Shown here: positions 1 to 64,000 of the stretch, one piece after another
How the letters are laid out: the number at the start of each line of letters is the position of its first letter
Position numbering within the stretch: the first letter of the stretch is position 1
Assembly (NCBI GenBank): GCA_028874995.1
Contig: JAPPGM010000107.1
Span: 1-64,000 of the forward strand
DNA: 64,000 bases
DNA from: Gemmatimonadota bacterium
GTDB lineage: Bacteria > Gemmatimonadota > Gemmatimonadetes > Longimicrobiales > Gaopeijiaceae
Direction of reading: 5' to 3'
The notes under the pieces: generated by a model
The model's input: the letters and a program-made list of their open reading frames with translations, nothing else
Database searches by the model: none
What the model was told of the DNA's origin: nothing
Position numbers and translations under genes: made by a program

Positions 1-23
1 GCAAACACAATCAGCGCAACAAG

Positions 24-1096
24 ATGCGAAACTTCAACCACATGTCAGCCCGGCGCCTCGCCGCTCTCGGTGCTCGCGTGGGTTTATCCACGGACTGCTC
101 CTCGTTGCCCTCGCGGCCTGCGGCGGATCCACCATGACGACCGATCCCGACCCGGTCGAGCCGGAGCGGCCCGTTCCCTGCACCGCCCCCAACGACACCT
201 GTGCCGAACGGGTGGAGATCGCAACCGCCCGCTACCTCCCGGTGTACAGCACCCATCTGCTCTCCGATGGACACGCGGGCGTGACGCGCGGCCTGATCGT
301 CATCCACGGCAACAGCCGCAACGCCGACACGTACTTCGAGACCGGGGTGCTGGCGGCCGCCGAGGCGGGCGTGTCGGCGGCCACCGCGATCGTGGCCCCG
401 CACTTCCAGACCGACGAGGACGACCCCGAGCCGGACGAGCCCTTCTGGTCGAGTGCGGGGTGGAAGAGGGGGAACCTGTCCAGGCCCGAGGGACCGTCGC
501 CGAGGGTGAGCTCGTACACGGGACTCGACCGGATCTTGGCCGCGTTCCTGAACACGTCGCGCTTTCCCGCCATGGAGGAGATCGTGGTGGCGGGACACTC
601 GGCGGGCGGGCAGGTCGTGCACCGTTACGCGGCGACCACGGAGCACAAGTCGACCGGCGCGGGGATCCCGATCCGGTACGTGGTGACCAACCCGTCCACC
701 TACCTGTACCTGGGACCCGAACGCGAGGACGCCGATGGCGGCTTCACGGTCCCTGGGCCGGGGTGCGACGACTATGACGAGTGGCACTACGGCCTCCAGG
801 AGCGCAACAACTACGCCGAACGGCTCGAGGCCGACTCCATCCGCGCGCACCTGGTCCGCCACGACGTACGCATCCTGCTCGGAGACGCCGACACGCTCAC
901 CGCGTCACTCGACGTGAGCTGCGGCGCGGACCTCCAGGGACCGCTGCGCTACCACCGCGGCCGCACACTGGTCCGCTTCATGGACGAAATGTACGCCGGG
1001 CACGCCCACCGGGAGATGATCGTGCCGGGCGTCGGGCACTCCAGCCGGTCGATGTGGCTGTCGGGGGTGGGGGCGGGGGCGCTCTTCGGGAACTGA
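24..1096 (+). CDS. alpha/beta-hydrolase lipoprotein, frameshifted near its 5' end
   Basis: Secreted alpha/beta-hydrolase-fold protein of unknown substrate. From the ATG at 134 there is an uninterrupted 320-codon frame with a nucleophile elbow VAGHSAGG (Ser codon 599-601), a likely acid in LLGDADT, and a C-terminal VPGVGHSS His (codon 1037-1039). Upstream in the same frame a lipobox (LLLVALAACGGS) is encoded but has no start codon. An ATG at 24 (or 42) begins a normal signal-peptide N-terminus in another frame. Adding one G to the GGG at 80-82 joins the two into MRNFNHMSARRLAALGARVG followed by FIHGLLLVALAAC. I infer a one-base deletion here, either an assembly error or a real inactivating change. 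If real, only an unexported protein from ATG 134 could be made. An internally deleted relative lies at 6776-7060. Confidence 0.75.
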
Positions 1097-1158
1097 CGGC
1101 ACGCCGGGGCGCTGCATGGATCGGGACACCGGGCGCGCGGTTCGCCGCTCCCCGTTTC

Positions 1159-4100
1159 TTACCTCCGGGTCGGCCCGGTCGCGGGACGTGGGAGGCCGCG
1201 GCTGTAGAGAACCTCGAGATTCGGCCCTCCCGGCAGGCCGGACGCTCCGGCGGCGCCCTCCGCGACGGCGGCGGCGGCGGGTCCGCCGCGCAGAATCGCG
1301 CGCACGCCGCCGGTGGTCCGGTCCCGCAGGATCAGCACCGGGCGGTTCGTGGCATCGTCCAGGGTGGCGGACCCGGCGGGACCGCTGAGCTCGATTTCCG
1401 CGAGGGCGCCGAGCCGGTCCGGGCCGGACGGTATTGCGAACGCGAACCCGGCCCGCTCCTCCAGATCGGCCGCCTCCTCCATGTCGAACCTGTATGCGAA
1501 CAGCGCATCGCCATCGGCCGTGCGGCCCGCGATCTCGTACTGACCGCCGCCGTGCGGGAGGGTGGCGGGCGCATCGACGGCGAGTGCCGGATTCAGGTAG
1601 GGCACGCCTTCCCGGGTGACGCCGCCCCAGACCAGAAGCGCCGAGCCTGACGCCCGGGAGGCCCCCCCCGGCGTCTCGCGGACGAGGCGGTGGTTCATCG
1701 CCCGGTAGAAATGGTATTCGCCCACCCACGCCGGTATGCAGTAGGACATCAGGTCCGCCCGTGTCGCCGGCACGAGAACGTCGCTCCCGGAGCGAACATC
1801 GATGCCCCACGTTCCCGTCGTCCCGTCCGGGTAGGGGTATGCCCGGTCCAGCACCGAACTCACGTCACAGGGGGCGTGGTAGAGGCTCATGTTGTGGCCG
1901 AGCTCGTGCGCGATCGTGAGCGCCTCGCTCGCCTCGTCCACGTTGCCGAGGCGCACGTAGCTGGTCCACCCGTCGATCCAGGCGACGCCCCAGGAACCCG
2001 TCGCCTCGCCCGAGAGGGCTCCCATGTAGTATCCCGTTCCGCCCTCCATGGCGCGTATCGCGGTAACCTCGTCGAGAAGTGCGTCCGAGTTGTTGGAGGT
2101 GGTCACGACGGGCGCGTGCGCCGTCACGGAGAGGTCCCCGACCGGGAGCAGGGTTCGCGTGTCCCACAGCAACCCGTGCCCTTCGGGGTCCTCTGCCATC
2201 TGCACGGCCAGGTCCACGGCGGTCGAATCGGGCTGTTCCTGCCAGATGAACGGAACCACGGTCAGTTCGAGTGTCGGCATCGCCTTGACCGCCACCGGCA
2301 GGCGACCCGACTCGGGTATCCGGCGCACCATGCCCAGATCGGGCAGCGTTTCGTCCGGGTCGATCTCGACCACCATTTCCAGGCCGGGACGCACCACGGA
2401 GGCGGGAATGCGGACATTCGCGGATCGGTCGAGCGAGGATTCCGCGTGCGCGAGCTCGGTCGGAATGGGGGTGGACTGGCCGGGCGCGTCGGCGGCGTGC
2501 ACCTCAGCGTCGCCGACGAAGAAGGTCGCCCGGGCGGGAGGAATCGGGAATTCCGTGCTTGTCGGCGAGATCGCGAACACCCGCAGCAGCGCATCCTCCC
2601 CGGCCACGAGCGGGACCGGGTACAGCGCCGATTGGACGGACTGGACCAGGTACGCGTTCGAACGTGGCGGGGGCGGATCGCAGAAGGGTATGCGGAAACG
2701 CCGGTAGACCGCCGGGTCGGCCAGCGGAGATTCCCCGTCCACGCACAGTCCTGTGCCCGCCCCCTCGAAGCGTCCGAGCTTCGGCATTTTCGCGAAGGCC
2801 GAGGGGAGCGGACCGGCCAGCTCGGGATTGTACGACAGGTCCAGCCACTCGAGGGCGTCCATGCCGCCGAGCTCGGGTGGAAGCTCGCCGGACAGGTCGT
2901 TGTGGCCGAGCCGAAGAGCCCTCACGGCATCAAGGCGGCTCAACTCCGCGGGAATGCTCCCGGACAGGCGGTTGCCGCTCAGGTTGAGTTCCCCGGTCAG
3001 GGTCGTCAGGCCGCCCAGCTCGACAGGGATCGGACCGGTCAGGTTGTTGTAGTCCAGGGCGAGGTTCCGGACACTCGGCAGGTCTCCGAGCTCGGGCGGG
3101 ATCTCGCCGGACAGCCTGTTGAATCCGAGATAGAAGGTCGCGACCGAGGACAGGTTGCCGAGTTCGGGTGGGATCTCGCCCTCCAGTTCGTTGTTGTCCA
3201 TCCAGATGACGACGACGCGGGTCAGCTTGCCGAGCTCGGGAGGAATCCGGCCTGTCAGCCGGTTGTTGCTGATCCGCAGGTCTTCGAGGGCCGACAGGTC
3301 GCCGAGCTGCGGGGGTATGGAGCCTTCGAGCCGGTTGTCCCACAGGTAGAGATCCGTAAGCGCCGTGAGAGCACCCAGCTCGCCGGGGATCTGCCCGTCC
3401 AGCAGATTGGATTCCAGGTAGATCTCCTCAAGGGTCTCGATGTCCGTCAGATCGAGCGGAATCGGTCCGCGGAGCCAGTTGTAGGAGAGGTCCAGCAGCC
3501 GCAGGCGGTCGAGTTGCCCGAGCTCGGCCGGCGCTCGCCCGCGCAGGTTGTTCCCGTAGAGTGCCAGTTCGACTACCCTGCCGTCGTCGTCCGTCGTCAC
3601 GCCGTGCCAGTACTCGAGGCGCGTGTCGGTCAGCCAACCAAATCGGCGCGTCCATTGCGTTCCGCCGGTCGCGTCGTACAGCGCCTCCAGAACCTCGCGG
3701 TCGGAGAGCGGCGGGCATGCCGCGTCCGTTCCCTCGCGTATGGGGATTGCGTCCAGCCACTGCCGAAAGCGCCGGGAGGGGGGAACGCACATCTCCGTGT
3801 CGCCGTAGCGGAACTCATTCAGTGCCAGCGCATCGAGCGACTGCGGCAGGGGACCCGAAAGGGGATTGTCGCCCACTCGAAGCACGGAAAGCCGGCCGAG
3901 TTCCCCGAGCACTCCCGGAAGCCGCCCCCGCACCTCGTTGCCCGAGAGGTCGAGCAGCGTCACGCGTCCGAGCGAATCCGCCCCGACCCCGTGCCACAAC
4001 TCCACGGCCGGGCCCTCCAGCCAACCCTCGGAGTTCGTCCAGTCCGCTCCGCCGGTGCGGGTGTACAGGTGTTCGAGAGCGGCCACGTCCGCTTCGTTGC

Positions 4101-5370
4101 AGCGCGGTCCCTGCGCGTCCCTTCCGTCGCCGCGCCAGGTCTCGAAATCCGGCGTTGCCGGAGCGCACAGCCCGTCGTTGTATCCCCAGTTGAAGACCTG
4201 AAGCTCCGTTAGATCCGCGAACGCCGAGGAAACCGAACCGGTCAACCGGTTTTCGTCGACGTACATCGTGCGAAGATTGCGAAGACCCGCGAGTTCCGGG
4301 GGCAGGGGGCCGGTCAGTCGGTTCTGGTACAGGTTCAGGAATTCGAGTTCTTCGAGGGCGCCGAGTTCGGGCGGAATCGACCCCGAAAACGGCACATACT
4401 CGAAGTTCAGGCGGCGCAGGTCGACGAGCCGCCCCAGCGTGGCCGGAATCGCACCCTCCAGCCCGGTGTGGCCCAGATCGATCTCCCGCAGACGGATTGC
4501 GTGGCCGATTTCCGGCGGCAGGGGGCCCGTGAGGTTGTTCTCCCTGAGGTTCAGCGTCTCCAGGTACGGCAGGTGCCCCAGCTCCGGGGGGATACCGCCG
4601 ACCAGAGCGTTCTCCGGCAGACGCACGGCGGTCACCGAACCGCTGTCATCCGTTTCAATTCCATGCCATCGTCCCAGCGGCGCCTCGCTCAGCCAGCCGT
4701 CGGCATTCGCCCAATTGGTTCCGCCTGCCGCGTGATAAAACGCCTCCAGCGCGTCCCGGTCGGTGAGCGGCGCGGGTCGGGAGACAACGACCGTGGCCGT
4801 GCCGGTTGCGGTCCCGTGAGCGGCCGTGATCTCCGCCGTCCCCGGCGACAGCGCCCGCACCAGACCCCGTTCGTCCACCGACGCCACCGAGTCAGCGCTC
4901 GAATTCCATGTGAAGGCCGCCCCCTCCACGGCGCTGCCGCCCGCGTCGAGCGCCACCGCCTCGAGCCGGGCCGTGTCCCCGAGTGAGGCGAACAGGAGCG
5001 AATCGGGCGTAACGATCAGGACGCTCGCGACCTGGGCCACGGTGACCGCCGCGCTCCCCGACAGACCTTCGACGGTAGCGGAGACCGTGGTGGTCCCGTT
5101 GGCCACGGCCGTGGCGAGGCCCGATTCCGACACCGACACCGTGACCGGATCCCCGCTGGTCCATTCGACCGCCGCACCGCTCACGACGTTCCCGAACTGG
5201 TCGCGAACCACCGCCGTGAACTGAACGGTCTCGCCGAGGGCCTCGAACGCCGCAGTTTCCGGACTGACGGTTACCGTGGCGGGGACGGGCGATGGAATGG
5301 GCGGGTCACTACAAGCCACCAGGAGCAGCAGCAACGCGGCGCGGATGCCTGAGCCGGTCCGTCCGAACAT
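1159..5370 (-). CDS. Ig-like + leucine-rich-repeat metallopeptidase lipoprotein
   Basis: A 1403-aa surface lipoprotein. Residues 1-20 form a short signal with lipobox LLLVAC. About 27-200 are two bacterial Ig-like (Big2-type) domains. About 200-900 are plant-type leucine-rich repeats (GxIPPELGxLxxLxxLxLxxN) in three blocks, each opened by a cassette of the pattern ALxxLYxxTGGxxW...GWL...WHGV. From about 905 there is a metallopeptidase region with HELGHNMSLYH: zinc ligands His1155, His1159 and His1165 and catalytic Glu1156. The metzincin Gly at position 8 is Ser here, so the subfamily is unclear; M66-like or reprolysin-like are candidates. The start is the only ATG before the lipobox. I infer an outer-surface adhesin-protease whose repeats bind a protein or glycan target. 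It is transcribed alone; the next minus-strand gene ends 164 bp upstream. Confidence 0.85.
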   Translation of the reverse strand: MFGRTGSGIRAALLLLLVACSDPPIPSPVPATVTVSPETAAFEALGETVQFTAVVRDQFGNVVSGAAVEWTSGDPVTVSVSESGLATAVANGTTTVSATVEGLSGSAAVTVAQVASVLIVTPDSLLFASLGDTARLEAVALDAGGSAVEGAAFTWNSSADSVASVDERGLVRALSPGTAEITAAHGTATGTATVVVSRPAPLTDRDALEAFYHAAGGTNWANADGWLSEAPLGRWHGIETDDSGSVTAVRLPENALVGGIPPELGHLPYLETLNLRENNLTGPLPPEIGHAIRLREIDLGHTGLEGAIPATLGRLVDLRRLNFEYVPFSGSIPPELGALEELEFLNLYQNRLTGPLPPELAGLRNLRTMYVDENRLTGSVSSAFADLTELQVFNWGYNDGLCAPATPDFETWRGDGRDAQGPRCNEADVAALEHLYTRTGGADWTNSEGWLEGPAVELWHGVGADSLGRVTLLDLSGNEVRGRLPGVLGELGRLSVLRVGDNPLSGPLPQSLDALALNEFRYGDTEMCVPPSRRFRQWLDAIPIREGTDAACPPLSDREVLEALYDATGGTQWTRRFGWLTDTRLEYWHGVTTDDDGRVVELALYGNNLRGRAPAELGQLDRLRLLDLSYNWLRGPIPLDLTDIETLEEIYLESNLLDGQIPGELGALTALTDLYLWDNRLEGSIPPQLGDLSALEDLRISNNRLTGRIPPELGKLTRVVVIWMDNNELEGEIPPELGNLSSVATFYLGFNRLSGEIPPELGDLPSVRNLALDYNNLTGPIPVELGGLTTLTGELNLSGNRLSGSIPAELSRLDAVRALRLGHNDLSGELPPELGGMDALEWLDLSYNPELAGPLPSAFAKMPKLGRFEGAGTGLCVDGESPLADPAVYRRFRIPFCDPPPPRSNAYLVQSVQSALYPVPLVAGEDALLRVFAISPTSTEFPIPPARATFFVGDAEVHAADAPGQSTPIPTELAHAESSLDRSANVRIPASVVRPGLEMVVEIDPDETLPDLGMVRRIPESGRLPVAVKAMPTLELTVVPFIWQEQPDSTAVDLAVQMAEDPEGHGLLWDTRTLLPVGDLSVTAHAPVVTTSNNSDALLDEVTAIRAMEGGTGYYMGALSGEATGSWGVAWIDGWTSYVRLGNVDEASEALTIAHELGHNMSLYHAPCDVSSVLDRAYPYPDGTTGTWGIDVRSGSDVLVPATRADLMSYCIPAWVGEYHFYRAMNHRLVRETPGGASRASGSALLVWGGVTREGVPYLNPALAVDAPATLPHGGGQYEIAGRTADGDALFAYRFDMEEAADLEERAGFAFAIPSGPDRLGALAEIELSGPAGSATLDDATNRPVLILRDRTTGGVRAILRGGPAAAAVAEGAAGASGLPGGPNLEVLYSRGLPRPATGPTRR

Positions 5371-5534
5371 GGCACTCCCTTCGACAAAAAACGACGCAGA
5401 GACCCCGGATCCCGCAAACCATGTAACAACATGATCCTACGGGGGGAGGGCCCCGTGTTCAAGTAAGCACGACGAGACCTACAAGCTGATCTTCTCCCAG
5501 CGAGGGGCGGTGTGGACCTTCACGCTCGCCGCGC

Positions 5535-5954
5535 TCACTCGCCGCTCCCCCCATCCCGCACCCCACCCCCCGCCACCGCCTGCCACCACCCTCTCCCCTT
5601 CTTGACCACCCACCCGTTCTGGCGCGCGACCTTCAGCGCTCCGACCACCGAATAGACCGGGTTCTCGGAAATGAACGACGTGCCGGTCTCCTGAAGGATC
5701 GCCAGTATGTCGCGGGCGCGAAGCGGCCCCCCGTCATGGCGGAGGATCCCGACGACGCGCACCGCCAGATCGGCGGTCGTCTCCCACTTGCCGCCCGACC
5801 CGCCGATGCCCGGTTCGCCGGGAGTTCCGATGCCGGGGAGCGGTGGGGCGCTCGCCAGCCATGCATCGAACTCGGCCACGAGCTTGCGCGCCTCCTCCAC
5901 GCGCTTCAGGTAGGCGAGGAGAGCGGGGAGGTCGGGATGGGATGACGGGATCAT
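5535..5954 (-). CDS. winged-helix (HARE-HTH-like) small protein
   Basis: A 139-aa protein. The first 40 residues are helical (ALLAYLKRVEEARKLVAEFD), then comes a Pro/Gly linker. From about residue 68 there is a winged-helix-like segment (LAVRVVGILRHDGGPLRARD, then ILAILQETG and GALKVARQNGWVVKKGRGWW) with the helix-helix-beta-wing pattern of HARE-HTH and restriction-associated wHTH domains. I chose ATG at 5954 because AAAAGGAG lies just upstream; the frame continues to 6170 without a ribosome site. A consensus-like promoter at 6114-6143 serves it with a leader of about 150 nt. Probable DNA-binding regulator; the target is unknown. Confidence 0.65.
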   Translation of the reverse strand: MIPSSHPDLPALLAYLKRVEEARKLVAEFDAWLASAPPLPGIGTPGEPGIGGSGGKWETTADLAVRVVGILRHDGGPLRARDILAILQETGTSFISENPVYSVVGALKVARQNGWVVKKGRGWWQAVAGGGVRDGGSGE

Positions 5955-6113
5955 CTGTTGCTCCTTTTGAGAAGAGGTGGGGGACTTGGCTGTCCCGCCC
6001 TGTGCGGCCTGCGGGATCGTCCGCGGTCGGCCTCGTTCCATCGGGTGGTCCAGCCGCGGGGAGTCGGGAATCGTCCGGGAGTGCGGCCCTCTCGGGTCGG
6101 GTCCACTTACAGT

Positions 6114-6143
6114 AATGTAGGAATACGGACTCGATATTGTCAA
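6114..6143 (-). promoter_or_regulatory. sigma70-type promoter for the winged-helix gene
   Basis: Read on the minus strand: TTGACA (6143-6138), an 18-base spacer, then TACATT (6119-6114). It lies in an AT-rich island within otherwise GC-rich DNA and points at the gene starting at 5954. The -35 is a perfect consensus match. Confidence 0.6.
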
Positions 6144-6416
6144 GTATGTGATTGTCAGTAGTAGTGGCATGTCCGCTTAGTGATGGCAGTGATTGGCCGA
6201 TCAGTACCGTTACAGTTGATCCGACCCCGTCCATCCGCCGACCGGGAAAGCGGTCCCGTGGACTGCCATGGTGACACCGCGACCGCCGTGCGCCGGCTTG
6301 AGCCGACACCGCGGGTGCCCCGGCGCTCGACCACGCTCTCACAACCCGGAACACCGGATACCCGCCCATGCCCGTCCCCACTCGCCGCGCCGAAGCCCTG
6401 AGGAGCTGTTTCGGAG

Positions 6417-6626
6417 ATGTGTTCGGATGCGGCGGAAGGGAATTCGGCAGCCTCGTCGCGCGGCATCCTCGGCGTCTCGGACGGCATCGAAGGCGTCCAG
6501 TGGAACGCCGGGTGCCGCGCCCGGGACGGCACGGTCTGGCTGGGCGTCAATCTCGAGGGCATCAAGTACGACGACTGGCCGGTCGCGCGCCTCATCGAGC
6601 GGGAGCTCTCCCGTCCGCTCCGGTGA
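6417..6626 (+). CDS. small conserved-looking hypothetical protein or gene fragment
   Basis: A 69-codon frame with AGGAG 11 bases before the ATG. The protein has a compositionally normal core (GVQWNAGCRARDGTVWLGVN, then LEGIKYDDWPVARLIEREL) that looks like folded protein rather than a random GC-rich frame. I do not recognise the family. It sits in a 1.1-kb stretch between two convergently unrelated genes that also holds a hydrolase relic, so it may be the N-terminal piece of a larger lost gene. Confidence 0.4.
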   Translation: MCSDAAEGNSAASSRGILGVSDGIEGVQWNAGCRARDGTVWLGVNLEGIKYDDWPVARLIERELSRPLR

Positions 6627-6775
6627 CCCGGTATCGCCGGTCGGTCGCGAGACCCAGGGAGGTCATCGTGCGACGGACGCGGTCACGCTGCTCCCGTCCG
6701 AACGATGGGTCGCGATGCCCGTGACTCCTCACCTCCAGTTCGAGACCCGGCTCGCCAGGATAATCGCCTCACGAG
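6627..6775. other. non-coding remainder of the 6,171-7,276 gap
   Basis: Apart from the small frame at 6417-6626 and the hydrolase relic at 6776-7060, I see no supportable gene or RNA between 6171 and 7276. The 216 bases before 7277 contain a T-rich run (TTTTGCGGTTTTTTGG, about 7153-7168) that could be part of the promoter region or the tail of a terminator. Confidence 0.4.
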
Positions 6776-7060
6776 ATGCAGCCGGCGAGGGACAGCCTCG
6801 AAGGGCTTCACGAACTCGCCCGGTGCCGGTCGAAGGCGTACGACCGCCGCAAGCGGGTGCTGATCGTCACCCACGGCGGCGACCGCAACGGCGACCCCTG
6901 CTTCGAGACCGGGTTGCCGGCGGCGGCCACCGGGATCGTCGCGATGCCGAACGGGCTTCACGGTTCCCGAGCCCGGGAGACGATGGTGCCGGACGTATGG
7001 CACTCCAGCCGGTCGATGTGGCTGTCGGGGGTGGTGGGTGGAGGAGCTCTCGGCAACTGA
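6776..7060 (+). pseudogene. internally deleted alpha/beta-hydrolase copy
   Basis: The 94-codon frame matches the gene at the left edge in two separate parts. LIVTHGGDRNGDPCFETG corresponds to LIVIHGNSRNADTYFETG. The C-terminus (HSSRSMWLSGVVGGGALGN) corresponds to HSSRSMWLSGVGAGALFGN. About 200 central residues, including the GHSAGG nucleophile elbow, are missing, so it cannot be an active hydrolase. The DNA around GGCACTCCAGCCGGTCGATG is identical between the copies. I read it as a decayed paralogue. Confidence 0.75.
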
Positions 7061-7276
7061 CGGCTGCGGGGGACCCTGCCGGGGGTGGATTCCAGCGTTG
7101 GATGAGGGGATGAACCCCAGATATTGTGGAGTGCGGCGGCCAGGAGTACACATTTTGCGGTTTTTTGGTAACTTCCTTCTGTGAGGTCGCCGACCGGCCG
7201 GGCGGGGGATTCGACGCTGTGAGACCCTTCCTGGGCGGGTCGGCAGCCTTCTTACCCCCAAGAACAGGAGCTAGCG

Positions 7277-10200
7277 GTGCGAAACCTCATTTCCTTCACT
7301 GTGGCGAGTCTGGCTGTGGCGTGTCTGGCCCTCCTTCCCGGGACCGGGGTCCGGGCCGAGGTGGTTCCGGGTGGTGATGGGGGTGAGGCGGGTGGGGTTG
7401 TGGGGGAGGACAAGCGGGTGAAGCCGACGGTGGCGATTGATACGACGCGTTGCGCCGGCTGTCTGAGCGATGGGAGGCCCGATTCGACTTTCACGCTCAC
7501 CTTCGAGTTCTCGGTTCCATCCACGGGGTTCACCAGTGGCGACATCCGGATCACCGGTGCCGAAAAGACCGGGCCGTTAACGACTGTCCAGGCGGATTCC
7601 ATCTTTACTCTCGCCGTCGAGACCCACTCGGGCTTTGAGGGGAATATCATCGTGACGGTCGTGGCCAACGCGGTGGACAATGACGGGGACGGAAACGATG
7701 CGACGACCTTTACCTTTGGGGTAGACAACAAGCCGCCGGAGCTGGAACAGGCGACGGCGAACCTGCAGACAATCGTCCTGCGGTACCACGAGGAATTGGA
7801 CGAGCAGCACCAAGCGAATGCGACCGACTTCCAGGTAACGACCAAGAGGTCCGATGGAACCACAGGGATCAACAATCAAAACACCAGGGCAGTCGATGTC
7901 GAAGACAAAGTCGTGACCCTGACGCTCGCTGAGGCGGATACCATCCACGCGGGTGACACCGTCAAGCTCACCTATTCCCTCAGCAGCAACCAGCTTCGCG
8001 ACGAGAATGGCAACTACCTCCCGGCCTTCTCAGACCAGGAAGTCGACAACCAAAGAAGCCTCGACCCGCCCGGAGCGGTCCGGAACCTCACCGCCACCGG
8101 GATCAGCACCGACACCATAAAGGTCGATTGGGATCCACCCGCCGACATCGGCGGTTCCGCAATCATTGGCTACGAGGTCCGGGGGTCGAACGATGGGGGC
8201 AACGAATACCAGGTTCTGCAGTCCGGTACCGGCGACGACACGGATACGGCCACCGAGTACGTCCATGACGGCCTCCAACCGGGTGAGACCTGGCACTACC
8301 TTGTTACAGCGTGGAACTCTACAGGGGCGGGTCCATCCAGGGGCGTCAGCGGCACCACTAGGCGCGAGGGCCAAGTCCCCGACGCCCCCACCGAACTGAC
8401 GGCCGAACCCGACGGCAACACGGCAATCGACCTGGATTGGGACGCCCCGGCCAACACAGGGACCAGCGCGATCTCCGGCTATAGGATCGAATCCTCCACC
8501 GACGGCGGCAGCACCTGGAACGACCTGGTCACCAACACGGGCAACACCAACACCTCCTACAAGCACACGGGGTTGCAGCCCAACACCACCCGTCACTACC
8601 GGGTCTACGCCATCAACAACACCGGCCAGAGCGCTCCCTCCAATGTCGCCAGCGCGACCACCACCACCGTCACGTCAGCCCCCGGCGCGCCCACCGGCCT
8701 GACCGCCACCGCCCAGGGAACCGACCGGATCAACCTCTCGTGGACGGCGCCCTCCAGCGACGGCAATTCCGCAATCACCGGTTACAAGATCGAGGTGTCG
8801 GACGACACCGGGGCCACCTGGACCGACCTGGTGGCGAACACCGGCAATACCAACACGACCTACCCCCACACCGGCCTGGATCCCTCGACCACCCGTCATT
8901 ATCGCGTTTCGGCGATCAACGCCGTGGGCACGGGCCCGGTGTCCAACACGGCCTTCGCCACCACCGACGGTGCCGTGCCCGGCCGGCCGACCGCGCTGAG
9001 GGCCACCGCGCAGGGACCGGACCAGATCAACCTTGAGTGGAGCGCACCCTCCGACGACGGCGGCTCCGCGATTACCGGCTACAAGATCGAGGTGTCGGCG
9101 AACGCCGGTGCTACCTGGAGCGACCTGGTGGCCAATACGGGCTCGACCTCCACGACCTATCCCCACACCGGCCTCAGTGCCGGCGATACCCGCCACTACC
9201 GGGTCTCCGCGATCAACGCGATCGGTACCGGTTCCCCGTCCCGCGAGGCCAATGCGACGACCCATGATGTTCCCGGCAAACCGAGAAACCTGACCGCCTC
9301 GCCCGTCGGGCAGACGCGGATCGACCTGTCGTGGAACGCGCCCAACTCGAACGGTGGCTCCTCGATCACCGGGTATCGGATCGATATCTCCTCGAACGGG
9401 GGCGTCACCTGGACGGTGCACGTGGCGAACTCGAATTCGTCGGCAACCGCCTACGTTCACGACAACCTCACCGCGGGGACCACATGGCACTATCGGGTCT
9501 TCGCGATCAACGCCATCGGGACGGGCTCGGCATCCAACGTCGCTTTTACTACCACGGCCGCGAGCGTGCCGGACGCGCCCAACAACCTTACGGCCACCGC
9601 GGCCGGCCGGACACGGATCGACCTTGAATGGGATCCGCCCGGCTTCGATGGCGGATCGCCGATCACCGGCTATCGGATTGAGGTGTCGGACAACGCGGGC
9701 GACACCTGGACGAACCTGGTTGCCAACACGGGGAGGACCACGACGCGGGCCGCCGACACGGGGCTCGACGCGGGGACGACGCGACACTACCGGGTGCGTG
9801 CCATCAACGCGGTCGGAGCGGGCGACGCATCCAACGTGGACAGCGCCACCACCGCTCCGGACGTTCCCGACGCGCCGCAGGGACTGACCGCGACGGCGGC
9901 CGGGATGACGCAGATCGACCTGTCGTGGTCCGCGCCGGCCGACGACAACGGCTCGGCGGTCAGCGGATACAGGATCGAAGTTTCGAGGACGGGCACTTCG
10001 GGGTGGTCGGTGCTGGAAACCAACACGAACTCCGGCGACACGGAGTACAGTCACACGGGTCTCACCCCGGACACCACGCTGCACTACCGGGTGTCGGCCG
10101 TCAACGCGGTGGGACACGGAGCACCGTCGAACGTGGCCCGTGCCACCACCGACCCGCGCGTACCGGATGCTCCGACCAACCTGACCGCGACCGCCGACGG

Positions 10201-13200
10201 GCAGTCGCGGATCAACCTTGTCTGGAGTCCGCCGGGCTACGACGGAGGTTCCCCGGTCACCGGCTACCGGATCGAAGTTTCCGACGACGACGAAGCGTCC
10301 TGGACAATCCTGGTCGCCAACACGAACACCGTGGCTACCTCCCGTGTTCATCGCGGTCTCGCACCCGGCAGCACGAGGCACTACCGGGTCTCGGCCATCA
10401 ACGTGGCCGGGATCGGCGCGGCATCTGGCGTCGCCCACGCCACCACCGATGCCACCGTTCCCGCCTCGCCCACGGATCTCGCCGCGGTGGCGGACGGACC
10501 GTTCCAGATCGACCTCAGCTGGACGGCCCCGAACTACGACGGTGGATCTCCGGTCACCGGATACCGAATCGAGGTTTCGACGACCAGGGGCGTCACCTGG
10601 ACGACGCTGGAGGAGAACACGGGGACCACGGCGACCGCGTTCTCGCACATGGACCTGCCTCCGGCCACGCGCCGGGACTACCGGGTCTCCGCGGTCAACG
10701 CGGTGGGCGCAGGTCTCCCGTCGACCCCGGCCCACGCCACGACCGACCCGGACCTGCCGGATGCGCCGACCGACCTGACCGCCGCCGCCGACGGAACATC
10801 GCGGATCGAGCTCGAATGGATGGCACCGGACTACACCGGCGGGGTGGCGATCACGGGATACCGGATCGAGGTCTCGGAGGACGGCGGGTCGACCTGGGAC
10901 GAGCTCGAAGCCGACGTCCCGGCCACCCCGACCAGGTACACGCACATGGACCTGGATCCGGCCTCCACGCGGCACTACCGGGTTTCGGCGACCAACGAGG
11001 CGGGGACCGGCGAAGCGTCGAATGTCGCCGACGCGACCACCGATGCGACGACCCCCGACGCGCCGACGGATCTGACCGCCACGGCCGACGGGACCTCGCG
11101 GATCGACCTGGCCTGGACCGCGCCGGACTACGACGGAGGCGCCGAAGTCATGGGCTACCGGATCGAAGTCTCCGTCAACCGCGGCGCCACCTGGACTGAT
11201 CTGGAAGCCGACACCGAGTCCACCTCCACCACCTACGCGCATACCGGGCTCTCCCCCGCCACCACGAGGCACTACCGCGTTTCCGCGATCAACCGGGTGG
11301 GTGCGGGCGATCCGTCGGACGAGGCGGACGCGACCACCGACGCCACCGTGCCCGACGCGCCCCAGCGGCTGACCGCGGCCGCCCACGACCACGAGCGCAT
11401 CGATCTCGACTGGACCGCGCCGAACTTCGACGGCGGCTCCGCGATCACCGGCTACCGGATCGAGGTTTCGGAGAACGCGGGGTCGACGTGGGCGGACCTG
11501 GTTGCCAACACGGGATCGACAGCAACCGAGTACTCGCACACGGGCCTCAATCCGGCGACCACGCGGCACTACCGCGTCTCGGCGATCAACGAGATCGGGA
11601 CGGGTGAAGCGTCGAATGTGGCCGACGCGACCACGGACGCGGTCGTTCCGGACCGGCCGACGAACCTGGAGGCGACCGCCACCGCACCGACGCGCATCGA
11701 CCTCACCTGGTCGGCACCGGCGTACGACGGCGGTGCCCGGATCACCAGCTACCGGATCGAGGTTTCGGAGGACGGGATCAGCTGGTCCGACCTGCAGCGC
11801 TCGACGGGCACGACGCTCACAAGTTACGCGCACGTCGGGGTGCCGCCGGGCAGCACGCGCCACTACCGCGTCTCCGCCATCAACATTGCGGGCACCGGGC
11901 TGCCGTCGAATACCGCGAGCGCCTCGACCGATGATCCGGTCGAGCGTGCCGGACGCGTCAACGAGGCCATCCTGCCGCACTTCGCGGCGGCGGCGACGAC
12001 CAGCACCATGGCGGCGATCTCGGGACGGATCGAGGCCGTGGCGTCGCGCAATCCCCTGCGGAGCCAGCTGAGCGCGGCCGGTCTCCTGTCGCGTGCCGGC
12101 AACATGGGGCAGCGCGGTTCGGCTGGCGGCCTGGACATGGCCCGGCTCTTCGACGGGGCATCCTTCGCTCTGCCCATGGGCACCGGCGCCCAGCAGCAGG
12201 ACAACTCCACGCCCTTCGGATTCACCACCTGGGGCAGCGCCGAATACACCAGCATGGGCGAGCCCGGCGGTGACGAGGTCGAGTGGGAAGGCGACATGCT
12301 CAGCATCCACATCGGCGCGGACGCGCGCGTCCATCGCGACATCCTGGCCGGGATCGCGGGCAGCCGGAGTTCCGGCAACTACGACTTCACCGACGTGACC
12401 GGCGCACGGGAGGTCAAGGGGACGTACGAAGCCCGGATGACCAGCCTGAACCCCTACGCGGCGTGGCTGCCCGGCCGCAAGGGCGTGTCCGTGTGGGCGG
12501 CGGGGAGCTTCGGCTGGGGTGAGGTCACGGTCGAGGACGACCCCGGCGGCCTGCGGGCCAGCGATACCCGCTCGAGGGCGGGGGCGGTCGGCGGCAGCCG
12601 CATCATGCATTCGACGGGCTCGTCCGCGCTTCGCGTGCGCGCCGAGGGCTGGATGTCGCAGGTCGAAGTCGACGGCGGCGAAGGGATGGACACCCTGACG
12701 CTGGACATGCAGCGGCTGCGGCTGGCCGTCGAGTGGTCGCAGGTCCGGCTGCTCGGTGGAGGCCAGGAGGTCAACTTCATGGTCGAGGGCGGCCTGCGCT
12801 ACGGCGACGGTGACGGCACCGAGGGCACCGGCATGGAACTCGGCGGTGGGCTCCGCTTCGTGAGCGCGTCCAGGGCGCTGACCGTGGAAGGCCATGGGAG
12901 ACTGCTGGCCACGAGTCCGAACGACTACGAGGAGTGGGGATTCAGGGGGCTGATCCAGATCGAGCCGCAAGCTGTGACCCGTGGACTGTCGCTGAAGATC
13001 ACCCCGGCGTGGGGCCAGTCGGCGAGCGGGGTCCAGGAGCTCTACGAGCAGGGCGTCAGCAACCGGTACGGCATGGGCGATGCCCTGCAGAAGGGCCGGG
13101 TGAACACCCGTGTCGAGTACGGTCTGGGCGAGTTCGGCGGAACGCCCTACGGCCGGTTCTACCTGGCCGACGCCGGTGCCAGGGCCTTCGGGACCGGCAT

Positions 13201-13312
13201 GCGTTACTCGGTCACGCGGGTGCTCGACCTCCGCTTCGAGGGTACGCGAACCGAGCGCGCCGAAGGTCCGGCGCGGCACGGACTCGCCATGAGGGGGCGC
13301 TGGGTGTTCTGA
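7277..13312 (+). CDS. giant FN3-repeat surface protein with C-terminal autotransporter-like barrel
   Basis: 2011 aa. Start GTG 7277 with AGGAG at 7266-7270. An N-terminal signal peptide ends near GVRAE. About 45-260 is an Ig-like/cadherin-like adhesin region (SwmB/BapA style). About 262-1553 are 13 fibronectin type III domains, each with xPxxPTxLTATAxGxxxIDLxW and THYRVSAIN signatures. From about 1560 is a beta-rich region whose alternating strands and terminal Trp-Val-Phe fit an outer-membrane beta-barrel (autotransporter-like). I infer a surface-displayed adhesin carried by its own barrel. No separate secretion partner is adjacent. It is followed by a strong terminator at 13347-13398. Repeat-mediated recombination could change FN3 number. 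Confidence 0.85.
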   Translation: MRNLISFTVASLAVACLALLPGTGVRAEVVPGGDGGEAGGVVGEDKRVKPTVAIDTTRCAGCLSDGRPDSTFTLTFEFSVPSTGFTSGDIRITGAEKTGPLTTVQADSIFTLAVETHSGFEGNIIVTVVANAVDNDGDGNDATTFTFGVDNKPPELEQATANLQTIVLRYHEELDEQHQANATDFQVTTKRSDGTTGINNQNTRAVDVEDKVVTLTLAEADTIHAGDTVKLTYSLSSNQLRDENGNYLPAFSDQEVDNQRSLDPPGAVRNLTATGISTDTIKVDWDPPADIGGSAIIGYEVRGSNDGGNEYQVLQSGTGDDTDTATEYVHDGLQPGETWHYLVTAWNSTGAGPSRGVSGTTRREGQVPDAPTELTAEPDGNTAIDLDWDAPANTGTSAISGYRIESSTDGGSTWNDLVTNTGNTNTSYKHTGLQPNTTRHYRVYAINNTGQSAPSNVASATTTTVTSAPGAPTGLTATAQGTDRINLSWTAPSSDGNSAITGYKIEVSDDTGATWTDLVANTGNTNTTYPHTGLDPSTTRHYRVSAINAVGTGPVSNTAFATTDGAVPGRPTALRATAQGPDQINLEWSAPSDDGGSAITGYKIEVSANAGATWSDLVANTGSTSTTYPHTGLSAGDTRHYRVSAINAIGTGSPSREANATTHDVPGKPRNLTASPVGQTRIDLSWNAPNSNGGSSITGYRIDISSNGGVTWTVHVANSNSSATAYVHDNLTAGTTWHYRVFAINAIGTGSASNVAFTTTAASVPDAPNNLTATAAGRTRIDLEWDPPGFDGGSPITGYRIEVSDNAGDTWTNLVANTGRTTTRAADTGLDAGTTRHYRVRAINAVGAGDASNVDSATTAPDVPDAPQGLTATAAGMTQIDLSWSAPADDNGSAVSGYRIEVSRTGTSGWSVLETNTNSGDTEYSHTGLTPDTTLHYRVSAVNAVGHGAPSNVARATTDPRVPDAPTNLTATADGQSRINLVWSPPGYDGGSPVTGYRIEVSDDDEASWTILVANTNTVATSRVHRGLAPGSTRHYRVSAINVAGIGAASGVAHATTDATVPASPTDLAAVADGPFQIDLSWTAPNYDGGSPVTGYRIEVSTTRGVTWTTLEENTGTTATAFSHMDLPPATRRDYRVSAVNAVGAGLPSTPAHATTDPDLPDAPTDLTAAADGTSRIELEWMAPDYTGGVAITGYRIEVSEDGGSTWDELEADVPATPTRYTHMDLDPASTRHYRVSATNEAGTGEASNVADATTDATTPDAPTDLTATADGTSRIDLAWTAPDYDGGAEVMGYRIEVSVNRGATWTDLEADTESTSTTYAHTGLSPATTRHYRVSAINRVGAGDPSDEADATTDATVPDAPQRLTAAAHDHERIDLDWTAPNFDGGSAITGYRIEVSENAGSTWADLVANTGSTATEYSHTGLNPATTRHYRVSAINEIGTGEASNVADATTDAVVPDRPTNLEATATAPTRIDLTWSAPAYDGGARITSYRIEVSEDGISWSDLQRSTGTTLTSYAHVGVPPGSTRHYRVSAINIAGTGLPSNTASASTDDPVERAGRVNEAILPHFAAAATTSTMAAISGRIEAVASRNPLRSQLSAAGLLSRAGNMGQRGSAGGLDMARLFDGASFALPMGTGAQQQDNSTPFGFTTWGSAEYTSMGEPGGDEVEWEGDMLSIHIGADARVHRDILAGIAGSRSSGNYDFTDVTGAREVKGTYEARMTSLNPYAAWLPGRKGVSVWAAGSFGWGEVTVEDDPGGLRASDTRSRAGAVGGSRIMHSTGSSALRVRAEGWMSQVEVDGGEGMDTLTLDMQRLRLAVEWSQVRLLGGGQEVNFMVEGGLRYGDGDGTEGTGMELGGGLRFVSASRALTVEGHGRLLATSPNDYEEWGFRGLIQIEPQAVTRGLSLKITPAWGQSASGVQELYEQGVSNRYGMGDALQKGRVNTRVEYGLGEFGGTPYGRFYLADAGARAFGTGMRYSVTRVLDLRFEGTRTERAEGPARHGLAMRGRWVF
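8060..11935 (+). repeat. 13 tandem fibronectin III-coding repeats
   Basis: Thirteen successive units of about 98-100 codons (mean about 298 bp). Each starts with a Pro-Asp-Ala-Pro-Thr-like turn and ends in a SNVAxATT linker. Neighbouring units keep long near-identical DNA stretches around the HYRVSAIN codons, which suggests expansion by unequal recombination. Confidence 0.9.
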
Positions 13313-13346
13313 TCCCGCGTCGCGGGGACTGACCGCACGCACGAGG

Positions 13347-13398
13347 CCCGGCAGGGGGGACGGCGAGAGAGCGATCGCTTCCCCCTGTCGGGTTTCTG
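13347..13398 (+). terminator. rho-independent terminator after the FN3 protein
   Basis: A 12-bp stem (CCCGGCAGGGGG at 13347-13358 with CCCCCTGTCGGG at 13381-13392, one G-T pair) is followed by TTTCTGTCT. The 22-base loop contains the palindrome GCGATCGC. It separates the FN3 gene from the S9 peptidase gene. Confidence 0.75.
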
Positions 13399-13462
13399 TC
13401 TGGCGCCCCACTATTAGCGTCCCCTCGCATGTATCGTCGAAGTCACCCAAGGAGCCAGGAAG

Positions 13463-16099
13463 ATGTCCCGTCTTCGCTTCCCCACCACCCTGCTCACCTT
13501 CGCCGCCCTCTTCGCCATTGCGGCGCCCACCCCGGCACTGCTCGGCCAGGACACCGACACCAAGGCCGATCAGGACGATCCACCCCCGAGTCCCGCCGAG
13601 CTCCTCCTCGCATCGGAGGATTGGGTCGAGCCCCCGGCCGAGATCGCCGAGGCGGTCCTCGCCCCCCGGCACATGAACGTCACGCTCAGCCGCCTCAGCC
13701 CGGACGGACGGTGGTTCCTGCGCGAAGTAAGCGATGGCCCGATCACCATGGACCGCTTCGCGCGGCCCTTCGACGAGTTGGGTGGGCAGTTCCTGGAACC
13801 GCAGTCGAACCGCAGCCGGTTCCTGTCGACGCGCAATTCCGCCGGGCTCCAGGTGATCTCGGCCACCGACGGATCGGTCATCGACATCGAGATCCCGCGC
13901 GGCGCGCGCATTTCGGGGTCGCGCTGGTCCCCTGACGGTTCCCGCGTCGCCTTTTACGTCCACACCGACGAGGCCACGCACATCCATGTGGCCGATCCCG
14001 AGAGCGGCGACTCGCGCCAGATCACACGCACGGCCGTGCTCGCGACAATGGTCACCAGCTTCGAGTGGACCTCGAACGGTGAAGAGATCGCGACCGTGCT
14101 GATCCCGGAAGACCGGGCCCGGCGCCCGGGAGCGCCGCCGGTCCCGACCGGTCCCCGCGTCAAGCAGACCGAGGAGGGCCGGAACATCCTCCGCACCTAC
14201 GCGAGCCTCATGGCGACGCCCCACGACGAGGCGCTGCTGGAGTGGCACGGCACCGGCCAGCTGGTCACCATCGCCGTGGACAACCGGCGCGTAACCGAGA
14301 TCGGTGCGCCCGCCATGATTCGCGGCTTCGACTTCGCGCCCGACGGGCAGCACGCCCGCGTGACGACCATGCGGCGGCCGTTCAGCTACGTCGTCCCCGT
14401 CAACAGCTTCGGACGCGCGGAGGAGATCTGGGACCGCGAGGGCAATGCCCTGGTCGAGCTCTCCGAGAACGAGCTGAACACCGGCATCCGCGGAGCGCCG
14501 TCGGCGCCGGGCGTGGCGGGCGACGAGGAGGAACCCGACCGCCGAAGCGTCTTCTGGCGCGAGGACGGGTCCGGGCTGACCTTCCTGCAGATGGAGCCCG
14601 AGCCGGAGGAGGAGGAAGGGGAGGAGGACGTCGAAGAGGAGGAGGAAGAAGAGGAGGAAGAGCGCCCGTCGCGGCGCAAGGACCGGATCATGCTGTGGGC
14701 GCCGCCGTTCGTGGAAGGCGAAGAGACGGTCGTCTACGAGAGCAGTCAGCGCATGTCGAGCCACCGCTACTCGGAGGACTACCGCTGGGTGTTCATCACG
14801 CGGCGGCCGGGTGGTGGCGGCGGGTTCGGCGGGTTCGGCGGCGGAGGGCGGGGTGGCAAGGTCACCGAATACGCGGTCCACCTGGACAACCCCGACTCGA
14901 CGTACACGATCAGCGAATGGGACTCGGAGGAATTCTACGAGAATCCGGGGTCGCTGCTGATGGCCGGTGGTGGTGGAGGCGGCTTCGGCCGCTTCGGTGG
15001 CGGTGGCGGTAGCCACTTCGTGGAGATCGCCGGCGAAGGCGAGGAAGCGTCGGTCTTCCTGCGCGGGACGCGGTACTTCGAGGATCCGCTCGAAGAGTCA
15101 CCCCAGAGCTTCCTGGACCGGGTCGTGATCCACACGGGCGACAAGGAACGCGTCTACGAGAGTTCGAACGAGGGGCAGTGGGAACGGATCACCACGGTGC
15201 TGGACGCGGGCGCTGGCCGGCTCGTGGTGAGGCGCGAGACGCCCACCGAGATCGGGCAGTCGTACCTGGTCGAGGGCGACATGCGCACCCAGCTGACCAA
15301 CAACGTCGACTACACCCCCGACATCACCAACGCGCCGCGCGACCGCTTCACCGTGGAGCGCCCCGACGGCTTCCGCTTCCTGGTCAACGTCACCATGCCC
15401 CACGACTTCGTGGAGGGCGAGCCGCGCCCCGCGATGTTCTGGTTCTACCCCCGCGAGTACCAGGACCAGGAATCGTACGACGAGCGCGGCCGCACCTTCA
15501 ACAAGAACGCCTTCCCCAACTTCGGATCACGCTCGATGGAGTACCTGATCCGGCTGGGGTACGTCGTGGTCGAGCCCGACGCCCCGATCGTGGGCGAGGC
15601 CGGCCGCATGAACAACAACTACGAGCACGACCTGCGCAACAACCTCGCGGCCGTGCTCGGCCTGGGAGGCCACTCCTACGGAGCCTTCGGGACCGTCAAC
15701 GCCATGGTGCACACGCCCTTCTTCAAGGCCGGCATCGCGGGCGACGGCAACTACAACCGCACCCTGACCCCGCTCGGCTTCCAGAGCGAACGCCGCTACT
15801 TCTGGGACGCGCGCGAAGTCTACCTGAGCATGTCGCCCTTCATGTGGGCCAACAACCTGACCGGTGCCCTGCTCATGTACCACGGCATGCACGACCAGAA
15901 CGTCGGCACCGCTCCGGATCACGCTCCGCGCCTCTTCCACGCACTGAACGGCCTTGGCAAGGACGCGGCGATGTACATGTACCCGTTCGAGGACCACGGA
16001 CCGGCGACGCTGGAGTCGATTCTTGACCTGTGGGGGCGCTGGACGGCATGGCTTGAGCTGCACCTGCTGACGGAGGAGAAGGAGAAGCCCGTGACGTAG
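13463..16099 (+). CDS. secreted S9-family (prolyl oligopeptidase / glutamyl endopeptidase-like) peptidase
   Basis: 878 aa. It has a signal peptide (residues 1-29, ending ALLG-Q), a beta-propeller region, and a C-terminal alpha/beta-hydrolase domain. The catalytic triad is Ser738 in GGHSYGAFG, Asp811 in GMHDQNVG and His845 in PFEDHGP. The order and spacing fit S9D/glutamyl-endopeptidase-like enzymes. Odd features: a run of about 20 acidic residues near 373-395, and two Gly-rich loops (RRPGGGGGFGGFGGGG and MAGGGGGGFGRFGGGG) inside the propeller, which look like slippage-expanded insertions. ATG 13463 has AGGAG about 8 bases upstream. Likely a periplasmic peptidase working on peptides. A strong hairpin follows the stop. 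Confidence 0.85.
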   Translation: MSRLRFPTTLLTFAALFAIAAPTPALLGQDTDTKADQDDPPPSPAELLLASEDWVEPPAEIAEAVLAPRHMNVTLSRLSPDGRWFLREVSDGPITMDRFARPFDELGGQFLEPQSNRSRFLSTRNSAGLQVISATDGSVIDIEIPRGARISGSRWSPDGSRVAFYVHTDEATHIHVADPESGDSRQITRTAVLATMVTSFEWTSNGEEIATVLIPEDRARRPGAPPVPTGPRVKQTEEGRNILRTYASLMATPHDEALLEWHGTGQLVTIAVDNRRVTEIGAPAMIRGFDFAPDGQHARVTTMRRPFSYVVPVNSFGRAEEIWDREGNALVELSENELNTGIRGAPSAPGVAGDEEEPDRRSVFWREDGSGLTFLQMEPEPEEEEGEEDVEEEEEEEEEERPSRRKDRIMLWAPPFVEGEETVVYESSQRMSSHRYSEDYRWVFITRRPGGGGGFGGFGGGGRGGKVTEYAVHLDNPDSTYTISEWDSEEFYENPGSLLMAGGGGGGFGRFGGGGGSHFVEIAGEGEEASVFLRGTRYFEDPLEESPQSFLDRVVIHTGDKERVYESSNEGQWERITTVLDAGAGRLVVRRETPTEIGQSYLVEGDMRTQLTNNVDYTPDITNAPRDRFTVERPDGFRFLVNVTMPHDFVEGEPRPAMFWFYPREYQDQESYDERGRTFNKNAFPNFGSRSMEYLIRLGYVVVEPDAPIVGEAGRMNNNYEHDLRNNLAAVLGLGGHSYGAFGTVNAMVHTPFFKAGIAGDGNYNRTLTPLGFQSERRYFWDAREVYLSMSPFMWANNLTGALLMYHGMHDQNVGTAPDHAPRLFHALNGLGKDAAMYMYPFEDHGPATLESILDLWGRWTAWLELHLLTEEKEKPVT

Positions 16100-16111
16100 C
16101 CCGTCGCGGTG

Positions 16112-16151
16112 GAACGCTGCCGCCGGAGTGTAGGAGCCGGCGGCAGCGTTC
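16112..16151 (+). terminator. strong hairpin after the S9 peptidase gene
   Basis: A perfect 15-bp stem (GAACGCTGCCGCCGG at 16112-16126 and its complement at 16137-16151) with a 10-base loop, 12 bases after the stop codon. There is no T-run, so it may be an mRNA-stabilising or rho-assisted end rather than a classic terminator. Confidence 0.5.
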
Positions 16152-16177
16152 ATAGTAGGCGAGATACGGAGGGGAAC

Positions 16178-16888
16178 ATGAGGATCGGAACCGCGCTTCC
16201 GGCGAGGGGAGCCGGTGCGGGCGGGCTCGCTCTCGCCAGAGTTGTGGCCTGGACGCTGGTGGGCGGCAGTGGAGGCGGGGTCGGGGTTGGCAGGGTGCTA
16301 CTGGTGGCTGTGGCGGCCATCGGAGCCGCGTGTGCCTCGGGCGGCGGTGGCCAGGCCGCAATGACGCGGGCGGAAATCGACGCGCTGCTTGCAGGATACG
16401 CCGGAAACTGGGTGCTCGACGAGTCGGCCAGCTCGCCGCGGGTGACGATCCCCAGGCCGGAGACCCGGAGGGAGACCAGGGTAGTCCGGTCGGATCAGCT
16501 GGACGATCTGCGCAGGGAGGCCGAGGAAGGGCAGAGACTCATGGCCATTCGGCAGGCGACCTTCGAGCTGCTGCGCCGCCGCCCGGAGGGACTGGTCCTC
16601 GGCGTGCAGGGGGATGAGTTGGTCTACATCCCCACGCCGGGAGAGAGCATCACGTTGCCGCTGAATGGAGGATGGATCTCGCAAACCGGGGGCGAACACC
16701 GGGTGCGGACCCGGGCTTTCTGGGACGGTCCCCGACTCGGGGTGGAGCACATGGTGGGTTCGGATGGACGGGTCAGCGTGGTTATTGCAATCGTCGAGGG
16801 TCGGCTGGAAATGACCCGCACCATACGGTTCATGGGCGAAAGGGTTGCGCCGATGGTGCTGGTTTATGAGCGGGAACCAGCGCGGTGA
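16178..16888 (+). CDS. hypothetical lipoprotein, first of a tandem paralogous pair
   Basis: 236 aa. ATG 16178 has CGGAGGGG just upstream; the frame extends to 16109 without a ribosome site. A long signal segment ends in IGAACASGGGG, a probable lipobox. The mature part begins with LLAGYAGNWVLDESAS, followed by a charged helical stretch and beta-rich segments (ELVYIPTPGESITLPLNGG; TRTIRFMGERVAPMVLVYE). The same blocks occur in the same order in the next gene. Function unknown; the beta-rich pattern suggests a small lipocalin-like or ligand-binding fold, which is inference. Confidence 0.65.
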   Translation: MRIGTALPARGAGAGGLALARVVAWTLVGGSGGGVGVGRVLLVAVAAIGAACASGGGGQAAMTRAEIDALLAGYAGNWVLDESASSPRVTIPRPETRRETRVVRSDQLDDLRREAEEGQRLMAIRQATFELLRRRPEGLVLGVQGDELVYIPTPGESITLPLNGGWISQTGGEHRVRTRAFWDGPRLGVEHMVGSDGRVSVVIAIVEGRLEMTRTIRFMGERVAPMVLVYEREPAR

Positions 16889-16904
16889 CCGAGGGCGGCG
16901 ATTA

Positions 16905-16929
16905 GTATACTATACATGACATAATGTAA
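16905..16929 (+). promoter_or_regulatory. bipartite palindromic element, copy A
   Basis: GTATACT (16905-16911), seven bases, then ACATAATGTAA (16919-16929). The 18 defined bases are identical to copy B at 39931-39955. Each half contains a palindrome (GTATAC; ACATAATGT) and their centres are 15.5 bp apart. It lies 27 bp before the start of the second lipoprotein gene in an AT-rich island, so it could be its operator or part of its promoter. Confidence 0.6.
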
Positions 16930-16955
16930 ACTAGAGTTGTCAGGGGAATGGTACC

Positions 16956-18065
16956 ATGAATCGGGTTTTCCCTTGGGCCATGCTGATCACGGCCGTCAGC
17001 AATACCGCTTGCGCTTCGGGTGGAGGCGGTCCCGACATGCCGGTGCAAGCGGCCCGGGAGCTACTGTTGGCCTACAATGGCCAATGGGAGTTGGACCCAT
17101 CCACTGCTCCTTCGCAGTCGGCCAGACTCGAACCACCGCCACCGATCAGCGTCCAGGGCACAAACAGAGCATCGGTCCGAGCGGAAGCCCGGAGAGCAGT
17201 GGAGGCTGCCGAGAGGCTGAGGGCCATCCAGCAGGAGACGTTCTGGATATTCAACTTCTATCCCCGGAAGCTGGTGATCGAGGTAGAAGGGGACAGTCTG
17301 GTCTACCGCCCCACCCCGGGGCCCGGCAGCGTGCTGCCGCTTGACGGGGGGTCGATCGCGCGGCCTGAATCGAAACGCGACGTCTCCAGCCGGGTCAACT
17401 GGGACATTGAACGGCTGGAGTTCACGCACCAGGTGGAGGGCACGGGGCGAGTCACCGAGGTCTTCGAACTCGTGGAGGACCGGCTGCGCGTGACCCGGAC
17501 GCTTCGTGTTCGTGGTCAGAACGCCTCGCCATTCGTGCTGATGTACGATCGGCAACAGGAGCAGGAACCTGAACCGGTGGACGAATCCGCTGGTGCCGGG
17601 CCTGAGGCTGGACAAGAGGCGAAGGACGAAGAGGAGGACGAGGAGGTGACACGGTTCCGGCTGTTTACGAACTGCAGGCAGATCGCGCCCGTTGTCGTCC
17701 TCGAGCAGGATTCGCTGTACCTCGCGGACCTGACGGAGTCCGATCTCGAAGAGGCCGTCGAGGTCAACCTGCGCTCCCTTGCAACCGTCAGCCGGCATGG
17801 GCCCGCCGTGGGACTCCGCCCTCTTCTGTACGTCACCGTGGGGGTCATCGGATGGTCCTTCACCGTGCGGGTGGAGATGATGAAGGGGGTGGTCGACCCC
17901 GTTCTCGAGCTCCCGGGCATCGCGACGACCTGGAGGACCGTCCGGCACGGAGTCCATAGAGGGGACAAGAGCTTCGTATTGTCGAGCCTCGACACCGCGC
18001 TTCAGGTGTTCATGGACGAGTACCGCCGCGTGAACGAAAGCGCCTGTCCGCCAACGGGGGGGTAG
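16956..18065 (+). CDS. hypothetical lipoprotein, second tandem paralogue with an added C-terminal domain
   Basis: 369 aa, ATG 16956. The signal ends in NTACASGGGG (lipobox). Residues about 25-200 are collinear with the preceding gene (LLLAYNGQWELD; SLVYRPTPG; TRTLRVRGQNASPFVLMY). An acidic linker (about 203-230) follows. A second domain from about 231 starts with FRLFTNCRQIAPVVV and continues to the end (DEYRRVNESAC). It resembles, from memory, an uncharacterised domain found on small secreted proteins of marine bacteria; I cannot name it. A frame of 1110 nt with no ribosome site stronger than GGGG at about -12. The pair probably arose by duplication followed by domain fusion. The bipartite element (copy A) lies between the two. 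Confidence 0.65.
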   Translation: MNRVFPWAMLITAVSNTACASGGGGPDMPVQAARELLLAYNGQWELDPSTAPSQSARLEPPPPISVQGTNRASVRAEARRAVEAAERLRAIQQETFWIFNFYPRKLVIEVEGDSLVYRPTPGPGSVLPLDGGSIARPESKRDVSSRVNWDIERLEFTHQVEGTGRVTEVFELVEDRLRVTRTLRVRGQNASPFVLMYDRQQEQEPEPVDESAGAGPEAGQEAKDEEEDEEVTRFRLFTNCRQIAPVVVLEQDSLYLADLTESDLEEAVEVNLRSLATVSRHGPAVGLRPLLYVTVGVIGWSFTVRVEMMKGVVDPVLELPGIATTWRTVRHGVHRGDKSFVLSSLDTALQVFMDEYRRVNESACPPTGG

Positions 18066-18067
18066 TG

Positions 18068-18391
18068 CTACCCGGCGATCTCCTGGAGGTGCTGGGCGAT
18101 GTAGCTGTTCATCGACATCCGCTGTCCCCTGGCGCCGGCAGCCAATCTGCGGTGCACGGAAGGGTCGACCCTGACCAGAATCCGGCCGGAATAGGGCTTG
18201 CTGGGTTCTCGGCCCGTTTCCTGACAGAAATCGAGATAGTCGTCCACGGCGTGCTGCATGGACTCTTTCAACTCGGCCACGGACCGGCCTTCGAAGTTGA
18301 TTCCGTCTCGTGTGTCCACGACGTGACCCGCGAAGAACTCGTACTCGTCGTCGTACTCGAAGACGCCGGTGTATCCTTTGTACTCGATCAT
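18068..18391 (-). CDS. hicB: HicB-like antitoxin (no HicA beside it)
   Basis: 107 aa from ATG 18391, preceded by AGGAG at a 9-base spacing. The N-terminal half has the HicB fold pattern: a partly degraded RNase H-like strand set (YTGVFEYDDEYEFFAGHVVD), then FEGRSVAELKESMQHAVDDYL. The C-terminal half is a ribbon-helix-helix (GRILVRVDPSVHRRLA...SMNSYIAQHLQ). HicB proteins bind HicA mRNA-cleaving toxins and repress their own operon. I find no HicA-sized frame on either side: a divergent defence operon starts at 18464 and a convergent lipoprotein ends at 18065. It may therefore act as a stand-alone regulator, possibly of the divergent operon. Confidence 0.75.
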   Translation of the reverse strand: MIEYKGYTGVFEYDDEYEFFAGHVVDTRDGINFEGRSVAELKESMQHAVDDYLDFCQETGREPSKPYSGRILVRVDPSVHRRLAAGARGQRMSMNSYIAQHLQEIAG

Positions 18392-18452
18392 GGTGTGACA
18401 CTCCTGTTGGAGACTGTTGATCAGATCGTGAGCGCATGGGAGGAGGGCTCGG

Positions 18453-18458
18453 TATATT
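18453..18458 (+). promoter_or_regulatory. possible -10 box for a leaderless defence transcript
   Basis: TATATT ends five bases before the ATG at 18464, and no Shine-Dalgarno sequence precedes that ATG. If this is the -10 box, transcription would begin at or very near the start codon. No convincing -35 is visible. Confidence 0.35.
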
Positions 18459-18463
18459 GAACC

Positions 18464-19645
18464 ATGCCGAACTCCAACCACAACCCCGGAATCGAGTCGA
18501 TCGGAGTCCCGAACACGGAGTTGGCAAATCGCATTCGTTCCAGGATCTTCCGCTCGCTGAAGAAGCAGGGATTCGAGCTACGTGAGGGTCGGCTAGCTCC
18601 ACCGGATATTCGCGACAAGAGTCAGTTGAGGAGGCTTCACCAGGAAGCGGTCATACACAATCGCGCCCGAAGCCGGGCAGGTCTGGAGCGTCATGAAGAA
18701 CGGCTGCTCTCGCGAGTGGCCTCCGGTCGGGAAGTGGTACCGGCAGACGTGAAGCCGGTATTGGTGGAAGTTGAGCCGCGATCGAATGAAGAGCTTCTCT
18801 TCAGGTACGCTCGTCTCCACTGGAGCATACCAGTCTCCGCAGGTTATGGTCGCCGTCTGAGGTTTGTCGTCTACGACGAGGCGAACGGCAAGCTCATCGG
18901 GATCATTGGGATGGGCGATCCGGTCTTCGGACTTGGACCTCGTGACAGGTGGATAGGGTGGGATGTGGCCGCCAGGAAGAATCGGCTGAAGTGCGTCATG
19001 GACCTGTTCGTCCTCGGTGCGGTGCCGCCCTATTCCCAGTTGCTCTGCGGGAAGCTCATGGCCCTGCTTGCAACCAGCACGGAGGTCCAGGAAGCGTTTC
19101 GGAGTAAATACGGAGGACGGAAGGCGTACATCAGCGGCCGGACCTTCGACGGACGCCTTGCTCTCCTGACCACCACGTCGGCTCTTGGCAGGTCTTCCCT
19201 GTATAACCGGCTTCGATATCGGGGCCGAACGGTATTCGAGAGCGTCGGGTTCACCAGCGGATCCGGCGACTTTCATTTCAGCAACGGGTTTTATGGTGAC
19301 CTTCGAGAGTTGGCGGTGCAACACTGCGAAGCAACCGCCAAGCACCCATCCTGGGGTGGAGGTTTTCGGAACCGGCGCGAACTCGTGCGGAAGACTCTGC
19401 CGCTTCTCGGGCTGTCCACAAGGCTGCAGTATCATGGTGTCCAGCGCGAGGTCTTTGCGGTGCCGCTGGCCGAGAACGCTCGGGCATTTCTGCGGGGCGA
19501 GGAATCCGAATTGGAATACTACGGTTGGAGGGCAGACGACCTCTTCGCCTGGTTCCGGAAGCGGTGGTTGCTGCCACGTGCGGACAGGGATCAGCGGTAC
19601 CGGGAGTTCGAGCGGGAATCGTACCGGTTGTGGGGGACTCGGTGA
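18464..19645 (+). CDS. druA-like: DUF4338 / Druantia DruA-like protein
   Basis: 393 aa. The central block has the DUF4338 signature: RFVVYDEANGKLIGIIGMGD, then a PVFGLGPRD-type segment and a WIGWD motif, VMDLFVLGAVPPYSQLLCGK and LMALLATSTEV. DUF4338 is the family of DruA of the Druantia anti-phage system, where its biochemical role is not established. The N-terminus (about 1-75) is charged and helical. It opens an operon: its stop overlaps the next gene's GTG (GTGA at 19642-19645). No DruB, DruC, DruD or DruE is present, so this is a DruA homologue in a different setting. Confidence 0.8.
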   Translation: MPNSNHNPGIESIGVPNTELANRIRSRIFRSLKKQGFELREGRLAPPDIRDKSQLRRLHQEAVIHNRARSRAGLERHEERLLSRVASGREVVPADVKPVLVEVEPRSNEELLFRYARLHWSIPVSAGYGRRLRFVVYDEANGKLIGIIGMGDPVFGLGPRDRWIGWDVAARKNRLKCVMDLFVLGAVPPYSQLLCGKLMALLATSTEVQEAFRSKYGGRKAYISGRTFDGRLALLTTTSALGRSSLYNRLRYRGRTVFESVGFTSGSGDFHFSNGFYGDLRELAVQHCEATAKHPSWGGGFRNRRELVRKTLPLLGLSTRLQYHGVQREVFAVPLAENARAFLRGEESELEYYGWRADDLFAWFRKRWLLPRADRDQRYREFERESYRLWGTR

Positions 19646-20814
19646 CTGCAGGCCCGGGCAACCAGGCACCGTTCACGGATCTTCCCGCTGCTCTCGTAGA
19701 GGAAGTGCTCCGCGAGACCACGACTGTGGCCGAACGCCTGTTGACATCGTTCCAGGAGGTTCGGCAGGAACGCGAGAGCCTCAGGAAGCAATTGGTCGAC
19801 GCCGGCCTGGTCATCACCGACTCTTCCCTCGGATACCCACCCTTGCCGACCACAAGCGCCGCTGACGGGTCGTACGCCATCGAACGCCTGTTGACCACGG
19901 ACCTTGTGGCGGCCACGGCTGTGGCTGTGGAAGGGCTTACGCCACCCTCCGAGGAACGCCATTGGGAGCAGCCTCATCACCGGACCTTCGTGGCCGCGGA
20001 GCCGCATGGAGAAGACACTGCCACGGTACTTCGGGCGGTCATGCTTGGTGAAGAGCTACGACTCGTTACGGCGGCACCACACGATCTCGTAATGCTGGAC
20101 GGCACCTTCACCCTGCCGATCATCTACTTCAACCAGGCCTTCAGCAAGGCCGGTCAGTCCCACCACCTGCACTGCTCGCAGAGGCTCCTTGAGGACGGTG
20201 TGATTTATCTGAAAGCGTATCTCACCATCCTCCGTGCAGAACGTTCCGACAAGCACTTCGTGGCGTTGCCGAAGTACTCCACTCGGCGCGAGATAGGTCG
20301 GAAGCTGGGGTGGCCGAGGCCGTATGACGATCGCGGAATGCTCACGATGCTGCTCAATCCCGGGGAGCTGACGCAGCCGTTGGGGTTCGAGCATCCGCAG
20401 GACAGCCAGGGAAAGCCCACCTGGCACCTGAACGTGCCGGGATTTCCGGACGAAGAAAAACGGGTGGCACGTGAGCTTGCGGACGACATCGTGTCGGCAC
20501 TTGGACCTCTTCGGGTCTTCTACTACAAACCGCAGCAGTGGCTGCCGGCGATGCGCATCGAGGTTTCCGCGAGCGTCGCTTCCAATTCTCATCGGTTGGC
20601 GGTCGTGGTGCAGGGCATCAAGCACCAGACGGCCACGGCGTCAATGCTGGAACCCTACCCGATCTATCTGGCGGATCGGACGGCCAAGGCGCTGGCCCGC
20701 GCGCTACCCGCCTTTCGCCAGGTGACGACCCAGCGGATTTCGGAACGGTATGGCGGCGACATCGGCGAGGTCTTCTTCGCGATGCACGGCTATCGCAGCG
20801 AATCAGGAAGATAG
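19642..20814 (+). CDS. nurA-like: NurA-domain DNA end-processing nuclease
   Basis: 390 aa. GTG 19642 was chosen because it overlaps the preceding stop in a GTGA and the frame upstream lies inside the previous gene. NurA nucleases have an RNase H-like fold with metal-binding aspartates in an early DGS motif and a later LDG motif. Here these are Asp75 (TSAADGSYAIERLL) and Asp153 (LVMLDGTFTLPI). The N-terminal 60 residues are predicted coiled coil. NurA proteins work with HerA hexamers to resect DNA ends, and a HerA gene follows immediately, abutting at 20814/20815. I infer a nuclease fed by that translocase. Confidence 0.75.
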   Translation: MTAGPGNQAPFTDLPAALVEEVLRETTTVAERLLTSFQEVRQERESLRKQLVDAGLVITDSSLGYPPLPTTSAADGSYAIERLLTTDLVAATAVAVEGLTPPSEERHWEQPHHRTFVAAEPHGEDTATVLRAVMLGEELRLVTAAPHDLVMLDGTFTLPIIYFNQAFSKAGQSHHLHCSQRLLEDGVIYLKAYLTILRAERSDKHFVALPKYSTRREIGRKLGWPRPYDDRGMLTMLLNPGELTQPLGFEHPQDSQGKPTWHLNVPGFPDEEKRVARELADDIVSALGPLRVFYYKPQQWLPAMRIEVSASVASNSHRLAVVVQGIKHQTATASMLEPYPIYLADRTAKALARALPAFRQVTTQRISERYGGDIGEVFFAMHGYRSESGR

Positions 20815-22602
20815 ATGACAGACGATAAGACGGAACTTCAGAGGCTCTTCGAGGAAACCGAGCGCCTCGGGGTCATCGGTTCGCCGTCTTCCACTGCCGA
20901 ACTCGCCCTGGACGTGTTGGGCTCGGCAGTGGACCGGAAACTTCTCGGCGAACTGGCCCTCTTCCATTTCATGCAGGATTCGGCCCCCCACTACGCGCTC
21001 GGCCAGATCACCGAGATCCAGCTGAAGAATGTGTGGCACGAAGACCCCACGATGCGCAGCCTGATCCGCCAGCGGGGCCGAGTCGATGCGGTGAGCGAAC
21101 GGCAGGATACCCACCTCGGCAAGATGGTCGTGAGTGCGGTCTTCCAGGAAGGTGGCTCGGCGAGATACGAGCCGAGTATACTCGGAACGGTACCGTCCAC
21201 CGGCACGCCCATTCACATAGCGACCGACGACGTGCTCAACGAGCTGCTGGATCCGTACCGGGATCAGATCTTCTATCTGGGACATGTGTATGGATCACGA
21301 CCGAAGCTCCCGCTCTGGTTCAAGCACTTCGGCAGGGGACCGGATGGCGCAGGGGAAGCCTATCATCTGGGCATCTTCGGGAAGACCGGTTCCGGGAAAT
21401 CGGTGCTCGCGAAGAAGATCCTGATCGCTTACGCGCGGTATCGGCAGATGGCGCTTCTGGTGATTGACCCGCAGGGTGAGTTTGCGCGGGACATGAGAGC
21501 GGGCGCACCCGATGAGGGGTTTCCGTTGCCGCTGGGAGACGTGGTGCGGGGGTTGGGGAAGGAGATTGCGGTCTTGACCGTACGCAAGCTCGTGCTGGAC
21601 CGTTGGGATCTGTTCCAGCAGATCCTCTTCGAGTCGCGATTCTTCGAGCGTCTGACGATTCCCAAAGGTGAGAACCGGGAATTGGCGTGCGGGATTCTGG
21701 CCGATCGACTCCAAAGAACCCAGGTGAAGCTCAAGTTACTGCATGAGCGTGGCTCGTTCGATGCGGCGTGGTCGCTTCTTCAGGAAGAGCGCGTCCAGCG
21801 CGTGTTCTACCGCACTCCGGCATCGCGGGGGCGATTCAACGAGGCTCTACGAGATGCCGATCCCGACTACTTCTACGAACAGCATTGGGCTCCGGTAGCC
21901 CAACTCTTCAGGGAACGGCAGGGTGCCAGGAGCATCGATCGCGCGCTCAACTGGCTGCTTCAGACTGGGACCGCAAGCAGGCCTGTTCTCGTCGTGGACC
22001 TGTCGAAGGAACAGGCCGAGGGTCTCTTCTGGAACGAAAAGATCCAGTCTCTTGTGATCAAGCGGCTGCTTGACGGTCTCTCAAGGACGGCGGAGCGATT
22101 CTACAAGGAGCAGCAGAGTCTCAACGCCCTGGTGGTTATCGATGAAGCACATCGGTTGGCGCCACGCGATCTGCCGAAGGACGACGACGCGGCTCGCCGG
22201 GTGCGAACGAGGCTGGTCGATGCCGCTCGGACCACGCGGAAATACGGGCTCGGGTGGATGTTCATCAGCCAGACGCTGTCGAGCCTTCACATGGAGATCC
22301 TCCAGCAGCTCCGAATCTCCTTCTTCGGTTTCGGTCTGGGTCTCGGACAGGAATTCCAGGCGCTACGACAGCTCGTGGGATCGTCCGGGACCGCGCTCGA
22401 TCTGTATCAGCTATTCCGGGATCCGCATTCCGCTTTCGACGCGAAGAGCCGACAGTACTCATTCATGACGATCGGTCCCGTGAGTCCGCTTTCGTTTTCC
22501 GGAAGTCCGCTCTTCCTCAACGCCTTCAACACGGTAGAGGCCTTTCTGGAAGCCAACGGCCTCGACAAGGCTCTGGACGGGACTCAGCGGGACCTGTTGT
22601 GA
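20815..22602 (+). CDS. herA-like: HerA-type hexameric DNA translocase ATPase
   Basis: 595 aa. The N-terminal beta-barrel (HAS-barrel-like, about 1-160) is followed by a FtsK/HerA P-loop: GIFGKTGSGKS with Lys195, Walker B NALVVIDEAHR with Asp443 and Glu444, and a sensor region VDAARTTRKYGLGWMFISQT. HerA forms hexameric rings that translocate duplex DNA and bind NurA. Start ATG directly abuts the nurA-like stop (TAGATG), so synthesis should be coupled. As the last gene of the DruA-NurA-HerA operon it likely supplies motor activity to the complex. Confidence 0.85.
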   Translation: MTDDKTELQRLFEETERLGVIGSPSSTAELALDVLGSAVDRKLLGELALFHFMQDSAPHYALGQITEIQLKNVWHEDPTMRSLIRQRGRVDAVSERQDTHLGKMVVSAVFQEGGSARYEPSILGTVPSTGTPIHIATDDVLNELLDPYRDQIFYLGHVYGSRPKLPLWFKHFGRGPDGAGEAYHLGIFGKTGSGKSVLAKKILIAYARYRQMALLVIDPQGEFARDMRAGAPDEGFPLPLGDVVRGLGKEIAVLTVRKLVLDRWDLFQQILFESRFFERLTIPKGENRELACGILADRLQRTQVKLKLLHERGSFDAAWSLLQEERVQRVFYRTPASRGRFNEALRDADPDYFYEQHWAPVAQLFRERQGARSIDRALNWLLQTGTASRPVLVVDLSKEQAEGLFWNEKIQSLVIKRLLDGLSRTAERFYKEQQSLNALVVIDEAHRLAPRDLPKDDDAARRVRTRLVDAARTTRKYGLGWMFISQTLSSLHMEILQQLRISFFGFGLGLGQEFQALRQLVGSSGTALDLYQLFRDPHSAFDAKSRQYSFMTIGPVSPLSFSGSPLFLNAFNTVEAFLEANGLDKALDGTQRDLL

Positions 22603-22975
22603 CGGATGGGCCCGGATCCCAGGTGGGACTTGGCCACCTAGAATGTCAACTGTGGTTTCCATAGTGGAAACTAGAATATACATTGCCCCGGCCTTGAGCC
22701 GCAGAGCCATCGTCCCCACTCACCGTGTGACCTGCAACACCGAAGCCGACCGCGCGACCCGCTGGAGTTCATTCGTCCGGCGTTGCCAATGTGCGCCGGT
22801 GGCACAAAGATCGATGTCCCGGCCGCGGGTATCGCCCGCTACGACGGCGGCCGGACACCATGTTGCTGATGGGTAGGAGCTAGCTGATGCGGAAGGATCT
22901 CGAGGGAGCGAGGTGGCTGGACCGTGAGCGGGGCCGTCCAGTGGGAGTGGACGAGGACGAAGGAGGGAGCGGTTC
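22603..22975. other. 373-bp intergenic region with orphan operator-like sites
   Basis: No gene seen. It holds a short hairpin (AGGTGG at 22621, CCACCT at 22634) just after the HerA stop, the palindrome at 22655-22671, and AT-rich TAGAATATACATT. The remaining 290 bases are unremarkable until the AGGAGGGA ribosome site of mtnA at 22961. Confidence 0.5.
22655..22671. promoter_or_regulatory. perfect 7-bp inverted repeat resembling an HTH operator
   Basis: GTTTCCA-TAG-TGGAAAC followed at once by CTAGAATATACATT, which contains -10-like hexamers. This form (TTTCCA...TGGAAA) is typical of operators of XRE-type antitoxins. No gene starts within 300 bp, so it may be left from a lost toxin-antitoxin module. 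Confidence 0.45.
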
Positions 22976-24070
22976 ATGAAAGTAGGCGGAGTCCCATACC
23001 GCGCCATCTTCACCGAGGGCGACGGGACCGAGGTGCGGGTGATCGACCAGACGGTGCTCCCCCACCGGTTCGAGACGATCCGGATGGAGACAACCGCCGA
23101 CGCGGCGCGCGCGATCCGCGACATGGTGGTGAGGGGGGCGCCGCTGATCGGGGCGACGGCGGCCTACGGCGTGGCGCTCGCGATGCGGGCGGATCCTTCG
23201 GATGATTCGCTCGCGGAGGCGATTGCGATGCTGGGCGCCACGCGGCCGACCGCGGTCAATCTTCGTTGGGCGCTCGACGCGGTGGGTACGCTGCTGCGCG
23301 GCCTTCCGCCCGGAGAGCGCACGGTCGCAGCCTACGACTTCGCCGGCCGGCTGTGCGAAGACGATGTACGCACGAACCGCAGTATCGGGGATTTCGGGCT
23401 CGGGATCTTCGAGCAGATCGCGCGCCAGGCGGGGGTCGGCGGCAGCCGCGGAGACCGCCAACTCAACGTCATGACCCACTGCAACGCGGGCTGGTTGGCC
23501 ACGGTCGACTGGGGTACCGCGACCGCCCCCGTCTACCTCGCCCACGACCAGGGCCTCCCCGTCCACGTCTGGGTCCGTGAGACGAGGCCGCGATTTCAGG
23601 GCGCGGGTCTCACCGCATGGGAACTCGGCCAGCACGGGATCCCCCACACGGTGGTGTCCGACAGCGCGGCGGGACACTTGCTCAGCCGCGGCAAGGTCGA
23701 CGTCGTGATCGTGGGGACGGACCGCACGACGGCGGCCGGAGACGTCGCCAACAAGGTGGGGACGTATCCGCTCGCGCTGGCCGCGCGGGACAACGGGGTC
23801 CCTTTCTACGTGGCCGTCCCGTCCCCGAGCATCGACTGGTCGATCGAGGACGGCGCCGAGATCCCGATCGAGGAGCGCGACGCGGACGAGGTGACGCGGG
23901 TGTGGGGGGTGGACGGGGACGGGGTGGAGCGGTGGGTGCGGGTCGTGCCGGAAGGGACGCGCGCCGCGAACTACGCCTTCGATGTGACGCCCAGGCGGCT
24001 GGTGACGGGGATAGTGACGGAGCGGGGGGTGTGCGGGGCGGGGGGGCTGGGGGGGTTGTTCGGGCGGTGA
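22976..24070 (+). CDS. mtnA: S-methyl-5-thioribose-1-phosphate isomerase
   Basis: 364 aa, eIF2B-related aldose-ketose isomerase of the methionine salvage pathway. It converts 5-methylthioribose-1-phosphate to methylthioribulose-1-phosphate in the cytoplasm. Family motifs are intact: VVRGAPLIGATAAYG, the catalytic Cys169 in NVMTHCNAG and the catalytic Asp249 in VGTDRTTAAGDVANKVGTY. ATG 22976 has AGGAGGGA at 22961-22968. No other salvage gene is adjacent. Length is usual for the family. The last 15 residues are Gly-rich. Confidence 0.95.
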   Translation: MKVGGVPYRAIFTEGDGTEVRVIDQTVLPHRFETIRMETTADAARAIRDMVVRGAPLIGATAAYGVALAMRADPSDDSLAEAIAMLGATRPTAVNLRWALDAVGTLLRGLPPGERTVAAYDFAGRLCEDDVRTNRSIGDFGLGIFEQIARQAGVGGSRGDRQLNVMTHCNAGWLATVDWGTATAPVYLAHDQGLPVHVWVRETRPRFQGAGLTAWELGQHGIPHTVVSDSAAGHLLSRGKVDVVIVGTDRTTAAGDVANKVGTYPLALAARDNGVPFYVAVPSPSIDWSIEDGAEIPIEERDADEVTRVWGVDGDGVERWVRVVPEGTRAANYAFDVTPRRLVTGIVTERGVCGAGGLGGLFGR

Positions 24071-24235
24071 GGGGGGTGGGGGGAGCTGGCCATCAGGTCC
24101 CGATGGCATTTCGGGCCGCCTCCATGCGCGTTCGGGACTCTCGGAGCTGTCGAGATTCCGCCGTGAGCGCCGAGTCGTTAGAATGAAGGCGCAGACAGTT
24201 GGCATCCCTGGCGAACGTGTGGATCGGAGGCTCGG

Positions 24236-24571
24236 ATGAGTGGAGAGATGTGGGGCGGAATAGCTGGGTTCCTGGTTCTGTCAGGTGGCCTGATCGCAAT
24301 CTGGCGGGCGTTGTCCTGTGAACTCCGTGAAATCCGGGACAACCATCTCCGGCACACTGACGAGAAGATCACCGGAATCGCCACCCGTTTGGACCAGACG
24401 GACAAGCGCATCGGTCGTCTGGACGAGCGTCTGAAGGAAGCCAGGCAGGAACGCAGGGCCGACATTCGTGACGCGAAAACCGAACTGAGCGCACACATCC
24501 AGGCAAGCGAAGGACGATTGCACGCGGCGATCGAGAATCTCCGGCGGGAGCCACACCGAACACCAGGTTAG
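24236..24571 (+). CDS. small membrane-anchored coiled-coil protein
   Basis: 111 aa, ATG 24236 with GGAGG five bases upstream. One N-terminal transmembrane helix (about 6-24, GGIAGFLVLSGGLIAIWRAL) is followed by a long charged amphipathic helix rich in Glu, Arg and Lys with regular hydrophobics (about 28-105). That fits a parallel coiled coil extending into the cytoplasm. I do not recognise a family. It converges on the next minus-strand gene, with 37 bases between stops. Confidence 0.6.
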   Translation: MSGEMWGGIAGFLVLSGGLIAIWRALSCELREIRDNHLRHTDEKITGIATRLDQTDKRIGRLDERLKEARQERRADIRDAKTELSAHIQASEGRLHAAIENLRREPHRTPG

Positions 24572-24608
24572 GTGTCGACCCCGCTCTCGGTCTCTCGACA
24601 GACTCCCG

Positions 24609-25877
24609 CTATCCCCCCAGACAAACCTCCGCGTCCGCCACCCCCTCCGGATGCACGATCCGGCGCACCAGCCCACCGCTCCCATCGTCCTGCCACTGCA
24701 CCTGGAGCCCCTTCAACGCCTGCTGCCCGCCCGCCCCCGGATCTCCCAGCGGATAGACCTTGAATGGGCCGAGGACCGTTTCGGTTTCCATTGAGAAGAG
24801 TCGGTCGCGGATCGCGACGGGGTCGACCCCGTGTCCGCCGTCTATCGCGGCATCGATCGCCTCGGCGACCAGCTCTACCGCTCCGAACCCCCCGGCCGCG
24901 TAGTAGCCTGGCGTGTGGCCGTAGACCAGTTCGTAGCGCCTGACGAAGGTCTCGCTGTCCACGATGAAGCCCCTTGTGCGGATCGTGGGAAGCCAGGCGG
25001 CGTTGCCCGCCACGCAGCGCGCAAGGTCGCCGAGTTCGTCGGCGAAGCCGCTTTGGGCAGGTCCGAGGCTCAGGCTCAGGAGCATCGGCGTGTAGTCCAC
25101 TTCGCCGGCGGCTCTGGTGAACGCGACGGCGTCGTCGTAGTAGCCGCCCCCGATGAAGAGCTGCGCTCCGGCCTCTTTCGCGGCGGTTGCCAGCCCCTCG
25201 TGGTCCGACTGTCCGGCGGGATAGGATCGATCCAGCACGATGTCCATGCCGTGGGTCAGGGCGGCGTCACGCACGCCTTCGGCCACGGAGACGGGGAACT
25301 GGCTTTCCTCGTAGACCAGAGCTGCCGTCGTGGCCCCGTTCGCGGCCGCCAGTTCCACGGATCCCTGCAGGTAGGTCGGTCCGGGGTTGAGCATCTGGAC
25401 GCTCCACTGCCGGGACCGGCCCGCCCAGATTCCCGGATCGGCCGCCATCGGCGCGACGAGCGGTATGTCGAGAGTGTCGGTCAACCCGATCACGGCCTCC
25501 GTGAGTGGACTGCTGTAGGGACCGAGGAGCGCGTTGAAGTTGCCGGACGCGACGTATTCGGCGTAGAAGCTCTCGGCGGTTGCGGCGTCGCTCTCATCGT
25601 CCCGGATCACCAGAAGGACCCGATGGCCGGCGATGCCGCCGCTCTCGTTGAGCATCCTTGTGGCGAGGCTGTATCCGTTGAACATCTCCGTGCCGAGCTC
25701 AGCGAACCTCCCGGTTCCCGAAAAGGTTGCGCCCAGGATGATCGATCGCGCCTCGGGCGGGGTTTCGGTCTCGAGGCACCCGGAGGCCAGAAGGGTGGAG
25801 CCGAGACCGGCTCCCAGCAGCAGGGCGCGCATGGCAAGGCCTCCGGAAACGGCGTTGCGCAGTGATCGGGTCAGCAT
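24609..25877 (-). CDS. branched-chain amino-acid-type periplasmic-binding lipoprotein
   Basis: 422 aa. The N-terminus ends in LLASGCLETE (lipobox, Cys near residue 34). The rest is a type I periplasmic-binding fold of the LivJ/Leu-Ile-Val-binding group: ILGATFSGTGRFAELG, MFNGYSLATRMLNESGGIAG, ALLGPYSSPLTEAV and GGYYDDAVAFTRAA. No permease or ATPase gene is near. The gene ends an apparent operon with the propeller protein (13 bases upstream) and the DUF2911 protein. It could be a ligand sensor rather than a transporter part. The first Met is not certain, since an internal Met (MRALLLGAGLG) also gives a good lipoprotein signal. Confidence 0.8.
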   Translation of the reverse strand: MLTRSLRNAVSGGLAMRALLLGAGLGSTLLASGCLETETPPEARSIILGATFSGTGRFAELGTEMFNGYSLATRMLNESGGIAGHRVLLVIRDDESDAATAESFYAEYVASGNFNALLGPYSSPLTEAVIGLTDTLDIPLVAPMAADPGIWAGRSRQWSVQMLNPGPTYLQGSVELAAANGATTAALVYEESQFPVSVAEGVRDAALTHGMDIVLDRSYPAGQSDHEGLATAAKEAGAQLFIGGGYYDDAVAFTRAAGEVDYTPMLLSLSLGPAQSGFADELGDLARCVAGNAAWLPTIRTRGFIVDSETFVRRYELVYGHTPGYYAAGGFGAVELVAEAIDAAIDGGHGVDPVAIRDRLFSMETETVLGPFKVYPLGDPGAGGQQALKGLQVQWQDDGSGGLVRRIVHPEGVADAEVCLGG

Positions 25878-25890
25878 GACCGGCCGGTCA

Positions 25891-27186
25891 CTACTCGACC
25901 ACGATCTTCCAGATCTTCCCCCGGAGCGAGTCGCTCACGTACAGCGAACCGTCGGGCCCAGCCGCGACTCCCGTGGGCCGGTTGTCAGCCTGGTTCGACG
26001 AGCCGATCCGGCCGCCGGCGAAGCCGTCCGCGAAAACCTCCCACTCGCCGGTGGGTTTGTCGCCCTCGAAGGGAATCCAGACGACGTTGTAGCCCTCCTG
26101 GAACGGTGTGCGGTTCCAGGAACCGTGAAAGGCCACGAAGGCGCCGTTGCGATAGGGCTGGGGGAAGTTGCCTCCCGTCGCAAAGGCCATGGCGTTCGGC
26201 GCCCAGTGCGCGGGCAGGCCGATCACGGGCACGTCCATGTCCGCGCAGCGGCCGATCTCCTCCCCGTCGCCGCCGTACTCGGGCGCGAGCACCTTCGTGT
26301 TGTTGGCTGGATCGTGGTAACAGTACGGCCAGCCGAAGTCGGTGTCGCGGCGCACGTGCACGAACTCCTCGGAAGGCTTCTCCGAGCCTTCCGCGGCGGT
26401 ATAGAGTGAAGACCACAGTTCACGAAGCTGGTCGCGACCGTGGATGACTGCGTACAGCTCTCCACTCCCGGGATGCACCGCCAGCGCGGCCCCGTTGCGC
26501 ACGCCGGTCGAGAAGAGCTCGCCGTCCGCCAGCTCCTGCGACAGCTGATCGCTCGCAAATCGCCAGATTCCCGCCCGGGTGTTCAACTCCGGGCACGGGT
26601 CGCGGCCGGGCTGGCCGGCTGTGCGGGGGATGACCTGGCAGGCGTTGGAGGGGGACCCGATGCCCACGAAGATGCCGCCATCAGGGTGCAGCGCGATGCT
26701 CTTGGTGGGGTGATTGCGTGCGCTCGGAAGTCCCTCCACGATCGTTTCGGGGGGACCTGAGGGTGTCAGGGAACCGGCCGCGAGAGGGTAGCGAAGCACG
26801 CCGTTGTCGGTGGCCAGATAGAGGACGCCGTCGCCGAGCGCGATCCCGGATCCGGCCACGTCTCCCCACCTCTGGGTCTGGTCGGCCTTGCCGTCGCCAT
26901 CCACGTCGCGCAGTGCAATGACGCCGCCGCTCTGGTTGCCGCGGTTGCGAAGCGCGACGAATACGTCGCCGTTCTCACGGACCACGAGCTGCCGCGCGGC
27001 GCCCACGCCGGTGTGATAGGTCAGTGCGCAGAAGCCGTCCGGCACCTGGATGCTTCCGTCGCACGGGTCGTCGTCGGGGTCCACCGGAGGATCCGGCACG
27101 GTGTCGCCTCCGCAGGCGAAAAGCGCCGCGACCGCCGCTGTGAGCAGAAACGGATGACCCGCCTGTAACGCCGTCTTCAATTCCAT
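25891..27186 (-). CDS. sorbosone/glucose dehydrogenase-like beta-propeller lipoprotein
   Basis: 431 aa. The signal ends in ALFACGGD (lipobox). The rest is a six-bladed propeller of the soluble glucose/sorbosone dehydrogenase type: LVVRENGDVFVALRNRG, HPTKSIALHPDGGIFVGIG, FSTGVRNGAALAVHPGSGEL, and a final NRPTGVAAGPDGSLYVSD blade. Relatives bind PQQ and Ca2+ and oxidise sugars, but many lipoproteins of this type have no known substrate. It lies 13 bases before the binding-protein gene and 19 bases after the DUF2911 gene, so all three are likely co-transcribed. Confidence 0.8.
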   Translation of the reverse strand: MELKTALQAGHPFLLTAAVAALFACGGDTVPDPPVDPDDDPCDGSIQVPDGFCALTYHTGVGAARQLVVRENGDVFVALRNRGNQSGGVIALRDVDGDGKADQTQRWGDVAGSGIALGDGVLYLATDNGVLRYPLAAGSLTPSGPPETIVEGLPSARNHPTKSIALHPDGGIFVGIGSPSNACQVIPRTAGQPGRDPCPELNTRAGIWRFASDQLSQELADGELFSTGVRNGAALAVHPGSGELYAVIHGRDQLRELWSSLYTAAEGSEKPSEEFVHVRRDTDFGWPYCYHDPANNTKVLAPEYGGDGEEIGRCADMDVPVIGLPAHWAPNAMAFATGGNFPQPYRNGAFVAFHGSWNRTPFQEGYNVVWIPFEGDKPTGEWEVFADGFAGGRIGSSNQADNRPTGVAAGPDGSLYVSDSLRGKIWKIVVE

Positions 27187-27205
27187 GATGTCCCTCTATA
27201 CCGGT

Positions 27206-27820
27206 CTACCTCGCCAGCGAGAAGGCCGTGCTCGCCATCTGGTCGTCCCACCAGACCGTGAACATGCCACCGTCGGCGGTCATGTCGGTGAAGAGGATGA
27301 CCATCTGGTCGGTGGACACGGCGCTGGTGGTGACGCTCATCGTGGTCCGCAGGACATCGCGGTCCGGCGTGTACCCGTAGGAGCCCCAGAGCGCGTCCGG
27401 GTTGTCCTCGCGCCCGCTCTGCTTCGCGCCCCAGTTCGAGAAGATCAGCGTCCACTCGTCTTCCGTGAGTGCGGCAAAGACGGTATACTCGCCCGCCGGC
27501 AGCCGTTCGCCCCCGAACATCAGATCGGCCTCGGTCATGAAGCGCGTCGACTGGTTGGCGCCGAGCCGCCAGACGGCCCCGGTCGTGATCATCTGCCCGT
27601 ACTCGCCGCCGGAACCGAAGACGTCGCGGCCCCTCGTGATCGGACGGCCATAGTCGACAACGATCCACGAGCCGCCGGTGTACCGGCCGTCCTCGTACGA
27701 TCCGCCGATCTGGGTCGAGGCTTCGCCGCGGGGGCTCGCCGGCCTCCCCTGCTGGGCGTCGAGCGGGATGGCGAAGGCGAGGAGGAGAGTGAGGAAGGCG
27801 AGCGAACGGACGGTCTTCAT
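27206..27820 (-). CDS. DUF2911 secreted protein
   Basis: 204 aa from ATG 27820, with GGAGA upstream; the open frame extends far upstream but without a start signal. It has a signal peptide (ending PLDAQQ). The DUF2911 core follows: IVVDYGRPITRGRDVFG, GAVWRLGANQSTRFMTEADL, LPAGEYTVFAALTEDEWTLI, and IFSNWGAKQ. DUF2911 proteins are common in Bacteroidota and Gemmatimonadota and have no assigned function; they are often beta-sandwich periplasmic proteins. First gene of the minus-strand operon that runs to 24609. Confidence 0.85.
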   Translation of the reverse strand: MKTVRSLAFLTLLLAFAIPLDAQQGRPASPRGEASTQIGGSYEDGRYTGGSWIVVDYGRPITRGRDVFGSGGEYGQMITTGAVWRLGANQSTRFMTEADLMFGGERLPAGEYTVFAALTEDEWTLIFSNWGAKQSGREDNPDALWGSYGYTPDRDVLRTTMSVTTSAVSTDQMVILFTDMTADGGMFTVWWDDQMASTAFSLAR

Positions 27821-28039
27821 GCTGATTCTCCGGAAACGGTGTGAATGTGGAATCTGAGAATTGTAAGGACACGTTTGGGGTGGGGGAAGTGGGTTGGCGC
27901 TCGTTCTGGCGGCTCCCGTAGCCCCGTCGGTGCGAAGCCGTGGCTCCCCGCGCCCTCCGCAGCCGCTTGCCTTGGCGGGTGGCTCTGCTACATTGTATGA
28001 AAGTACGAATTTCTGAAAATCAGGACAGACGCACCGCCG

Positions 28040-28264
28040 ATGGAATTCTCCAAGGTCACCGCGCGGGGGCAGACCACGATTCCCAAGCCGATACGGGAGG
28101 CGACCGGTTTGCAGGAGGGTGACCTGATCGCGTTCGAACAGCGCGGTGACCACGTCGTCCTGCGCAAGGTCGAATTCGCCCGCGATTCGTACCTGGAAGG
28201 GCTTTCCGGCCTGATGAGCGAATGGGCATCGCCGGAAGACGAGGACGCATGGCGTGACCTTTGA
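28040..28264 (+). CDS. mazE-like: MazE/AbrB-type antitoxin
   Basis: 74 aa. An N-terminal SpoVT-AbrB swapped-hairpin DNA-binding domain (KVTARGQTTIPKPIREATGL, then GDLIAFEQRGDHVVLRK) is followed by a short acidic tail that would bind the toxin. The toxin gene starts inside its last codons (11-base overlap). The upstream region 27967-27994 offers TTGCCT-16-TACATT and an imperfect repeat, TACATTGTATGAAAGTAC, as a likely autoregulated promoter. Confidence 0.85.
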   Translation: MEFSKVTARGQTTIPKPIREATGLQEGDLIAFEQRGDHVVLRKVEFARDSYLEGLSGLMSEWASPEDEDAWRDL

Positions 28265-28589
28265 GCCGTTCGACATCGTCGTCGTCCCCTTTCCCTTTAC
28301 CGACCGCAACGCGGAAAAGCGGCGGCCGGCCCTGGTCGTGTCATCGACCGAATTCAACCGGGGCCACCGGCATTCGATCCTGGCCATGATCACCTCCACC
28401 TCCGGCGAATGGCCCAGCGATGTGATCATCCGTGACTGGCGGGAAGCCGGCCTGCCCGTTCCTTGCAAGGTCCGCTTCAAGCTGTTCACCTTGGACGGCG
28501 ACCGGGTCTTGCGAAAGCTCGGCACCCTGGCCCCCCGGGACCGGCAGGCGGTGGGAAGCGCGCTCGCACGCTGGATCGCCGCTGGCTGA
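28254..28589 (+). CDS. mazF-like: MazF/PemK-type endoribonuclease toxin
   Basis: 111 aa, GTG start overlapping the antitoxin. It has the PemK/MazF SH3-like barrel pattern: FDIVVVPFPFTDRNAEKRRP with ALVVSS, then ILAMITST and a basic C-terminal region (FTLDGDRVLRKLGTL). The family cleaves mRNA at short sequences. The pair forms a standard type II module between DUF2911 and the gamma-glutamyltransferase gene; no sign of decay. Confidence 0.85.
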   Translation: MTFEPFDIVVVPFPFTDRNAEKRRPALVVSSTEFNRGHRHSILAMITSTSGEWPSDVIIRDWREAGLPVPCKVRFKLFTLDGDRVLRKLGTLAPRDRQAVGSALARWIAAG

Positions 28590-28620
28590 CCCGCCCTTCC
28601 ACCCATCTGCGGTGTCAACA

Positions 28621-30382
28621 ATGGATCGCCGACTCTTCCTTCAAACGTCCCTCGCGGCCGGCGTCGCCGGGAGCGCAACCTGCGTTGTCGGCGACGAGGC
28701 CCCTGCCGGGGACTCCGCTTCCTCCGCAACCTCCGATTCCGTCGCCGCGCCTTCCTCCGGCGATGGCCCATCTTCTCCGCCCGCTCCCCCCTCCCACGGC
28801 GAACGCGACTGGGCGACGCTCGGCCGCGCCGACCTCAAAGCCGGTCCGTCCCATCGAGTCCCACATCCGCGCGCTGTCCTCCTCCGCCATGGTCTCGACC
28901 GACCACCCCTGGGCCACCGAGGCCGCCCTCTGGGCGCTGGAACGCGGCGGTACGGCGGCCGACGGCTACATCACGGCGGCGCTGGTCCAGTGCGTCGTCG
29001 AACCGTCGATGACCACGCTGGGCGGCGGGTTCGGCGTCACCTTCTTCGACGCCCTGAACGGTGAGCTGTCCACGGCGGGGGCCGGGTTCGCCTTCCCCAG
29101 CGGCGCGCCCCCGACCGAGCCGTATGAGGAAGCCCGCTCCTGGACCGGCTTCGCCGCCATGGTTCCCGGCTACGTGCGTGGCCTCGAGACCGCCCACGCC
29201 GCGTACGGGCGCCTCCCCTGGCAGGACCTCTGGGAGCCCGCCATCGCCTTCGCCGAGAACGGCTTCGTCATCGATCACACGCTGTGGGGATACCTGCACC
29301 ACTCCCGCAAGATGGTGGGACGCTTCGCCGGCCCGGGACGCGACAACTGGTTCCGCGACGGCTACCTGCTGGGCGTGGGCGAGACGGTGCGCCTGCCCGA
29401 ACTGGCCGCCACCATGACGCGTCTGCAGGGCGAAGGGGGCGACTACTTCTACACGGGCCCCTTCGCGCGGAAACTCGTGGACGAGGTGGCCCGGCGCGGC
29501 GGCGGCATCACGATGGAGGACCTCGCTGCGATGGGCGGCTTCGTATCGCCCACCTGGAAGTCCGGCGATCCGGGCGGCGCGCCGTACCGCGGCCACGAGA
29601 TCGCCCCTTCAAGCGGCCTCCTCTTCCAGCTCGGCCTGCAGGTCTTCGAGGCGGCGGACCTCGGCGGCATGGGTCGCCCGACCGAGAGCGTGGAGGCGCT
29701 GCACACCCAGATCCGGGTGGCGCAGGAACTCTGGCACCGGGGCGGCGAGCTCACGCCGGACCGGGAGGCCGACTTCACTTCGCCGGAGAACGCACGGCAG
29801 GTGTGGCGGGACATCCGGGACCGCCCGCCCCGCCCCTTCACCGGTTTCGCCGCCGCCACCTGCGGCAACGTGGTCGTCGACGCCGAGGGCAACGTGGCCG
29901 CGGGGACCCACTCCAGCTCCTCGGAGCCCTTCGGGACGGGAATCAACGTGGACGGGGTGGTCATGAACCGGGCCGTCTACCTGCGCAAGTACGCCAACCT
30001 CCCGGCGGGGTTCTCGACCCAGCTCTGGCTCTTCCGGGACGGGCGGCCCGCGCTGGTCATGGCGACGCCCAGCCGGTCGCTCATGGAGTGCCTGCTGCAG
30101 GGGGCGGCCAACTTCGTGGAGTACGGGATGGACGGGGAACAGGTGGTCGCCGCGCCGCGCTTCGGCCATCCGCATCCGGGCATCGACGCGGCCGAGATCG
30201 AGGGGGACTTCGGCGACGAGGCGATCGCCGCGCTCGCGGAACGGGGTCACGCGCTCTTCCCGGTAAGTCCGCGCGACGCCAACATGGGCTCGATCCACGC
30301 CGTGAGGCGCCTCCCCGACGGGCGGCTCGACGGGGTGGCCGATCCGAGACGCCGGGGGAGGGCGCTGGGTGGGGAGGGGTGA
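28621..30382 (+). CDS. gamma-glutamyltransferase-family protein, Tat-exported, with one-base frameshift
   Basis: The ATG at 28621 starts a Tat-like signal (MDRRLFLQTSLAAGVAGSAT) and a low-complexity linker ending WATLGRADLK. The enzyme body (PIESHIRALSS onward, 510 residues) is in the next frame. Removing one A from the AAA at 28837-28839 makes ADLKPVRPIESH and joins them exactly, so I annotate one gene with a single-base insertion. The body carries GGT hallmarks: TEAALWALERGGTAADGYIT, VEPSMTTLGGGFGVTF, and a NVVVDAEGN...FGTGINVDG segment around the autocleavage site. The nucleophile Thr is kept (AATCGNVVVD), but the usual TTH context is TCG, so activity or substrate may differ. If the frameshift is real, the export signal is lost. 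Confidence 0.75.
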
Positions 30383-31370
30383 CGGGGGAAAGGGACGGCC
30401 CGGGCCCCGGCTGACCGGGTCCTGGATCGTCAGGGAGATCCTCGGGCGGGCCCTGCTTCCACACCACGTGGTCCGCTGGATCCGGCGCCGAAGGATGCAC
30501 CGCCGCGTCCCAACCGTGCATTCCGACGCCCAGCTCCGGCTATACAACCGCATGCTTCCGGGAGACTTCCTCCACTACGGCTACTTCGAGGACCCGGAGG
30601 TGGCCCCCGAGCGTATCGGCTTCGACGACCTCCGTCGCGCCCAGCTGCGCTACGCGGAGAAGCTGGCCGCACTCATCGACCGCCCGGACCGGCCGGTTCT
30701 CGACGCCGGCTCGGGGATGGGCGGCATGCTCGGTCTCCTGCGCTCGACCGGCCACGATGTCACCGGTCTCACCCCCGACCGCTTCCAGATCGACCACATT
30801 CGAAGCACTTACCCCGGCATTCCCGTTCTGCACTGCCGGTTCGAGGATCTGGCCGGTGACAGATTCCGTGACAAATTCAGGGCACATTTTGGCACGATCA
30901 TCCACTCCGAGTCCCTTCAGTACATGCAGCCGGAGGGTGTTTTTGCCGTTCTGGGACAGATTCCGGGTAGTAACTGGCAGTGGATCGTCGCGGACTACTT
31001 TCGGCGCGGGGACGGTGAGGGGCGGCGCGCGCCGCGCCGCGACAGCGTGAACAACCGTTCCGGCTGGCGCCTCGAGGACTTCCGCGCCCGTCTCCGGGAG
31101 TCCGGTTTCGAGATCGTCCACGAGGAGGACATCACCGCGCACGTGCTGCCCACCCTCGGCTTCGCCCGCCTCCTGGCCGACCGCATCGGCGTCCCGGCAC
31201 TCGACTTCGCCCACGACAAGATGCGCGCGAAAACCCCGGCCCTGCATTACGTTGTCGAAAGGGTGGCCGAGCGGGTCCGGGAGGCGGCCGTGCGAAGCGC
31301 CTCGGTTCTCGATCCCGCCACCTTCGCAGCAGAGAAGCAATACCTGATCATGAGCATACGCCGCCGCTAG
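30369..31370 (+). CDS. class I SAM-dependent methyltransferase
   Basis: 333 aa from GTG 30369, which overlaps the previous gene by 14 bases; a later start (for example around 30493) is possible. It has a Rossmann motif I, VLDAGSGMGGMLGLL, with the preceding GDFLHYGYF block seen in cyclopropane-fatty-acid-synthase-like and tocopherol-methyltransferase-like enzymes, then VTGLTPDRFQIDHI (motif II) and SESLQYM (motif IV). Substrate unknown. Context gives no pathway. Confidence 0.8.
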   Translation: MGRGDGGKGRPGPRLTGSWIVREILGRALLPHHVVRWIRRRRMHRRVPTVHSDAQLRLYNRMLPGDFLHYGYFEDPEVAPERIGFDDLRRAQLRYAEKLAALIDRPDRPVLDAGSGMGGMLGLLRSTGHDVTGLTPDRFQIDHIRSTYPGIPVLHCRFEDLAGDRFRDKFRAHFGTIIHSESLQYMQPEGVFAVLGQIPGSNWQWIVADYFRRGDGEGRRAPRRDSVNNRSGWRLEDFRARLRESGFEIVHEEDITAHVLPTLGFARLLADRIGVPALDFAHDKMRAKTPALHYVVERVAERVREAAVRSASVLDPATFAAEKQYLIMSIRRR

Positions 31371-31460
31371 CGGTCCGCGGATGGATCTCGGCTCGATTGC
31401 CGGGGAGGTCCTTCCAGCGGTTGTTGGCGCGGAGACGGAATCTCAAGGGAGAAGAGCACG

Positions 31461-32723
31461 ATGTCCTGCAGCACCGCCAACGTCCGTCGCCACCGGTCCG
31501 TATCCAATACAGGGGCGCCAGCGCTAGCGCACGCTCCGGGAAGCCGGGTTGCGAAGAACCGCCGGGTTTTCGCCGTGGCCCCGTTCGCCGTGGCCCGGTT
31601 CGCGCTGACCGTGTCCGCCCTGGCCACGTCCGCGCTGGCAGCGTGCGCCATGGTGATGGCCGCCCTGCCCGCCGCCACCCCCCTGGCCGCCCAGGACGTC
31701 ACCATCGTGGACTACGAGCCGCGCAACACGCTGGTCGTTCCCGAAAACCTGTTGACCCGGGCGAAGTTCCCCTTCGTCGACATCCACGGCCATCAGCGGG
31801 CCACGCGCATGTCCCCCGCCGACGTGGACCGCCTGGTCGCGGAGATGGACGAGCTCAACATGGCGGTGATGGTGAACCTGTCGGGGGGCAGCGGCATCTC
31901 GCTTGTCGACGGGCTCGAGAAGATGGCGGGGCGGCATCCGGGCCGGTTCGTCTTCTTCGCCAACATCAACTTCTTCGGCGTCGGCGAGCCCGGCTGGGGC
32001 GATGAGGCCGCCGCGCAGCTGGAAGAGGACGTGAGGAACGGCGCCTCCGGCCTGAAGATCTTCAAGGGCCTCGGGATGTCCGACCGGGACACGGACGGCA
32101 ACAGGATCCCGGTCGACGACCCGCGTCTGGCGCCCGTCTGGGACAAGGCGGGCGAACTCGGCATCCCGGTGCTCATCCACACGGCGGACCCGGCCGAGTT
32201 CTGGCAGCCCCACGACCGCCACAACGAACGCTGGCTCGAGCTGCGGCTGCGTCCGCGGCGGATCCGTCCCCCCGACCGGTTTCCACCCTTCGAGCAGATC
32301 ATCGGCGAGCAGCACAACCTCTTCCGCAACCACCCGAACACCAACTTCATCGCCGCGCACCTCGGCTGGCTCGGCCACGACTTGGGCCGCCTCGGCGAGC
32401 TCCTCGACGAGATCCCGAACATGTACGTGGGGCTGGGCGCCGTCGTGTACGAGTTGGGACGGCAGCCGCGCTTCGCCCGGCAGTGGCTCATCGAGCACCA
32501 GGACCGGGTGCTTATGGGCAAGGACTCCTACAACAGGGAGGAGTTCCACACCTACTTCCGGGTCTTCGAAACCGCCGACGACTACTTCGACTACTACCGC
32601 CGCTATCACGCCTTCTGGCAGATGTACGGGCTGGACCTTCCGGACGAGGTGCTGCGAAAGATCTACTACGGCAATGCGCTGAAGCTGGTGCCGGGGATGG
32701 ACGCGAGTCTGTTTCCGGGATAG
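31461..32723 (+). CDS. exported amidohydrolase (TIM-barrel, amidohydrolase-2-like)
   Basis: 420 aa. GGGAGAAG precedes ATG 31461. An unusually long N-terminus carries a membrane/signal helix ending PLAAQD at about residue 77. The catalytic barrel has HxH at His109/His111 (VDIHGHQR), GASGLKIFKGLG, PVLIHTADPAEFW, FIAAHLGWLGHDLGRL and MGKDSYNREEF, the usual order of metal ligands and catalytic Asp in metal-dependent amidohydrolases. Substrate not predictable. A mutated copy of its 3' end follows at 32771. Confidence 0.8.
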   Translation: MSCSTANVRRHRSVSNTGAPALAHAPGSRVAKNRRVFAVAPFAVARFALTVSALATSALAACAMVMAALPAATPLAAQDVTIVDYEPRNTLVVPENLLTRAKFPFVDIHGHQRATRMSPADVDRLVAEMDELNMAVMVNLSGGSGISLVDGLEKMAGRHPGRFVFFANINFFGVGEPGWGDEAAAQLEEDVRNGASGLKIFKGLGMSDRDTDGNRIPVDDPRLAPVWDKAGELGIPVLIHTADPAEFWQPHDRHNERWLELRLRPRRIRPPDRFPPFEQIIGEQHNLFRNHPNTNFIAAHLGWLGHDLGRLGELLDEIPNMYVGLGAVVYELGRQPRFARQWLIEHQDRVLMGKDSYNREEFHTYFRVFETADDYFDYYRRYHAFWQMYGLDLPDEVLRKIYYGNALKLVPGMDASLFPG

Positions 32724-32770
32724 TTGGCCCACGGTCCGACTGGGGATCCGGGATGCCCTGAGGCCGTGCC

Positions 32771-32820
32771 TGAGGCTGGTGCCGGGCATGGACGCGAGCC
32801 TCTGCGCGAGGTAAGTTGGC
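32771..32820 (+). repeat. duplicated 3' end of the amidohydrolase gene
   Basis: Bases 32771-32820 repeat 32680-32728: both encode LVPGMDASL followed by a stop and GTTGGC, with 27 of the first 31 bases identical. It is probably what remains of a tandem gene duplication that later collapsed. Confidence 0.65.
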
Positions 32821-32861
32821 GCCTCGCTTTCGATTGGCGACCACAGAAAAGGGAAAGGGAC

Positions 32862-35800
32862 GTGGTGAGATCAGTTGTTCTCTTGCGCAAGGTTGCGTCG
32901 GATTGTTTCTCCCGGCCGGTGACCCGTTTGGCGATGCTGTCGTTCCTTGGCGCCGTGGCGGTGCTCCAGCCGGCCACCGCCCAGGAGAGCGAGCAGCTCC
33001 TGGGGCGCCTGGAGTACGAACGGATGCGTCTCTATTCGGGAGTCGAGCGGAACCTCGCCGTCCTTCTCCAGAATGCGCTCCGCCAGAAGCGGGCCATGCC
33101 GCCCGGCGGCGGGATCATGCCGATGTCTCTGGTCGACACGCGCTGGCGAGCCCTCGGTCCCGACCGGGTGATGTACGGCGGAGTGGCCACGGCGGGACGG
33201 GTCTCCGCTATCGCCATTCATCCCACCGAGATGAACATCCTGTACGCGGGCGGCGCCCAGGGCGGCGTCTGGAGATCCGACGACGCGGGCGTGAACTGGC
33301 GGCCCCTTACGGATCAGGAGTGCTCCCTGGCCATGGGGTCCATCGCGATCGACCCGGTGAATCCGGACATCATCTACGCCGGGACCGGCGAGCAGCACTT
33401 CTCCGGGGACAGCTACTACGGCTGCGGGGTCTTGCGGTCGCTCGACGCCGGCGAGACCTGGGAGCAGCAGGGAGCCCGGCAGTACGTCAACAAGAGTGAA
33501 CGGAGCGGAGGCGCGCGCATTGCGCGGGTCGTCATCGACCGCGAGACGGCGGGTTCCGCGACATCGACCACGGTTCTCGCGGCCTCCACGTTCGGACTCT
33601 TCCGCTCGACCAACAGCGGCGCATCGTGGAATCTGGTCCTGGATGGCACGGCCACCGATCTGGTGGTGCACCCCACCGACCCTTCCATCATGTACGCGGC
33701 CCTCCACGGAGCGGGCGTCTACAGGTCGACTAACACCGGCGCGTCCTGGACCCACGCCTCCGCGGGCATGAACCTGGACATCGCCAGGCGCATCAATCTC
33801 GCGATCGCGCCCTCGGAACCGCAGACCCTGTACGCGAGCTTCCAGACGGGCGAGTCCAAGGGGGACGGACTGACGATGTACCGTACCGTGAACGGGGCGA
33901 CCAGCTGGCAGGAGCTGTCGGCCACCGGTGCGAGCTGCTGGTACCAGTGCTGGTACGACATGACAATCGCCGTGCACCCCACGAACCCGCAGATGATCTA
34001 CTTCGGCAGCCTGCAGCTGTACCGGTCCCTGAACGGCGGACAGACGTTTTCCCGACATCACAACGGGATCTACGTCGACGAACATCTGCTGGTCTTCGAT
34101 ACGCTGCGCGGGCCGAACGCACTGTATCTGGCCAACGACGGCGGCGTGTATCGTACGGTCGACGGCGGGACCACCTGGACTTCGCTCGCCACCAACCTGG
34201 CCGTGGCCCAGTACTACCGGGGGATCGGCCTGCATCCGTCCATCGCGGGGATCACGCTCGGGGGCACGCAGGACCAGGGGACGCAGCGGTCTTCCACGGG
34301 CACAAGGGTCTGGGAAAAGGTCATGGGAGGCGACGGGGGATACACGGCCTTCGATGTCGAGGATCCCTCGACCTGGTATGGCGAGACGCAGTGGATCCGC
34401 GGCGCGGGGTATTCCGGCCCGAGAAAGAACGGGGCGCTGGTGGTCAGGGGGATCGACACCGGCGAGCGGGGACTCTTCATTCCGCCCCTCGTCATGGACC
34501 CGGTGGATTCGAAGCGGCTGTACTTCGGGATTCGGAGTCTCTACCGCACGGATAACTCGGCGGACAGCTGGGAGCGCATCTACCGGACGCCGAGCGACCG
34601 CGAGGTCATCAGTTCGATCGGGCTCACGCCCTCCGATGCCAACACCATCTACGCCGGCGTCCTGTGGGGACAGGTCATCGTGACCCGCGACGGGGGGGTG
34701 ACCTGGCAGCAATCGGGATCGGGTCTGCCCGAGAGGTTCATCGGCGACGTGGCGGTGCATCCGGACGACCCGGACCAGGCCTACGCGGTGGCGGGCGGAT
34801 TCCTGACCGGGCACGTCTTCCACACGGTGGACGGGGGCCGCACCTGGGAGGACCGCACCGGGAACCTCCCGGACCACCCGGTCAACGCGATCGTGTACGA
34901 TCCGGCCGACCTGGAAGGGGTCTTCATCGGCACGGACCTGGGCGTGTTCCATTCGGCCCGCGGCGGTGGCACATGGGAACGTCTGGACGAGGACCTGCCG
35001 ACGGTCGCGGTATATGATCTGGCGGCTCATCCGGGGACGAGCCGGCTGGTGGCGGCCACCCACGGGCGCGGGATGTTCGAGATCCCGATCGACGTGCCGC
35101 TTTCCGTGCGCGTGCGGCCGGGGATGGTTGTGGACTCGGTCGTGACCACCGACACCGTCGATGGCGGAGAGGTGATCGTGGCGCCGAGCGGGAAGGACGA
35201 CCATGCCATGAGCTGGCAGGCCACGAGTGATGCGGAGTGGCTTGTGCTGACGGGAGGCGTCGGGCGGGGACGCGGGCGCTTCCAGTACGCGTTCGTGGGC
35301 GAGAGAATGGAGGAAGGGGACAATGAGGCGTTCATCACGGTCACGGGTACGGGAGTCGATCCCGTTCTGATTCCGGTTCTGGCGCACTACTTCCTGCCGA
35401 GCCACCTGGAACTGGGGCCGGCGGGACCACCCGTCAGGGTGCTTGTCGGGAGTACGGAACCCGTGGCCGATTCCGTTGCGGTCCTCTTCAGCGGACCCAG
35501 GCCCGACACGAAGTGGTGGGCGACGCACGCCGGGGGGAGTTGGCTTGAGTTGGAGACGGCAACGGGTGCGGGCCCCGGCGCCGTCACGTGGACGGTGAAC
35601 CCGACCGACCTGGGCGTGGGCCACTACGTCGATACGATCTTCGTGGAGGCCGAGCAGGCGACGGGCAGTCCGGCCATGTTCGTGGACACCTTCGCGGTGC
35701 AGCCGCCGCTCGGAATCGAGGAAACGCGAGAGAGCGCGGGGTACGGCATCGACGGATGGTCGCTTGCGCCCAGCGACTCCCTCTCTTCGGGTCTCTTCGG

Positions 35801-36260
35801 GTTCGGCGCGGAAGATCTGTCCTGGAGCGCCGAGGCGTCCGGCGCGGGATGGCTCGTGATGGAGCGGACCGGGGGCGGATACGGCGAGGCCGTCGTGTGG
35901 AGGCGGAACACCGAGGGGCTGGCCGTGGGAGTGTACGAGGGCACGATCACCGTGCGCGTGGACAGGCACCCTGAACTGGTGGGCGTGATCGTCGACCGCT
36001 TCGAGATCGTGCCGCCTATCGCGGTGGACGATGCGGCGCATCACTTCCTGGGCGAGGATCGGCTGGTTCCGGGTCAGGTTCTCCTGCTGGACTGGTTCGG
36101 CAACCGTGACGGTGCCTTCAATGCCGGGGACGTCCTGAGATGGCTGGATCACTGCGCCGCGGGAGGGAGCGGGTCAGGGTGTGCACCCGATTCGGGACCG
36201 GATCGCGGGGTGGCGGTGGGACGACCGAGCGGAACAGCGGCTGCAAGGAGGGGGTCATGA
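32862..36260 (+). CDS. sortilin/BNR-type secreted beta-propeller protein
   Basis: About 1132 aa from GTG 32862 (GTG 32865 also possible; GGGAAAGGG upstream). A signal peptide ends at PATAQE. Residues about 55-740 form VPS10/BNR propeller repeats with about ten Asp-boxes (RSDDAGVNW, RSLDAGETW, RSTNSGASW, RTVDGGTTW, TRDGGVTW, HTVDGGRTW). About 750-1060 holds three Ig-like BACON-type domains (WLVLTGGVGRG, WLELETATGAG, WLVMERTGGG). The tail (LLLDWFGNRDGAFNAGDVLRWLD) resembles a single dockerin-like/EF-hand repeat. Relatives are abundant in Gemmatimonadota; the ligand is unknown. Its stop overlaps the next start (ATGA). Confidence 0.85.
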   Translation: MVRSVVLLRKVASDCFSRPVTRLAMLSFLGAVAVLQPATAQESEQLLGRLEYERMRLYSGVERNLAVLLQNALRQKRAMPPGGGIMPMSLVDTRWRALGPDRVMYGGVATAGRVSAIAIHPTEMNILYAGGAQGGVWRSDDAGVNWRPLTDQECSLAMGSIAIDPVNPDIIYAGTGEQHFSGDSYYGCGVLRSLDAGETWEQQGARQYVNKSERSGGARIARVVIDRETAGSATSTTVLAASTFGLFRSTNSGASWNLVLDGTATDLVVHPTDPSIMYAALHGAGVYRSTNTGASWTHASAGMNLDIARRINLAIAPSEPQTLYASFQTGESKGDGLTMYRTVNGATSWQELSATGASCWYQCWYDMTIAVHPTNPQMIYFGSLQLYRSLNGGQTFSRHHNGIYVDEHLLVFDTLRGPNALYLANDGGVYRTVDGGTTWTSLATNLAVAQYYRGIGLHPSIAGITLGGTQDQGTQRSSTGTRVWEKVMGGDGGYTAFDVEDPSTWYGETQWIRGAGYSGPRKNGALVVRGIDTGERGLFIPPLVMDPVDSKRLYFGIRSLYRTDNSADSWERIYRTPSDREVISSIGLTPSDANTIYAGVLWGQVIVTRDGGVTWQQSGSGLPERFIGDVAVHPDDPDQAYAVAGGFLTGHVFHTVDGGRTWEDRTGNLPDHPVNAIVYDPADLEGVFIGTDLGVFHSARGGGTWERLDEDLPTVAVYDLAAHPGTSRLVAATHGRGMFEIPIDVPLSVRVRPGMVVDSVVTTDTVDGGEVIVAPSGKDDHAMSWQATSDAEWLVLTGGVGRGRGRFQYAFVGERMEEGDNEAFITVTGTGVDPVLIPVLAHYFLPSHLELGPAGPPVRVLVGSTEPVADSVAVLFSGPRPDTKWWATHAGGSWLELETATGAGPGAVTWTVNPTDLGVGHYVDTIFVEAEQATGSPAMFVDTFAVQPPLGIEETRESAGYGIDGWSLAPSDSLSSGLFGFGAEDLSWSAEASGAGWLVMERTGGGYGEAVVWRRNTEGLAVGVYEGTITVRVDRHPELVGVIVDRFEIVPPIAVDDAAHHFLGEDRLVPGQVLLLDWFGNRDGAFNAGDVLRWLDHCAAGGSGSGCAPDSGPDRGVAVGRPSGTAAARRGS

Positions 36261-36922
36261 AACGGGTTGCGTTGGTATTGTCGGCCGTGGCGGTCGTGGC
36301 CGTGGCCTACTCCTGCGGCGAGACCGAGCCGCCGGCGAACCGGGCTCCGAGGGCCGTGGGCACGATTCCGGCGCAGGAGGTGGGCGCCTTCGACACGGTA
36401 CAGGTGGACGTGTCGCAGTACTTTACGGATGACGACGGTGACCAGCTCACGTATTCGGCCTCGTCCGCGGCCCCGGTTGTGTTGACTGTTTCGGTAACGG
36501 GGTCGGTTCTGTCCATCCAGGGGCGGACAAAGGGGCAGGGCACGGTCACGGTCACTGCCCGGGATCCGGACGGCCTTTCGGCAGCGCAGCAGGTCGGCGT
36601 CACGGTGTCGGGGCGCCCCGGTTTCCTGTTTGCCCTGTTGCGGTATGACGAGGAGGACATCGGAGCGGTGGTGGTACGGCTCGAGGGTCCGCCCGCGGAT
36701 TCGATCCAGGCGCCCGAGGGGTTCACGGTCTACCATGCGGCGGTGGCCGGAGCGACGCGGGTGTTCGTTGCCGGGGCGATCCCTCGGACCGGCACCGTAG
36801 TGCGTTTCTGGACCGACGATGTGAGTTCCCCCGGAGCCTACCGGGGACTCCTGGAGCAGGCCGCCGGGACCGACTACCGGCAACGCTCGGTGGAAGCGAG
36901 CTCGGTCCGGATCGTCCGGTAG
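36257..36922 (+). CDS. cadherin/Ig-like domain lipoprotein
   Basis: 221 aa; ATG 36257 with AAGGAGGG upstream overlaps the sortilin-like stop by four bases. The signal ends VAVAYSCGE (lipobox). The mature part has a cadherin-like domain (VDVSQYFTDDDGDQLTYSAS, then LSIQGRTKGQGTVTVTARDPDGLSA), then about 100 residues of beta-rich sequence I do not recognise. Translational coupling suggests it works with the sortilin-like protein at the cell surface. Confidence 0.75.
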   Translation: MKRVALVLSAVAVVAVAYSCGETEPPANRAPRAVGTIPAQEVGAFDTVQVDVSQYFTDDDGDQLTYSASSAAPVVLTVSVTGSVLSIQGRTKGQGTVTVTARDPDGLSAAQQVGVTVSGRPGFLFALLRYDEEDIGAVVVRLEGPPADSIQAPEGFTVYHAAVAGATRVFVAGAIPRTGTVVRFWTDDVSSPGAYRGLLEQAAGTDYRQRSVEASSVRIVR

Positions 36923-37188
36923 TCTCCCGTTCGGGGCGGCGGGCCTCTACGGGCGTTGCCAGCGAGTAGTCCGTGCATGGAGCCCCCTGAGCACCGGGAG
37001 CGGCGAGGTGCCGGGTCGGCGGGACCGCCGGACGACCTCGGCCGGTCCGCGGTCCCGCCGGTCGGCGCCAACACGCGGCCCGCGCCAACTGTCCTCTTGT
37101 TTGCGGGACTGCAAGTCCCACTGCACCTTGACCGTTGGCCGGTCCGCCGGTGGTCCGGCAGTTTCTCTGTCCGAGGAGGATCCGAAAG
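36923..37188. other. 266-bp intergenic region with a strong hairpin
   Basis: No gene seen. A perfect 12-bp stem (CGGCGGGACCGC at 37017-37028 with its complement at 37049-37060) could end the upstream transcript, although no T-run follows. GGGACT-GCA-AGTCCC lies further right. The region is very G+C-rich until the AGGAGGA of the next gene. Confidence 0.4.
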
Positions 37189-38151
37189 ATGTTGACACGA
37201 CGCGATTGGCTTCGCACCACCGCCGCGGCTGGCGCGGCAGTCTCCCTCAGTCCCCGCATGCTCGGAGCACTTCGCGCGCAGGACCTGATCACACGGGGGG
37301 TTCCGTCCACCGGTGAGCAGTTGCCGATCATCGGCCTGGGCAGCTCGGCGACATTCCGCCGCGTGGCGGGCTCCGACGATGTGGCCGCGCTCGGCGAAGT
37401 GCTGAAAACCTTCACCGACAACGGCGCTACGGTCTTCGACACGGCCCCCAGCTACGGCGCCTCCGAGGAAGTGTCGGGTCAGCTCGCGGCCGATATGGGG
37501 ATTACGGACCAGATCTTCTGGGCCACCAAGGTCAACGTGGCCGGGCGTGGCGGCGGATCGGCCGACCCGGAGCGGGCCCGAGCACAGATCGAACGGTCTT
37601 TCGGGTACTTCGCGGTGGACGTGATCGACCTCATCCAGGTTCACAACCTGGGGGACCCGCCCACGCAGGTGGGGATCCTGGAAGAGCTCAAGGCGGAGGG
37701 GCGCATCCGCTACCTCGGAATCACCAGCACCAGCAAGCGGCAGTACGAGGCGCTGGCTCAGGCCATGGTGGACTACCCGCTCGACTTCATCGGCATCGAC
37801 TATGCGCTGAACAACACGAGCGCCGCCGACGAGATCTTCCCGATTGCGATGGATCAGGGGATCGGCGTTCTGGTGTACGTGCCGTTCGGGCGGAATCTGT
37901 TTACGCGTGCGTCAGGGCAGGAAGTGCCCGAGTGGGCCGCGGAGTTCGGTGCCACCAGCTGGGCGCAGTTCTTCCTGAAGTTCGCGGCTGCCCACCCGGC
38001 CGTGACCTGCGTGACCCCCGCCACCAGCCAGGCCCGCCACATGCTGGACAACATCGGGGCGGCCAGAGGAAGGCTTCCCGACGAGGACGAGCAGGCTCGC
38101 ATGCTGGAGGTCGAGCAGGCCCTGCCGCCGGCACCGAGGCGGCGGGGTTGA
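37189..38151 (+). CDS. Tat-exported aldo/keto reductase
   Basis: 320 aa from ATG 37189 (CGAGGAGGA upstream). It has a twin-arginine signal (TRRDWLRTTAAAGAAVSLS), then an NADPH-dependent (alpha/beta)8 barrel. The catalytic tetrad is visible: Asp84 and Tyr89 (FDTAPSYG), Lys114 (WATKVNV) and His152 (LIQVHN). Similar Tat-tagged reductases fold with cofactor before export. It is followed after 95 bases by a Tat amidase on the same strand, possibly one operon. Substrate unknown. Confidence 0.85.
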   Translation: MLTRRDWLRTTAAAGAAVSLSPRMLGALRAQDLITRGVPSTGEQLPIIGLGSSATFRRVAGSDDVAALGEVLKTFTDNGATVFDTAPSYGASEEVSGQLAADMGITDQIFWATKVNVAGRGGGSADPERARAQIERSFGYFAVDVIDLIQVHNLGDPPTQVGILEELKAEGRIRYLGITSTSKRQYEALAQAMVDYPLDFIGIDYALNNTSAADEIFPIAMDQGIGVLVYVPFGRNLFTRASGQEVPEWAAEFGATSWAQFFLKFAAAHPAVTCVTPATSQARHMLDNIGAARGRLPDEDEQARMLEVEQALPPAPRRRG

Positions 38152-38246
38152 GCAGCCTCCCTCCCGGATCGACAGCTGGGTCCCTCAGTCGTACTCCGTC
38201 GTCGCGGCGAAGGGACGGATCCCCGCGCTGAGCGGGAGGGGATGAC

Positions 38247-39890
38247 GTGATCGATCGCCGCCGTTTCATAGGAACGTCGCTGGCGGGTGGGGCGGCGGTC
38301 GCCGCGCTCGGAAGCGCGGGATGTGCCCCCGACTCGCCGGACGGACAGGCACGGGACGAGAGCGGCGCAGCCGGGACGCAGCCCGGTGCCTTCGAACTCG
38401 ACGAGATCACGGTCGCGGAGCTGCAGGCCGCCATGGAGTCCGGCGAGCGCACCGCGCGCTCGATCACCGAGCTATACCTGGCGCGGATCGAGGCGCTCGA
38501 CGGCCGGGGACCCGAGCTGCGTTCGGTCATCGAAACGAACCCGGATGCGCTGGAGATCGCGGACCGGCTGGACGAGGAACGACGTGCGAACGGCCCGCGC
38601 GGACCGCTTCACGGCATCCCGGTCGCGCTGAAGGACAACATCGACACGCACGACCGCATGACGACCACGGCGGGTTCGCTCGCGCTGGAGGGGTCGATCC
38701 CGTTGCAGGATTCGTTCGTGGCCCGGAAGCTGCGCGAGGCCGGCGCGGTGATCTTGGCCAAGCTGAACATGAGCGAGTGGGCGTACTTCCGTGGGGAGAG
38801 GGCCACAAGCGGGTGGAGCGCGCGCGGCGGCCAGTGCCGGATGCCCTACGCGCTCGACCGCAACCCGTGCGGGTCCAGCTCGGGGTCGGGGGTGGCGGCG
38901 GCGGCCAATCTGGCGGCACTGACGATCGGCACCGAGACCGGCGGGTCGATCATGTGTCCCTCGTCCACCAACGGAATCGTGGGAATCAAGCCGACCGTCG
39001 GGCTTTGGAGCCGGTCGGGGATCATCCCCATCTCCCACTCCCAGGACACGGCGGGACCGATGTGCCGCACGGTGCGCGACGCGGCGGTGCTGCTGGGTCC
39101 GGTGACCGGGGTCGACCCGCGCGACGCGGCCACGGGCGCGAGCGCGGAGAACGCCCACGCCGACTACGGGCAGTTTCTTGACGCGGGCGGGCTGGTGGGG
39201 GCGCGGGTCGGCGCGGCCCGGAGCTTCTCGGGCTTCCCGCCCGAAGTATGGGCGCTCTTCGAGGAGGCGCTCGACGCCATGCGCGCGGCCGGCGCGACCG
39301 TGGTGGACCCGGCCAACCTGCCCGAGGCCGCCTGGGACGACGAGCAGCCCCTGCTGGTCCTCGAGTACGAATTCAAGGCCAACATGAACGCGTACCTGGA
39401 AGGCCTCGGTCCGGATGCGCCGGTGAAGAGCCTGGCCGAAATCATCGACTTCAACGAGCGCAATGCCGACCTGGAGATGCCGCACTTCGGGCAGGAGCGC
39501 CTTTATGCCTCCCAGGTGCGCGGCCCGCTGACCGATTCCGAGTACCTCGACGCGGTGCACGCCATCCAGCGGGGCAACCGCGAGGACGGGATCGACGCGG
39601 TCATGAACGAGCACAACCTCGACGCGATCGTGGCGCCCACGCGGGGCCTCGCGTGGAAGACGGACCACATTCTGGGGGATTCGCTGGGTGGGGGGTCGAG
39701 CGCCGGGCCGGCGGCGATCGCGGGCTATCCCGACGTGACGGTGCCGATGGGGTTCGTGTCGGGTCTTCCCGTGGGAGTGTCGTTCTTCGGCCGGGCCTGG
39801 AGCGAGCCCACGCTGCTTCGGATCGCGTACGCGTACGAGCAGGCGACGAACCACCGCGCCGCGCCGACCTTCGCGGAGACGCTGGGATAG
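38247..39890 (+). CDS. Tat-exported amidase-signature lipoprotein
   Basis: 547 aa, GTG 38247 with GGGAGGGG upstream. A Tat signal with a lipobox (RRRFIGTSLAGGAA...GSAGCAP) is followed by an amidase-signature enzyme: Lys129 (VALKDNID), cis-Ser211 in CGSSSGSG and nucleophile Ser234 in GTETGGSI, giving the Ser-cisSer-Lys triad. Enzymes of this form hydrolyse amides; many Gemmatimonadota and Actinomycetota carry them as exported lipoproteins with unknown substrates. Codon use and length are normal. A bipartite element (copy B) follows 40 bases after the stop. Confidence 0.9.
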   Translation: MIDRRRFIGTSLAGGAAVAALGSAGCAPDSPDGQARDESGAAGTQPGAFELDEITVAELQAAMESGERTARSITELYLARIEALDGRGPELRSVIETNPDALEIADRLDEERRANGPRGPLHGIPVALKDNIDTHDRMTTTAGSLALEGSIPLQDSFVARKLREAGAVILAKLNMSEWAYFRGERATSGWSARGGQCRMPYALDRNPCGSSSGSGVAAAANLAALTIGTETGGSIMCPSSTNGIVGIKPTVGLWSRSGIIPISHSQDTAGPMCRTVRDAAVLLGPVTGVDPRDAATGASAENAHADYGQFLDAGGLVGARVGAARSFSGFPPEVWALFEEALDAMRAAGATVVDPANLPEAAWDDEQPLLVLEYEFKANMNAYLEGLGPDAPVKSLAEIIDFNERNADLEMPHFGQERLYASQVRGPLTDSEYLDAVHAIQRGNREDGIDAVMNEHNLDAIVAPTRGLAWKTDHILGDSLGGGSSAGPAAIAGYPDVTVPMGFVSGLPVGVSFFGRAWSEPTLLRIAYAYEQATNHRAAPTFAETLG

Positions 39891-39930
39891 CGATAGCGAT
39901 CCCGCGAAGGGCCACGATGTCAACCCAACC

Positions 39931-39955
39931 TTACATTATGTAACGCGCAGTATAC
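39931..39955 (-). promoter_or_regulatory. bipartite palindromic element, copy B
   Basis: On the plus strand TTACATTATGT, seven bases, AGTATAC; on the minus strand GTATACT-N7-ACATAATGTAA, identical to copy A in all 18 defined positions. TTACATTATGTAA (39931-39943) is itself a perfect odd palindrome. It lies between two convergent genes, so it is not an obvious promoter here. Confidence 0.6.
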
Positions 39956-39956
39956 A

Positions 39957-40760
39957 TCAACCCTGCTGGAACCCCGTCACGCGGCGGATCGTCCCGTCCG
40001 GGTCGGCCTGGATGTGGTTGAACCCTTCGCTGGCCCCGCCCGGGCCGGTGGCGCGCCATCCGACCAGCGCTTCGCCCCGGCAGATCCGCACGTCATCGGT
40101 GTGTTCCAGGGTGTAGCCGGGCATGTACTGGTGGCAGTTGGCGATGTGCATGCTTAGCAGTCCGATGCCGCTGAGCCCGGTCCAGTCGTCCCGGAAGGTG
40201 ATGTCATCTGCGCAGCAGCGGCGGAGCGCGGCCATGCGCGTCTCCTCGTCCTGCTGGTTCCAGGCGGAGATCCATTCGGGCAGCGTGCGCTCGAGTCCGG
40301 CGGCCAGGTCGATGCGGTTGGCCGCAAGGTCGAGACGGCTGATATGGAAGCGCCATCCACCCTCCTGGTCCTGCGCGGCGTGTGCGGACGGCAGACCGGT
40401 GTGGCGGAGTTCCACGCGGGACGCGGATCCTTCCGCTTGCACTTCGAACGACAACAGCGACGACCCGGCCGGATACTCCTTCGCCTGGGGTCCCGATTCG
40501 GCGCCCCAGGTCAGTTCGAAGCGGCGCGCGCGGGGATCGACGGCCCGGATCTCGCCGGCCATGACGATCCCGAAGTTGGGGAAGGCGGCCCTGAATGGAC
40601 TCCCCGGTCGCGCCTCGAAGGTTACCTCGCCCTGCATCCACGCCGAGAAGCGGGCCGGATCGGTGAGGATGTTCCACACGGTGGCGGCGCTTGCCGCGAT
40701 GGGGAAGGAAAGTTCGACGCCTGGTGTGTCATGATCGTTGCCCTCGGTTGCCTGGTCCAT
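39957..40760 (-). CDS. SRPBCC (AHSA1-like) and SnoaL-like fusion protein
   Basis: 267 aa, ATG 40760 with AGGAG six bases upstream. Residues about 13-165 resemble an SRPBCC/START-type ligand-binding domain (ELSFPIAASAATVWNILTDP, then FSAWMQGEVTFEARPG and a GWRFHISRL helix). Residues about 175-267 resemble an NTF2/SnoaL-like domain (WISAWNQQDEETRMAALRRC, then DDITFRDDWTGLSG). Both bind small hydrophobic molecules. The fusion is uncommon to my knowledge. It is a lone gene, convergent with the amidase. Confidence 0.7.
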   Translation of the reverse strand: MDQATEGNDHDTPGVELSFPIAASAATVWNILTDPARFSAWMQGEVTFEARPGSPFRAAFPNFGIVMAGEIRAVDPRARRFELTWGAESGPQAKEYPAGSSLLSFEVQAEGSASRVELRHTGLPSAHAAQDQEGGWRFHISRLDLAANRIDLAAGLERTLPEWISAWNQQDEETRMAALRRCCADDITFRDDWTGLSGIGLLSMHIANCHQYMPGYTLEHTDDVRICRGEALVGWRATGPGGASEGFNHIQADPDGTIRRVTGFQQG

Positions 40761-41011
40761 CTCGTCTCCTGTTGGCGGAAATCTCGCCCGCGCATGTGCG
40801 CCGGGGGGTCCGGTAAGATAGGGACTTCGCCGCGGGTCAGCAGTCGGAACCTTCCACGGGCTTCCTCCCGGGCCGGTACCCCGACGGGACGGTGGCCCGG
40901 ACGGCAGGTGGCCCCGGCACGTATGCCCTGACGGAGTCTTGCCGCGACAGTCCGTTCCGGCTTACCCTCCTTCCGGTCCTGTATACAATTCGGCACGGGA
41001 AGGAGGGAATC

Positions 41012-41449
41012 ATGATACATTTGCGCAACGTTGGCGGGGCGGTGCTGGGGTGGGTCGTGATGGCCGGTGCGGTTTTCCTCCTTTTCTCGGGGCTGTGGAT
41101 GGTGCTTGGGCCGGACGGTGCCTTTCAGCCACAGAGCTGGGAGGTGTCGGGGATGTGGCTGCTCGGCTCGATCCTGGTCAGCCTGCTCGCGGCGGTGATC
41201 GGAGGCCTGGTCTGCACCTGGGTGGCCGCGGACGACCGCGGGCTCCTGATGCTCATGGCGCTGGTCCTGGTTCTCGGCGTTGCCGTGGCACTGTTCGATG
41301 CACCCGCGCCCGAAGGTATCCGGCCGCCGGGGGTGAGCATGCCCGAGGCGATGAATTCCGCGCAGCAGCCCAAGTGGCTGGCGTGGCTCAATCCCGTGCT
41401 CGGAGTCGTGGGCGCCTTCGCGGGTTCGCGGCTCGTGAGGAACCGATAG
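41012..41449 (+). CDS. small four-helix membrane protein
   Basis: 145 aa from ATG 41012 (AAGGAGGGAA upstream; the frame opens earlier but without a ribosome site). Four hydrophobic segments are visible: about 9-30, 48-68, 75-90 and 125-140, with short loops. No family recognised. GTATACAATT at 40981-40990 may hold its -10 box (TATACAAT). It lies 46 bases before the MATE exporter gene and could be co-transcribed with it. Confidence 0.7.
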   Translation: MIHLRNVGGAVLGWVVMAGAVFLLFSGLWMVLGPDGAFQPQSWEVSGMWLLGSILVSLLAAVIGGLVCTWVAADDRGLLMLMALVLVLGVAVALFDAPAPEGIRPPGVSMPEAMNSAQQPKWLAWLNPVLGVVGAFAGSRLVRNR

Positions 41450-41495
41450 CGAATCCGCCGCCTGTCCGTGCGGCAGGACTTCGGACGCCGCGACC

Positions 41496-42893
41496 GTGAC
41501 CCCGCGCACAGGTCGCCCATTCGACCGCTCGATCGTCGAGGGACCCATCGGCCGCGCCGTCTGGATGCTGGCGTGGCCGACGATGCTCCAGAACGTCATC
41601 GGGGGAGTGCAGGGCCTCGTCGATCATGCGATGGTGGGCCACTTCGTCGGCTATGCGGGCAACGCCGCGATCGGGGTGTCGTGGCAGATCTACCTGGTCG
41701 TGCAGGTGTTCATCGGCTCGCTCTTCACAGGGATGGGTGTGCTGGTGGCCCGTTTCGCGGGCAGGGACGAACCCGAAACAGTCAACCGGGTCGTCTACCA
41801 GGCGTTTCTCACGGCCGGCATCCTTTGCGTCGGGATCCTCGCCCCGCTGGGCTATTTCCTCGCCCCGTCGCTCCTGAACCTGGTCAACGCGGCCCCGGCG
41901 GTGCAGTCGGAGGCGCTGCCGTACATCCGCACCATGTTCATCTTCAACTTCGGGACGATGGTCTTCTTCATGCTGGGCGGGGCGCTGCGCTCGGCCGGCG
42001 ATGCGCGCACGCCGCTCCGGCTGGGCATCTGGATGACCGTCCTGAACGTGGCGATCAGCGTGGTGCTGATCCGGGGTCTGGGTCCGATCCCCGCCTTCGG
42101 CACGACGGGGGCGGCCATGGGGACGGTCATCTCGGCCGGGATCATAACCGTCGCCGCAGCGAAGTTTCTGCTGAGTGGGCGCTGGGTGATCCACATCCAC
42201 CGCGGACTGGACTGGCGGCCGGACCCGGCCGTGATCCGCCAGCTCTTCCGCTTCGGGCTGCCGACCGGGATCCAGGGGGTGGCGATGAACATCGGCGGCG
42301 TGATCCTGCTGCGCTTCGTAGGGTCGCTGGCCAACAGCGCGGAGGCCCAGGCGGCGTACTCGGTCGGCTACACCCAGCTCTTCTCGCTGGTCACCTGGAC
42401 CTCGGTGGGGATCATGGGGGCGACGGCGGCCTTCGCGGGCCAGAACCTGGGCGCGGGCAAGCCCGAGCGGTCGGTGCGGGGAGTGCGCGTGGCCTCCGGC
42501 ATCGGGCTGGCGGTCGCGGTCGGGGTCGGCATTCTCTTTCTGACGGTACCGGGTCGGCTGCTGGGGGTCTTCGGGATGAATGATCCCGCGGTGGCGGCAG
42601 TTGCGACGGAACTGCTGGCGTTCCTGAGCGTCTCCGGGCTCTTCGTCACGGTGGCGCTGGCGCACAACGGCGCTCTGCAGGGCACGGGCGACACGCGTGG
42701 AGCGATGTACATCTCGCTCGTCTCCCAGCTCGCGCTGCCGCTTGCCGTGTGTTGGGCGCTGCAGGAGACCGTCGGTCTCGAGGCGTGGCACGTCTGGCTG
42801 GCGATCCTGCTCGGGCACATGACGCGCTGCGCCCTCGGCATGATCCGGTTCGGCCGGGGGCACTGGCGCGGGATTGAGGTGGGGATCGGGTAG
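41496..42893 (+). CDS. MATE-family efflux transporter
   Basis: 465 aa, GTG 41496 (an ATG at 41563, MLAWPTML, is possible but would cut helix 1). It has two six-helix halves typical of MATE proteins: N-half LAWPTMLQNVIGGVQGLVDH, then AMVGHF and SLFTGMGVLVARFAG; C-half FGLPTGIQGVAMNIGG, MGATAAFAGQNLGAG and HNGALQGTGDTRGA. These transporters export drugs or metabolites using Na+ or H+ gradients. Substrate unknown. Confidence 0.9.
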   Translation: MTPRTGRPFDRSIVEGPIGRAVWMLAWPTMLQNVIGGVQGLVDHAMVGHFVGYAGNAAIGVSWQIYLVVQVFIGSLFTGMGVLVARFAGRDEPETVNRVVYQAFLTAGILCVGILAPLGYFLAPSLLNLVNAAPAVQSEALPYIRTMFIFNFGTMVFFMLGGALRSAGDARTPLRLGIWMTVLNVAISVVLIRGLGPIPAFGTTGAAMGTVISAGIITVAAAKFLLSGRWVIHIHRGLDWRPDPAVIRQLFRFGLPTGIQGVAMNIGGVILLRFVGSLANSAEAQAAYSVGYTQLFSLVTWTSVGIMGATAAFAGQNLGAGKPERSVRGVRVASGIGLAVAVGVGILFLTVPGRLLGVFGMNDPAVAAVATELLAFLSVSGLFVTVALAHNGALQGTGDTRGAMYISLVSQLALPLAVCWALQETVGLEAWHVWLAILLGHMTRCALGMIRFGRGHWRGIEVGIG

Positions 42894-42916
42894 CAGGCCC
42901 CGGGGACAATCCCCCA

Positions 42917-42959
42917 GCGCCTCACCGCTCTCGGTTCTCGGGCGGATCGATCCACCGAC
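42917..42959 (+). repeat. relic of the hydrolase 5' region
   Basis: 35 of 43 bases match 53-95, the start of the signal-coding region of the alpha/beta-hydrolase gene at the left edge (GCGCCTC-CCGCTCTCGGT core). It lies in the 132-bp gap before the second S9 peptidase and has no open continuation. Either a third hydrolase relic or a shared leader sequence. Confidence 0.5.
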
Positions 42960-43025
42960 CTGGGGATTGGACGCTCGGGTGCCGGGGCCTCACATTGGCG
43001 ATGAACCATCAGCACCGGAGGAGTC

Positions 43026-45188
43026 ATGATCTTGTGTTCGCGGAAGTTGTCTTGTCGGAGGGGGCGGGTGGTGGGGGAGGGGTGGGTATCGATCCCTCGT
43101 CTCGTCGCAGTCGCCGTCTCGGCGACACTGACGGTCACCGCCTCCGCCCAGGAGCGCCGTCCCCTGGAACTGGAGGACTACTACCGGCTCAAGAGCGCCG
43201 GCAGCCCTGCGCTGTCACCCGACGGGTCGCGGGTTGCCTACGTGGTCAGCTGGGTCGTGGAGGAGGAGAACGATCGCCACAGCGAGATCTGGCTGGCCAA
43301 CGCCGACGGGTCCGGAGAGCCGGTGCGCCTGACCAGTCCCAGCTTCAGCGCCTCGTCCCCGAGGTGGACTCCCGACGGCCGGCACCTCGTTTTCAGCTCA
43401 CGACGCCCCGGCCCCGACGGTCGAACCAGCGGCGGCACCTGGTTCCTTCGCATGGACCGTCCCGCGGGCGAAGCCTTCCAGATCGAGGGTCTCGGCGGGT
43501 CCCCCGTCTTCAGTCCGGACGGGATGTGGATTGCGTTCACGGCGCCGGTTCGCCCATCCCCCGCGCCGCCCCGCACCTACGCGTCGGACTTCGAGCGACG
43601 CACGGTCGAGCGCTTCGACGGACGCGACTACGACTGGATGAACTACCGCTTCGACCGCCGCGGCTACCTGCCCGACCCGCGCGATCCGCGTGCGACGCCG
43701 CCGCGTGAAATCCATGTGATTCCCGCGGCTGGGGGCGAGGCCCGGCAACTCACCGGTCTGGGGGTCAATGCCGGGGGCCTGGCGTGGAGCCCGGATGGGC
43801 GGCGGCTGGCCTTCACCGCCGACAGCCACCAGCGCGACGAGCACAGCTACGAGCGGAGTGACCTGTGGACGGTGGACCTGGACGGCAATGTCACTCGGCT
43901 CACCGACGACGAGTACAACTACTCCTCGCCTGCGTGGTCCCCGGACGGCGGGCGGATCGTGGTGCGCGGCAACGAGGGGCTGGACGTGATCATCCGGGAG
44001 GGGCGGGACCGGGGGGCGTCGTCGGAGCTGTTGGTCTTCGACGCGGCGACGGGTGAGCGTATCGGCAACCTGACGGCCGACTGGGATCTGATTCCGGGTG
44101 GGGCGTCGTGGGCTCCGGACGGGGGGCATGTGTACTTCTCCGCCAGCGCAAGCGGCAACAGTCATTTGTTTCGCGTTCCGGGTGGGGGTGGGCAGGTCGA
44201 GCAGGTCACGGCGGGGGACCGTCGGCTGGGGAGCTTTTCGTTCTCGGCCGACTACCTGCGGCTCGCGTACCGGGCCACCGATCCGGTCAGGCCGGGCGAC
44301 ATATGGGTGGCGGGGGTGGGGGGCGGCGGCGAGACCCGGGTGAGCGACGTGAACGGGCCGTTGCTGGCCGGTGTGGCCCTTGCTTCGCCCGACCGGCTGC
44401 TGTTTCGCAGCGAGGACGGCACCGAGGTTGAGGGGTGGATTCTGCCGGCGCTGGGGTACGAGGGGGACAGGGGTGGGGACGGTAACGGCTTCCCCATGAT
44501 CCTCCAGATCCACGGCGGTCCCCACGGCGCCTACGGCAACGACTTCTCCTTCGACCGCCAGCTCCTCGCGGCGCGGGGCTACATGGTGCTGTACACGAAC
44601 CCGCGCGCTTCGACAGGCTACGGCGAGGACTTCCGGTGGGGGACGTGGGGCGGGTGGGGGTTCAAGGACTATGAGGACATCATGGCCGGGGTCGACCACG
44701 CGATCGCCAACTACGACATCGACACGGACCGGATGGGCGTGACCGGCTACTCCTACGGCGGCTACATGACCAACGTGGTCATCACGAAGACGGACCGCTT
44801 CGCCGCCGCGATCGCGGGCGCGTCAATATCGAATTGGGTCAGTGACTACGGAGTGGCCGACATCCCGCGCACCAAGGAGAGCGAGTTCTATGGCCCGCCG
44901 TGGGAGGAGCGGGGACTGGAGAACCTGATGCGCTCGTCTCCCATCGTCCACGCGAAGGGGGTTTCGACGCCGACCATGTTCGTTCATGGGGAATCCGACC
45001 ACAGGGTCCCCATCGAAGAAGCGGAGCAAATGTACGTGGCGTTGCGCAAGCAGAAGGTGCCGTCCCGGTTCGTGCGCTACCCGGATTCGTACCACGGGGG
45101 GTGGACGCCTTGGCGAACGGTGCATCGGATGTGGGTGCAGCTGGAGTGGTGGGAGCAGTGGCTGGGGCGTCGGCCGGCGTCGGAGTAG
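43026..45188 (+). CDS. secreted S9 (DPP-IV / acylaminoacyl-peptidase-like) peptidase
   Basis: 720 aa; ATG 43026 with GGAGGAG. A signal peptide ends TVTASAQE. A seven-bladed TolB-like propeller follows (SPALSPDGSRVAYVVSW, SPRWTPDGRHLVFSS, GLAWSPDGRRLAFTAD, SPAWSPDGGRIVVRG). The hydrolase domain has Ser576 in GYSYGGYM, Asp658 in HGESDHRVP and His690 in DSYHGGW. The usual EGH around the His is replaced by YHGG, as in many secreted bacterial S9C enzymes. It is a second S9 peptidase for periplasmic peptide degradation, but not a close copy of the one at 13463. Confidence 0.9.
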   Translation: MILCSRKLSCRRGRVVGEGWVSIPRLVAVAVSATLTVTASAQERRPLELEDYYRLKSAGSPALSPDGSRVAYVVSWVVEEENDRHSEIWLANADGSGEPVRLTSPSFSASSPRWTPDGRHLVFSSRRPGPDGRTSGGTWFLRMDRPAGEAFQIEGLGGSPVFSPDGMWIAFTAPVRPSPAPPRTYASDFERRTVERFDGRDYDWMNYRFDRRGYLPDPRDPRATPPREIHVIPAAGGEARQLTGLGVNAGGLAWSPDGRRLAFTADSHQRDEHSYERSDLWTVDLDGNVTRLTDDEYNYSSPAWSPDGGRIVVRGNEGLDVIIREGRDRGASSELLVFDAATGERIGNLTADWDLIPGGASWAPDGGHVYFSASASGNSHLFRVPGGGGQVEQVTAGDRRLGSFSFSADYLRLAYRATDPVRPGDIWVAGVGGGGETRVSDVNGPLLAGVALASPDRLLFRSEDGTEVEGWILPALGYEGDRGGDGNGFPMILQIHGGPHGAYGNDFSFDRQLLAARGYMVLYTNPRASTGYGEDFRWGTWGGWGFKDYEDIMAGVDHAIANYDIDTDRMGVTGYSYGGYMTNVVITKTDRFAAAIAGASISNWVSDYGVADIPRTKESEFYGPPWEERGLENLMRSSPIVHAKGVSTPTMFVHGESDHRVPIEEAEQMYVALRKQKVPSRFVRYPDSYHGGWTPWRTVHRMWVQLEWWEQWLGRRPASE

Positions 45189-45229
45189 TGCCCACGCCCA
45201 GTCCCGATCACCAGAACCGTCACCGGAGC

Positions 45230-45253
45230 ATATGAGTATATGAGTATATGAGT
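45230..45253 (+). repeat. three direct 8-bp repeats before the helicase gene
   Basis: ATATGAGT occurs three times in a row (45230, 45238, 45246), then ATGTGTG. The last copy ends 14 bases before ATG 45268. Position and AT-richness suggest an operator or a variable-length promoter spacer; copy number could vary by slippage. Confidence 0.6.
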
Positions 45254-45267
45254 ATGTGTGTAGCCTC

Positions 45268-48200
45268 ATGACCCGCATCCCCCGCCCCGGCATGCTGGCC
45301 ACCGTCCGCAACCGCCGCGGCACGGTCACCTCCGTCGCCCCCTTCGACGGCGAGAACGGACGCGTTCACCTCGTCCACGTCGAATACCAGGACGGCGGAT
45401 CGCCCACTGCCGAGCGGCTTCTCTGGGAACTCGAACCCGACAGGACGCTGCTCGAACCCACCGCCCTCCCCGACCCCTACGACACCGACCCCATGCCCGC
45501 AGCCGATTTCGACGCCCTGCTGCGGGCGGCGCGCTGGACCGCCCTCTCCCCGTACCTGGGCCTCGACGGCGAGGGCCGCACGGAGGGCCGCCACCCCATC
45601 GCGAGTCCCTTCCACGGGGGCGTCCGCGTCGAGGACTTCCAGATCGTCCCCCTTTTGAAGGCCCTGCGGATGCCTCGCGTCAGCCTCCTGATCGCGGACG
45701 ACGTGGGCCTCGGCAAGACGATCGAAGCTGGACTCATCCTCACCGAGCTTCTGCTCCGGCGCCGCATCCGCCGTGTCCTCGTTCTGACGCCCGCCGCGCT
45801 TCGCGACCAGTGGAGGGAGGAGCTCTGGGAGAAGTTCTCGCTGCCATTCGAGGTGGTGGACCGCAAGGCGACCGAGAAGCTTCGTCGCAAGCTCGGGATC
45901 GACGCCAACCCGTGGCGCTCGTTCAGCCGGATCATCGCGTCGTACCACTACCTTCGCCAGCCGGACGTGCGGGAACAGTTCCTGTCCGCCTGCAGTACCC
46001 CGGAAGGCTCGCCCCATCTCCCGTGGGACCTGCTGATCGTGGACGAATGCCACAACCTCATGCCAGCGTCGTACGGCGAGGACAGCCAGCTCTGCCGGAC
46101 GCTCGGGCTCATCGCTCCGCGCTTCGAGCACCGCCTGTTCCTGTCGGCCACGCCCCACAACGGCCACACCCGTTCCTTCACCGGGCTGCTCGAAATGCTG
46201 GATCCGGTCCGGTTCACACGGACCAGCGAAATGGGCCGGGCGATGCGCCGACGCGTTGACGACCTGGTCATTCGGAGGCTGAAGCGCGACGTCAACGCGG
46301 GCGCCGCCGGGCCGAGATTCTGCTCGCGGAACCCCCCCCGGGCGCTGCGCTTGGCAAGCAATCCGCGCGAAGCGGAGCTCACGGCCGCCTTCGATGCCTT
46401 TCGTTCCTCCGTCGGGGGACTGATCGCCACCGGAACCCAGGGCGGACGCCGGGCCGGGACATTCGCCGTCGAGGTTCTCGGCAAGCGCCTCCTTTCCTGT
46501 CCGGCCGCGTTCGCCGACTCGTGGCACCGCACCATGCAGGGAATGGAGGAAGGCACGGCCTCGGACGCCGACGTGGGGGTGGCGGAACGGGTTCTCGGGC
46601 AGGAGACCGGCGACGACCGCGAGGCGCAGCAGCGGCAGGCCACCGCGGCCACTGTCGTCGGCGGCTGGCTGCGAAATTACCGCGACGACCTCACGCCGGA
46701 GATAGACCTGATCCAGGTCGCCGTCGAAGCCCTCGGTTTCGATCCCGCCGGACCGCCGCCGACGGAACAGGTGCCCGCCGCCGACGCCCGCTTCGACCAG
46801 TTGATCGCGCTCATCGAGAAGCTTCTGCGCCGCGACGGCCGATTCCGCGACGACGAACGGCTGATCGTGTTCACCGAGTACAAGACGACCCTCGACTACC
46901 TCGCCAACCGTCTGCGGATCCGGTATCCGGCCGACAGAATCCTGACGCTGTTCGGGGTGGGAGGTCCGGGCGGCATGGGCGCCACGGAGCGCGAGAGCGT
47001 CAAGGACGCCTTCAACGATCCCGGTGCCCGGGTCCGCATCCTGGTCGCCACCGACGCAGCTTCGGAAGGACTCAACCTGCACCGCACAGCCCGCTATCTC
47101 CTGCACTACGACTGCCCCTGGAACCCGTCGCGGCTGGAACAGCGCAACGGCCGCCTCGACCGCTACGGCCAGGCCCGCGACGTGACCGTCCACCACTTCG
47201 ACAGCACCGCCGATCCGGACATCCGCTTCCTGGACTACGTGATCCGCAAGGCCGACGGAATCCGCGAGGACCTGGGGTCCGCCAACGAGATCTTCGACCG
47301 TGCCGTCCGGCGCCGTTTGGTCGCGGGAGTGGATCGTGGTGTCGTCCAGAACGACTTGGACCTCGGGGTCGACAACGCGCGCGCCGACCGAATGACTGGT
47401 TTCGACACCACGATAGCGACCGGCAACGGGAAGGTTGGCGTCGGCGAGGCGGTCCGGGCGCTGGCCGACGCTATCGGGCTAAGTGCGCCGGTCATGGCGA
47501 AGACGCTCGAAGCCGCAATGGCCGTCTCGGGTCCGCGGCCGCAGCTCGATGACGCGGGTGAGCCCGATCTGTACAGGATCCGGCATCCCGAGCTTGCGGA
47601 GTGGAAGAGCGTGATCGACTCATCTGTTCGCCGACCCGCCGCAAGCGCGACAGGTGCGCTGGAGCCGGTCCGCAAGATTGCGTTCGGCCCCGCCCCGTTC
47701 ATTGAGCGGCTTGGAGATCTGGATGTGTTCAAGACGCGTCCCGACGCGCTGCTGATGCACCTGGCGCATCCGCTGATGAAGCGCGCCCTTGGTTTGCTCA
47801 CGCGCCTGCGCTATCCCGGCGAGGGCGCGAAGTCGCGGTGGACGGTGCGGATCGGCGGGGTTCCGCCGGGCGCCGAAGGCTTCATCCTGCTCAGTGTCGA
47901 AGAACTCGGGGTGAACGAGCTCAGGGAGAGCTTCCACCACTGGGTGCGGACCGTCGCGTTTCCGCTGCGCAACGGGCGAATCGGCCGTCCTCTCCCGCAT
48001 ACGTCATTTGCGGCACTTGGTGAGGGGCGAGGTACGACGAACCCGGCCGACTGGGACCGCGCCCGCGACCTGCTTTTGGACGCCGATCGCGGCCTGAAGC
48101 GCTGGCTGCGCGAGTATCAGGCCGGTCTCACAAGGGGGTTGCGAGACCAGTTGGGAACCGATGAGGCTGCGGACCGGAGGCGCGAGGACCAGCGCTACCG

Positions 48201-48552
48201 TCAGCGAGAGGGAGAAGTGTCAGCCCTGATCGAGCAGTCCACGGTGGGTCGGCTGAACCGCGAGATCGAGGCGCTCAAGGTCAAGCGGCAACAGGGCCAG
48301 CTCTTCGACGAGGCGGGCAGTCTCGACAAGCTGGACCGCTCCATCGAGGAGAAGGAATCGGAAATCGAGCGCCGCCGCGCGCACTACGACGAAATCCGCG
48401 AGCAGCTGAGGCGTGAACGAACCCGCATCCTGGATCACCTGCTTCCCGCCCGCTTCGCGCTTTCGGGCGAGGCAGGCGTGTTTCCGGTTACCATCGAGGT
48501 GAGGCTGCCCTTATCGCCGGCCCGCAGGGGGGCAAATGTACACTCCACATGA
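45268..48552 (+). CDS. drmD-like: DrmD-like SNF2/RapA-type helicase
   Basis: About 1094 aa from ATG 45268 (GTG 45256 or ATG 45292 are alternatives). Superfamily 2 motifs are clear: Walker A DDVGLGKT (Lys150), motif II VDECHN, motif III LSATPHNGH, motif V ATDAASEGLNLH, and motif VI QRNGRLDRYGQ. The N-terminal 60 residues form an SH3-like module and the C-terminus (about 980-1060) is coiled coil. The arrangement matches DrmD, the SNF2 helicase of class 1 DISARM, which precedes the methylase DrmMI; here too a methylase gene follows after 56 bases. drmA, drmB and drmC are absent from the window. The gene's last codons lie inside bipartite element copy C. Confidence 0.8.
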   Translation: MTRIPRPGMLATVRNRRGTVTSVAPFDGENGRVHLVHVEYQDGGSPTAERLLWELEPDRTLLEPTALPDPYDTDPMPAADFDALLRAARWTALSPYLGLDGEGRTEGRHPIASPFHGGVRVEDFQIVPLLKALRMPRVSLLIADDVGLGKTIEAGLILTELLLRRRIRRVLVLTPAALRDQWREELWEKFSLPFEVVDRKATEKLRRKLGIDANPWRSFSRIIASYHYLRQPDVREQFLSACSTPEGSPHLPWDLLIVDECHNLMPASYGEDSQLCRTLGLIAPRFEHRLFLSATPHNGHTRSFTGLLEMLDPVRFTRTSEMGRAMRRRVDDLVIRRLKRDVNAGAAGPRFCSRNPPRALRLASNPREAELTAAFDAFRSSVGGLIATGTQGGRRAGTFAVEVLGKRLLSCPAAFADSWHRTMQGMEEGTASDADVGVAERVLGQETGDDREAQQRQATAATVVGGWLRNYRDDLTPEIDLIQVAVEALGFDPAGPPPTEQVPAADARFDQLIALIEKLLRRDGRFRDDERLIVFTEYKTTLDYLANRLRIRYPADRILTLFGVGGPGGMGATERESVKDAFNDPGARVRILVATDAASEGLNLHRTARYLLHYDCPWNPSRLEQRNGRLDRYGQARDVTVHHFDSTADPDIRFLDYVIRKADGIREDLGSANEIFDRAVRRRLVAGVDRGVVQNDLDLGVDNARADRMTGFDTTIATGNGKVGVGEAVRALADAIGLSAPVMAKTLEAAMAVSGPRPQLDDAGEPDLYRIRHPELAEWKSVIDSSVRRPAASATGALEPVRKIAFGPAPFIERLGDLDVFKTRPDALLMHLAHPLMKRALGLLTRLRYPGEGAKSRWTVRIGGVPPGAEGFILLSVEELGVNELRESFHHWVRTVAFPLRNGRIGRPLPHTSFAALGEGRGTTNPADWDRARDLLLDADRGLKRWLREYQAGLTRGLRDQLGTDEAADRRREDQRYRQREGEVSALIEQSTVGRLNREIEALKVKRQQGQLFDEAGSLDKLDRSIEEKESEIERRRAHYDEIREQLRRERTRILDHLLPARFALSGEAGVFPVTIEVRLPLSPARRGANVHST

Positions 48553-48562
48553 CTTAATGTGA
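48538..48562 (+). promoter_or_regulatory. bipartite palindromic element, copy C
   Basis: GTACACT, seven bases (CCACATG), ACTTAATGTGA: 15 of 18 defined bases match copies A and B, and the N7 shares ACATG with copy A. It spans the helicase stop codon (48550-48552) and ends 47 bp before the methylase start. Confidence 0.5.
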
Positions 48563-48608
48563 TGTCTTCATTACATCGTGAATCGGTCGAGCGAGGCGGC
48601 CAGCGCTG

Positions 48609-51600
48609 ATGAGCACCAGGTCCGGAGCGTCCATCCCCGGCTGGAACCGGCTCCGCCACTCCGGCCTGCTTCTGGACGGCCCCCGGCTCGTTTCCTTGCG
48701 CGAGTACGTGGCGGAGCCGCTGGACGACCGGGTCGAGCAGAGGCTGAGGCAGCGTGCCGCCGCCGTCCTGTCCGGTGCGGTTGATGGGCCCGGGACCTCT
48801 GGCACGTCCGAATTCGTTTCGTTCGTCCTGGAGCAGGTTTGCGGATTCGATCCGGCGTCGGGCAGTTGGGAGCGCGGCGGCCGTGTCCCGTCCTCCCGCG
48901 GCAGGCGCGCCGTGACCGGCGAGATCGTGAAGCCGCGGCACCTGTGGAGCGGTCCGCGCGGAGCCTCGCTGCCCGTCTTCATCGACGACACCGCGCGCAT
49001 CGGAATCGGCCGCGGCCGGCGGGTCGTCAGCCGGGTGTTGGGATGGCTGCGGTCGGGAGGCGAGCACCTGGCGCTGGTCACCAACGGCCGCCAGTGGAGG
49101 CTGGTGTTCGCGGGTCTCGACTACGACGCCTCGTGCGAATGGGACGCCGACCTCTGGTTCGAGGAAGGCGAGCTGACGGCTCAGGTCACGGCCCTGCGGA
49201 CGCTTCTGTGCCCGAGACTCTGGACGCCGGAGGAAGAGGGAGCCGCTTCGCCGCTGCTCCAGGCCATTCGGGACACCCGGAAGGGGCAGGCGGAGCTGTC
49301 AGAAGTGCTTGGGGAGCGCGTGCGCGAGGCGGTGGAGATCCTCGTCAGGAGCCACGGCGAGGCGCTGAAGGAGCTCGCGGCGGGTGAAGACGGGGTGGCG
49401 CCGGCCGACATCTACCGCGCGGCCTGCCGGGTGGCGATGCGCGCGGTCGTCGTGCTCTTCGCGGAGTCGCGCGACCTGCTGCCCCGCGACAACACCGTGT
49501 ACGACGAGGGCTACGGCTTGAACGGGCTCTTCGGCCAGCTTGAGCGCATGGCGAACCGGGGCGACGCCATGAGCGAGTCCTTCGGGGCGTGGCCGCGCGT
49601 TCTGGCGCTCTTCCGGCTGGTGAACGAAGGCTCGCATCATCCCGACCTTCCGGTCGCCGCGTACGGCGGCGAGCTTTTCGCCACGGGGCGTTCCGACGCC
49701 GGGGACGGCGTCTCCCGCGCGCTGCATGTCTTCGAGACCGCGTGCTTCGGCGGCGGGCGGGTGCTCTCGGACCGCGACGTCTACCGGATGCTGCGACGGC
49801 TGACGCGTACCAAGGCGAGGATACGGCAGGGGCGCGGGGGGATGTGGGTGCCCGTTCCGGTGGACTTCTCCGACCTGTCTTCGGAGTACATCGGGGTGGT
49901 GTATGAGGGATTGCTGGACTACGAGTTGAAGACCGCGCCGGCGGGGGACCCGGTGGTGTTTCTCTCGGTTGGCGACCGTCCCGCGCTCCCCCTGTCCCGC
50001 TTGGAGGGGATGGACAGGCGGGCGCTTCGCGGACTTTTCGAGAAGCTGAAGAAGGAGAGTGTGGCGGACGAAGGACGGGGCGATGAGGAGGGCCGCGACG
50101 AGGGGTCGGAGGTGGAGGACGAGTCTGGCGAAACGGCGGCGGAGTCCGCCGAGGACGCCGCGTTGGACGAGCGCCGGACCTATCGGACGCGGGCGGAACA
50201 GTGGGCGCGCCGTGCCGTGGAGGTCGCGGGGCTCGCCAGGAAACCGCGGGGCCGGATGACGCCGGAGCGGCGGCTGGCCTACGAGGGCAAGCTCGCCGCA
50301 ACGGCCCGAAGGCTGGTGCACCAACAGGTTCTTCCGGGTGAATGGTACCTGGCGCGCTGGGGCGGGACTCGAAAGGGTTCCGGGAGTTTCTATACCCGGC
50401 CGGGGCTGGCCGTGCCGACCGTGCAGCGGACGCTCCGCCCGCTCGCGTACGATCCGCCCAGGGGCAAGTCGCGGACCGAGGCGCTGCTGGCCCCGTCTTC
50501 CAAATGGACGCCCAAGCGGCCCGAAGAGATCCTCGCTCTCAAGGTCTGCGACCCCGCCTGCGGGTCCGGCTCCTTTGTTCTGGCGGCGCTACGGTTCCTG
50601 ACAGACGCGCTGTACGAGTCCCTACAGCGCCACGGGCGGATCGAGGCCAAGGCGAACGAGTCGCTCGTGTGGCTGCTCGGCATGCGCGGCGGGGAGGCGG
50701 GTGACGATGAGCGATTGAGCGACGAGCAGATCCCTTGCCGCCCGGAGGACGACGAATTCGAGCGGCTTCTGAAGGCCCGCCTGCGCCGGCACGTCGTCGA
50801 GCGCTGCATCTACGCGGTCGACCTGGATCCGCTGGCGGTCGAGCTCTGCCGTCTCTCGCTCTGGATCGAGACGATGGATCGCGAGCTCCCGTTCGGGTTC
50901 CTGGACCACAAGGTCAAGTGTGGCAACGCGCTGGTCGGTGCCTGGTTCGACCAGTTCCAGCACTATCCGGCGATGGCGTGGAAGAACCGTGAGGGGGGCG
51001 ACAGGAACCACTCGAACGGGGTGCACTACGGCAAGAACGCGCGGGGCAGAGCGATCAAGGCCTTCCACAAGGACGTGTTGACGCCTGACATGAAGCGGTT
51101 CCTCGAAGGCAGGACGCTGTTTCAGGAGGACCTGCTGGAGAAGGCGGCCGGGGCGCACGGGGATGCGATGGGGGTGCTGGCCTACATGCACGAGCTGCCG
51201 GTGCAGGATGCGGCGGAGCGGGCGGAGGTTTATCGGACGGAGTTGTTGGGGTCGAGCGAGTGGAGGTCGCTGAAGGAGGCGATGGACCTGTGGTGCGCGT
51301 GCTGGTTCTGGCCGGCGGACGAGATCGGGTGTGCGTCGTTGCCGACGAGTTTTGCGGATCCGCCGGAGAGGACTCGGGTGGTGGGGAGGGCGGTGGCCGC
51401 GCGGCACCGGTTCTTTCATTGGGAGCTGGAGTTTCCAGATGTGTTTGATGGGGAAGGGGCGGGGTTCGATGGGGTGGTGGGGAATCCGCCGTGGGAGAAC
51501 CTCCAACCTAATCCGGAGGAGTTCTTCTCGAATGAGGACCCGTTGTTCCGCACCTATGGCCGGTTGGTCAAGCGCGGGCGACAACAAGAGATGTTCCAGG

Positions 51601-53999
51601 CGGACATGTCGATCGAGAGACGCTGGCTGGATTACGTCGCCGGTTTCAAGGGTCTCTCCAACTGGGTGCGGCACTGCGCCAATCCGTTCGGTGACCCTGA
51701 AGCTCAAGTGCGAAGTCAAGGCTCGTTTCCCCTCGGTCGGGGCGGCAAGGCGCTCCACCGGCGTTGGAGAGAGGCACGACAGGCAGATCATGGCTTTTCG
51801 GATCCTGATCACGCGTTCCGGCTTCAAATGGGACGGATATTCACGTATCCGCTCTTTCTGGAGCAATCTCTCGCGCTATTGAGAACGGGTGGAAGATGCG
51901 GGCTCATCATTCCGTCTGGGATCTACAGCGATGCTTGGACTCGTCCGCTCCGAATCACACTTCTCGAGCGCTGTCGGTGGGAATGGCTGTTCGGAATCGA
52001 GAACAGCGGGAAGATCTTCCCGATCCACCGCAGCTACAAGTTCAACCCCGTCATCGCCGAGAAGGGTGGGTCGACCGAGGCAATCCAGACGGCCTTCATG
52101 CGCGGCAGCCTTGAGGACTGGGAGCGCGCCGAGGATCTCGCCACACCCTACGCGCGCGATCAGGTGGAGCGGTTCAGTCCGAAGAGCCGCGCGATTCTCG
52201 AGATCCAGTCCGGGCGCGATCTGGAGCTCCTGGAGAAGATATACACCGACTCCGTGCTGCTCGGCGACGATGGGCCCGATGGGTGGGGCATTAAGTACAA
52301 GCTCGAATTCATGATGAACACGGACGCCAAGCTCTTCCCGCCCCGCCCAACGTGGGAAGCGAAGGGCTACCGTCCCGACGAGTACAGCCGCTGGCTGAAG
52401 GGGGACTGGCGTCCGATCGGGGAGCTGTGGGCGGAGTTGGGGGTGGATCCGGGGCGGCCGGAGCCTGTGGAGGTCGAGCTGGTGGACTGGCTGTTCGATG
52501 GGAGTGCCGGGCCCGAGAGGCGGGAGGCGGAGGCTCGGTTCGTGCATGGGCACCTGCTCAAGCCTGGCGATGTGGCGCGGACGGACTGGGCGGTGCGGTG
52601 CGCGCAGCCGCCGTATGACCGGCTGCCAGTGCCGCGGGTGGCGATTCCGGCGGGGATCATTCTGTCGCGGGATGGGACGGAGTGGATATGGGAGGGGGCT
52701 GGGGTGGAGGATGTGGCGTTGCCGTTGTATCAGGGAACCATGGTGCAGCCGTTCGTGCCCAGCGCACGAGGGTGGCTGAGCGGCACTGGGCTGCAGGCGA
52801 AATGGGACTATAGCTCCTTGGAGGACCTCCGATGGAATCCGCAGTTCCTAATGGAGCACGACGTGGCTGACCAGAGAATTGGCTCTTGGCCCTACGCCAA
52901 GATTGGTTACCGCGAAGTGGCCCGCAGCACGGATCCTCGGTCGTTCATTGGTGCGATGCTTCCGCCCTTTCCTTGCGGCCACAAAGTGCCGGTCCTGCAT
53001 GCCAACGTCCGCAATGGAGTTCCCGGTGCTGCGGCATGCCTGAACAGCTTTGTTTTCGATTGGCTTGTACGGCAGCGCCTCGGTGGAGCAGCCTTGGCGT
53101 GGCACGTCCTTGCTGAGACTGCACTACCACCGATTCAGGAATGGCCTGGGATAGTCCGCGTCGTCAATGCGCTGAACCTGCGTTTCCGCGTCTTTTCTCC
53201 CGCTCGTTTGGTTCACGACGATGCGGGTGCCGGGGCACTTGCCGGAGCCGAGAGGATCCGTTTGCGCGCGATCGTGGATGCGGTGTCGTGTGCGATGTAC
53301 GGATGTGACATGAATGACTTGCTTTACATTCTTCGGGACTGCGACCGGCGGACCGATGACGTCCGGGCACGCTCCCATCAGATCGCCGGCTTGGACATGA
53401 GGGGGTTCTGGCGGGTCGACCGGGACCAGGAGCCGGAGTTGCGCCTTACCATTCTCACACTCATGGCATTTCACGATCTCGAATCGAAGGGCGGCACGTC
53501 CGGCCGCTACCGAGACATCCAAGCGTTCTTCAGACAGAATCACGGCGAGGGTTGGCTCCTGCCCGAGACCGTCCGCCTCACGGACTACGGATTGGGTCAC
53601 GACGACCGGGCCGGACGTCACCAGCCTGTCGCCCGCCGATTGGGGCCGCGCTTCTACGACTGGCAACTCGCCCAGAGCTCTGACGAATCGTGGCGGGAGT
53701 GCCACCTTCACGCCCGAAACCTCCTAGGCCCCGACGAGTACGCCCGGCTCCTCAACCGCCTGATCGAGCACCGAGTCCGATCCGGCGACCAACACGACGA
53801 TCTCCTCTTCGGCCAGTTCACACGCGATCTGGTCGGGGAAGACACGGAACTCCCAACCCCCACGACTGATGGGATCGCCTTCGGTGACGAGAGGGCACTG
53901 CGGGCCGCCGAACCGAAGCCCGACTACTCCGCCGACCCTTCCGGGAAGCGGCCTCAGACCGAGATGTTTCGGGGTCCTCAATCCGACCTGTTCGAATAG
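48609..53999 (+). CDS. large Eco57I/DrmMI-like DNA adenine methylase
   Basis: 1796 aa. The N-terminal 300 residues resemble the fold of type IIG/ISP enzymes (LRSGGEHLALVTNGRQWRLV), but I see no clear D...ExK nuclease core. A low-complexity acidic linker lies at about 480-520. SAM motif I, CDPACGSGSFVLAALR, is near residue 650, and the N6-adenine motif IV, GNPPWEN, has Asn959. The C-terminal third probably contains the target recognition region. As in DISARM or BREX it would mark self DNA, paired with the upstream helicase. At nearly 1.8 kb of codons it is larger than most DrmMI proteins I know. No frame break seen. Confidence 0.8.
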   Translation: MSTRSGASIPGWNRLRHSGLLLDGPRLVSLREYVAEPLDDRVEQRLRQRAAAVLSGAVDGPGTSGTSEFVSFVLEQVCGFDPASGSWERGGRVPSSRGRRAVTGEIVKPRHLWSGPRGASLPVFIDDTARIGIGRGRRVVSRVLGWLRSGGEHLALVTNGRQWRLVFAGLDYDASCEWDADLWFEEGELTAQVTALRTLLCPRLWTPEEEGAASPLLQAIRDTRKGQAELSEVLGERVREAVEILVRSHGEALKELAAGEDGVAPADIYRAACRVAMRAVVVLFAESRDLLPRDNTVYDEGYGLNGLFGQLERMANRGDAMSESFGAWPRVLALFRLVNEGSHHPDLPVAAYGGELFATGRSDAGDGVSRALHVFETACFGGGRVLSDRDVYRMLRRLTRTKARIRQGRGGMWVPVPVDFSDLSSEYIGVVYEGLLDYELKTAPAGDPVVFLSVGDRPALPLSRLEGMDRRALRGLFEKLKKESVADEGRGDEEGRDEGSEVEDESGETAAESAEDAALDERRTYRTRAEQWARRAVEVAGLARKPRGRMTPERRLAYEGKLAATARRLVHQQVLPGEWYLARWGGTRKGSGSFYTRPGLAVPTVQRTLRPLAYDPPRGKSRTEALLAPSSKWTPKRPEEILALKVCDPACGSGSFVLAALRFLTDALYESLQRHGRIEAKANESLVWLLGMRGGEAGDDERLSDEQIPCRPEDDEFERLLKARLRRHVVERCIYAVDLDPLAVELCRLSLWIETMDRELPFGFLDHKVKCGNALVGAWFDQFQHYPAMAWKNREGGDRNHSNGVHYGKNARGRAIKAFHKDVLTPDMKRFLEGRTLFQEDLLEKAAGAHGDAMGVLAYMHELPVQDAAERAEVYRTELLGSSEWRSLKEAMDLWCACWFWPADEIGCASLPTSFADPPERTRVVGRAVAARHRFFHWELEFPDVFDGEGAGFDGVVGNPPWENLQPNPEEFFSNEDPLFRTYGRLVKRGRQQEMFQADMSIERRWLDYVAGFKGLSNWVRHCANPFGDPEAQVRSQGSFPLGRGGKALHRRWREARQADHGFSDPDHAFRLQMGRIFTYPLFLEQSLALLRTGGRCGLIIPSGIYSDAWTRPLRITLLERCRWEWLFGIENSGKIFPIHRSYKFNPVIAEKGGSTEAIQTAFMRGSLEDWERAEDLATPYARDQVERFSPKSRAILEIQSGRDLELLEKIYTDSVLLGDDGPDGWGIKYKLEFMMNTDAKLFPPRPTWEAKGYRPDEYSRWLKGDWRPIGELWAELGVDPGRPEPVEVELVDWLFDGSAGPERREAEARFVHGHLLKPGDVARTDWAVRCAQPPYDRLPVPRVAIPAGIILSRDGTEWIWEGAGVEDVALPLYQGTMVQPFVPSARGWLSGTGLQAKWDYSSLEDLRWNPQFLMEHDVADQRIGSWPYAKIGYREVARSTDPRSFIGAMLPPFPCGHKVPVLHANVRNGVPGAAACLNSFVFDWLVRQRLGGAALAWHVLAETALPPIQEWPGIVRVVNALNLRFRVFSPARLVHDDAGAGALAGAERIRLRAIVDAVSCAMYGCDMNDLLYILRDCDRRTDDVRARSHQIAGLDMRGFWRVDRDQEPELRLTILTLMAFHDLESKGGTSGRYRDIQAFFRQNHGEGWLLPETVRLTDYGLGHDDRAGRHQPVARRLGPRFYDWQLAQSSDESWRECHLHARNLLGPDEYARLLNRLIEHRVRSGDQHDDLLFGQFTRDLVGEDTELPTPTTDGIAFGDERALRAAEPKPDYSADPSGKRPQTEMFRGPQSDLFE

Positions 54000-54008
54000 G
54001 AGCACGCC

Positions 54009-54558
54009 ATGTTCGACGCGACCGACCAGATCCTTCGCCAGCTCCGGGCCGGTGAGGACATCCGGACGGAGTTCAAGGAACTGCGCTACGGCAAGCGTGG
54101 CGTGATCTCGCCCAGAACGGAAAACCTCGCGGCCGAGATGGTCGCGTTCGCCAACGCGGAGGGCGGGACGTGCATCTTCGGCGTTGACGACTCCGGCGCG
54201 CCCGCAGGAGTGTCGAGGGACAGGCTGGATGCCGTCGAACAGTCGATCATCAACGTGGCTTCGGATCTGTGCGATCCCCCGATCCGTCCCCTGTTGAGGC
54301 GAGCCGTCGTTCCCGGCGCCGATGGTGAAGTCACCGTTGTTATGGCCGACCTATACCTGGGCACTGGCGACGCGGTGGAGCAGATGGCGGCTCTGGCTGC
54401 AGCTCGAGAGAGCGTCGGCGGCGCTGGCGCGGGCGGAGTGGGGGACGGTGGGCCATCGGGTGGGCCAATGCCGAGCGATAACCCGCAGGATCCCGATGGA
54501 ACTCGGCCGGAGATGGTGGACGAGCTGTGAGCGGGACAGGGCGATATGGGGGTCATAG
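54009..54558 (+). pseudogene. AlbA_2/Schlafen-type gene, truncated and probably frameshifted
   Basis: The first 110 residues are a good AlbA_2 (Schlafen-like) domain: QILRQLRAGEDIRTEFKEL, NLAAEMVAFANAEGGTCIFG and VDDSGAPAGV. After about 54360 the frame turns Gly-rich and stops at 54530. In another frame the end (HRVGQCRAITRRIPMEL) weakly resembles the family's usual continuation, suggesting a frameshift; this part is uncertain. Full members have 400-550 residues, so the gene is truncated in any case. It begins 9 bases after the methylase stop and is followed by the DUF262 gene. A second broken member lies at 58074. Confidence 0.65.
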
Positions 54559-54652
54559 ATAGCCCGTGAGCAGGCTTGCCCGATCCCTCCGAGACGAGCA
54601 TCTTACGGCCCGATTTCCCAGTAGCACGAAGGCTTCAAGGACCATTCCAAGA

Positions 54653-55972
54653 ATGAGCACTAACGACGACAATCGGCCCACTCCGCGCTTCCCAAACCAG
54701 GTTTCGTTTGACTCGCCTGCAGTCCGGGAGGTGCGAGCTCCAGCGTTTTCCGGCTCGCTGCAATCGGACGAGTCGGATCCAACGGTGGCGAGTAACGATC
54801 CCCAAGAGCCTCCCGAAGCGCTGCCAGACATGGCGGACATCGGTGCAGCGCTCGCGGAGGAGGGAGAGACTGCTGGCGAGGGGGTCGAAAGGGAGGAGCT
54901 TGACGCCGAAGACGGTGCCCGAATCGCCGAGCCCTTCGATCCAACCAAGATCAGGATCACGACGAGGCAACCGTCCGTGGATCTGGTCATCGAGAGAATC
55001 CGAGAAGACGAGATTGATCTGCAGCCCGACTTCCAGAGGGCGGGAAACATCTGGTCCCGAGCCACCAAGAGCCGCCTGATCGAATCTCTTCTCCTTCGGA
55101 TCCCCCTCCCGGTGTTCTACATGGCCGCGAATGCGGACGACAACTGGCAGGTGGTGGACGGGCTACAGAGGCTCGGTGCGTTGCGGGAATTCGTTCTCGA
55201 AAAGAAGCTGCGTCTTCGGGGACTGGAGTACCTCAGCCAGTTCGAGACTCGGTCCTACGACGACCTGCCCCGCCCGATGCAACGCCGCATCAATGAGACG
55301 CAGCTGTCATGCCACATCATCGAACCGGGTACGCCGCCGGAGGTCATGTACAACGTCTTCAAGCGAATCAACACCGAAGGCAAACCGCTCAAAGGTCAGG
55401 AGATTCGGCATGCTCTCAATCCGGGTCCAGCGCGCGATCTGCTCGGCGAACTGGCCTGCTCCGTCGAGTTCCTTCGGGCTACGGACCGCAGCGTCAGCCC
55501 GAAGCGGATGGCCGACCGGGAGTGCGTTCTTCGTTTCCTGGCGTTCCGCTCCCTGGGCGTGGATTCGTACGAGGGGAAGCTCGACGATTTCCTTCTTAGG
55601 GCGATGAGGGCGCTGAACGAAGACGAGAGCCGACATCGTGTGCTCGCCGATGACTTTCGCCGTTCCATGTCAATGGCGTCCGACATCTTTGGGCGGGAAG
55701 CGTTTCGCAAACCGCGCCGACCCGGCTTCGGCAAGTGGCGGAGTCCCGTCAACAAGCCGCTGTTCGAGTGTCTTTCCGTCGAGCTGGCCGACATTGGTGG
55801 GGGCAGGTCGGATTTCCTGCTGAGCCGGAAGGACGAGGTCATGAGCGGCTTGAACGGGCTGATGGGGGACGCGGAGTTCATCGAGAGTATCTCCGTCGGC
55901 ACGCAGACGACCAGAATGGTTGGCATACGCTTTGGCCGCATCAGGGCACTCGTTCGGGGGTTGGCGTCATGA
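54653..55972 (+). CDS. DUF262 (ParB/Srx-like) protein
   Basis: 439 aa from ATG 54653 (AAGGA 11 bases upstream; an in-frame GTG at 54566 is an alternative). A poorly ordered acidic N-terminus is followed by the DUF262 core: QPDFQRAGNIWSRATKSRLI, VVDGLQRLGALREFV (the DGxQR motif) and VFKRINTEGKPLKGQEIRHA. DUF262 is the nucleotide-hydrolysing ParB/Srx-like domain of GmrSD-type modification-dependent systems, normally with a DUF1524 HNH domain in the same or next gene. Neither is present here. Its stop overlaps the next gene's ATG (ATGA). Confidence 0.8.
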   Translation: MSTNDDNRPTPRFPNQVSFDSPAVREVRAPAFSGSLQSDESDPTVASNDPQEPPEALPDMADIGAALAEEGETAGEGVEREELDAEDGARIAEPFDPTKIRITTRQPSVDLVIERIREDEIDLQPDFQRAGNIWSRATKSRLIESLLLRIPLPVFYMAANADDNWQVVDGLQRLGALREFVLEKKLRLRGLEYLSQFETRSYDDLPRPMQRRINETQLSCHIIEPGTPPEVMYNVFKRINTEGKPLKGQEIRHALNPGPARDLLGELACSVEFLRATDRSVSPKRMADRECVLRFLAFRSLGVDSYEGKLDDFLLRAMRALNEDESRHRVLADDFRRSMSMASDIFGREAFRKPRRPGFGKWRSPVNKPLFECLSVELADIGGGRSDFLLSRKDEVMSGLNGLMGDAEFIESISVGTQTTRMVGIRFGRIRALVRGLAS

Positions 55973-57072
55973 TAGACCACTTGGAACTCAGGAACTTCAA
56001 GTGCTTCCGAGAGCAGACGATTCCATTCCGGGGACTGACCATCCTCGCTGGGTTGAACGGCTCGGGAAAGAGCAGCGTCATTCAGGCTATACTTGCACTG
56101 CGTCAGGCATTGGGTGCGGAGCGGGGCACGCCGTGGCAGGGATCCCTCGTGAACCTCGGCTCCTACCGTGATGTTATCCACGAAGACGCCAGCGACGACA
56201 CAGTCGGGCTGAAGGTATCGTTCGGCGGGGAAGCGCAGGCGCGTTTTGAGATGCGGCAGCAGGGTGAAGCTGGGGAAGCCTGGTGTGGCCCGGAAGCAGA
56301 GAAGCAGCTCCGCGGATACCTGTTCTACGTGTCGGCTGATCGCCTCGGACCGCGGGCGACGCTGCCGTTTGCCGGGGATGGACAACGTAGCTCCTTAGCC
56401 CCTCTCGGCAAGAGGGGCGAACATGTGTTGTGGTACCTCCACAACTTTGGTGGCGCACCCGTCATGGCGGCCGTCCGCCATCCGGGGGAATCGAAGAACA
56501 CCCTCGTGGCCCAGGCGACGGCTTGGCTTGGGGCCATCAGCCCAGGTGCCGACCCCATGATCGCGGTGGTTCCAGAGGCGGACTGTGCGGTCGTGACCTA
56601 TCGCTTCTCGAGATCTGGAGATGTGCCCAGCAGGCCGTTCCGGGCCAGCAACGTCGGATTCGGAGTGAGCTACGCGTTTCCACCGATCGTCGCGCTCCTT
56701 GCTCCAAAACGTGACCGGACCAGTTCGGTCGAGCATCTGGTCATCATCGAGAATCCCGAAGCCCATCTCCATCCGGGTGGCCAGACATCGTTGGCGGAGC
56801 TTGCCGCCAGAGCGACTGCCAGCGGTTCGCAAGTTGTCTTGGAAACACACAGCGACCACGTTCTTGACGGGGTGCGGCTTGCGGTTCGCGAAGGCATATT
56901 GTCTCCGGAGGAGGTCGCCATCCACTACTTCGAGCGATACGGCCTTGACGTGCGGGTGACGACTCCGGTGGTTAGCCGGACGGGACGGCTTGACATCTGG
57001 CCCGAGGGGTTTTTCGACCAGCACGAGCGCAACCTGTCCCGGCTCATGGGCCTCCCGAACACGACAGGTTGA
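55969..57072 (+). CDS. AAA/ABC-type ATPase (DUF3696-like)
   Basis: 367 aa. It is a compact SMC/OLD-like ATPase: MIDHLELRNFKCFREQTIPF, Walker A AGLNGSGKS (Lys34), Walker B LVIIENPEAHLHPGG, and H-loop LETHSDH. This is the arrangement of ATPases in Septu-, Gabija- and retron-like defence systems and in DUF262 neighbourhoods. It overlaps the DUF262 gene by four bases, and its own stop overlaps the next start (TTGA). Confidence 0.85.
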   Translation: MIDHLELRNFKCFREQTIPFRGLTILAGLNGSGKSSVIQAILALRQALGAERGTPWQGSLVNLGSYRDVIHEDASDDTVGLKVSFGGEAQARFEMRQQGEAGEAWCGPEAEKQLRGYLFYVSADRLGPRATLPFAGDGQRSSLAPLGKRGEHVLWYLHNFGGAPVMAAVRHPGESKNTLVAQATAWLGAISPGADPMIAVVPEADCAVVTYRFSRSGDVPSRPFRASNVGFGVSYAFPPIVALLAPKRDRTSSVEHLVIIENPEAHLHPGGQTSLAELAARATASGSQVVLETHSDHVLDGVRLAVREGILSPEEVAIHYFERYGLDVRVTTPVVSRTGRLDIWPEGFFDQHERNLSRLMGLPNTTG

Positions 57073-58058
57073 ATTCCCCCGTGTCGGCACGGCAACCCAG
57101 CATCACCTGGTTCGTCTTCAACGAGCTGTCTGCGCGCGTTCCGGCCGAAACCGTCCACGAGGGCCAGATGCGCTTCGACGATCTTGTGGATGCGGTTGCG
57201 ATCGTCATGAATGGTCGTCCGGCGGAGCTGGTCTCCACCGGCGAACGCGTCCTCTGGGATGCGGAACTCGCCACTGGCTACACGGTGGGTCACTGGTTCA
57301 CATCAGCAGACCGGGATCGGAAGATGTTGCTTCTCCGCATCGCAGCGAAGACCGGTTTTCCCGATGAGGTCGGCGAGGCTCTGAGAGAACGTTTCTACCT
57401 GTCGGAGTTCTTCGTCGAAGATGTCGCATTCGAGGACCGCCCCGATGCGCGCGGACTTGGGGCGGCCTACTTGCTTGACGGCATTGCGGTGAGCCTGCCA
57501 TCGGAGCAACGGTGGAGAGTGACGGCGGTACCGCTTCACCACGTGTGGTTGGATGCGAGAGGTGTCGAGAAGGGACGAAATGTCGAGGTGCTCAACCTGT
57601 TCAACCGCAGCCAAGCGAAGCATGTCCGTGACACCATCCTTGAAAAAGCGCAAGGCAACTTGTGGGGCGAGCCCGCCGCGCTGAGGTCGAGAAAGGCAGA
57701 GTATTTTCCCCATCTCCGCTTCGGCCTCGATGTTGACAACCACATTGCGCAACTGCCAACCGGCATCGTCGCGGCGGTAGTAAAAAAGTTGATGGCGCTG
57801 GACCACGCCTGCCGGACTTGGCGAGGGGACGCGCGGATCAAGTTTCCGACCCTGCCGGGTTGTCGCCCGGAGAGCGAGCCGACCATGCAACAGTACGGGA
57901 CTCATCGCGTTTTTCGCGACCCAGAAGGGATGAACAGGGCCTACGAAATACATTGTGCAGCTGCGTCCTACCGAATCCATCTGCGTGTCGTGCACGATCC
58001 GCGTGGCTTGGAGATCGGGTATATCGGGAAGCATTTGCCTACTAAGAAATACCCCTGA
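57069..58058 (+). CDS. unrecognised 329-aa protein in the DUF262-ATPase cassette
   Basis: Start TTG 57069 overlaps the ATPase stop (TTGA); GTG 57081 is an alternative. I recognise no family. Visible features: an N-terminal beta-strand with FNELSARVPAETVHEG; a central region of charged helices; GIVAAVVKKLMALDHACRTW; and a beta-rich C-terminus (AYEIHCAAASYRIHLRVVHD, then IGYIGKHLPTKKY) that superficially resembles small RelE-like toxins. Position as third gene of a DUF262-ATPase operon suggests it is the effector; that is inference. Confidence 0.6.
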   Translation: MNSPVSARQPSITWFVFNELSARVPAETVHEGQMRFDDLVDAVAIVMNGRPAELVSTGERVLWDAELATGYTVGHWFTSADRDRKMLLLRIAAKTGFPDEVGEALRERFYLSEFFVEDVAFEDRPDARGLGAAYLLDGIAVSLPSEQRWRVTAVPLHHVWLDARGVEKGRNVEVLNLFNRSQAKHVRDTILEKAQGNLWGEPAALRSRKAEYFPHLRFGLDVDNHIAQLPTGIVAAVVKKLMALDHACRTWRGDARIKFPTLPGCRPESEPTMQQYGTHRVFRDPEGMNRAYEIHCAAASYRIHLRVVHDPRGLEIGYIGKHLPTKKYP

Positions 58059-58073
58059 AGCTACTGCACTGCA

Positions 58074-58507
58074 GTGTTCGCCACCCCCAACGAAATCCAC
58101 CAACAGCTCCGCAGCGAGGACAGCCGCGCGGAGTTCACGCGGGTAGTTATCCGGGGCCGGCGGGTTCTGCGACCGGACCGGGACCGGCTCGAAGATCGGT
58201 CTCCTCCTGTACTCGGATCGGCTGGAGCTGTACGGCCCGGGCAGGCCGCCCAAACGGGATCACGATCGACCAGATGCCGTACTGCACGTTCGCCCGTAAC
58301 CAGCTCTTAATCAGCTTCCTCTCAAAGATGCGCAGCAAGCGAACGACGGGGCGGTGGTCCAAGGAGTCGCGGGGGGAGGGGGTGCGGAAGATCCTCGAGG
58401 GCGGGGAGGCGCACTCGGGGCGGCGGCCGGAGTACGAGCTGTTCGGGAACGAGTTGCGGTTGACGGTGTGGTGGAGAGGGACGCCCCGTGATGTCGCGAC
58501 ATGGTAA
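58074..58507 (+). pseudogene. second decayed AlbA_2/Schlafen-type gene
   Basis: Three frames carry consecutive pieces of this family. Frame from 58074: FATPNEIHQQLRSEDSRAEF, an N-terminus like that of the gene at 54009. Frame through 58201: LLLYSDRLELYGPGRP. Frame from about 58252: GITIDQMPYCTFARNQLLIS, then SFLSKMRSKR, ESRGEGVRKILEGG and RRPEYELFGNELRLTVW, the characteristic C-terminus. Most of the middle (about 300 residues) is deleted. One of the shifts is an extra A in the AAA at about 58251-58253, since removing it yields PNGITIDQMPY. It is clearly inactive. Confidence 0.7.
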
Positions 58508-58518
58508 GCGCAGGGAGG

Positions 58519-61500
58519 CTATTCTGCCTCCTTGGCGCCACCACCGCCCCCCGGCCCCTGCCGAAGTCGGGAGGAGAGGTCTGCTAGGCCGAAGGCCTGT
58601 TCTCCCTCCCACACCGATCTGTCAATGCGAATGCGTGGCGACCCCGATTCCAGCTCGAGACGGAGCCCGGCCGCTCCTTCGGCGGTAACGCTCTCGCGGA
58701 CCCTCTCGAAGTCGTCCAGCCGTGCGCAGATGCTGACGAGACTTGCGCCGATATCGTCCACGAAGCGCATGTGTCGGCCAACGGCTTCGATGTCTGGATC
58801 CTCGGGACCGGCACTGATCGGCACCACGCAGAGCAGGTAATTGGGATCCTGTTCGACCGCCTCTTGCGCTTGGCGGGACGTCATTCTCACGCTGTCGTCG
58901 CGGGCCGACTTGATCTCGACTAGCCAAGTCCGGCCGCGTCGGGTCAATTCGAGCCGGTTCAGTTCGTCTTCGGCGGTCGTGGGGGGCTGGATTTCGAGAT
59001 CTGAGCCGACGCGCTTGCGTTGGACATGGAAGCCCTTACGCTCCAGACTCCGCCTGACCAACTGTTCGACGAGCTCACCCAATCTCTGGTTCTCGTGTAT
59101 GGTGCGCCGGCGTTGGCGGCGTTCTTCAAGATGGTCGAAGAGTTCCTCGTCCTCCTTTATGTCCTCGGCGAGCACCTGCAAGCGGTCCCACTTGCTGCCC
59201 ACCGACGTCATTAGGCTAGCGAGCGTCTTGTCCAGCGCATCCCGCTGCTCGTCGTCCGTCGCGAGCAGTTCCTTGAGTAGTTCCGGCACGCCGACCCCGA
59301 GCGCCCTCAGGAGTGCAACGATCTGCGAACTCTGAAGAAGATCCGTCGACCATCCACTGTCGCGGATGAGGATCCCAAGTGAGTGTGCGTTCGCGCTGTC
59401 AGTGCGGCGGCCCTTCAGCGGGACCCATTTGTTGCGTGCGAGGGGAACCAACCACCCGGCCGGGTAGTAGCGGTGAGGCGATCCGCATACGCACACCGTT
59501 GCCTGTGCTGCCAGTCCATGGGCGTCCTCGACGGCAAGCCATCGAGTGACGAAATCCCAGAAAAGCTGTGCCTGCTTTCGGCTCTGACGGACCCTCGCCA
59601 GTACCCCGATGTCGCTCGTTGTCAGGAAGGCGACGTTCGTTGCCTGAACGCTGTCTTCTGTTTCGTGCTCGATCTGGCCATCCTCGCCTTCGGGAAGAGG
59701 TTCATCCGGCAGAAACTCGCGGAACCGTACCGACCGGGCGTACAGGACACTGGTTCGGAGGAACCTGCGCTCTTCAAGTGCGTTCCACACAGACGGGTCA
59801 TCGAGTACGGCGGAGAAGTCGTCAGCCAGTACTTGGCGAGCGGGGAACAGGTTCGCGTATCGCCGAAGTGGTTCCGGCCATGTCCGCACAGGTGCGAGGG
59901 GTCGCTCGGAGGCATCATCCTCGTGTTGGAGCAGCTTGATCGTCGTGCCATCAAGCGAGAACGTGGGGAACCCTTCCAAGTGACGCCATCGGACCTCCGC
60001 CGCGATCCAACCGAAGAGCCCGACGCTGGCCGCCTTGGCATCGTCGTCCAGTGCATCGCCGTCCATGCGTTCGCGTAGGCGGCCGATCAGCTTCGGGATG
60101 ATTAGGTCACTGTCGATGTCTCCTGCTCCAGGTTCGCGGGATAGCACGCCGAAGCGAGTATCGCGCAGCTCGGCCCTGAGGTCCCAGCCGACGAGTTGCG
60201 CGATCTCCTTCAAGTCATCGGGGATGTTCTGGTCACGATGCAGGTTCGGGAGCGTGCTGAATTCACCGTTCTGGTTGGGAACGATCTTCAGGCCTCGTAG
60301 CGCGTCGCCAAAGTCGTTGGCCGACAGGAATCGGTGTAGCTCGTCGAGCCACGGTACAGCGTCGGCGTCCTCGAGCTGGGCCTGCAATGCCTCGATCGAC
60401 CCAGCTTCCTCGGCGTAGCGCGCGAGATCACGCCCGTCCACTGTCTCTTCGAGTCGGCGGAGCGGGACATCGTACAGGGCAGCCCAGCTTCGGGCCGCGT
60501 TACACCAGCCCTGCGCCTCTGTCTGCCTCGGAAGTGTGCGTTTCAAGTCTGTGAGGGCACGGGCTAGGCGCCACAGGCGGTCCACTGCTTCGGGGGTGTC
60601 GGCCGTCGGCAGAGTGGCGGCCTTCGGCGCGAGAGCGGTGCCAGCCTCTGTCAGAACAGACGGCGTGGCACGGACCCGATCGACCAGGCGACCCCTGAGA
60701 CGATCTCGCAGCCATGCATCGTTCAGCCACCTCTTAGTACGGATGCGAGGTACTTCGGCCAGCACGTGGATGCCCGACCAGCCCGATTCCGCCGCAAACT
60801 CCGCGATACGAATGAGAAGCCCGCAGGCTTCCTCGAGAACCGCCTGATTCGATTGGTTGACACGATCGTCGCTCTGTCCAAGATACACGCCATCGCGCTC
60901 TTCGGTGGGCGAGAACCGGAGACTGTGAACGATGGCCGGGAAGCTGAAGTCTTCCGTCCCGATCAGGGGGAATCCCAACAATAGCCTGGGCGAATCCGTC
61001 GGCGATTCCAGCGCCACCGTCCCGTCCCGGCGCACGAAAGGGATGCCCACGGCTACCCCCTCGTGTTCCGCGACAACATGGCTACGACGCTTTGGCGGAG
61101 TGGTGTCGGCCACAGAGACATCGACCTCAACCTGGTCGATGTGTGCTGCGAGCTCTCGCCGGTCACGCAGCTCAAGAACGATCTCGGATTCGAGCGTCCG
61201 GATCTGTATGCGCTTGAACTCCTGATTGAAGGCGGTGACATAGGGTCCGGTTAGGGTGAGCGCCTTCACACCCTGCTGCACGGCCTCCGAAGCGCGGTGA
61301 TCGATCGGATACCGAAACGTGGTGGTCGCTCGCCGATCGGTGCCGATACCTGCAGGTTCCAGCGAAGACTTGAAGGCCTCGAACGAGGCGTCCATGTTGC
61401 TCAGCAAGTCGCCCACCGACTCGCCGCTCCGGTCGAGCTCGAAGGCGAAGGTCTGGCCGTCCATTAGTTGCCCGGACACCTCGATGGTCAGGGACAGCAG

Positions 61501-61836
61501 GTGCGTGGTCAGGAATCCGCTGCCGAACCGGCCGAGCGCGTCGGGGTCTTCGTATTTCGTCGAGCCGTAGTAGATGAGGTGCGTGATTTCATCGGGTTGG
61601 AATCCGCGCCCGTTGTGGCGGAAGGTCAGCTGGTCGGCACGAACTTCCACCGAGGCCTCAAGACTACCGCTTCCTGCCGAGACATCCCGCGCGTTCTGGA
61701 GCAGCTCCCAAATCCATCGCGGGAGGACCCGCAAGCGGGCGGCCTCAAGTGCCCGGAGGTGCTTGTAGACCCCCTGTGCCGTGTTGGAGGCGAGGATATC
61801 GGTCTTTTCTCGGTCCCAGTCATGTGGTTTAGGCAC
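58519..61836 (-). CDS. sacsin-like GHKL ATPase with C-terminal PD-(D/E)XK-like nuclease
   Basis: 1105 aa. The N-terminus is an Hsp90/sacsin-type GHKL ATPase: WIWELLQNARDVS (Glu44, Asn48, Asp51), FRHNGRGF (74-79) with YYGSTKYED, and GRFGSGFLTTH (lid, 102-112). The middle 750 residues are unassigned. Near the C-terminus, residues about 930-985 show a restriction-endonuclease-like core: LGELVEQLVRRSLERKGFHV, GSDLEI, then TWLVEIKSARDDS, the D...ExK pattern. I infer an ATP-gated nuclease. It follows the DUF2326 gene by 12 bases, the last gene in the ABC-3C operon. Confidence 0.75.
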   Translation of the reverse strand: MPKPHDWDREKTDILASNTAQGVYKHLRALEAARLRVLPRWIWELLQNARDVSAGSGSLEASVEVRADQLTFRHNGRGFQPDEITHLIYYGSTKYEDPDALGRFGSGFLTTHLLSLTIEVSGQLMDGQTFAFELDRSGESVGDLLSNMDASFEAFKSSLEPAGIGTDRRATTTFRYPIDHRASEAVQQGVKALTLTGPYVTAFNQEFKRIQIRTLESEIVLELRDRRELAAHIDQVEVDVSVADTTPPKRRSHVVAEHEGVAVGIPFVRRDGTVALESPTDSPRLLLGFPLIGTEDFSFPAIVHSLRFSPTEERDGVYLGQSDDRVNQSNQAVLEEACGLLIRIAEFAAESGWSGIHVLAEVPRIRTKRWLNDAWLRDRLRGRLVDRVRATPSVLTEAGTALAPKAATLPTADTPEAVDRLWRLARALTDLKRTLPRQTEAQGWCNAARSWAALYDVPLRRLEETVDGRDLARYAEEAGSIEALQAQLEDADAVPWLDELHRFLSANDFGDALRGLKIVPNQNGEFSTLPNLHRDQNIPDDLKEIAQLVGWDLRAELRDTRFGVLSREPGAGDIDSDLIIPKLIGRLRERMDGDALDDDAKAASVGLFGWIAAEVRWRHLEGFPTFSLDGTTIKLLQHEDDASERPLAPVRTWPEPLRRYANLFPARQVLADDFSAVLDDPSVWNALEERRFLRTSVLYARSVRFREFLPDEPLPEGEDGQIEHETEDSVQATNVAFLTTSDIGVLARVRQSRKQAQLFWDFVTRWLAVEDAHGLAAQATVCVCGSPHRYYPAGWLVPLARNKWVPLKGRRTDSANAHSLGILIRDSGWSTDLLQSSQIVALLRALGVGVPELLKELLATDDEQRDALDKTLASLMTSVGSKWDRLQVLAEDIKEDEELFDHLEERRQRRRTIHENQRLGELVEQLVRRSLERKGFHVQRKRVGSDLEIQPPTTAEDELNRLELTRRGRTWLVEIKSARDDSVRMTSRQAQEAVEQDPNYLLCVVPISAGPEDPDIEAVGRHMRFVDDIGASLVSICARLDDFERVRESVTAEGAAGLRLELESGSPRIRIDRSVWEGEQAFGLADLSSRLRQGPGGGGGAKEAE

Positions 61837-61848
61837 TGTGCGTCTCCT

Positions 61849-63609
61849 CTACACCCCCGCAGCCGGATCAAACACCATCCCCAGCAGCGTCCCCGCGGGA
61901 TCCCCATCGGTCAGCCTCAACCGAACGTGCTCATCGAACGCGAATCCGTCGCGGAAGTCGTCGTAGGGCACCATATCCGAGTTGAGCGCGCAGATGTACT
62001 GCGTCCCAGTCGCCTCCGCGACCTCGCGGGCCCGCTGGATCGCCGCCGCCCGTTGCCGCGAGTCGACACCATCGAACATCTCGCTGTCGTGCACCAGGAA
62101 GTCGATCCCGAGCCCGCGGCGCGTGGAGAATTCGAGGAGCGCGAGGTCGAGGCAGAAGATCTTCATCTTGCCGATGCCGTCGCTGCCGCTCTTGCTGATT
62201 TCGATGTTGAACTTCAGGCCGGAGTCCGTCGTGTCGATCACGAGGCGCCCAGGGGCCCGGTACAGCGCCTGCGAGTTGAGGTTGAACAGCCTCACCGGAG
62301 CGTTCCAGAGATCGCGGCGCTCGTCGTGGTCGCGCGCGGCCAGATCGGCCAACTCCGCCCTTTCGCGTGCGACCCGGCGCTCATCGGATTCCATCTGGCG
62401 TCTGCGCTCGATCTGGTCCTTGACTCGCTCCAGCTCCCGGCACCTGGTGACATGCCGCTCCTGCAACTTCACCATCTCCTCGAGAGCGCCGTGCGTGGAC
62501 AGGATCTCCAGGAGCCCGGCCCTGCTCTCGGTCAGCTCCCGAATCCTTCGATCGGCCTCGGAGATCCGGCTTTCCAGGCGAGCGATCTCCTTCTGCAGAA
62601 AGCGTCGCCGATCCCGGACGACCAGGCCGTAGAACTCCCTCGCCTCCGCAAGCGAGCGGCGCACCTGTTGTGAGAACACCACGCCCATCTCCTCGTACAC
62701 GTCCTCGAAGGAATCCGCTGAAGGCGCCTCCTCGGACTCGACGGCCTGCCTGTAGAGGCTTAATCGACGAGAGGCGACGACGTTTTCGTTCGCCTCCCGG
62801 TGCAGCTGTTCGGTCAACTGATCCGCTTCGCGACGAATGGACTCGTACTCGGGATGCACCCTGAAGCTGTCGAGCGCACGGGAGCTCTCCTCGATCTCCT
62901 GCGCAAGGGTGACCCGTTCGGCTTCGAGCTTTCCGACGCTGCCGCCAAGGTGCGGCACGGCATCTCGGTCGACCAGCTTCCGCAAGGTCTTCAGATCCTT
63001 GTCCCTGTCCTTGATGGCCTGCCACTGCGCGGCGTGGCGCCATTCCAACCCCAGCAGCAGCGCCATGTGCAGCTGCATGTCCCAAGCTGGCTGGCGTCGG
63101 AAATGCGTAAACGGATCACCGAAGGCGTCGTGGCCCCGGCGGACGAAGTAGGAGATCAGGCTTCGGAACGACGGGTTGTACTTTGGAGCGCCCGGCGACG
63201 GCAGCGAGAACAGCGCCCTCCCGAGGAACGCCCGCCACTGCGCCTGGGTGAACGAGCGCACTTCCATCAGGTCCGCGGAAGGCAGGTCCCGCCACTCGTC
63301 GCTCAGCCCTTTGACCACGACGGTGTTCGGCGACGCGACCGCGCGGGTTACCGCGAAGCGCTCACCGCGGAGCGACATCTCCATCGTGAACACCCAATCC
63401 TCCAGGGCGGGAATCGCGAGACCCCTGTCGCGACGGACCCTAGCGCCGAGGCAGAAGTGGATGATCTCGACCAGCGTGGACTTGCCCAGTCCGTTGCGCG
63501 TGTCCTTGCGGGAGGATTCCTCCGTGCGGTCCGCGAGGATGACGTTCAGCCCAGGCGTGAACTCGACCCCGCGGAACGACGGCTGGTTGGCGGCGACCGA
63601 GTGGATCAT
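61849..63609 (-). CDS. DUF2326 ATPase of an ABC-three-component system
   Basis: 586 aa, ATG 63609 overlapping the preceding stop (ATGA). The P-loop is TRNGLGKSTLV (Lys43). A long coiled-coil middle (about 220-420, Rad50/RecN-like) is followed by a C-terminal half with IGKMKIFCLDLALLE (signature-like) and DFLVHDSEMFDGVD (Walker B-like Asp-Ser-Glu). DUF2326 proteins are the ATPase of ABC-3C conflict systems, thought to sense invading nucleic acid and trigger partner effectors. Intact and of usual length. Confidence 0.85.
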   Translation of the reverse strand: MIHSVAANQPSFRGVEFTPGLNVILADRTEESSRKDTRNGLGKSTLVEIIHFCLGARVRRDRGLAIPALEDWVFTMEMSLRGERFAVTRAVASPNTVVVKGLSDEWRDLPSADLMEVRSFTQAQWRAFLGRALFSLPSPGAPKYNPSFRSLISYFVRRGHDAFGDPFTHFRRQPAWDMQLHMALLLGLEWRHAAQWQAIKDRDKDLKTLRKLVDRDAVPHLGGSVGKLEAERVTLAQEIEESSRALDSFRVHPEYESIRREADQLTEQLHREANENVVASRRLSLYRQAVESEEAPSADSFEDVYEEMGVVFSQQVRRSLAEAREFYGLVVRDRRRFLQKEIARLESRISEADRRIRELTESRAGLLEILSTHGALEEMVKLQERHVTRCRELERVKDQIERRRQMESDERRVARERAELADLAARDHDERRDLWNAPVRLFNLNSQALYRAPGRLVIDTTDSGLKFNIEISKSGSDGIGKMKIFCLDLALLEFSTRRGLGIDFLVHDSEMFDGVDSRQRAAAIQRAREVAEATGTQYICALNSDMVPYDDFRDGFAFDEHVRLRLTDGDPAGTLLGMVFDPAAGV

Positions 63610-63833
63610 GGCGGGCCCCTGACGATCACCCCGGCCTCGAACCGCACCACGCGCAGCGCGTAGAGCATCGTGACGGCGAGCACGAACCGCTCGAACGTGC
63701 CCACGGACCTGGTATTCCGGACGGCCTCCCACAGGGCCGTCACAGTGCGGGGCTGCGAGAGCTCCGAGAAGACGACGGCTCCGGCACCGAGGAGCGACTG
63801 CTCGGCCGGTATGTGCTTGGTGGGCATGATCAT
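63606..63833 (-). CDS. ABC-3C middle component
   Basis: 75 aa. ATG 63833 overlaps the upstream stop by four bases (ATGA), and its own stop overlaps the DUF2326 start. MPTKHIPAEQSLLGAGAVVF and FERFVLAVTMLYALRVV are the expected pattern for the small ABC-3C middle component, a winged-helix-like adaptor between the ATPase and the C-terminal component. Too short for function on its own. Confidence 0.85.
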   Translation of the reverse strand: MIMPTKHIPAEQSLLGAGAVVFSELSQPRTVTALWEAVRNTRSVGTFERFVLAVTMLYALRVVRFEAGVIVRGPP

Positions 63834-64000
63834 TGCTCGAAGACCTCGCATGTCTCGAAGAGGTAGACCAAAACGGCTTGGGCCGCCGACTGGGTCTTGA
63901 CGTCGCCGAATCCGCGGCGGGCGAACATGCACATCGAGTTGAAGAGGTCCTCGCCGGACGTCGTGCCGCGTGCCCGCAGCTTGTGGTAGTGCTCCAGGAA
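63830..64000 (-). CDS. C-terminal component of the ABC-3C system (partial, runs off window)
   Basis: The last 56 codons before the TGA at 63832-63830, open to the window edge. The sequence (ending NSMCMFARRGFGDVKTQSAA...VFEQ) matches the conserved end of the third ABC-3C component. The N-terminal effector domain, which would reveal the mode of action, lies outside the window. Confidence 0.7.
   Translation of the reverse strand, partial: FLEHYHKLRARGTTSGEDLFNSMCMFARRGFGDVKTQSAAQAVLVYLFETCEVFEQ

Follow-up and report, generated by a model that had tools for sequence, protein, structure and literature searches.

The role of the HerA–NurA complex is debated, with repair and antiviral functions both under discussion. 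In T. kodakarensis, HerA–NurA starts at DNA ends and digests both strands, and the authors of that work prefer an antiviral function (PMC12977600). Pairings of HerA with Sir2 or with DUF4297 are anti-phage systems, as cited in the same paper (PMC12977600). Mom enzymes acylate the N6 position of adenine, and Mom together with an endonuclease has been proposed to act as a modification–restriction system in jumbo phages (PMC7824862). DruA is a component of type I Druantia (DruA-B-C-D-E), which has the helicase DruE as its hallmark. TdpC–TdpAB is a phosphorothioation-based defence (PDB 8wet/8wfd). Here we describe a bacterial operon that joins DruA to NurA and HerA and that appears to be a so far undescribed cassette for defence against phages or plasmids. 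No paper naming the three proteins together was found among the 5.39 million searched (without subscription literature). An earlier note on this DNA likewise knew of no characterisation of the trio.

The window, by which we mean the whole stretch of 64,000 nucleotides analysed, contains three consecutive genes arranged head to tail on the plus strand (18464-22602):

18464..19645, plus strand: DruA / DUF4338 protein, 393 aa (Pfam PF14236, 6.8e-109; PADLOC DruA1, 8.9e-109)
19642..20814, plus strand: NurA nuclease, 390 aa, GTG start (Pfam PF09376, 5.8e-5; fold match to solved NurA)
20815..22602, plus strand: HerA-type translocase ATPase, 595 aa (DUF87, 3e-10; PADLOC HerA, 3e-14)

The DruA stop and the NurA start overlap in GTGA, and the NurA stop codon TAG abuts the HerA ATG (TAGATG). 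The NurA reading frame runs farther upstream, and the GTG start was chosen because it agrees with the homologues. Coordinates, domains and junctions were as the earlier note had read them from the letters, and its suggestion that the three products are made in fixed proportion is plausible given the gene overlaps. HerA is the last gene of the operon, and the immediate neighbours of the trio are HicB and MtnA; mre11-rad50 is absent from the operon. The HicB-family antitoxin gene (18068-18394, minus strand) diverges from the trio, and no HicA was seen adjoining it. An inverted repeat, GTTTCCA-TAG-TGGAAAC (22655-22671), is located ∼50 nt 3′ of the HerA stop and is possibly a terminator or operator. 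At this locus PADLOC called DruA and HerA only, and none of its models matched NurA.

By sequence the NurA assignment was marginal (PF09376, 23.1 bits, where the cut-off is 21). A structure predicted from 58 homologues (AF2, pLDDT 93.9) had as its top Foldseek matches in the PDB the NurA proteins of T. kodakarensis (HerA–NurA with dsDNA, 4e-12), P. furiosus and S. solfataricus, with E-values up to 1e-8; endonuclease V and the TdpAB nuclease came next after the solved NurA structures. Nine charged residues were invariant in all 58 sequences, among them D75, E138, D153, K211 and D345. In HerA both the Walker A motif (GKTGSGKS, residues 189-196) and the Walker B motif (VIDEAH, with DEAH) are intact, and its profile matched PDB chains of HerA, a defence-system HerA and TdpA.

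Scanning 84,980 species genomes with a NurA profile returned 160 relatives, of which the best 80 were retrieved. This sample is ranked by similarity to the window NurA, and the fraction of loci with DruA may fall among remoter relatives. A DruA of the same type was located next to NurA or HerA in 68 of the 80 loci: 64 have the order DruA-NurA-HerA, two are cut by the contig end and two read NurA-HerA-DruA. The gap between DruA and NurA had a median of −4 nt and was at most 40 nt in 63 of 66 cases. With the same order recurring in 64 of 80 loci and a median overlap of 4 nt, the arrangement is far beyond chance. In two Chloroflexi loci the gene before NurA encodes a different, shorter DUF4338 protein:

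L049, 8875-9819: divergent short DUF4338 protein directly upstream of NurA-HerA (PF14236 ∼4e-32; trio-profile score only 20 bits)
L052, 8848-9864: divergent short DUF4338 protein directly upstream of NurA-HerA (PF14236 ∼4e-32; trio-profile score only 20 bits)

That the slot is filled here by another DUF4338 type indicates that the domain is kept, rather than one gene hitch-hiking. Two further loci are cut off at the NurA start, leaving their context unreadable, and DruA is missing from eight (six loci of archaea, one on a deltaproteobacterial contig and the additional copy that Pyrinomonas carries). Where context could be read, a DUF4338 protein was present in 70 of 72 bacterial and in none of six archaeal loci. 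The trio is thus a recurring unit, as the earlier note had supposed, with DUF4338 beside NurA-HerA in 70 of the 78 informative loci among the best 80 of 160 relatives.

By record titles, the bacterial relatives within this sample of the best 80 of 160 span at least 15 phyla. The hosts include several isolates (Pyrinomonas K22, Thermanaerothrix daxensis, Caldanaerobacter subterraneus and Thermogemmatispora tikiterensis), which argues against a binning artefact. Across 54 complete trios the trees of the three proteins were correlated in their pairwise distances (Mantel r of 0.70, 0.50 and 0.64), and 0 of 2,000 permutations reached the observed r. No conserved fourth gene was fixed across the 80 loci examined.

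Several loci departed from the common arrangement. In L078 an extra gene of 361 aa and unknown family (1436-2521) separates NurA from HerA, and DruA has shifted to the last position of the operon. L009 (9977-11155) and L086 (9950-11135) have NurA broken into two frames, through a frameshift or an assembly error, and in L012 a separate HerA-like fragment follows HerA. On the Rhizobium leguminosarum plasmid pRlX5 (L004, 6857-13087) NurA-HerA occurs without DruA and is flanked in one run by an unknown 387-aa protein and a GHKL-ATPase protein; this is possibly another HerA–NurA cassette. A neighbouring gene in L083 was considered as a replacement for DruA and rejected, being only metallo-hydrolase-like and no DNA modifier.

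DruE was sought in all fetched flanks, many of which lie on short contigs where a distant DruE could be missed. It adjoined a single trio, upstream of DruA with a gap of 18 nt:

L028, 934-11883: operon-like five-gene run DruE-DruA-NurA-HerA-GmrSD

In a second trio (L048) DruE was ∼4 kb away, and L088, a DruA-less archaeal NurA-HerA pair, has an adjoining DruE. There was none in the neighbourhood of the window locus. DruE was rejected as an obligatory partner of the trio, since it is adjacent to L028 alone among the trios. We also examined five full-length DruA proteins from outside trios, encoded at plasmid loci of P. putida, Meiothermus and Nitrosococcus and in two genomes of the window's phylum. 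All five loci had DruE within a few kb and lacked NurA and HerA, and their DruA proteins formed a clade of their own apart from trio DruA (support 0.996). Together, the DruE-linked loci without NurA-HerA and the separate clade point to partner exchange. One DruA family is thus coupled to two alternative DNA machines, DruE and NurA-HerA. In the tree the DruA of L028 falls among the trio proteins, and DruE at this locus therefore looks like a late addition.

These data bear on whether the trio is a degenerate or atypical Druantia subtype, with DruE elsewhere in the genome or lost. We regard this as very improbable. The DruA family is common to type I Druantia, and L028 and L048 place DruE near two trios, but the flanks fetched for the other trios, many of them on short contigs, contained no DruE, the L028 helicase appears to have arrived late, and the window genome holds a single DruA. 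Because the defining DruE is missing, the trio is not Druantia; its DruA belongs to a lineage that has another motor–nuclease as partner. This agrees with the separation from Druantia proposed in the earlier note, DruE being adjacent to one trio and ∼4 kb from another. The DruA of type I Druantia belongs to the same PADLOC and Pfam family, and the Druantia-type proteins of P. putida pKF715A, Nitrosococcus and Meiothermus are 36-41% identical to the window DruA. The hallmark DruE (a YprA-family helicase of ∼1800 aa) and DruB-D are, however, missing from the trio, which has NurA-HerA instead.

Across 395 genomes of the window's phylum DUF4338 was present in 23 and the window-type NurA in one, and at the other 28 DUF4338 loci of the phylum neither NurA nor HerA was present in the fetched flanks, which reach ∼1.5 kb to either side. 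GC3 was 0.70-0.74 in the trio and 0.89-0.90 in the S9 peptidase and mtnA genes that flank it. In two genomes of the same genus hicB is followed directly by mtnA (∼70 nt in L093, ∼250 nt in L102), whereas in the window ∼4.6 kb containing the trio lie between them; relative to these genomes the insertion site is the hicB-mtnA interval. The DruA closest to that of the window comes from a record titled Gemmatimonadetes (L030), followed by Acidobacteria, Binatia, Gammaproteobacteria and Chloroflexi. The patchy distribution, the low GC3 and the empty hicB-mtnA sites in relatives indicate that the trio was horizontally gained.

Such a history sits poorly with a role in DNA repair, in which HerA-NurA would resect ends for recombination with DruA as an accessory repair factor. 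The archaeal and Deinococcus HerA–NurA enzymes have been studied as end-resection enzymes (PMC9960219, PMC4351679), and many of the relatives among the best 80 of 160 are from thermophiles. Against this, the nuclease is confined to one of 395 genomes of the phylum, low GC3 and empty sites show a recent gain, and T. kodakarensis HerA–NurA leaves no 3′ overhangs (PMC12977600). The window genome also encodes RecF and two large AddAB-like PD-(D/E)XK frames in tandem, so that NurA-HerA is not its sole end-processing system. We consider a repair function unlikely.

Sporadic distribution would also fit a cassette that processes the DNA of a mobile element itself, with no part in host defence. One copy (L003) is on an IMG/VR contig, the only one recovered in a scan with NurA and HerA, and a transposase is located beside the second, DruA-less NurA-HerA copy of Pyrinomonas. 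On the other hand, no consistent integrase, transposase or terminal repeat accompanied the trio in the fetched loci, there is no fixed fourth gene, and HerA had no match among 50,697 phage records. This explanation, too, is highly unlikely. Some neighbours are defence genes, with type III RM-like genes beside L017 and DruE and GmrSD in L028, and UvrD-PD-(D/E)XK genes adjoin L010/L011. In raw counts, for which no enrichment is claimed, PADLOC gave UvrD/GajB-like, HerA-like and RT-associated helicase matches at a few loci each. Many other neighbours are housekeeping genes, and the neighbourhoods are mixed.

DruA consists of an N-terminal helical region, a GNAT-like core (approximately residues 98-250) and a C-terminal region, and its alignment of 61 sequences has 35 invariant columns. 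Foldseek with the AF2 model (pLDDT 90.7) matched almost only GNAT acyltransferases in the PDB; these matches were weak (best E 4.9e-3, probability 0.99, TM 0.52 by target). In agreement with the predicted fold, DUF4338 has been classed as a GNAT domain in published work (PMC10853773). A sequence search of the PDB with the DruA profile gave coiled-coil noise only, no helicase match was found, and in Pfam DruA matched PF14236 only and not Mom (PF25680).

Direct comparison of the trio DruA and Mom profiles (hhalign) gave 1.3% and was set aside as unsupported. The short DUF4338 family scored 96.5-96.6% against Mom (E 5e-10 to 7.5e-10) and 96.8-97.7% against trio DruA (E 2.5e-10 to 2e-12), with E-values that are pairwise and a bridging family of only 3-10 sequences. 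The controls, namely Mom reversed, 60 Mom alignments with shuffled columns, NurA and HerA, remained at or below 0.9% throughout. Short DUF4338 proteins and Mom have in common the signature G-x-x-Y-x-A-x-N-[WF]-x-x-x-G, preceded by an HY pair. Sequence comparison thus supports DruA as a remote homologue of phage Mu Mom by way of the short DUF4338 intermediate. The same chemistry is not supported for trio DruA and may have been lost: some short DUF4338 proteins (ETFVD) retain the invariant Asp of Mom (SFAD), but it is replaced by Ser/Ala in trio DruA (TTTSA) and is Gln in L049. Trio DruA has invariant motifs of its own, PPY..L.GK and T.SA...SS.Y.R (TTTSA-GRSS-YNR). For short DUF4338 proteins, including L128 and L131, the remote Mom homology is not evident from Pfam or PADLOC assignments. 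The proposal in the earlier note that DruA recognises or opens target DNA found no specific support; with a GNAT-like, Mom-related core, DruA is at least as likely to mark DNA. Of the note's interpretation, the real, recurring non-Druantia unit stands.

DUF4338 homologues also occur in T4-like cyanophages and pelagiphages (L089, L112, L113, L114), beside clamp-loader, DNA polymerase or UvsX genes, and the phage homologues scored 99.3% against DruA in hhalign. A Synechococcus phage protein has likewise been assigned to DruA (Phold paper, PMC12774648). These phage genes are candidate DNA-modification or anti-defence genes. The label 'methylcarbamoylase mom' carried by a cyanophage protein was rejected as unsupported by Pfam, which says DruA; the remote link stands.

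Our leading reading, held tentatively, is that DruA-NurA-HerA forms a compact, mobile cassette that degrades foreign DNA, with DruA providing discrimination, most likely by marking host DNA. From sequence and structure prediction we infer the following steps. The HerA ring would pump dsDNA into NurA, which would cut both strands processively, as in characterised HerA–NurA complexes. DruA would distinguish self from non-self, most likely through an acyl-type mark that bars HerA–NurA from host DNA, making the trio a minimal modification–restriction system analogous to TdpC with TdpAB. DruA would then be an exchangeable discrimination module on different motors, either HerA–NurA or, in type I Druantia, the YprA helicase DruE. 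A defence role is reasonable, if indirect, given the mobility of the trio, the identity of its parts, the scattered defence neighbours and the HerA–nuclease precedents. Against the reading as a whole, the Mom link hangs on a small intermediate family (direct comparison 1.3%), the invariant Asp of Mom is missing in trio DruA, the neighbourhoods are mixed with many housekeeping genes, and the archaeal NurA-HerA relatives manage without DruA.

Defence without modification is quite possible as well. DruA would in that case have no catalytic role and would act as a DNA-binding or licensing subunit; much as the earlier note proposed, it would detect some feature of the invading DNA (a replication intermediate, an end or a foreign modification) and load HerA–NurA there. 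The coupled translation and shared inheritance of the genes point to a physical complex, DruA also partners the DNA helicase DruE, and the Asp of Mom is not kept. As HerA–NurA depends on a DNA end, an unmarked circular chromosome would probably be partly safe. The GNAT-like fold and Mom homology would be unusual for a pure recognition subunit, however, and the invariant TTTSA-GRSS-YNR and PPY-L-GK motifs resemble an active site. We place marking of DNA by DruA slightly ahead of target recognition, on account of the GNAT-like fold and the Mom homology; the two are nearly equal, since Mom's Asp is lost in trio DruA.

The specific proposal that a Mom-related DruA puts an acyl-type mark on host DNA, with HerA–NurA destroying unmarked DNA, is possible but doubtful. 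If true, it would also account for DruA in type I Druantia, as an enzyme that marks DNA, and DruA would be a common discrimination module that has passed between DruE and HerA–NurA. We take the trio for a form of HerA-motor nuclease defence, possibly modification–restriction, with a real chance of being a new class if DruA marks DNA. The Mom link makes DruA function a chemical question, that of a DruA-dependent nucleoside, and HerA–NurA gains a bacterial context with a defence protein.

Among the known systems, the HerA–NurA complexes of archaea and Deinococcus resemble the trio in the NurA fold, the invariant acidic residues, the HerA ATPase and the adjacency of the genes. The trio differs in that it adds DruA in bacteria, has no mre11-rad50 beside it and is sporadic rather than core, and its NurA shares only ∼24-29% identity with the plasmid homologues of Rhizobium and haloarchaea. 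Sir2–HerA and HerA–DUF4297 defence likewise combine a HerA motor with a partner enzyme, whereas the partner in the trio is an RNase H-fold NurA nuclease, joined by DruA. Mom-type modification, in phage Mu and in the jumbo-phage Mom-REase pairs (PMC7824862), is linked by a profile and signature similarity that belongs to the short DUF4338 proteins; trio DruA differs in having neither a Pfam Mom match nor the invariant Asp. The BRC systems (HerA/FtsK + GNAT + TGT + PglZ; PMC12839542) also contain a HerA/FtsK motor and a GNAT predicted to mark self DNA, but are seven-component and BREX-related, and NurA is not named among their parts (PMC12839542). TdpC–TdpAB differs from the trio in its third gene, DruA replacing TdpC, and no phosphorothioation enzyme was seen. 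In both systems a HerA-like ATPase is combined with a NurA-like nuclease, the window NurA matching 8wfd_G (E 7.5e-5) and the window HerA profile matching TdpA (E 1.4e-7), and the trio would follow the same logic if DruA marks DNA.

What the first reader, a model, noticed from the sequence alone, without database searches (positions are those of the whole stretch)
54009..58507. DUF262-ATPase-unknown cassette between two broken AlbA_2 genes
Seen: related AlbA_2/Schlafen-type remnants on both sides of a compact three-gene block whose junctions overlap by 1-4 bases. The left remnant keeps the N-terminal domain; the right one keeps the C-terminus plus a short related N-terminus. Inference: the cassette either inserted into one of two tandem AlbA_2 genes, or sits at a site used repeatedly for defence gene turnover.
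Basis: partly seen in the sequence, partly recalled or inferred. Interest (0 to 1): 0.75.

Follow-up and report, generated by a model that had tools for sequence, protein, structure and literature searches.

The report
Menshen defence operon in turnover slot
The three genes are a complete copy of a known bacterial anti-phage system (Menshen), parked among the debris of older defence genes at a spot inside a larger defence operon where related bacteria carry different defence genes; the broken genes on either side are two separate relics, not one gene cut in half.

Summary
In detail: AlbA_2 (Schlafen-type) remnants flank a compact three-gene operon. The operon is Menshen (NsnA DUF262, NsnB ATPase, NsnC). 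All three genes look intact, and most of 80 relatives across phyla keep the same order, usually without AlbA_2 nearby. The "unknown" NsnC folds, in its C-terminal part, like RelE/YoeB ribonuclease toxins with conserved E/H/R; the literature describes the same architecture as "ptuXYZ". "Insertion into one AlbA_2 gene" is not supported: both remnants keep the same N-terminus and are different genes, the right one is broken by its own ~780-bp internal deletion, the cassette lies outside both, a third gene's 3' remnant separates it from the left one, and no target duplication was found. "Site of defence-gene turnover" is supported: a congener is collinear on both sides (91% and 95%) but carries other genes in the slot. 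The slot lies between a DrmD helicase-IIG methylase pair and a DruE-like helicase; probes for the methylase and DruE-like gene hit the same 4 of 395 genomes, each with different slot cargo (DarTG, antitoxin-like, AlbA_2+NACHT, Menshen+Tiamat+PDC-M68). Known system, new instance; the nested slot is the more interesting part.

The parts
45256..48552 (+). DrmD-like SNF2 helicase, left edge of the core operon
   Evidence: padloc PDLC02621 DrmD 614 bits
48609..53999 (+). type IIG / DrmMI-like DNA methylase (1796 aa), second gene of the core
   Evidence: padloc PDLC03622 REase_MTase_IIG 1244 bits, DrmMI 420 bits; Pfam Eco57I
54009..54360 (+). left AlbA_2 (Schlafen-type) gene, 5' third only; truncated
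   Evidence: PF04326; 68.6% DNA identity to G014 AlbA_2 gene over 54000-54315
54385..54624 (+). debris: 3' end and downstream flank of a paralogue of the 1382-aa HTH gene at contig 64864-69012, with an internal deletion
   Evidence: self-BLAST 54412-54509, 54508-54537, 54563-54624 vs 68635-68736, 68990-69019, 69021-69081 at 73-90%; start at 54385 judged by eye from translated frames
54653..55972 (+). NsnA (DUF262/GmrSD_N NTPase-like), Menshen; likely ATG start (the GTG at 54566 lies in debris)
   Evidence: padloc NsnA 435 bits; PF03235
55969..57072 (+). NsnB, OLD/PtuA-like ABC ATPase with DUF3696, Menshen
   Evidence: padloc NsnB 327 bits; Walker A GLNGSGKSS and ENPEAHLH conserved in alignment A2
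57069..58058 (+). NsnC, Menshen; C-terminal 110 aa RelE/YoeB-like fold
   Evidence: padloc NsnC 185 bits; AF2 pLDDT 92.7 and 96.5; fold matches
58066..58507 (+). right AlbA_2 gene remnant: start plus ~37 codons joined out of frame to the C-terminus by an internal deletion of about 780 bp, plus a further frameshift
   Evidence: 58066-58186 and 58178-58255 match G014 11575-11694 and 12477-12554 at 82%; PF13749
58519..61836 (-). TmtA (Tiamat), neighbouring cargo of the slot
   Evidence: padloc TmtA 574 bits
61849..63732 (-). PDC-M68B (DUF2326), neighbouring cargo
   Evidence: padloc PDC-M68B 678 bits
63830..64000 (-). part of PDC-M68A HNH gene (63830-64606 on the contig), neighbouring cargo
   Evidence: padloc PDC-M68A 241 bits

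Best explanation
54653-58058 is an intact Menshen (NsnABC) operon occupying a cargo slot inside a DrmD-methylase-[slot]-DruE-like core operon. The flanking AlbA_2 pieces are two independent relics of earlier Schlafen-type cargo genes, and debris of a third gene lies between the left relic and NsnA. The slot changes content by recombination between conserved flanks and loses genes by deletion; the broken AlbA_2 genes are by-products and not a target site. Inferred mechanism of Menshen: NsnA (DUF262 NTPase) and NsnB (OLD/PtuA-like ATPase) sense infection and hold or release NsnC, whose RelE/YoeB-like domain cleaves RNA and stops translation in the infected cell. Shown: gene content, order, intactness, flanking collinearity, deletion, fold. 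Inferred: sensing, RNA cleavage, the exchange mechanism, and whether Menshen was gained here or lost in the congener.
For: padloc NsnA/B/C 435/327/185 bits, near full length. Contiguous NsnA-B-C in most of 80 loci from many phyla, with AlbA_2 within 9 kb in only 3. Congener G014 collinear left (91% to 52729) and right (95.6% from 64843, 94% to the contig end) with different genes between and no Nsn match. G014 AlbA_2 matches both remnants and exposes the internal deletion on the right. Third-gene debris on the left. No direct repeat at the tight junctions, no tRNA. Core co-occurrence: methylase and DruE-like probes hit the same 4 of 395 genomes. Slot cargo differs: DarTG in G377, NTase/HTH in G148, NACHT/NYN/AlbA_2 in G014, PIN in a Synechocystis plasmid. 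NsnC C-terminal domain: Foldseek prob 1.00 to RelE, all 50 VIA rows RelE/ParE superfamily, Z up to 8.2; H295 and R302 invariant in 41 sequences, E268 in 40. Same architecture independently described as ptuXYZ (PMC11980606).
Against: Only one close relative (G014) allows an allelic comparison, and its own methylase and AlbA_2 gene are broken, so the direction of change is open. Profile-profile comparison of NsnC with ParE/RelE sequences gives nothing, so the RNase call rests on fold plus conserved residues. In the one other Menshen locus of the genus (G033) a truncated AlbA_2-type gene also abuts NsnA, a coincidence not fully explained. Cargo on the minus strand makes co-transcription across the whole slot unlikely.
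Confidence: 0.82

Rival explanations
1. Menshen inserted into one AlbA_2 gene and split it; the two flanking pieces are its halves.
For: Left piece has the N-terminal domain, right piece the C-terminus.
Against: Both pieces carry residues 1-35, only 40% identical there; 69% and 82% identity to the same congener gene; third-gene debris between left piece and cassette; the cassette lies upstream of the right gene's start; no target duplication.
Confidence: 0.03
2. AlbA_2/Schlafen genes are functional partners of Menshen and tend to sit next to it; the pieces here are decayed accessory genes of Menshen.
For: Right AlbA_2 starts 15 bp after NsnC as an operon partner would; a full AlbA_2 gene lies 59 bp after NsnC in Neptuniibacter L110; in G033 an AlbA_2-type remnant abuts NsnA.
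Against: Only 3 of 80 Menshen loci have AlbA_2 within 9 kb, about 2 per Mb, close to the own-genome density of 7 in 4.5 Mb; G014 has the AlbA_2 without Menshen.
Confidence: 0.1
3. The left 173-aa ORF is still a functional short Schlafen-domain protein read as the third gene of the helicase-methylase operon.
For: It starts 9 bp after the methylase stop and keeps an open frame.
Against: It ends before the AlbA_2 domain is complete (profile 1-83 of 118) and continues into out-of-context debris of another gene; G377 and G148 have no AlbA_2 gene after the methylase.
Confidence: 0.08
4. Assembly artefact: remnants and cassette were joined from different strains.
For: Draft genome of 191 contigs.
Against: Contig collinear with G014 on both sides of the slot, including the same right-edge gene. 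The ~780-bp deletion cannot be a base-calling error, though single-base frameshifts could be.
Confidence: 0.04

Closest known systems
Menshen (NsnABC), PADLOC models; described in PMC10952713 citing Millman et al. 2022
   Same: Three genes in the same order, DUF262 protein + ATPase + NsnC; near full-length matches to all three padloc models
   Different: Nothing essential. No OLD TOPRIM domain (PF20469) was reported by Pfam in NsnB; DUF3696 was found instead
ptuXYZ (Gerdes 2025, PMC11980606)
   Same: DUF262 protein, PtuA-like ATPase, two-domain protein with C-terminal YoeB-like BECR fold: matches NsnA, NsnB, NsnC as found here
   Different: The paper does not mention Menshen; its sequences could not be compared here, so identity of the two systems is an inference
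Schlafen-type RNase genes with minimal histidine kinase and wHTH linked to BREX/BR loci (PMC12839542)
   Same: AlbA_2 N-terminus plus HATPase_c_4-like C-terminus next to methylase/helicase defence loci
   Different: Both copies here are broken
DISARM and Druantia
   Same: Core helicase and methylase resemble DrmD and DrmMI; the right-edge helicase resembles DruE
   Different: The combination DrmD + IIG methylase + DruE-like was not matched to a complete DISARM or to a named Druantia type, as far as tested

Membership tests
Menshen (NsnABC) | Three adjacent co-oriented genes nsnA-nsnB-nsnC | tested here: met
   54653-58058, 4-bp overlaps; same order in most of 80 relatives
Menshen (NsnABC) | NsnA with DUF262/GmrSD_N domain without DUF1524 | tested here: met
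   PF03235 66 bits and no other Pfam hit; padloc NsnA 435 bits
Menshen (NsnABC) | NsnB ATPase with intact Walker motifs | tested here: met
   AAA_15 84 bits, padloc NsnB 327 bits, motifs conserved
Menshen (NsnABC) | NsnC homologue | tested here: met
   padloc NsnC 185 and 162 bits
Menshen (NsnABC) | OLD-type TOPRIM domain reported for one component (PMC10952713) | tested here: inconclusive
   PF20469 not reported at E<=1; a missed HMM hit does not exclude it
Menshen (NsnABC) | Anti-phage activity | not testable with these tools
   needs phage challenge
RelE/YoeB (BECR) ribonuclease fold, for NsnC C-terminus | RelE-type fold | tested here: met
   domain-only model pLDDT 96.5; Foldseek prob 1.00; all 50 VIA rows RelE/ParE superfamily, Z up to 8.2, about 80 of 85 residues aligned
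RelE/YoeB (BECR) ribonuclease fold, for NsnC C-terminus | Sequence-profile similarity to ParE/RelE families | tested here: inconclusive
   hhalign probability below 1%, no Pfam hit to these families in 41 members; the fold match remains
RelE/YoeB (BECR) ribonuclease fold, for NsnC C-terminus | Conserved catalytic-type residues | tested here: inconclusive
   E268 40/41, H295 41/41, R302 41/41, H/K322 41/41; match to YoeB E46/R65/H83 is from memory and by eye
SLFN_AlbA_2 gene (both remnants) | Complete AlbA_2 domain plus C-terminal HATPase/wHTH part | tested here: not met
   left has only profile 1-83/118; right lacks the domain core
DISARM (core operon) | drmA, drmB, drmC together with drmD/drmMI | tested here: inconclusive
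   DrmD and DrmMI-like present; the large helicase matches DruE (344 bits) far better than DrmA (50 bits); the rest of the genome was not scanned for drmB/drmC
Druantia (core operon) | druE plus type-specific partners | tested here: inconclusive
   DruE-like protein present; no protein tested in the locus matched a named partner, but not every ORF was scanned

The most novel reading that the evidence does not exclude
DrmD + IIG methylase + DruE-like helicase form one undescribed defence core that keeps an internal cargo slot, in which whole defence or toxin-antitoxin modules (DarTG, PIN, Schlafen, NACHT, Menshen, Tiamat, PDC-M68) are exchanged while the core flanks stay put: a nested acquisition site inside a defence operon.
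Probability: 0.4. Interest if true: 0.5.

Novelty: new member of a known kind. Interest (0 to 1): 0.36.

Why it matters
It shows that an apparent 'cassette in a broken gene' is a known mobile defence operon among debris, gives a two-sided allelic comparison of a defence slot in a little-studied lineage (nearest named relatives: Longimicrobiales and Ca. Palauibacter), links the Menshen third gene to a RelE/YoeB-like domain so that its mechanism can be tested, and suggests that Menshen and ptuXYZ are one system under two names. If the nested slot holds up, it gives a compact place to look for further small defence modules.

Tried and rejected
Single-gene split by insertion: rejected (overlapping N-termini, internal deletion, third-gene debris). 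Target-site duplication and inverted repeats at the junctions: no 6-bp direct repeat at the tight junctions; 8-bp matches in the wider flanks at chance level. tRNA-targeted island: no tRNA in the window or to the contig end. Menshen as phage or plasmid cargo: no NsnC match in plasmids, phages or viral contigs. AlbA_2 as a Menshen partner: 3 of 80 loci (an earlier HMM used wrongly oriented seeds and was redone). Sequence-level homology of NsnC to RelE/ParE: no support; the first hhalign used wrongly oriented sequences. Weak matches of the NsnC N-terminal part to other folds (Z below 4): not used; PMC11980606 reports a PIN-like fold there. MTase phylum search with the full protein failed twice and was replaced by a 400-aa probe. 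[quoted passage not shown]

Full report
What is there. The window carries, left to right on the + strand, a DrmD-like helicase (45256-48552), a 1796-aa IIG/DrmMI-like methylase (48609-53999), an AlbA_2 fragment (54009-~54360), gene debris (~54385-54624), three overlapping genes (54653-58058), an AlbA_2 remnant (58066-58507), and on the minus strand TmtA (Tiamat) and the PDC-M68 pair. On the contig beyond the window follow a 1382-aa HTH protein (64864-69012) and a ~2000-aa DruE-like helicase with DEAD, Helicase_C, MZB and S24 domains (ATG near 70718, to 76687).

The cassette. PADLOC models identify the three genes as NsnA, NsnB and NsnC at 435, 327 and 185 bits, almost full length; this is Menshen, for which PMC10952713 states a DUF262 protein and reports that its mutation or deletion abolished resistance. 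Both junctions are 4-bp overlaps, ATGA and TTGA. A scan of about 85,000 species genomes with an NsnB alignment gave 80 kept loci in Nitrospira, Gammaproteobacteria, Cyanobacteria, Lachnospiraceae, Streptomyces and others, most with nsnA-nsnB-nsnC contiguous. AlbA_2 genes lie within 9 kb in only three of them. So the module is autonomous.

The 'unknown' gene. NsnC was modelled from 41 homologues at pLDDT 92.7. Its C-terminal ~110 residues match RelE, YoeB, HigB, YafQ and ParE toxins: Foldseek probability 1.00 for the best hits, and with the domain modelled alone (pLDDT 96.5) all 50 VIA-align rows are of this superfamily, Z up to 8.2 over about 80 residues. Sequence profiles do not see it. E268, H295, R302 and H/K322 are (nearly) invariant, in places that by eye fit the YoeB-type pattern (from memory). 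Gerdes 2025 (PMC11980606) describes 'ptuXYZ', a DUF262 protein, a PtuA-like ATPase and a PIN-like plus YoeB-like two-domain protein, without mentioning Menshen. The architecture is the same; I infer that ptuXYZ and NsnABC are one system. The fold call is therefore not new, though it is an independent confirmation.

The remnants. Congener G014 has one AlbA_2 gene in the same slot, itself damaged. It matches the left piece at 69% (54000-54315) and the right piece at 82% in two parts, 58066-58186 and 58178-58255, which correspond to G014 positions 783 bp apart. The right gene thus lost its middle by an internal deletion, out of frame, with 3 to 9 bp of similarity at the joint, and has another frameshift further on. 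The left and right pieces both contain residues 1-35 and are only 40% identical there. They are two genes. Between the left piece and NsnA lie about 240 bp that match, at 73-90%, the 3' end and downstream flank of the 1382-aa HTH gene found some 14 kb further on, again with an internal deletion. The first codons of the longest NsnA ORF (GTG 54566) fall in this debris, so ATG 54653 is the likelier start. No direct repeat was found at the cassette ends, and there is no tRNA; no transposase was noticed among the listed ORFs.

The slot. G014 is collinear with the window contig at 91% up to 52729, inside the methylase, and again from 64843 to the contig end at 94-96%. Between these points the two genomes share little. 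G014 has a NACHT-pentapeptide gene, a NYN gene and the AlbA_2 gene, plus a 60-bp trace of PDC-M68B. In G377 the gap between methylase and DruE-like gene holds DarT-DarG with overlapping frames. In G148 it holds a nucleotidyltransferase-like gene (by eye, no Pfam hit) and an HTH antitoxin-like gene. A Synechocystis plasmid has the same core, fragmented, with a PIN-domain gene before the helicase. Probes for the methylase core and for the DruE-like N-terminus hit the same four of 395 genomes of the phylum, which by chance would be of the order of one in a billion for independent genes, although two of the four are congeners. I therefore read DrmD-methylase-[slot]-DruE-like as a core with an internal cargo site. 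Embedded effectors within BREX and BREX-related core loci, Schlafen RNases among them, are a known theme (PMC12839542).

Mechanism, with steps marked. Shown: gene content, intactness of nsnABC, decay of both AlbA_2 genes, different slot content between congeners. Inferred: NsnA/NsnB act as nucleotide-driven sensor and gate; NsnC's RelE/YoeB-like domain is the toxic RNase; slot exchange is by homologous recombination through the conserved flanks with later deletions. Whether Menshen arrived in this lineage or was lost from G014 cannot be told; its nearest homologues are only about 52-72% identical, and its GC (0.60-0.62) is below that of most of the flanking genes (0.63-0.68), which leans to arrival.

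Verdict. The cassette is a known system in a new place. The nested slot is worth a survey; the broken AlbA_2 genes are debris.

Noticed in passing
window 52729-53999 vs G014 (L017/L018): Methylase identity drops from 91% to about 71% or less in the last 1.3 kb; the C-terminal part looks exchanged between congeners, perhaps a target-recognition swap.
   Followed up: no
L013 (G033) 8793-11541, minus strand: The only other Menshen found in the genus is decayed: NsnA lacks its N-terminus, NsnB is fused to NsnC by an internal deletion, and a truncated AlbA_2-type gene with a wHTH abuts NsnA. Broken AlbA_2-type genes beside Menshen twice in one genus is unexplained.
   Followed up: partly
L012 (G036) 3198-13297: Menshen lies directly downstream of HmaB and HmaC (Hma system) with a gap of about 35 bp.
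   Followed up: no
L011 2865-7013 (contig 64864-69012): 1382-aa protein with an N-terminal HTH and no other strong family match, in a block 95.6% conserved in the congener; paralogue debris at window 54385-54624.
   Followed up: partly
G014 rc 15752-15811 vs window 62031-62090: 60 bp at 92% of PDC-M68B survive in the congener, so PDC-M68 was probably once in its slot too.
   Followed up: no
L125 2458-13225 (IMG/VR contig): A DrmD-methylase pair (methylase 56% identical) sits beside a serine-recombinase-like gene on a contig classed as viral.
   Followed up: no
L110 10104-12627: In Neptuniibacter a full-length AlbA_2 gene follows nsnC by 59 bp.
   Followed up: no
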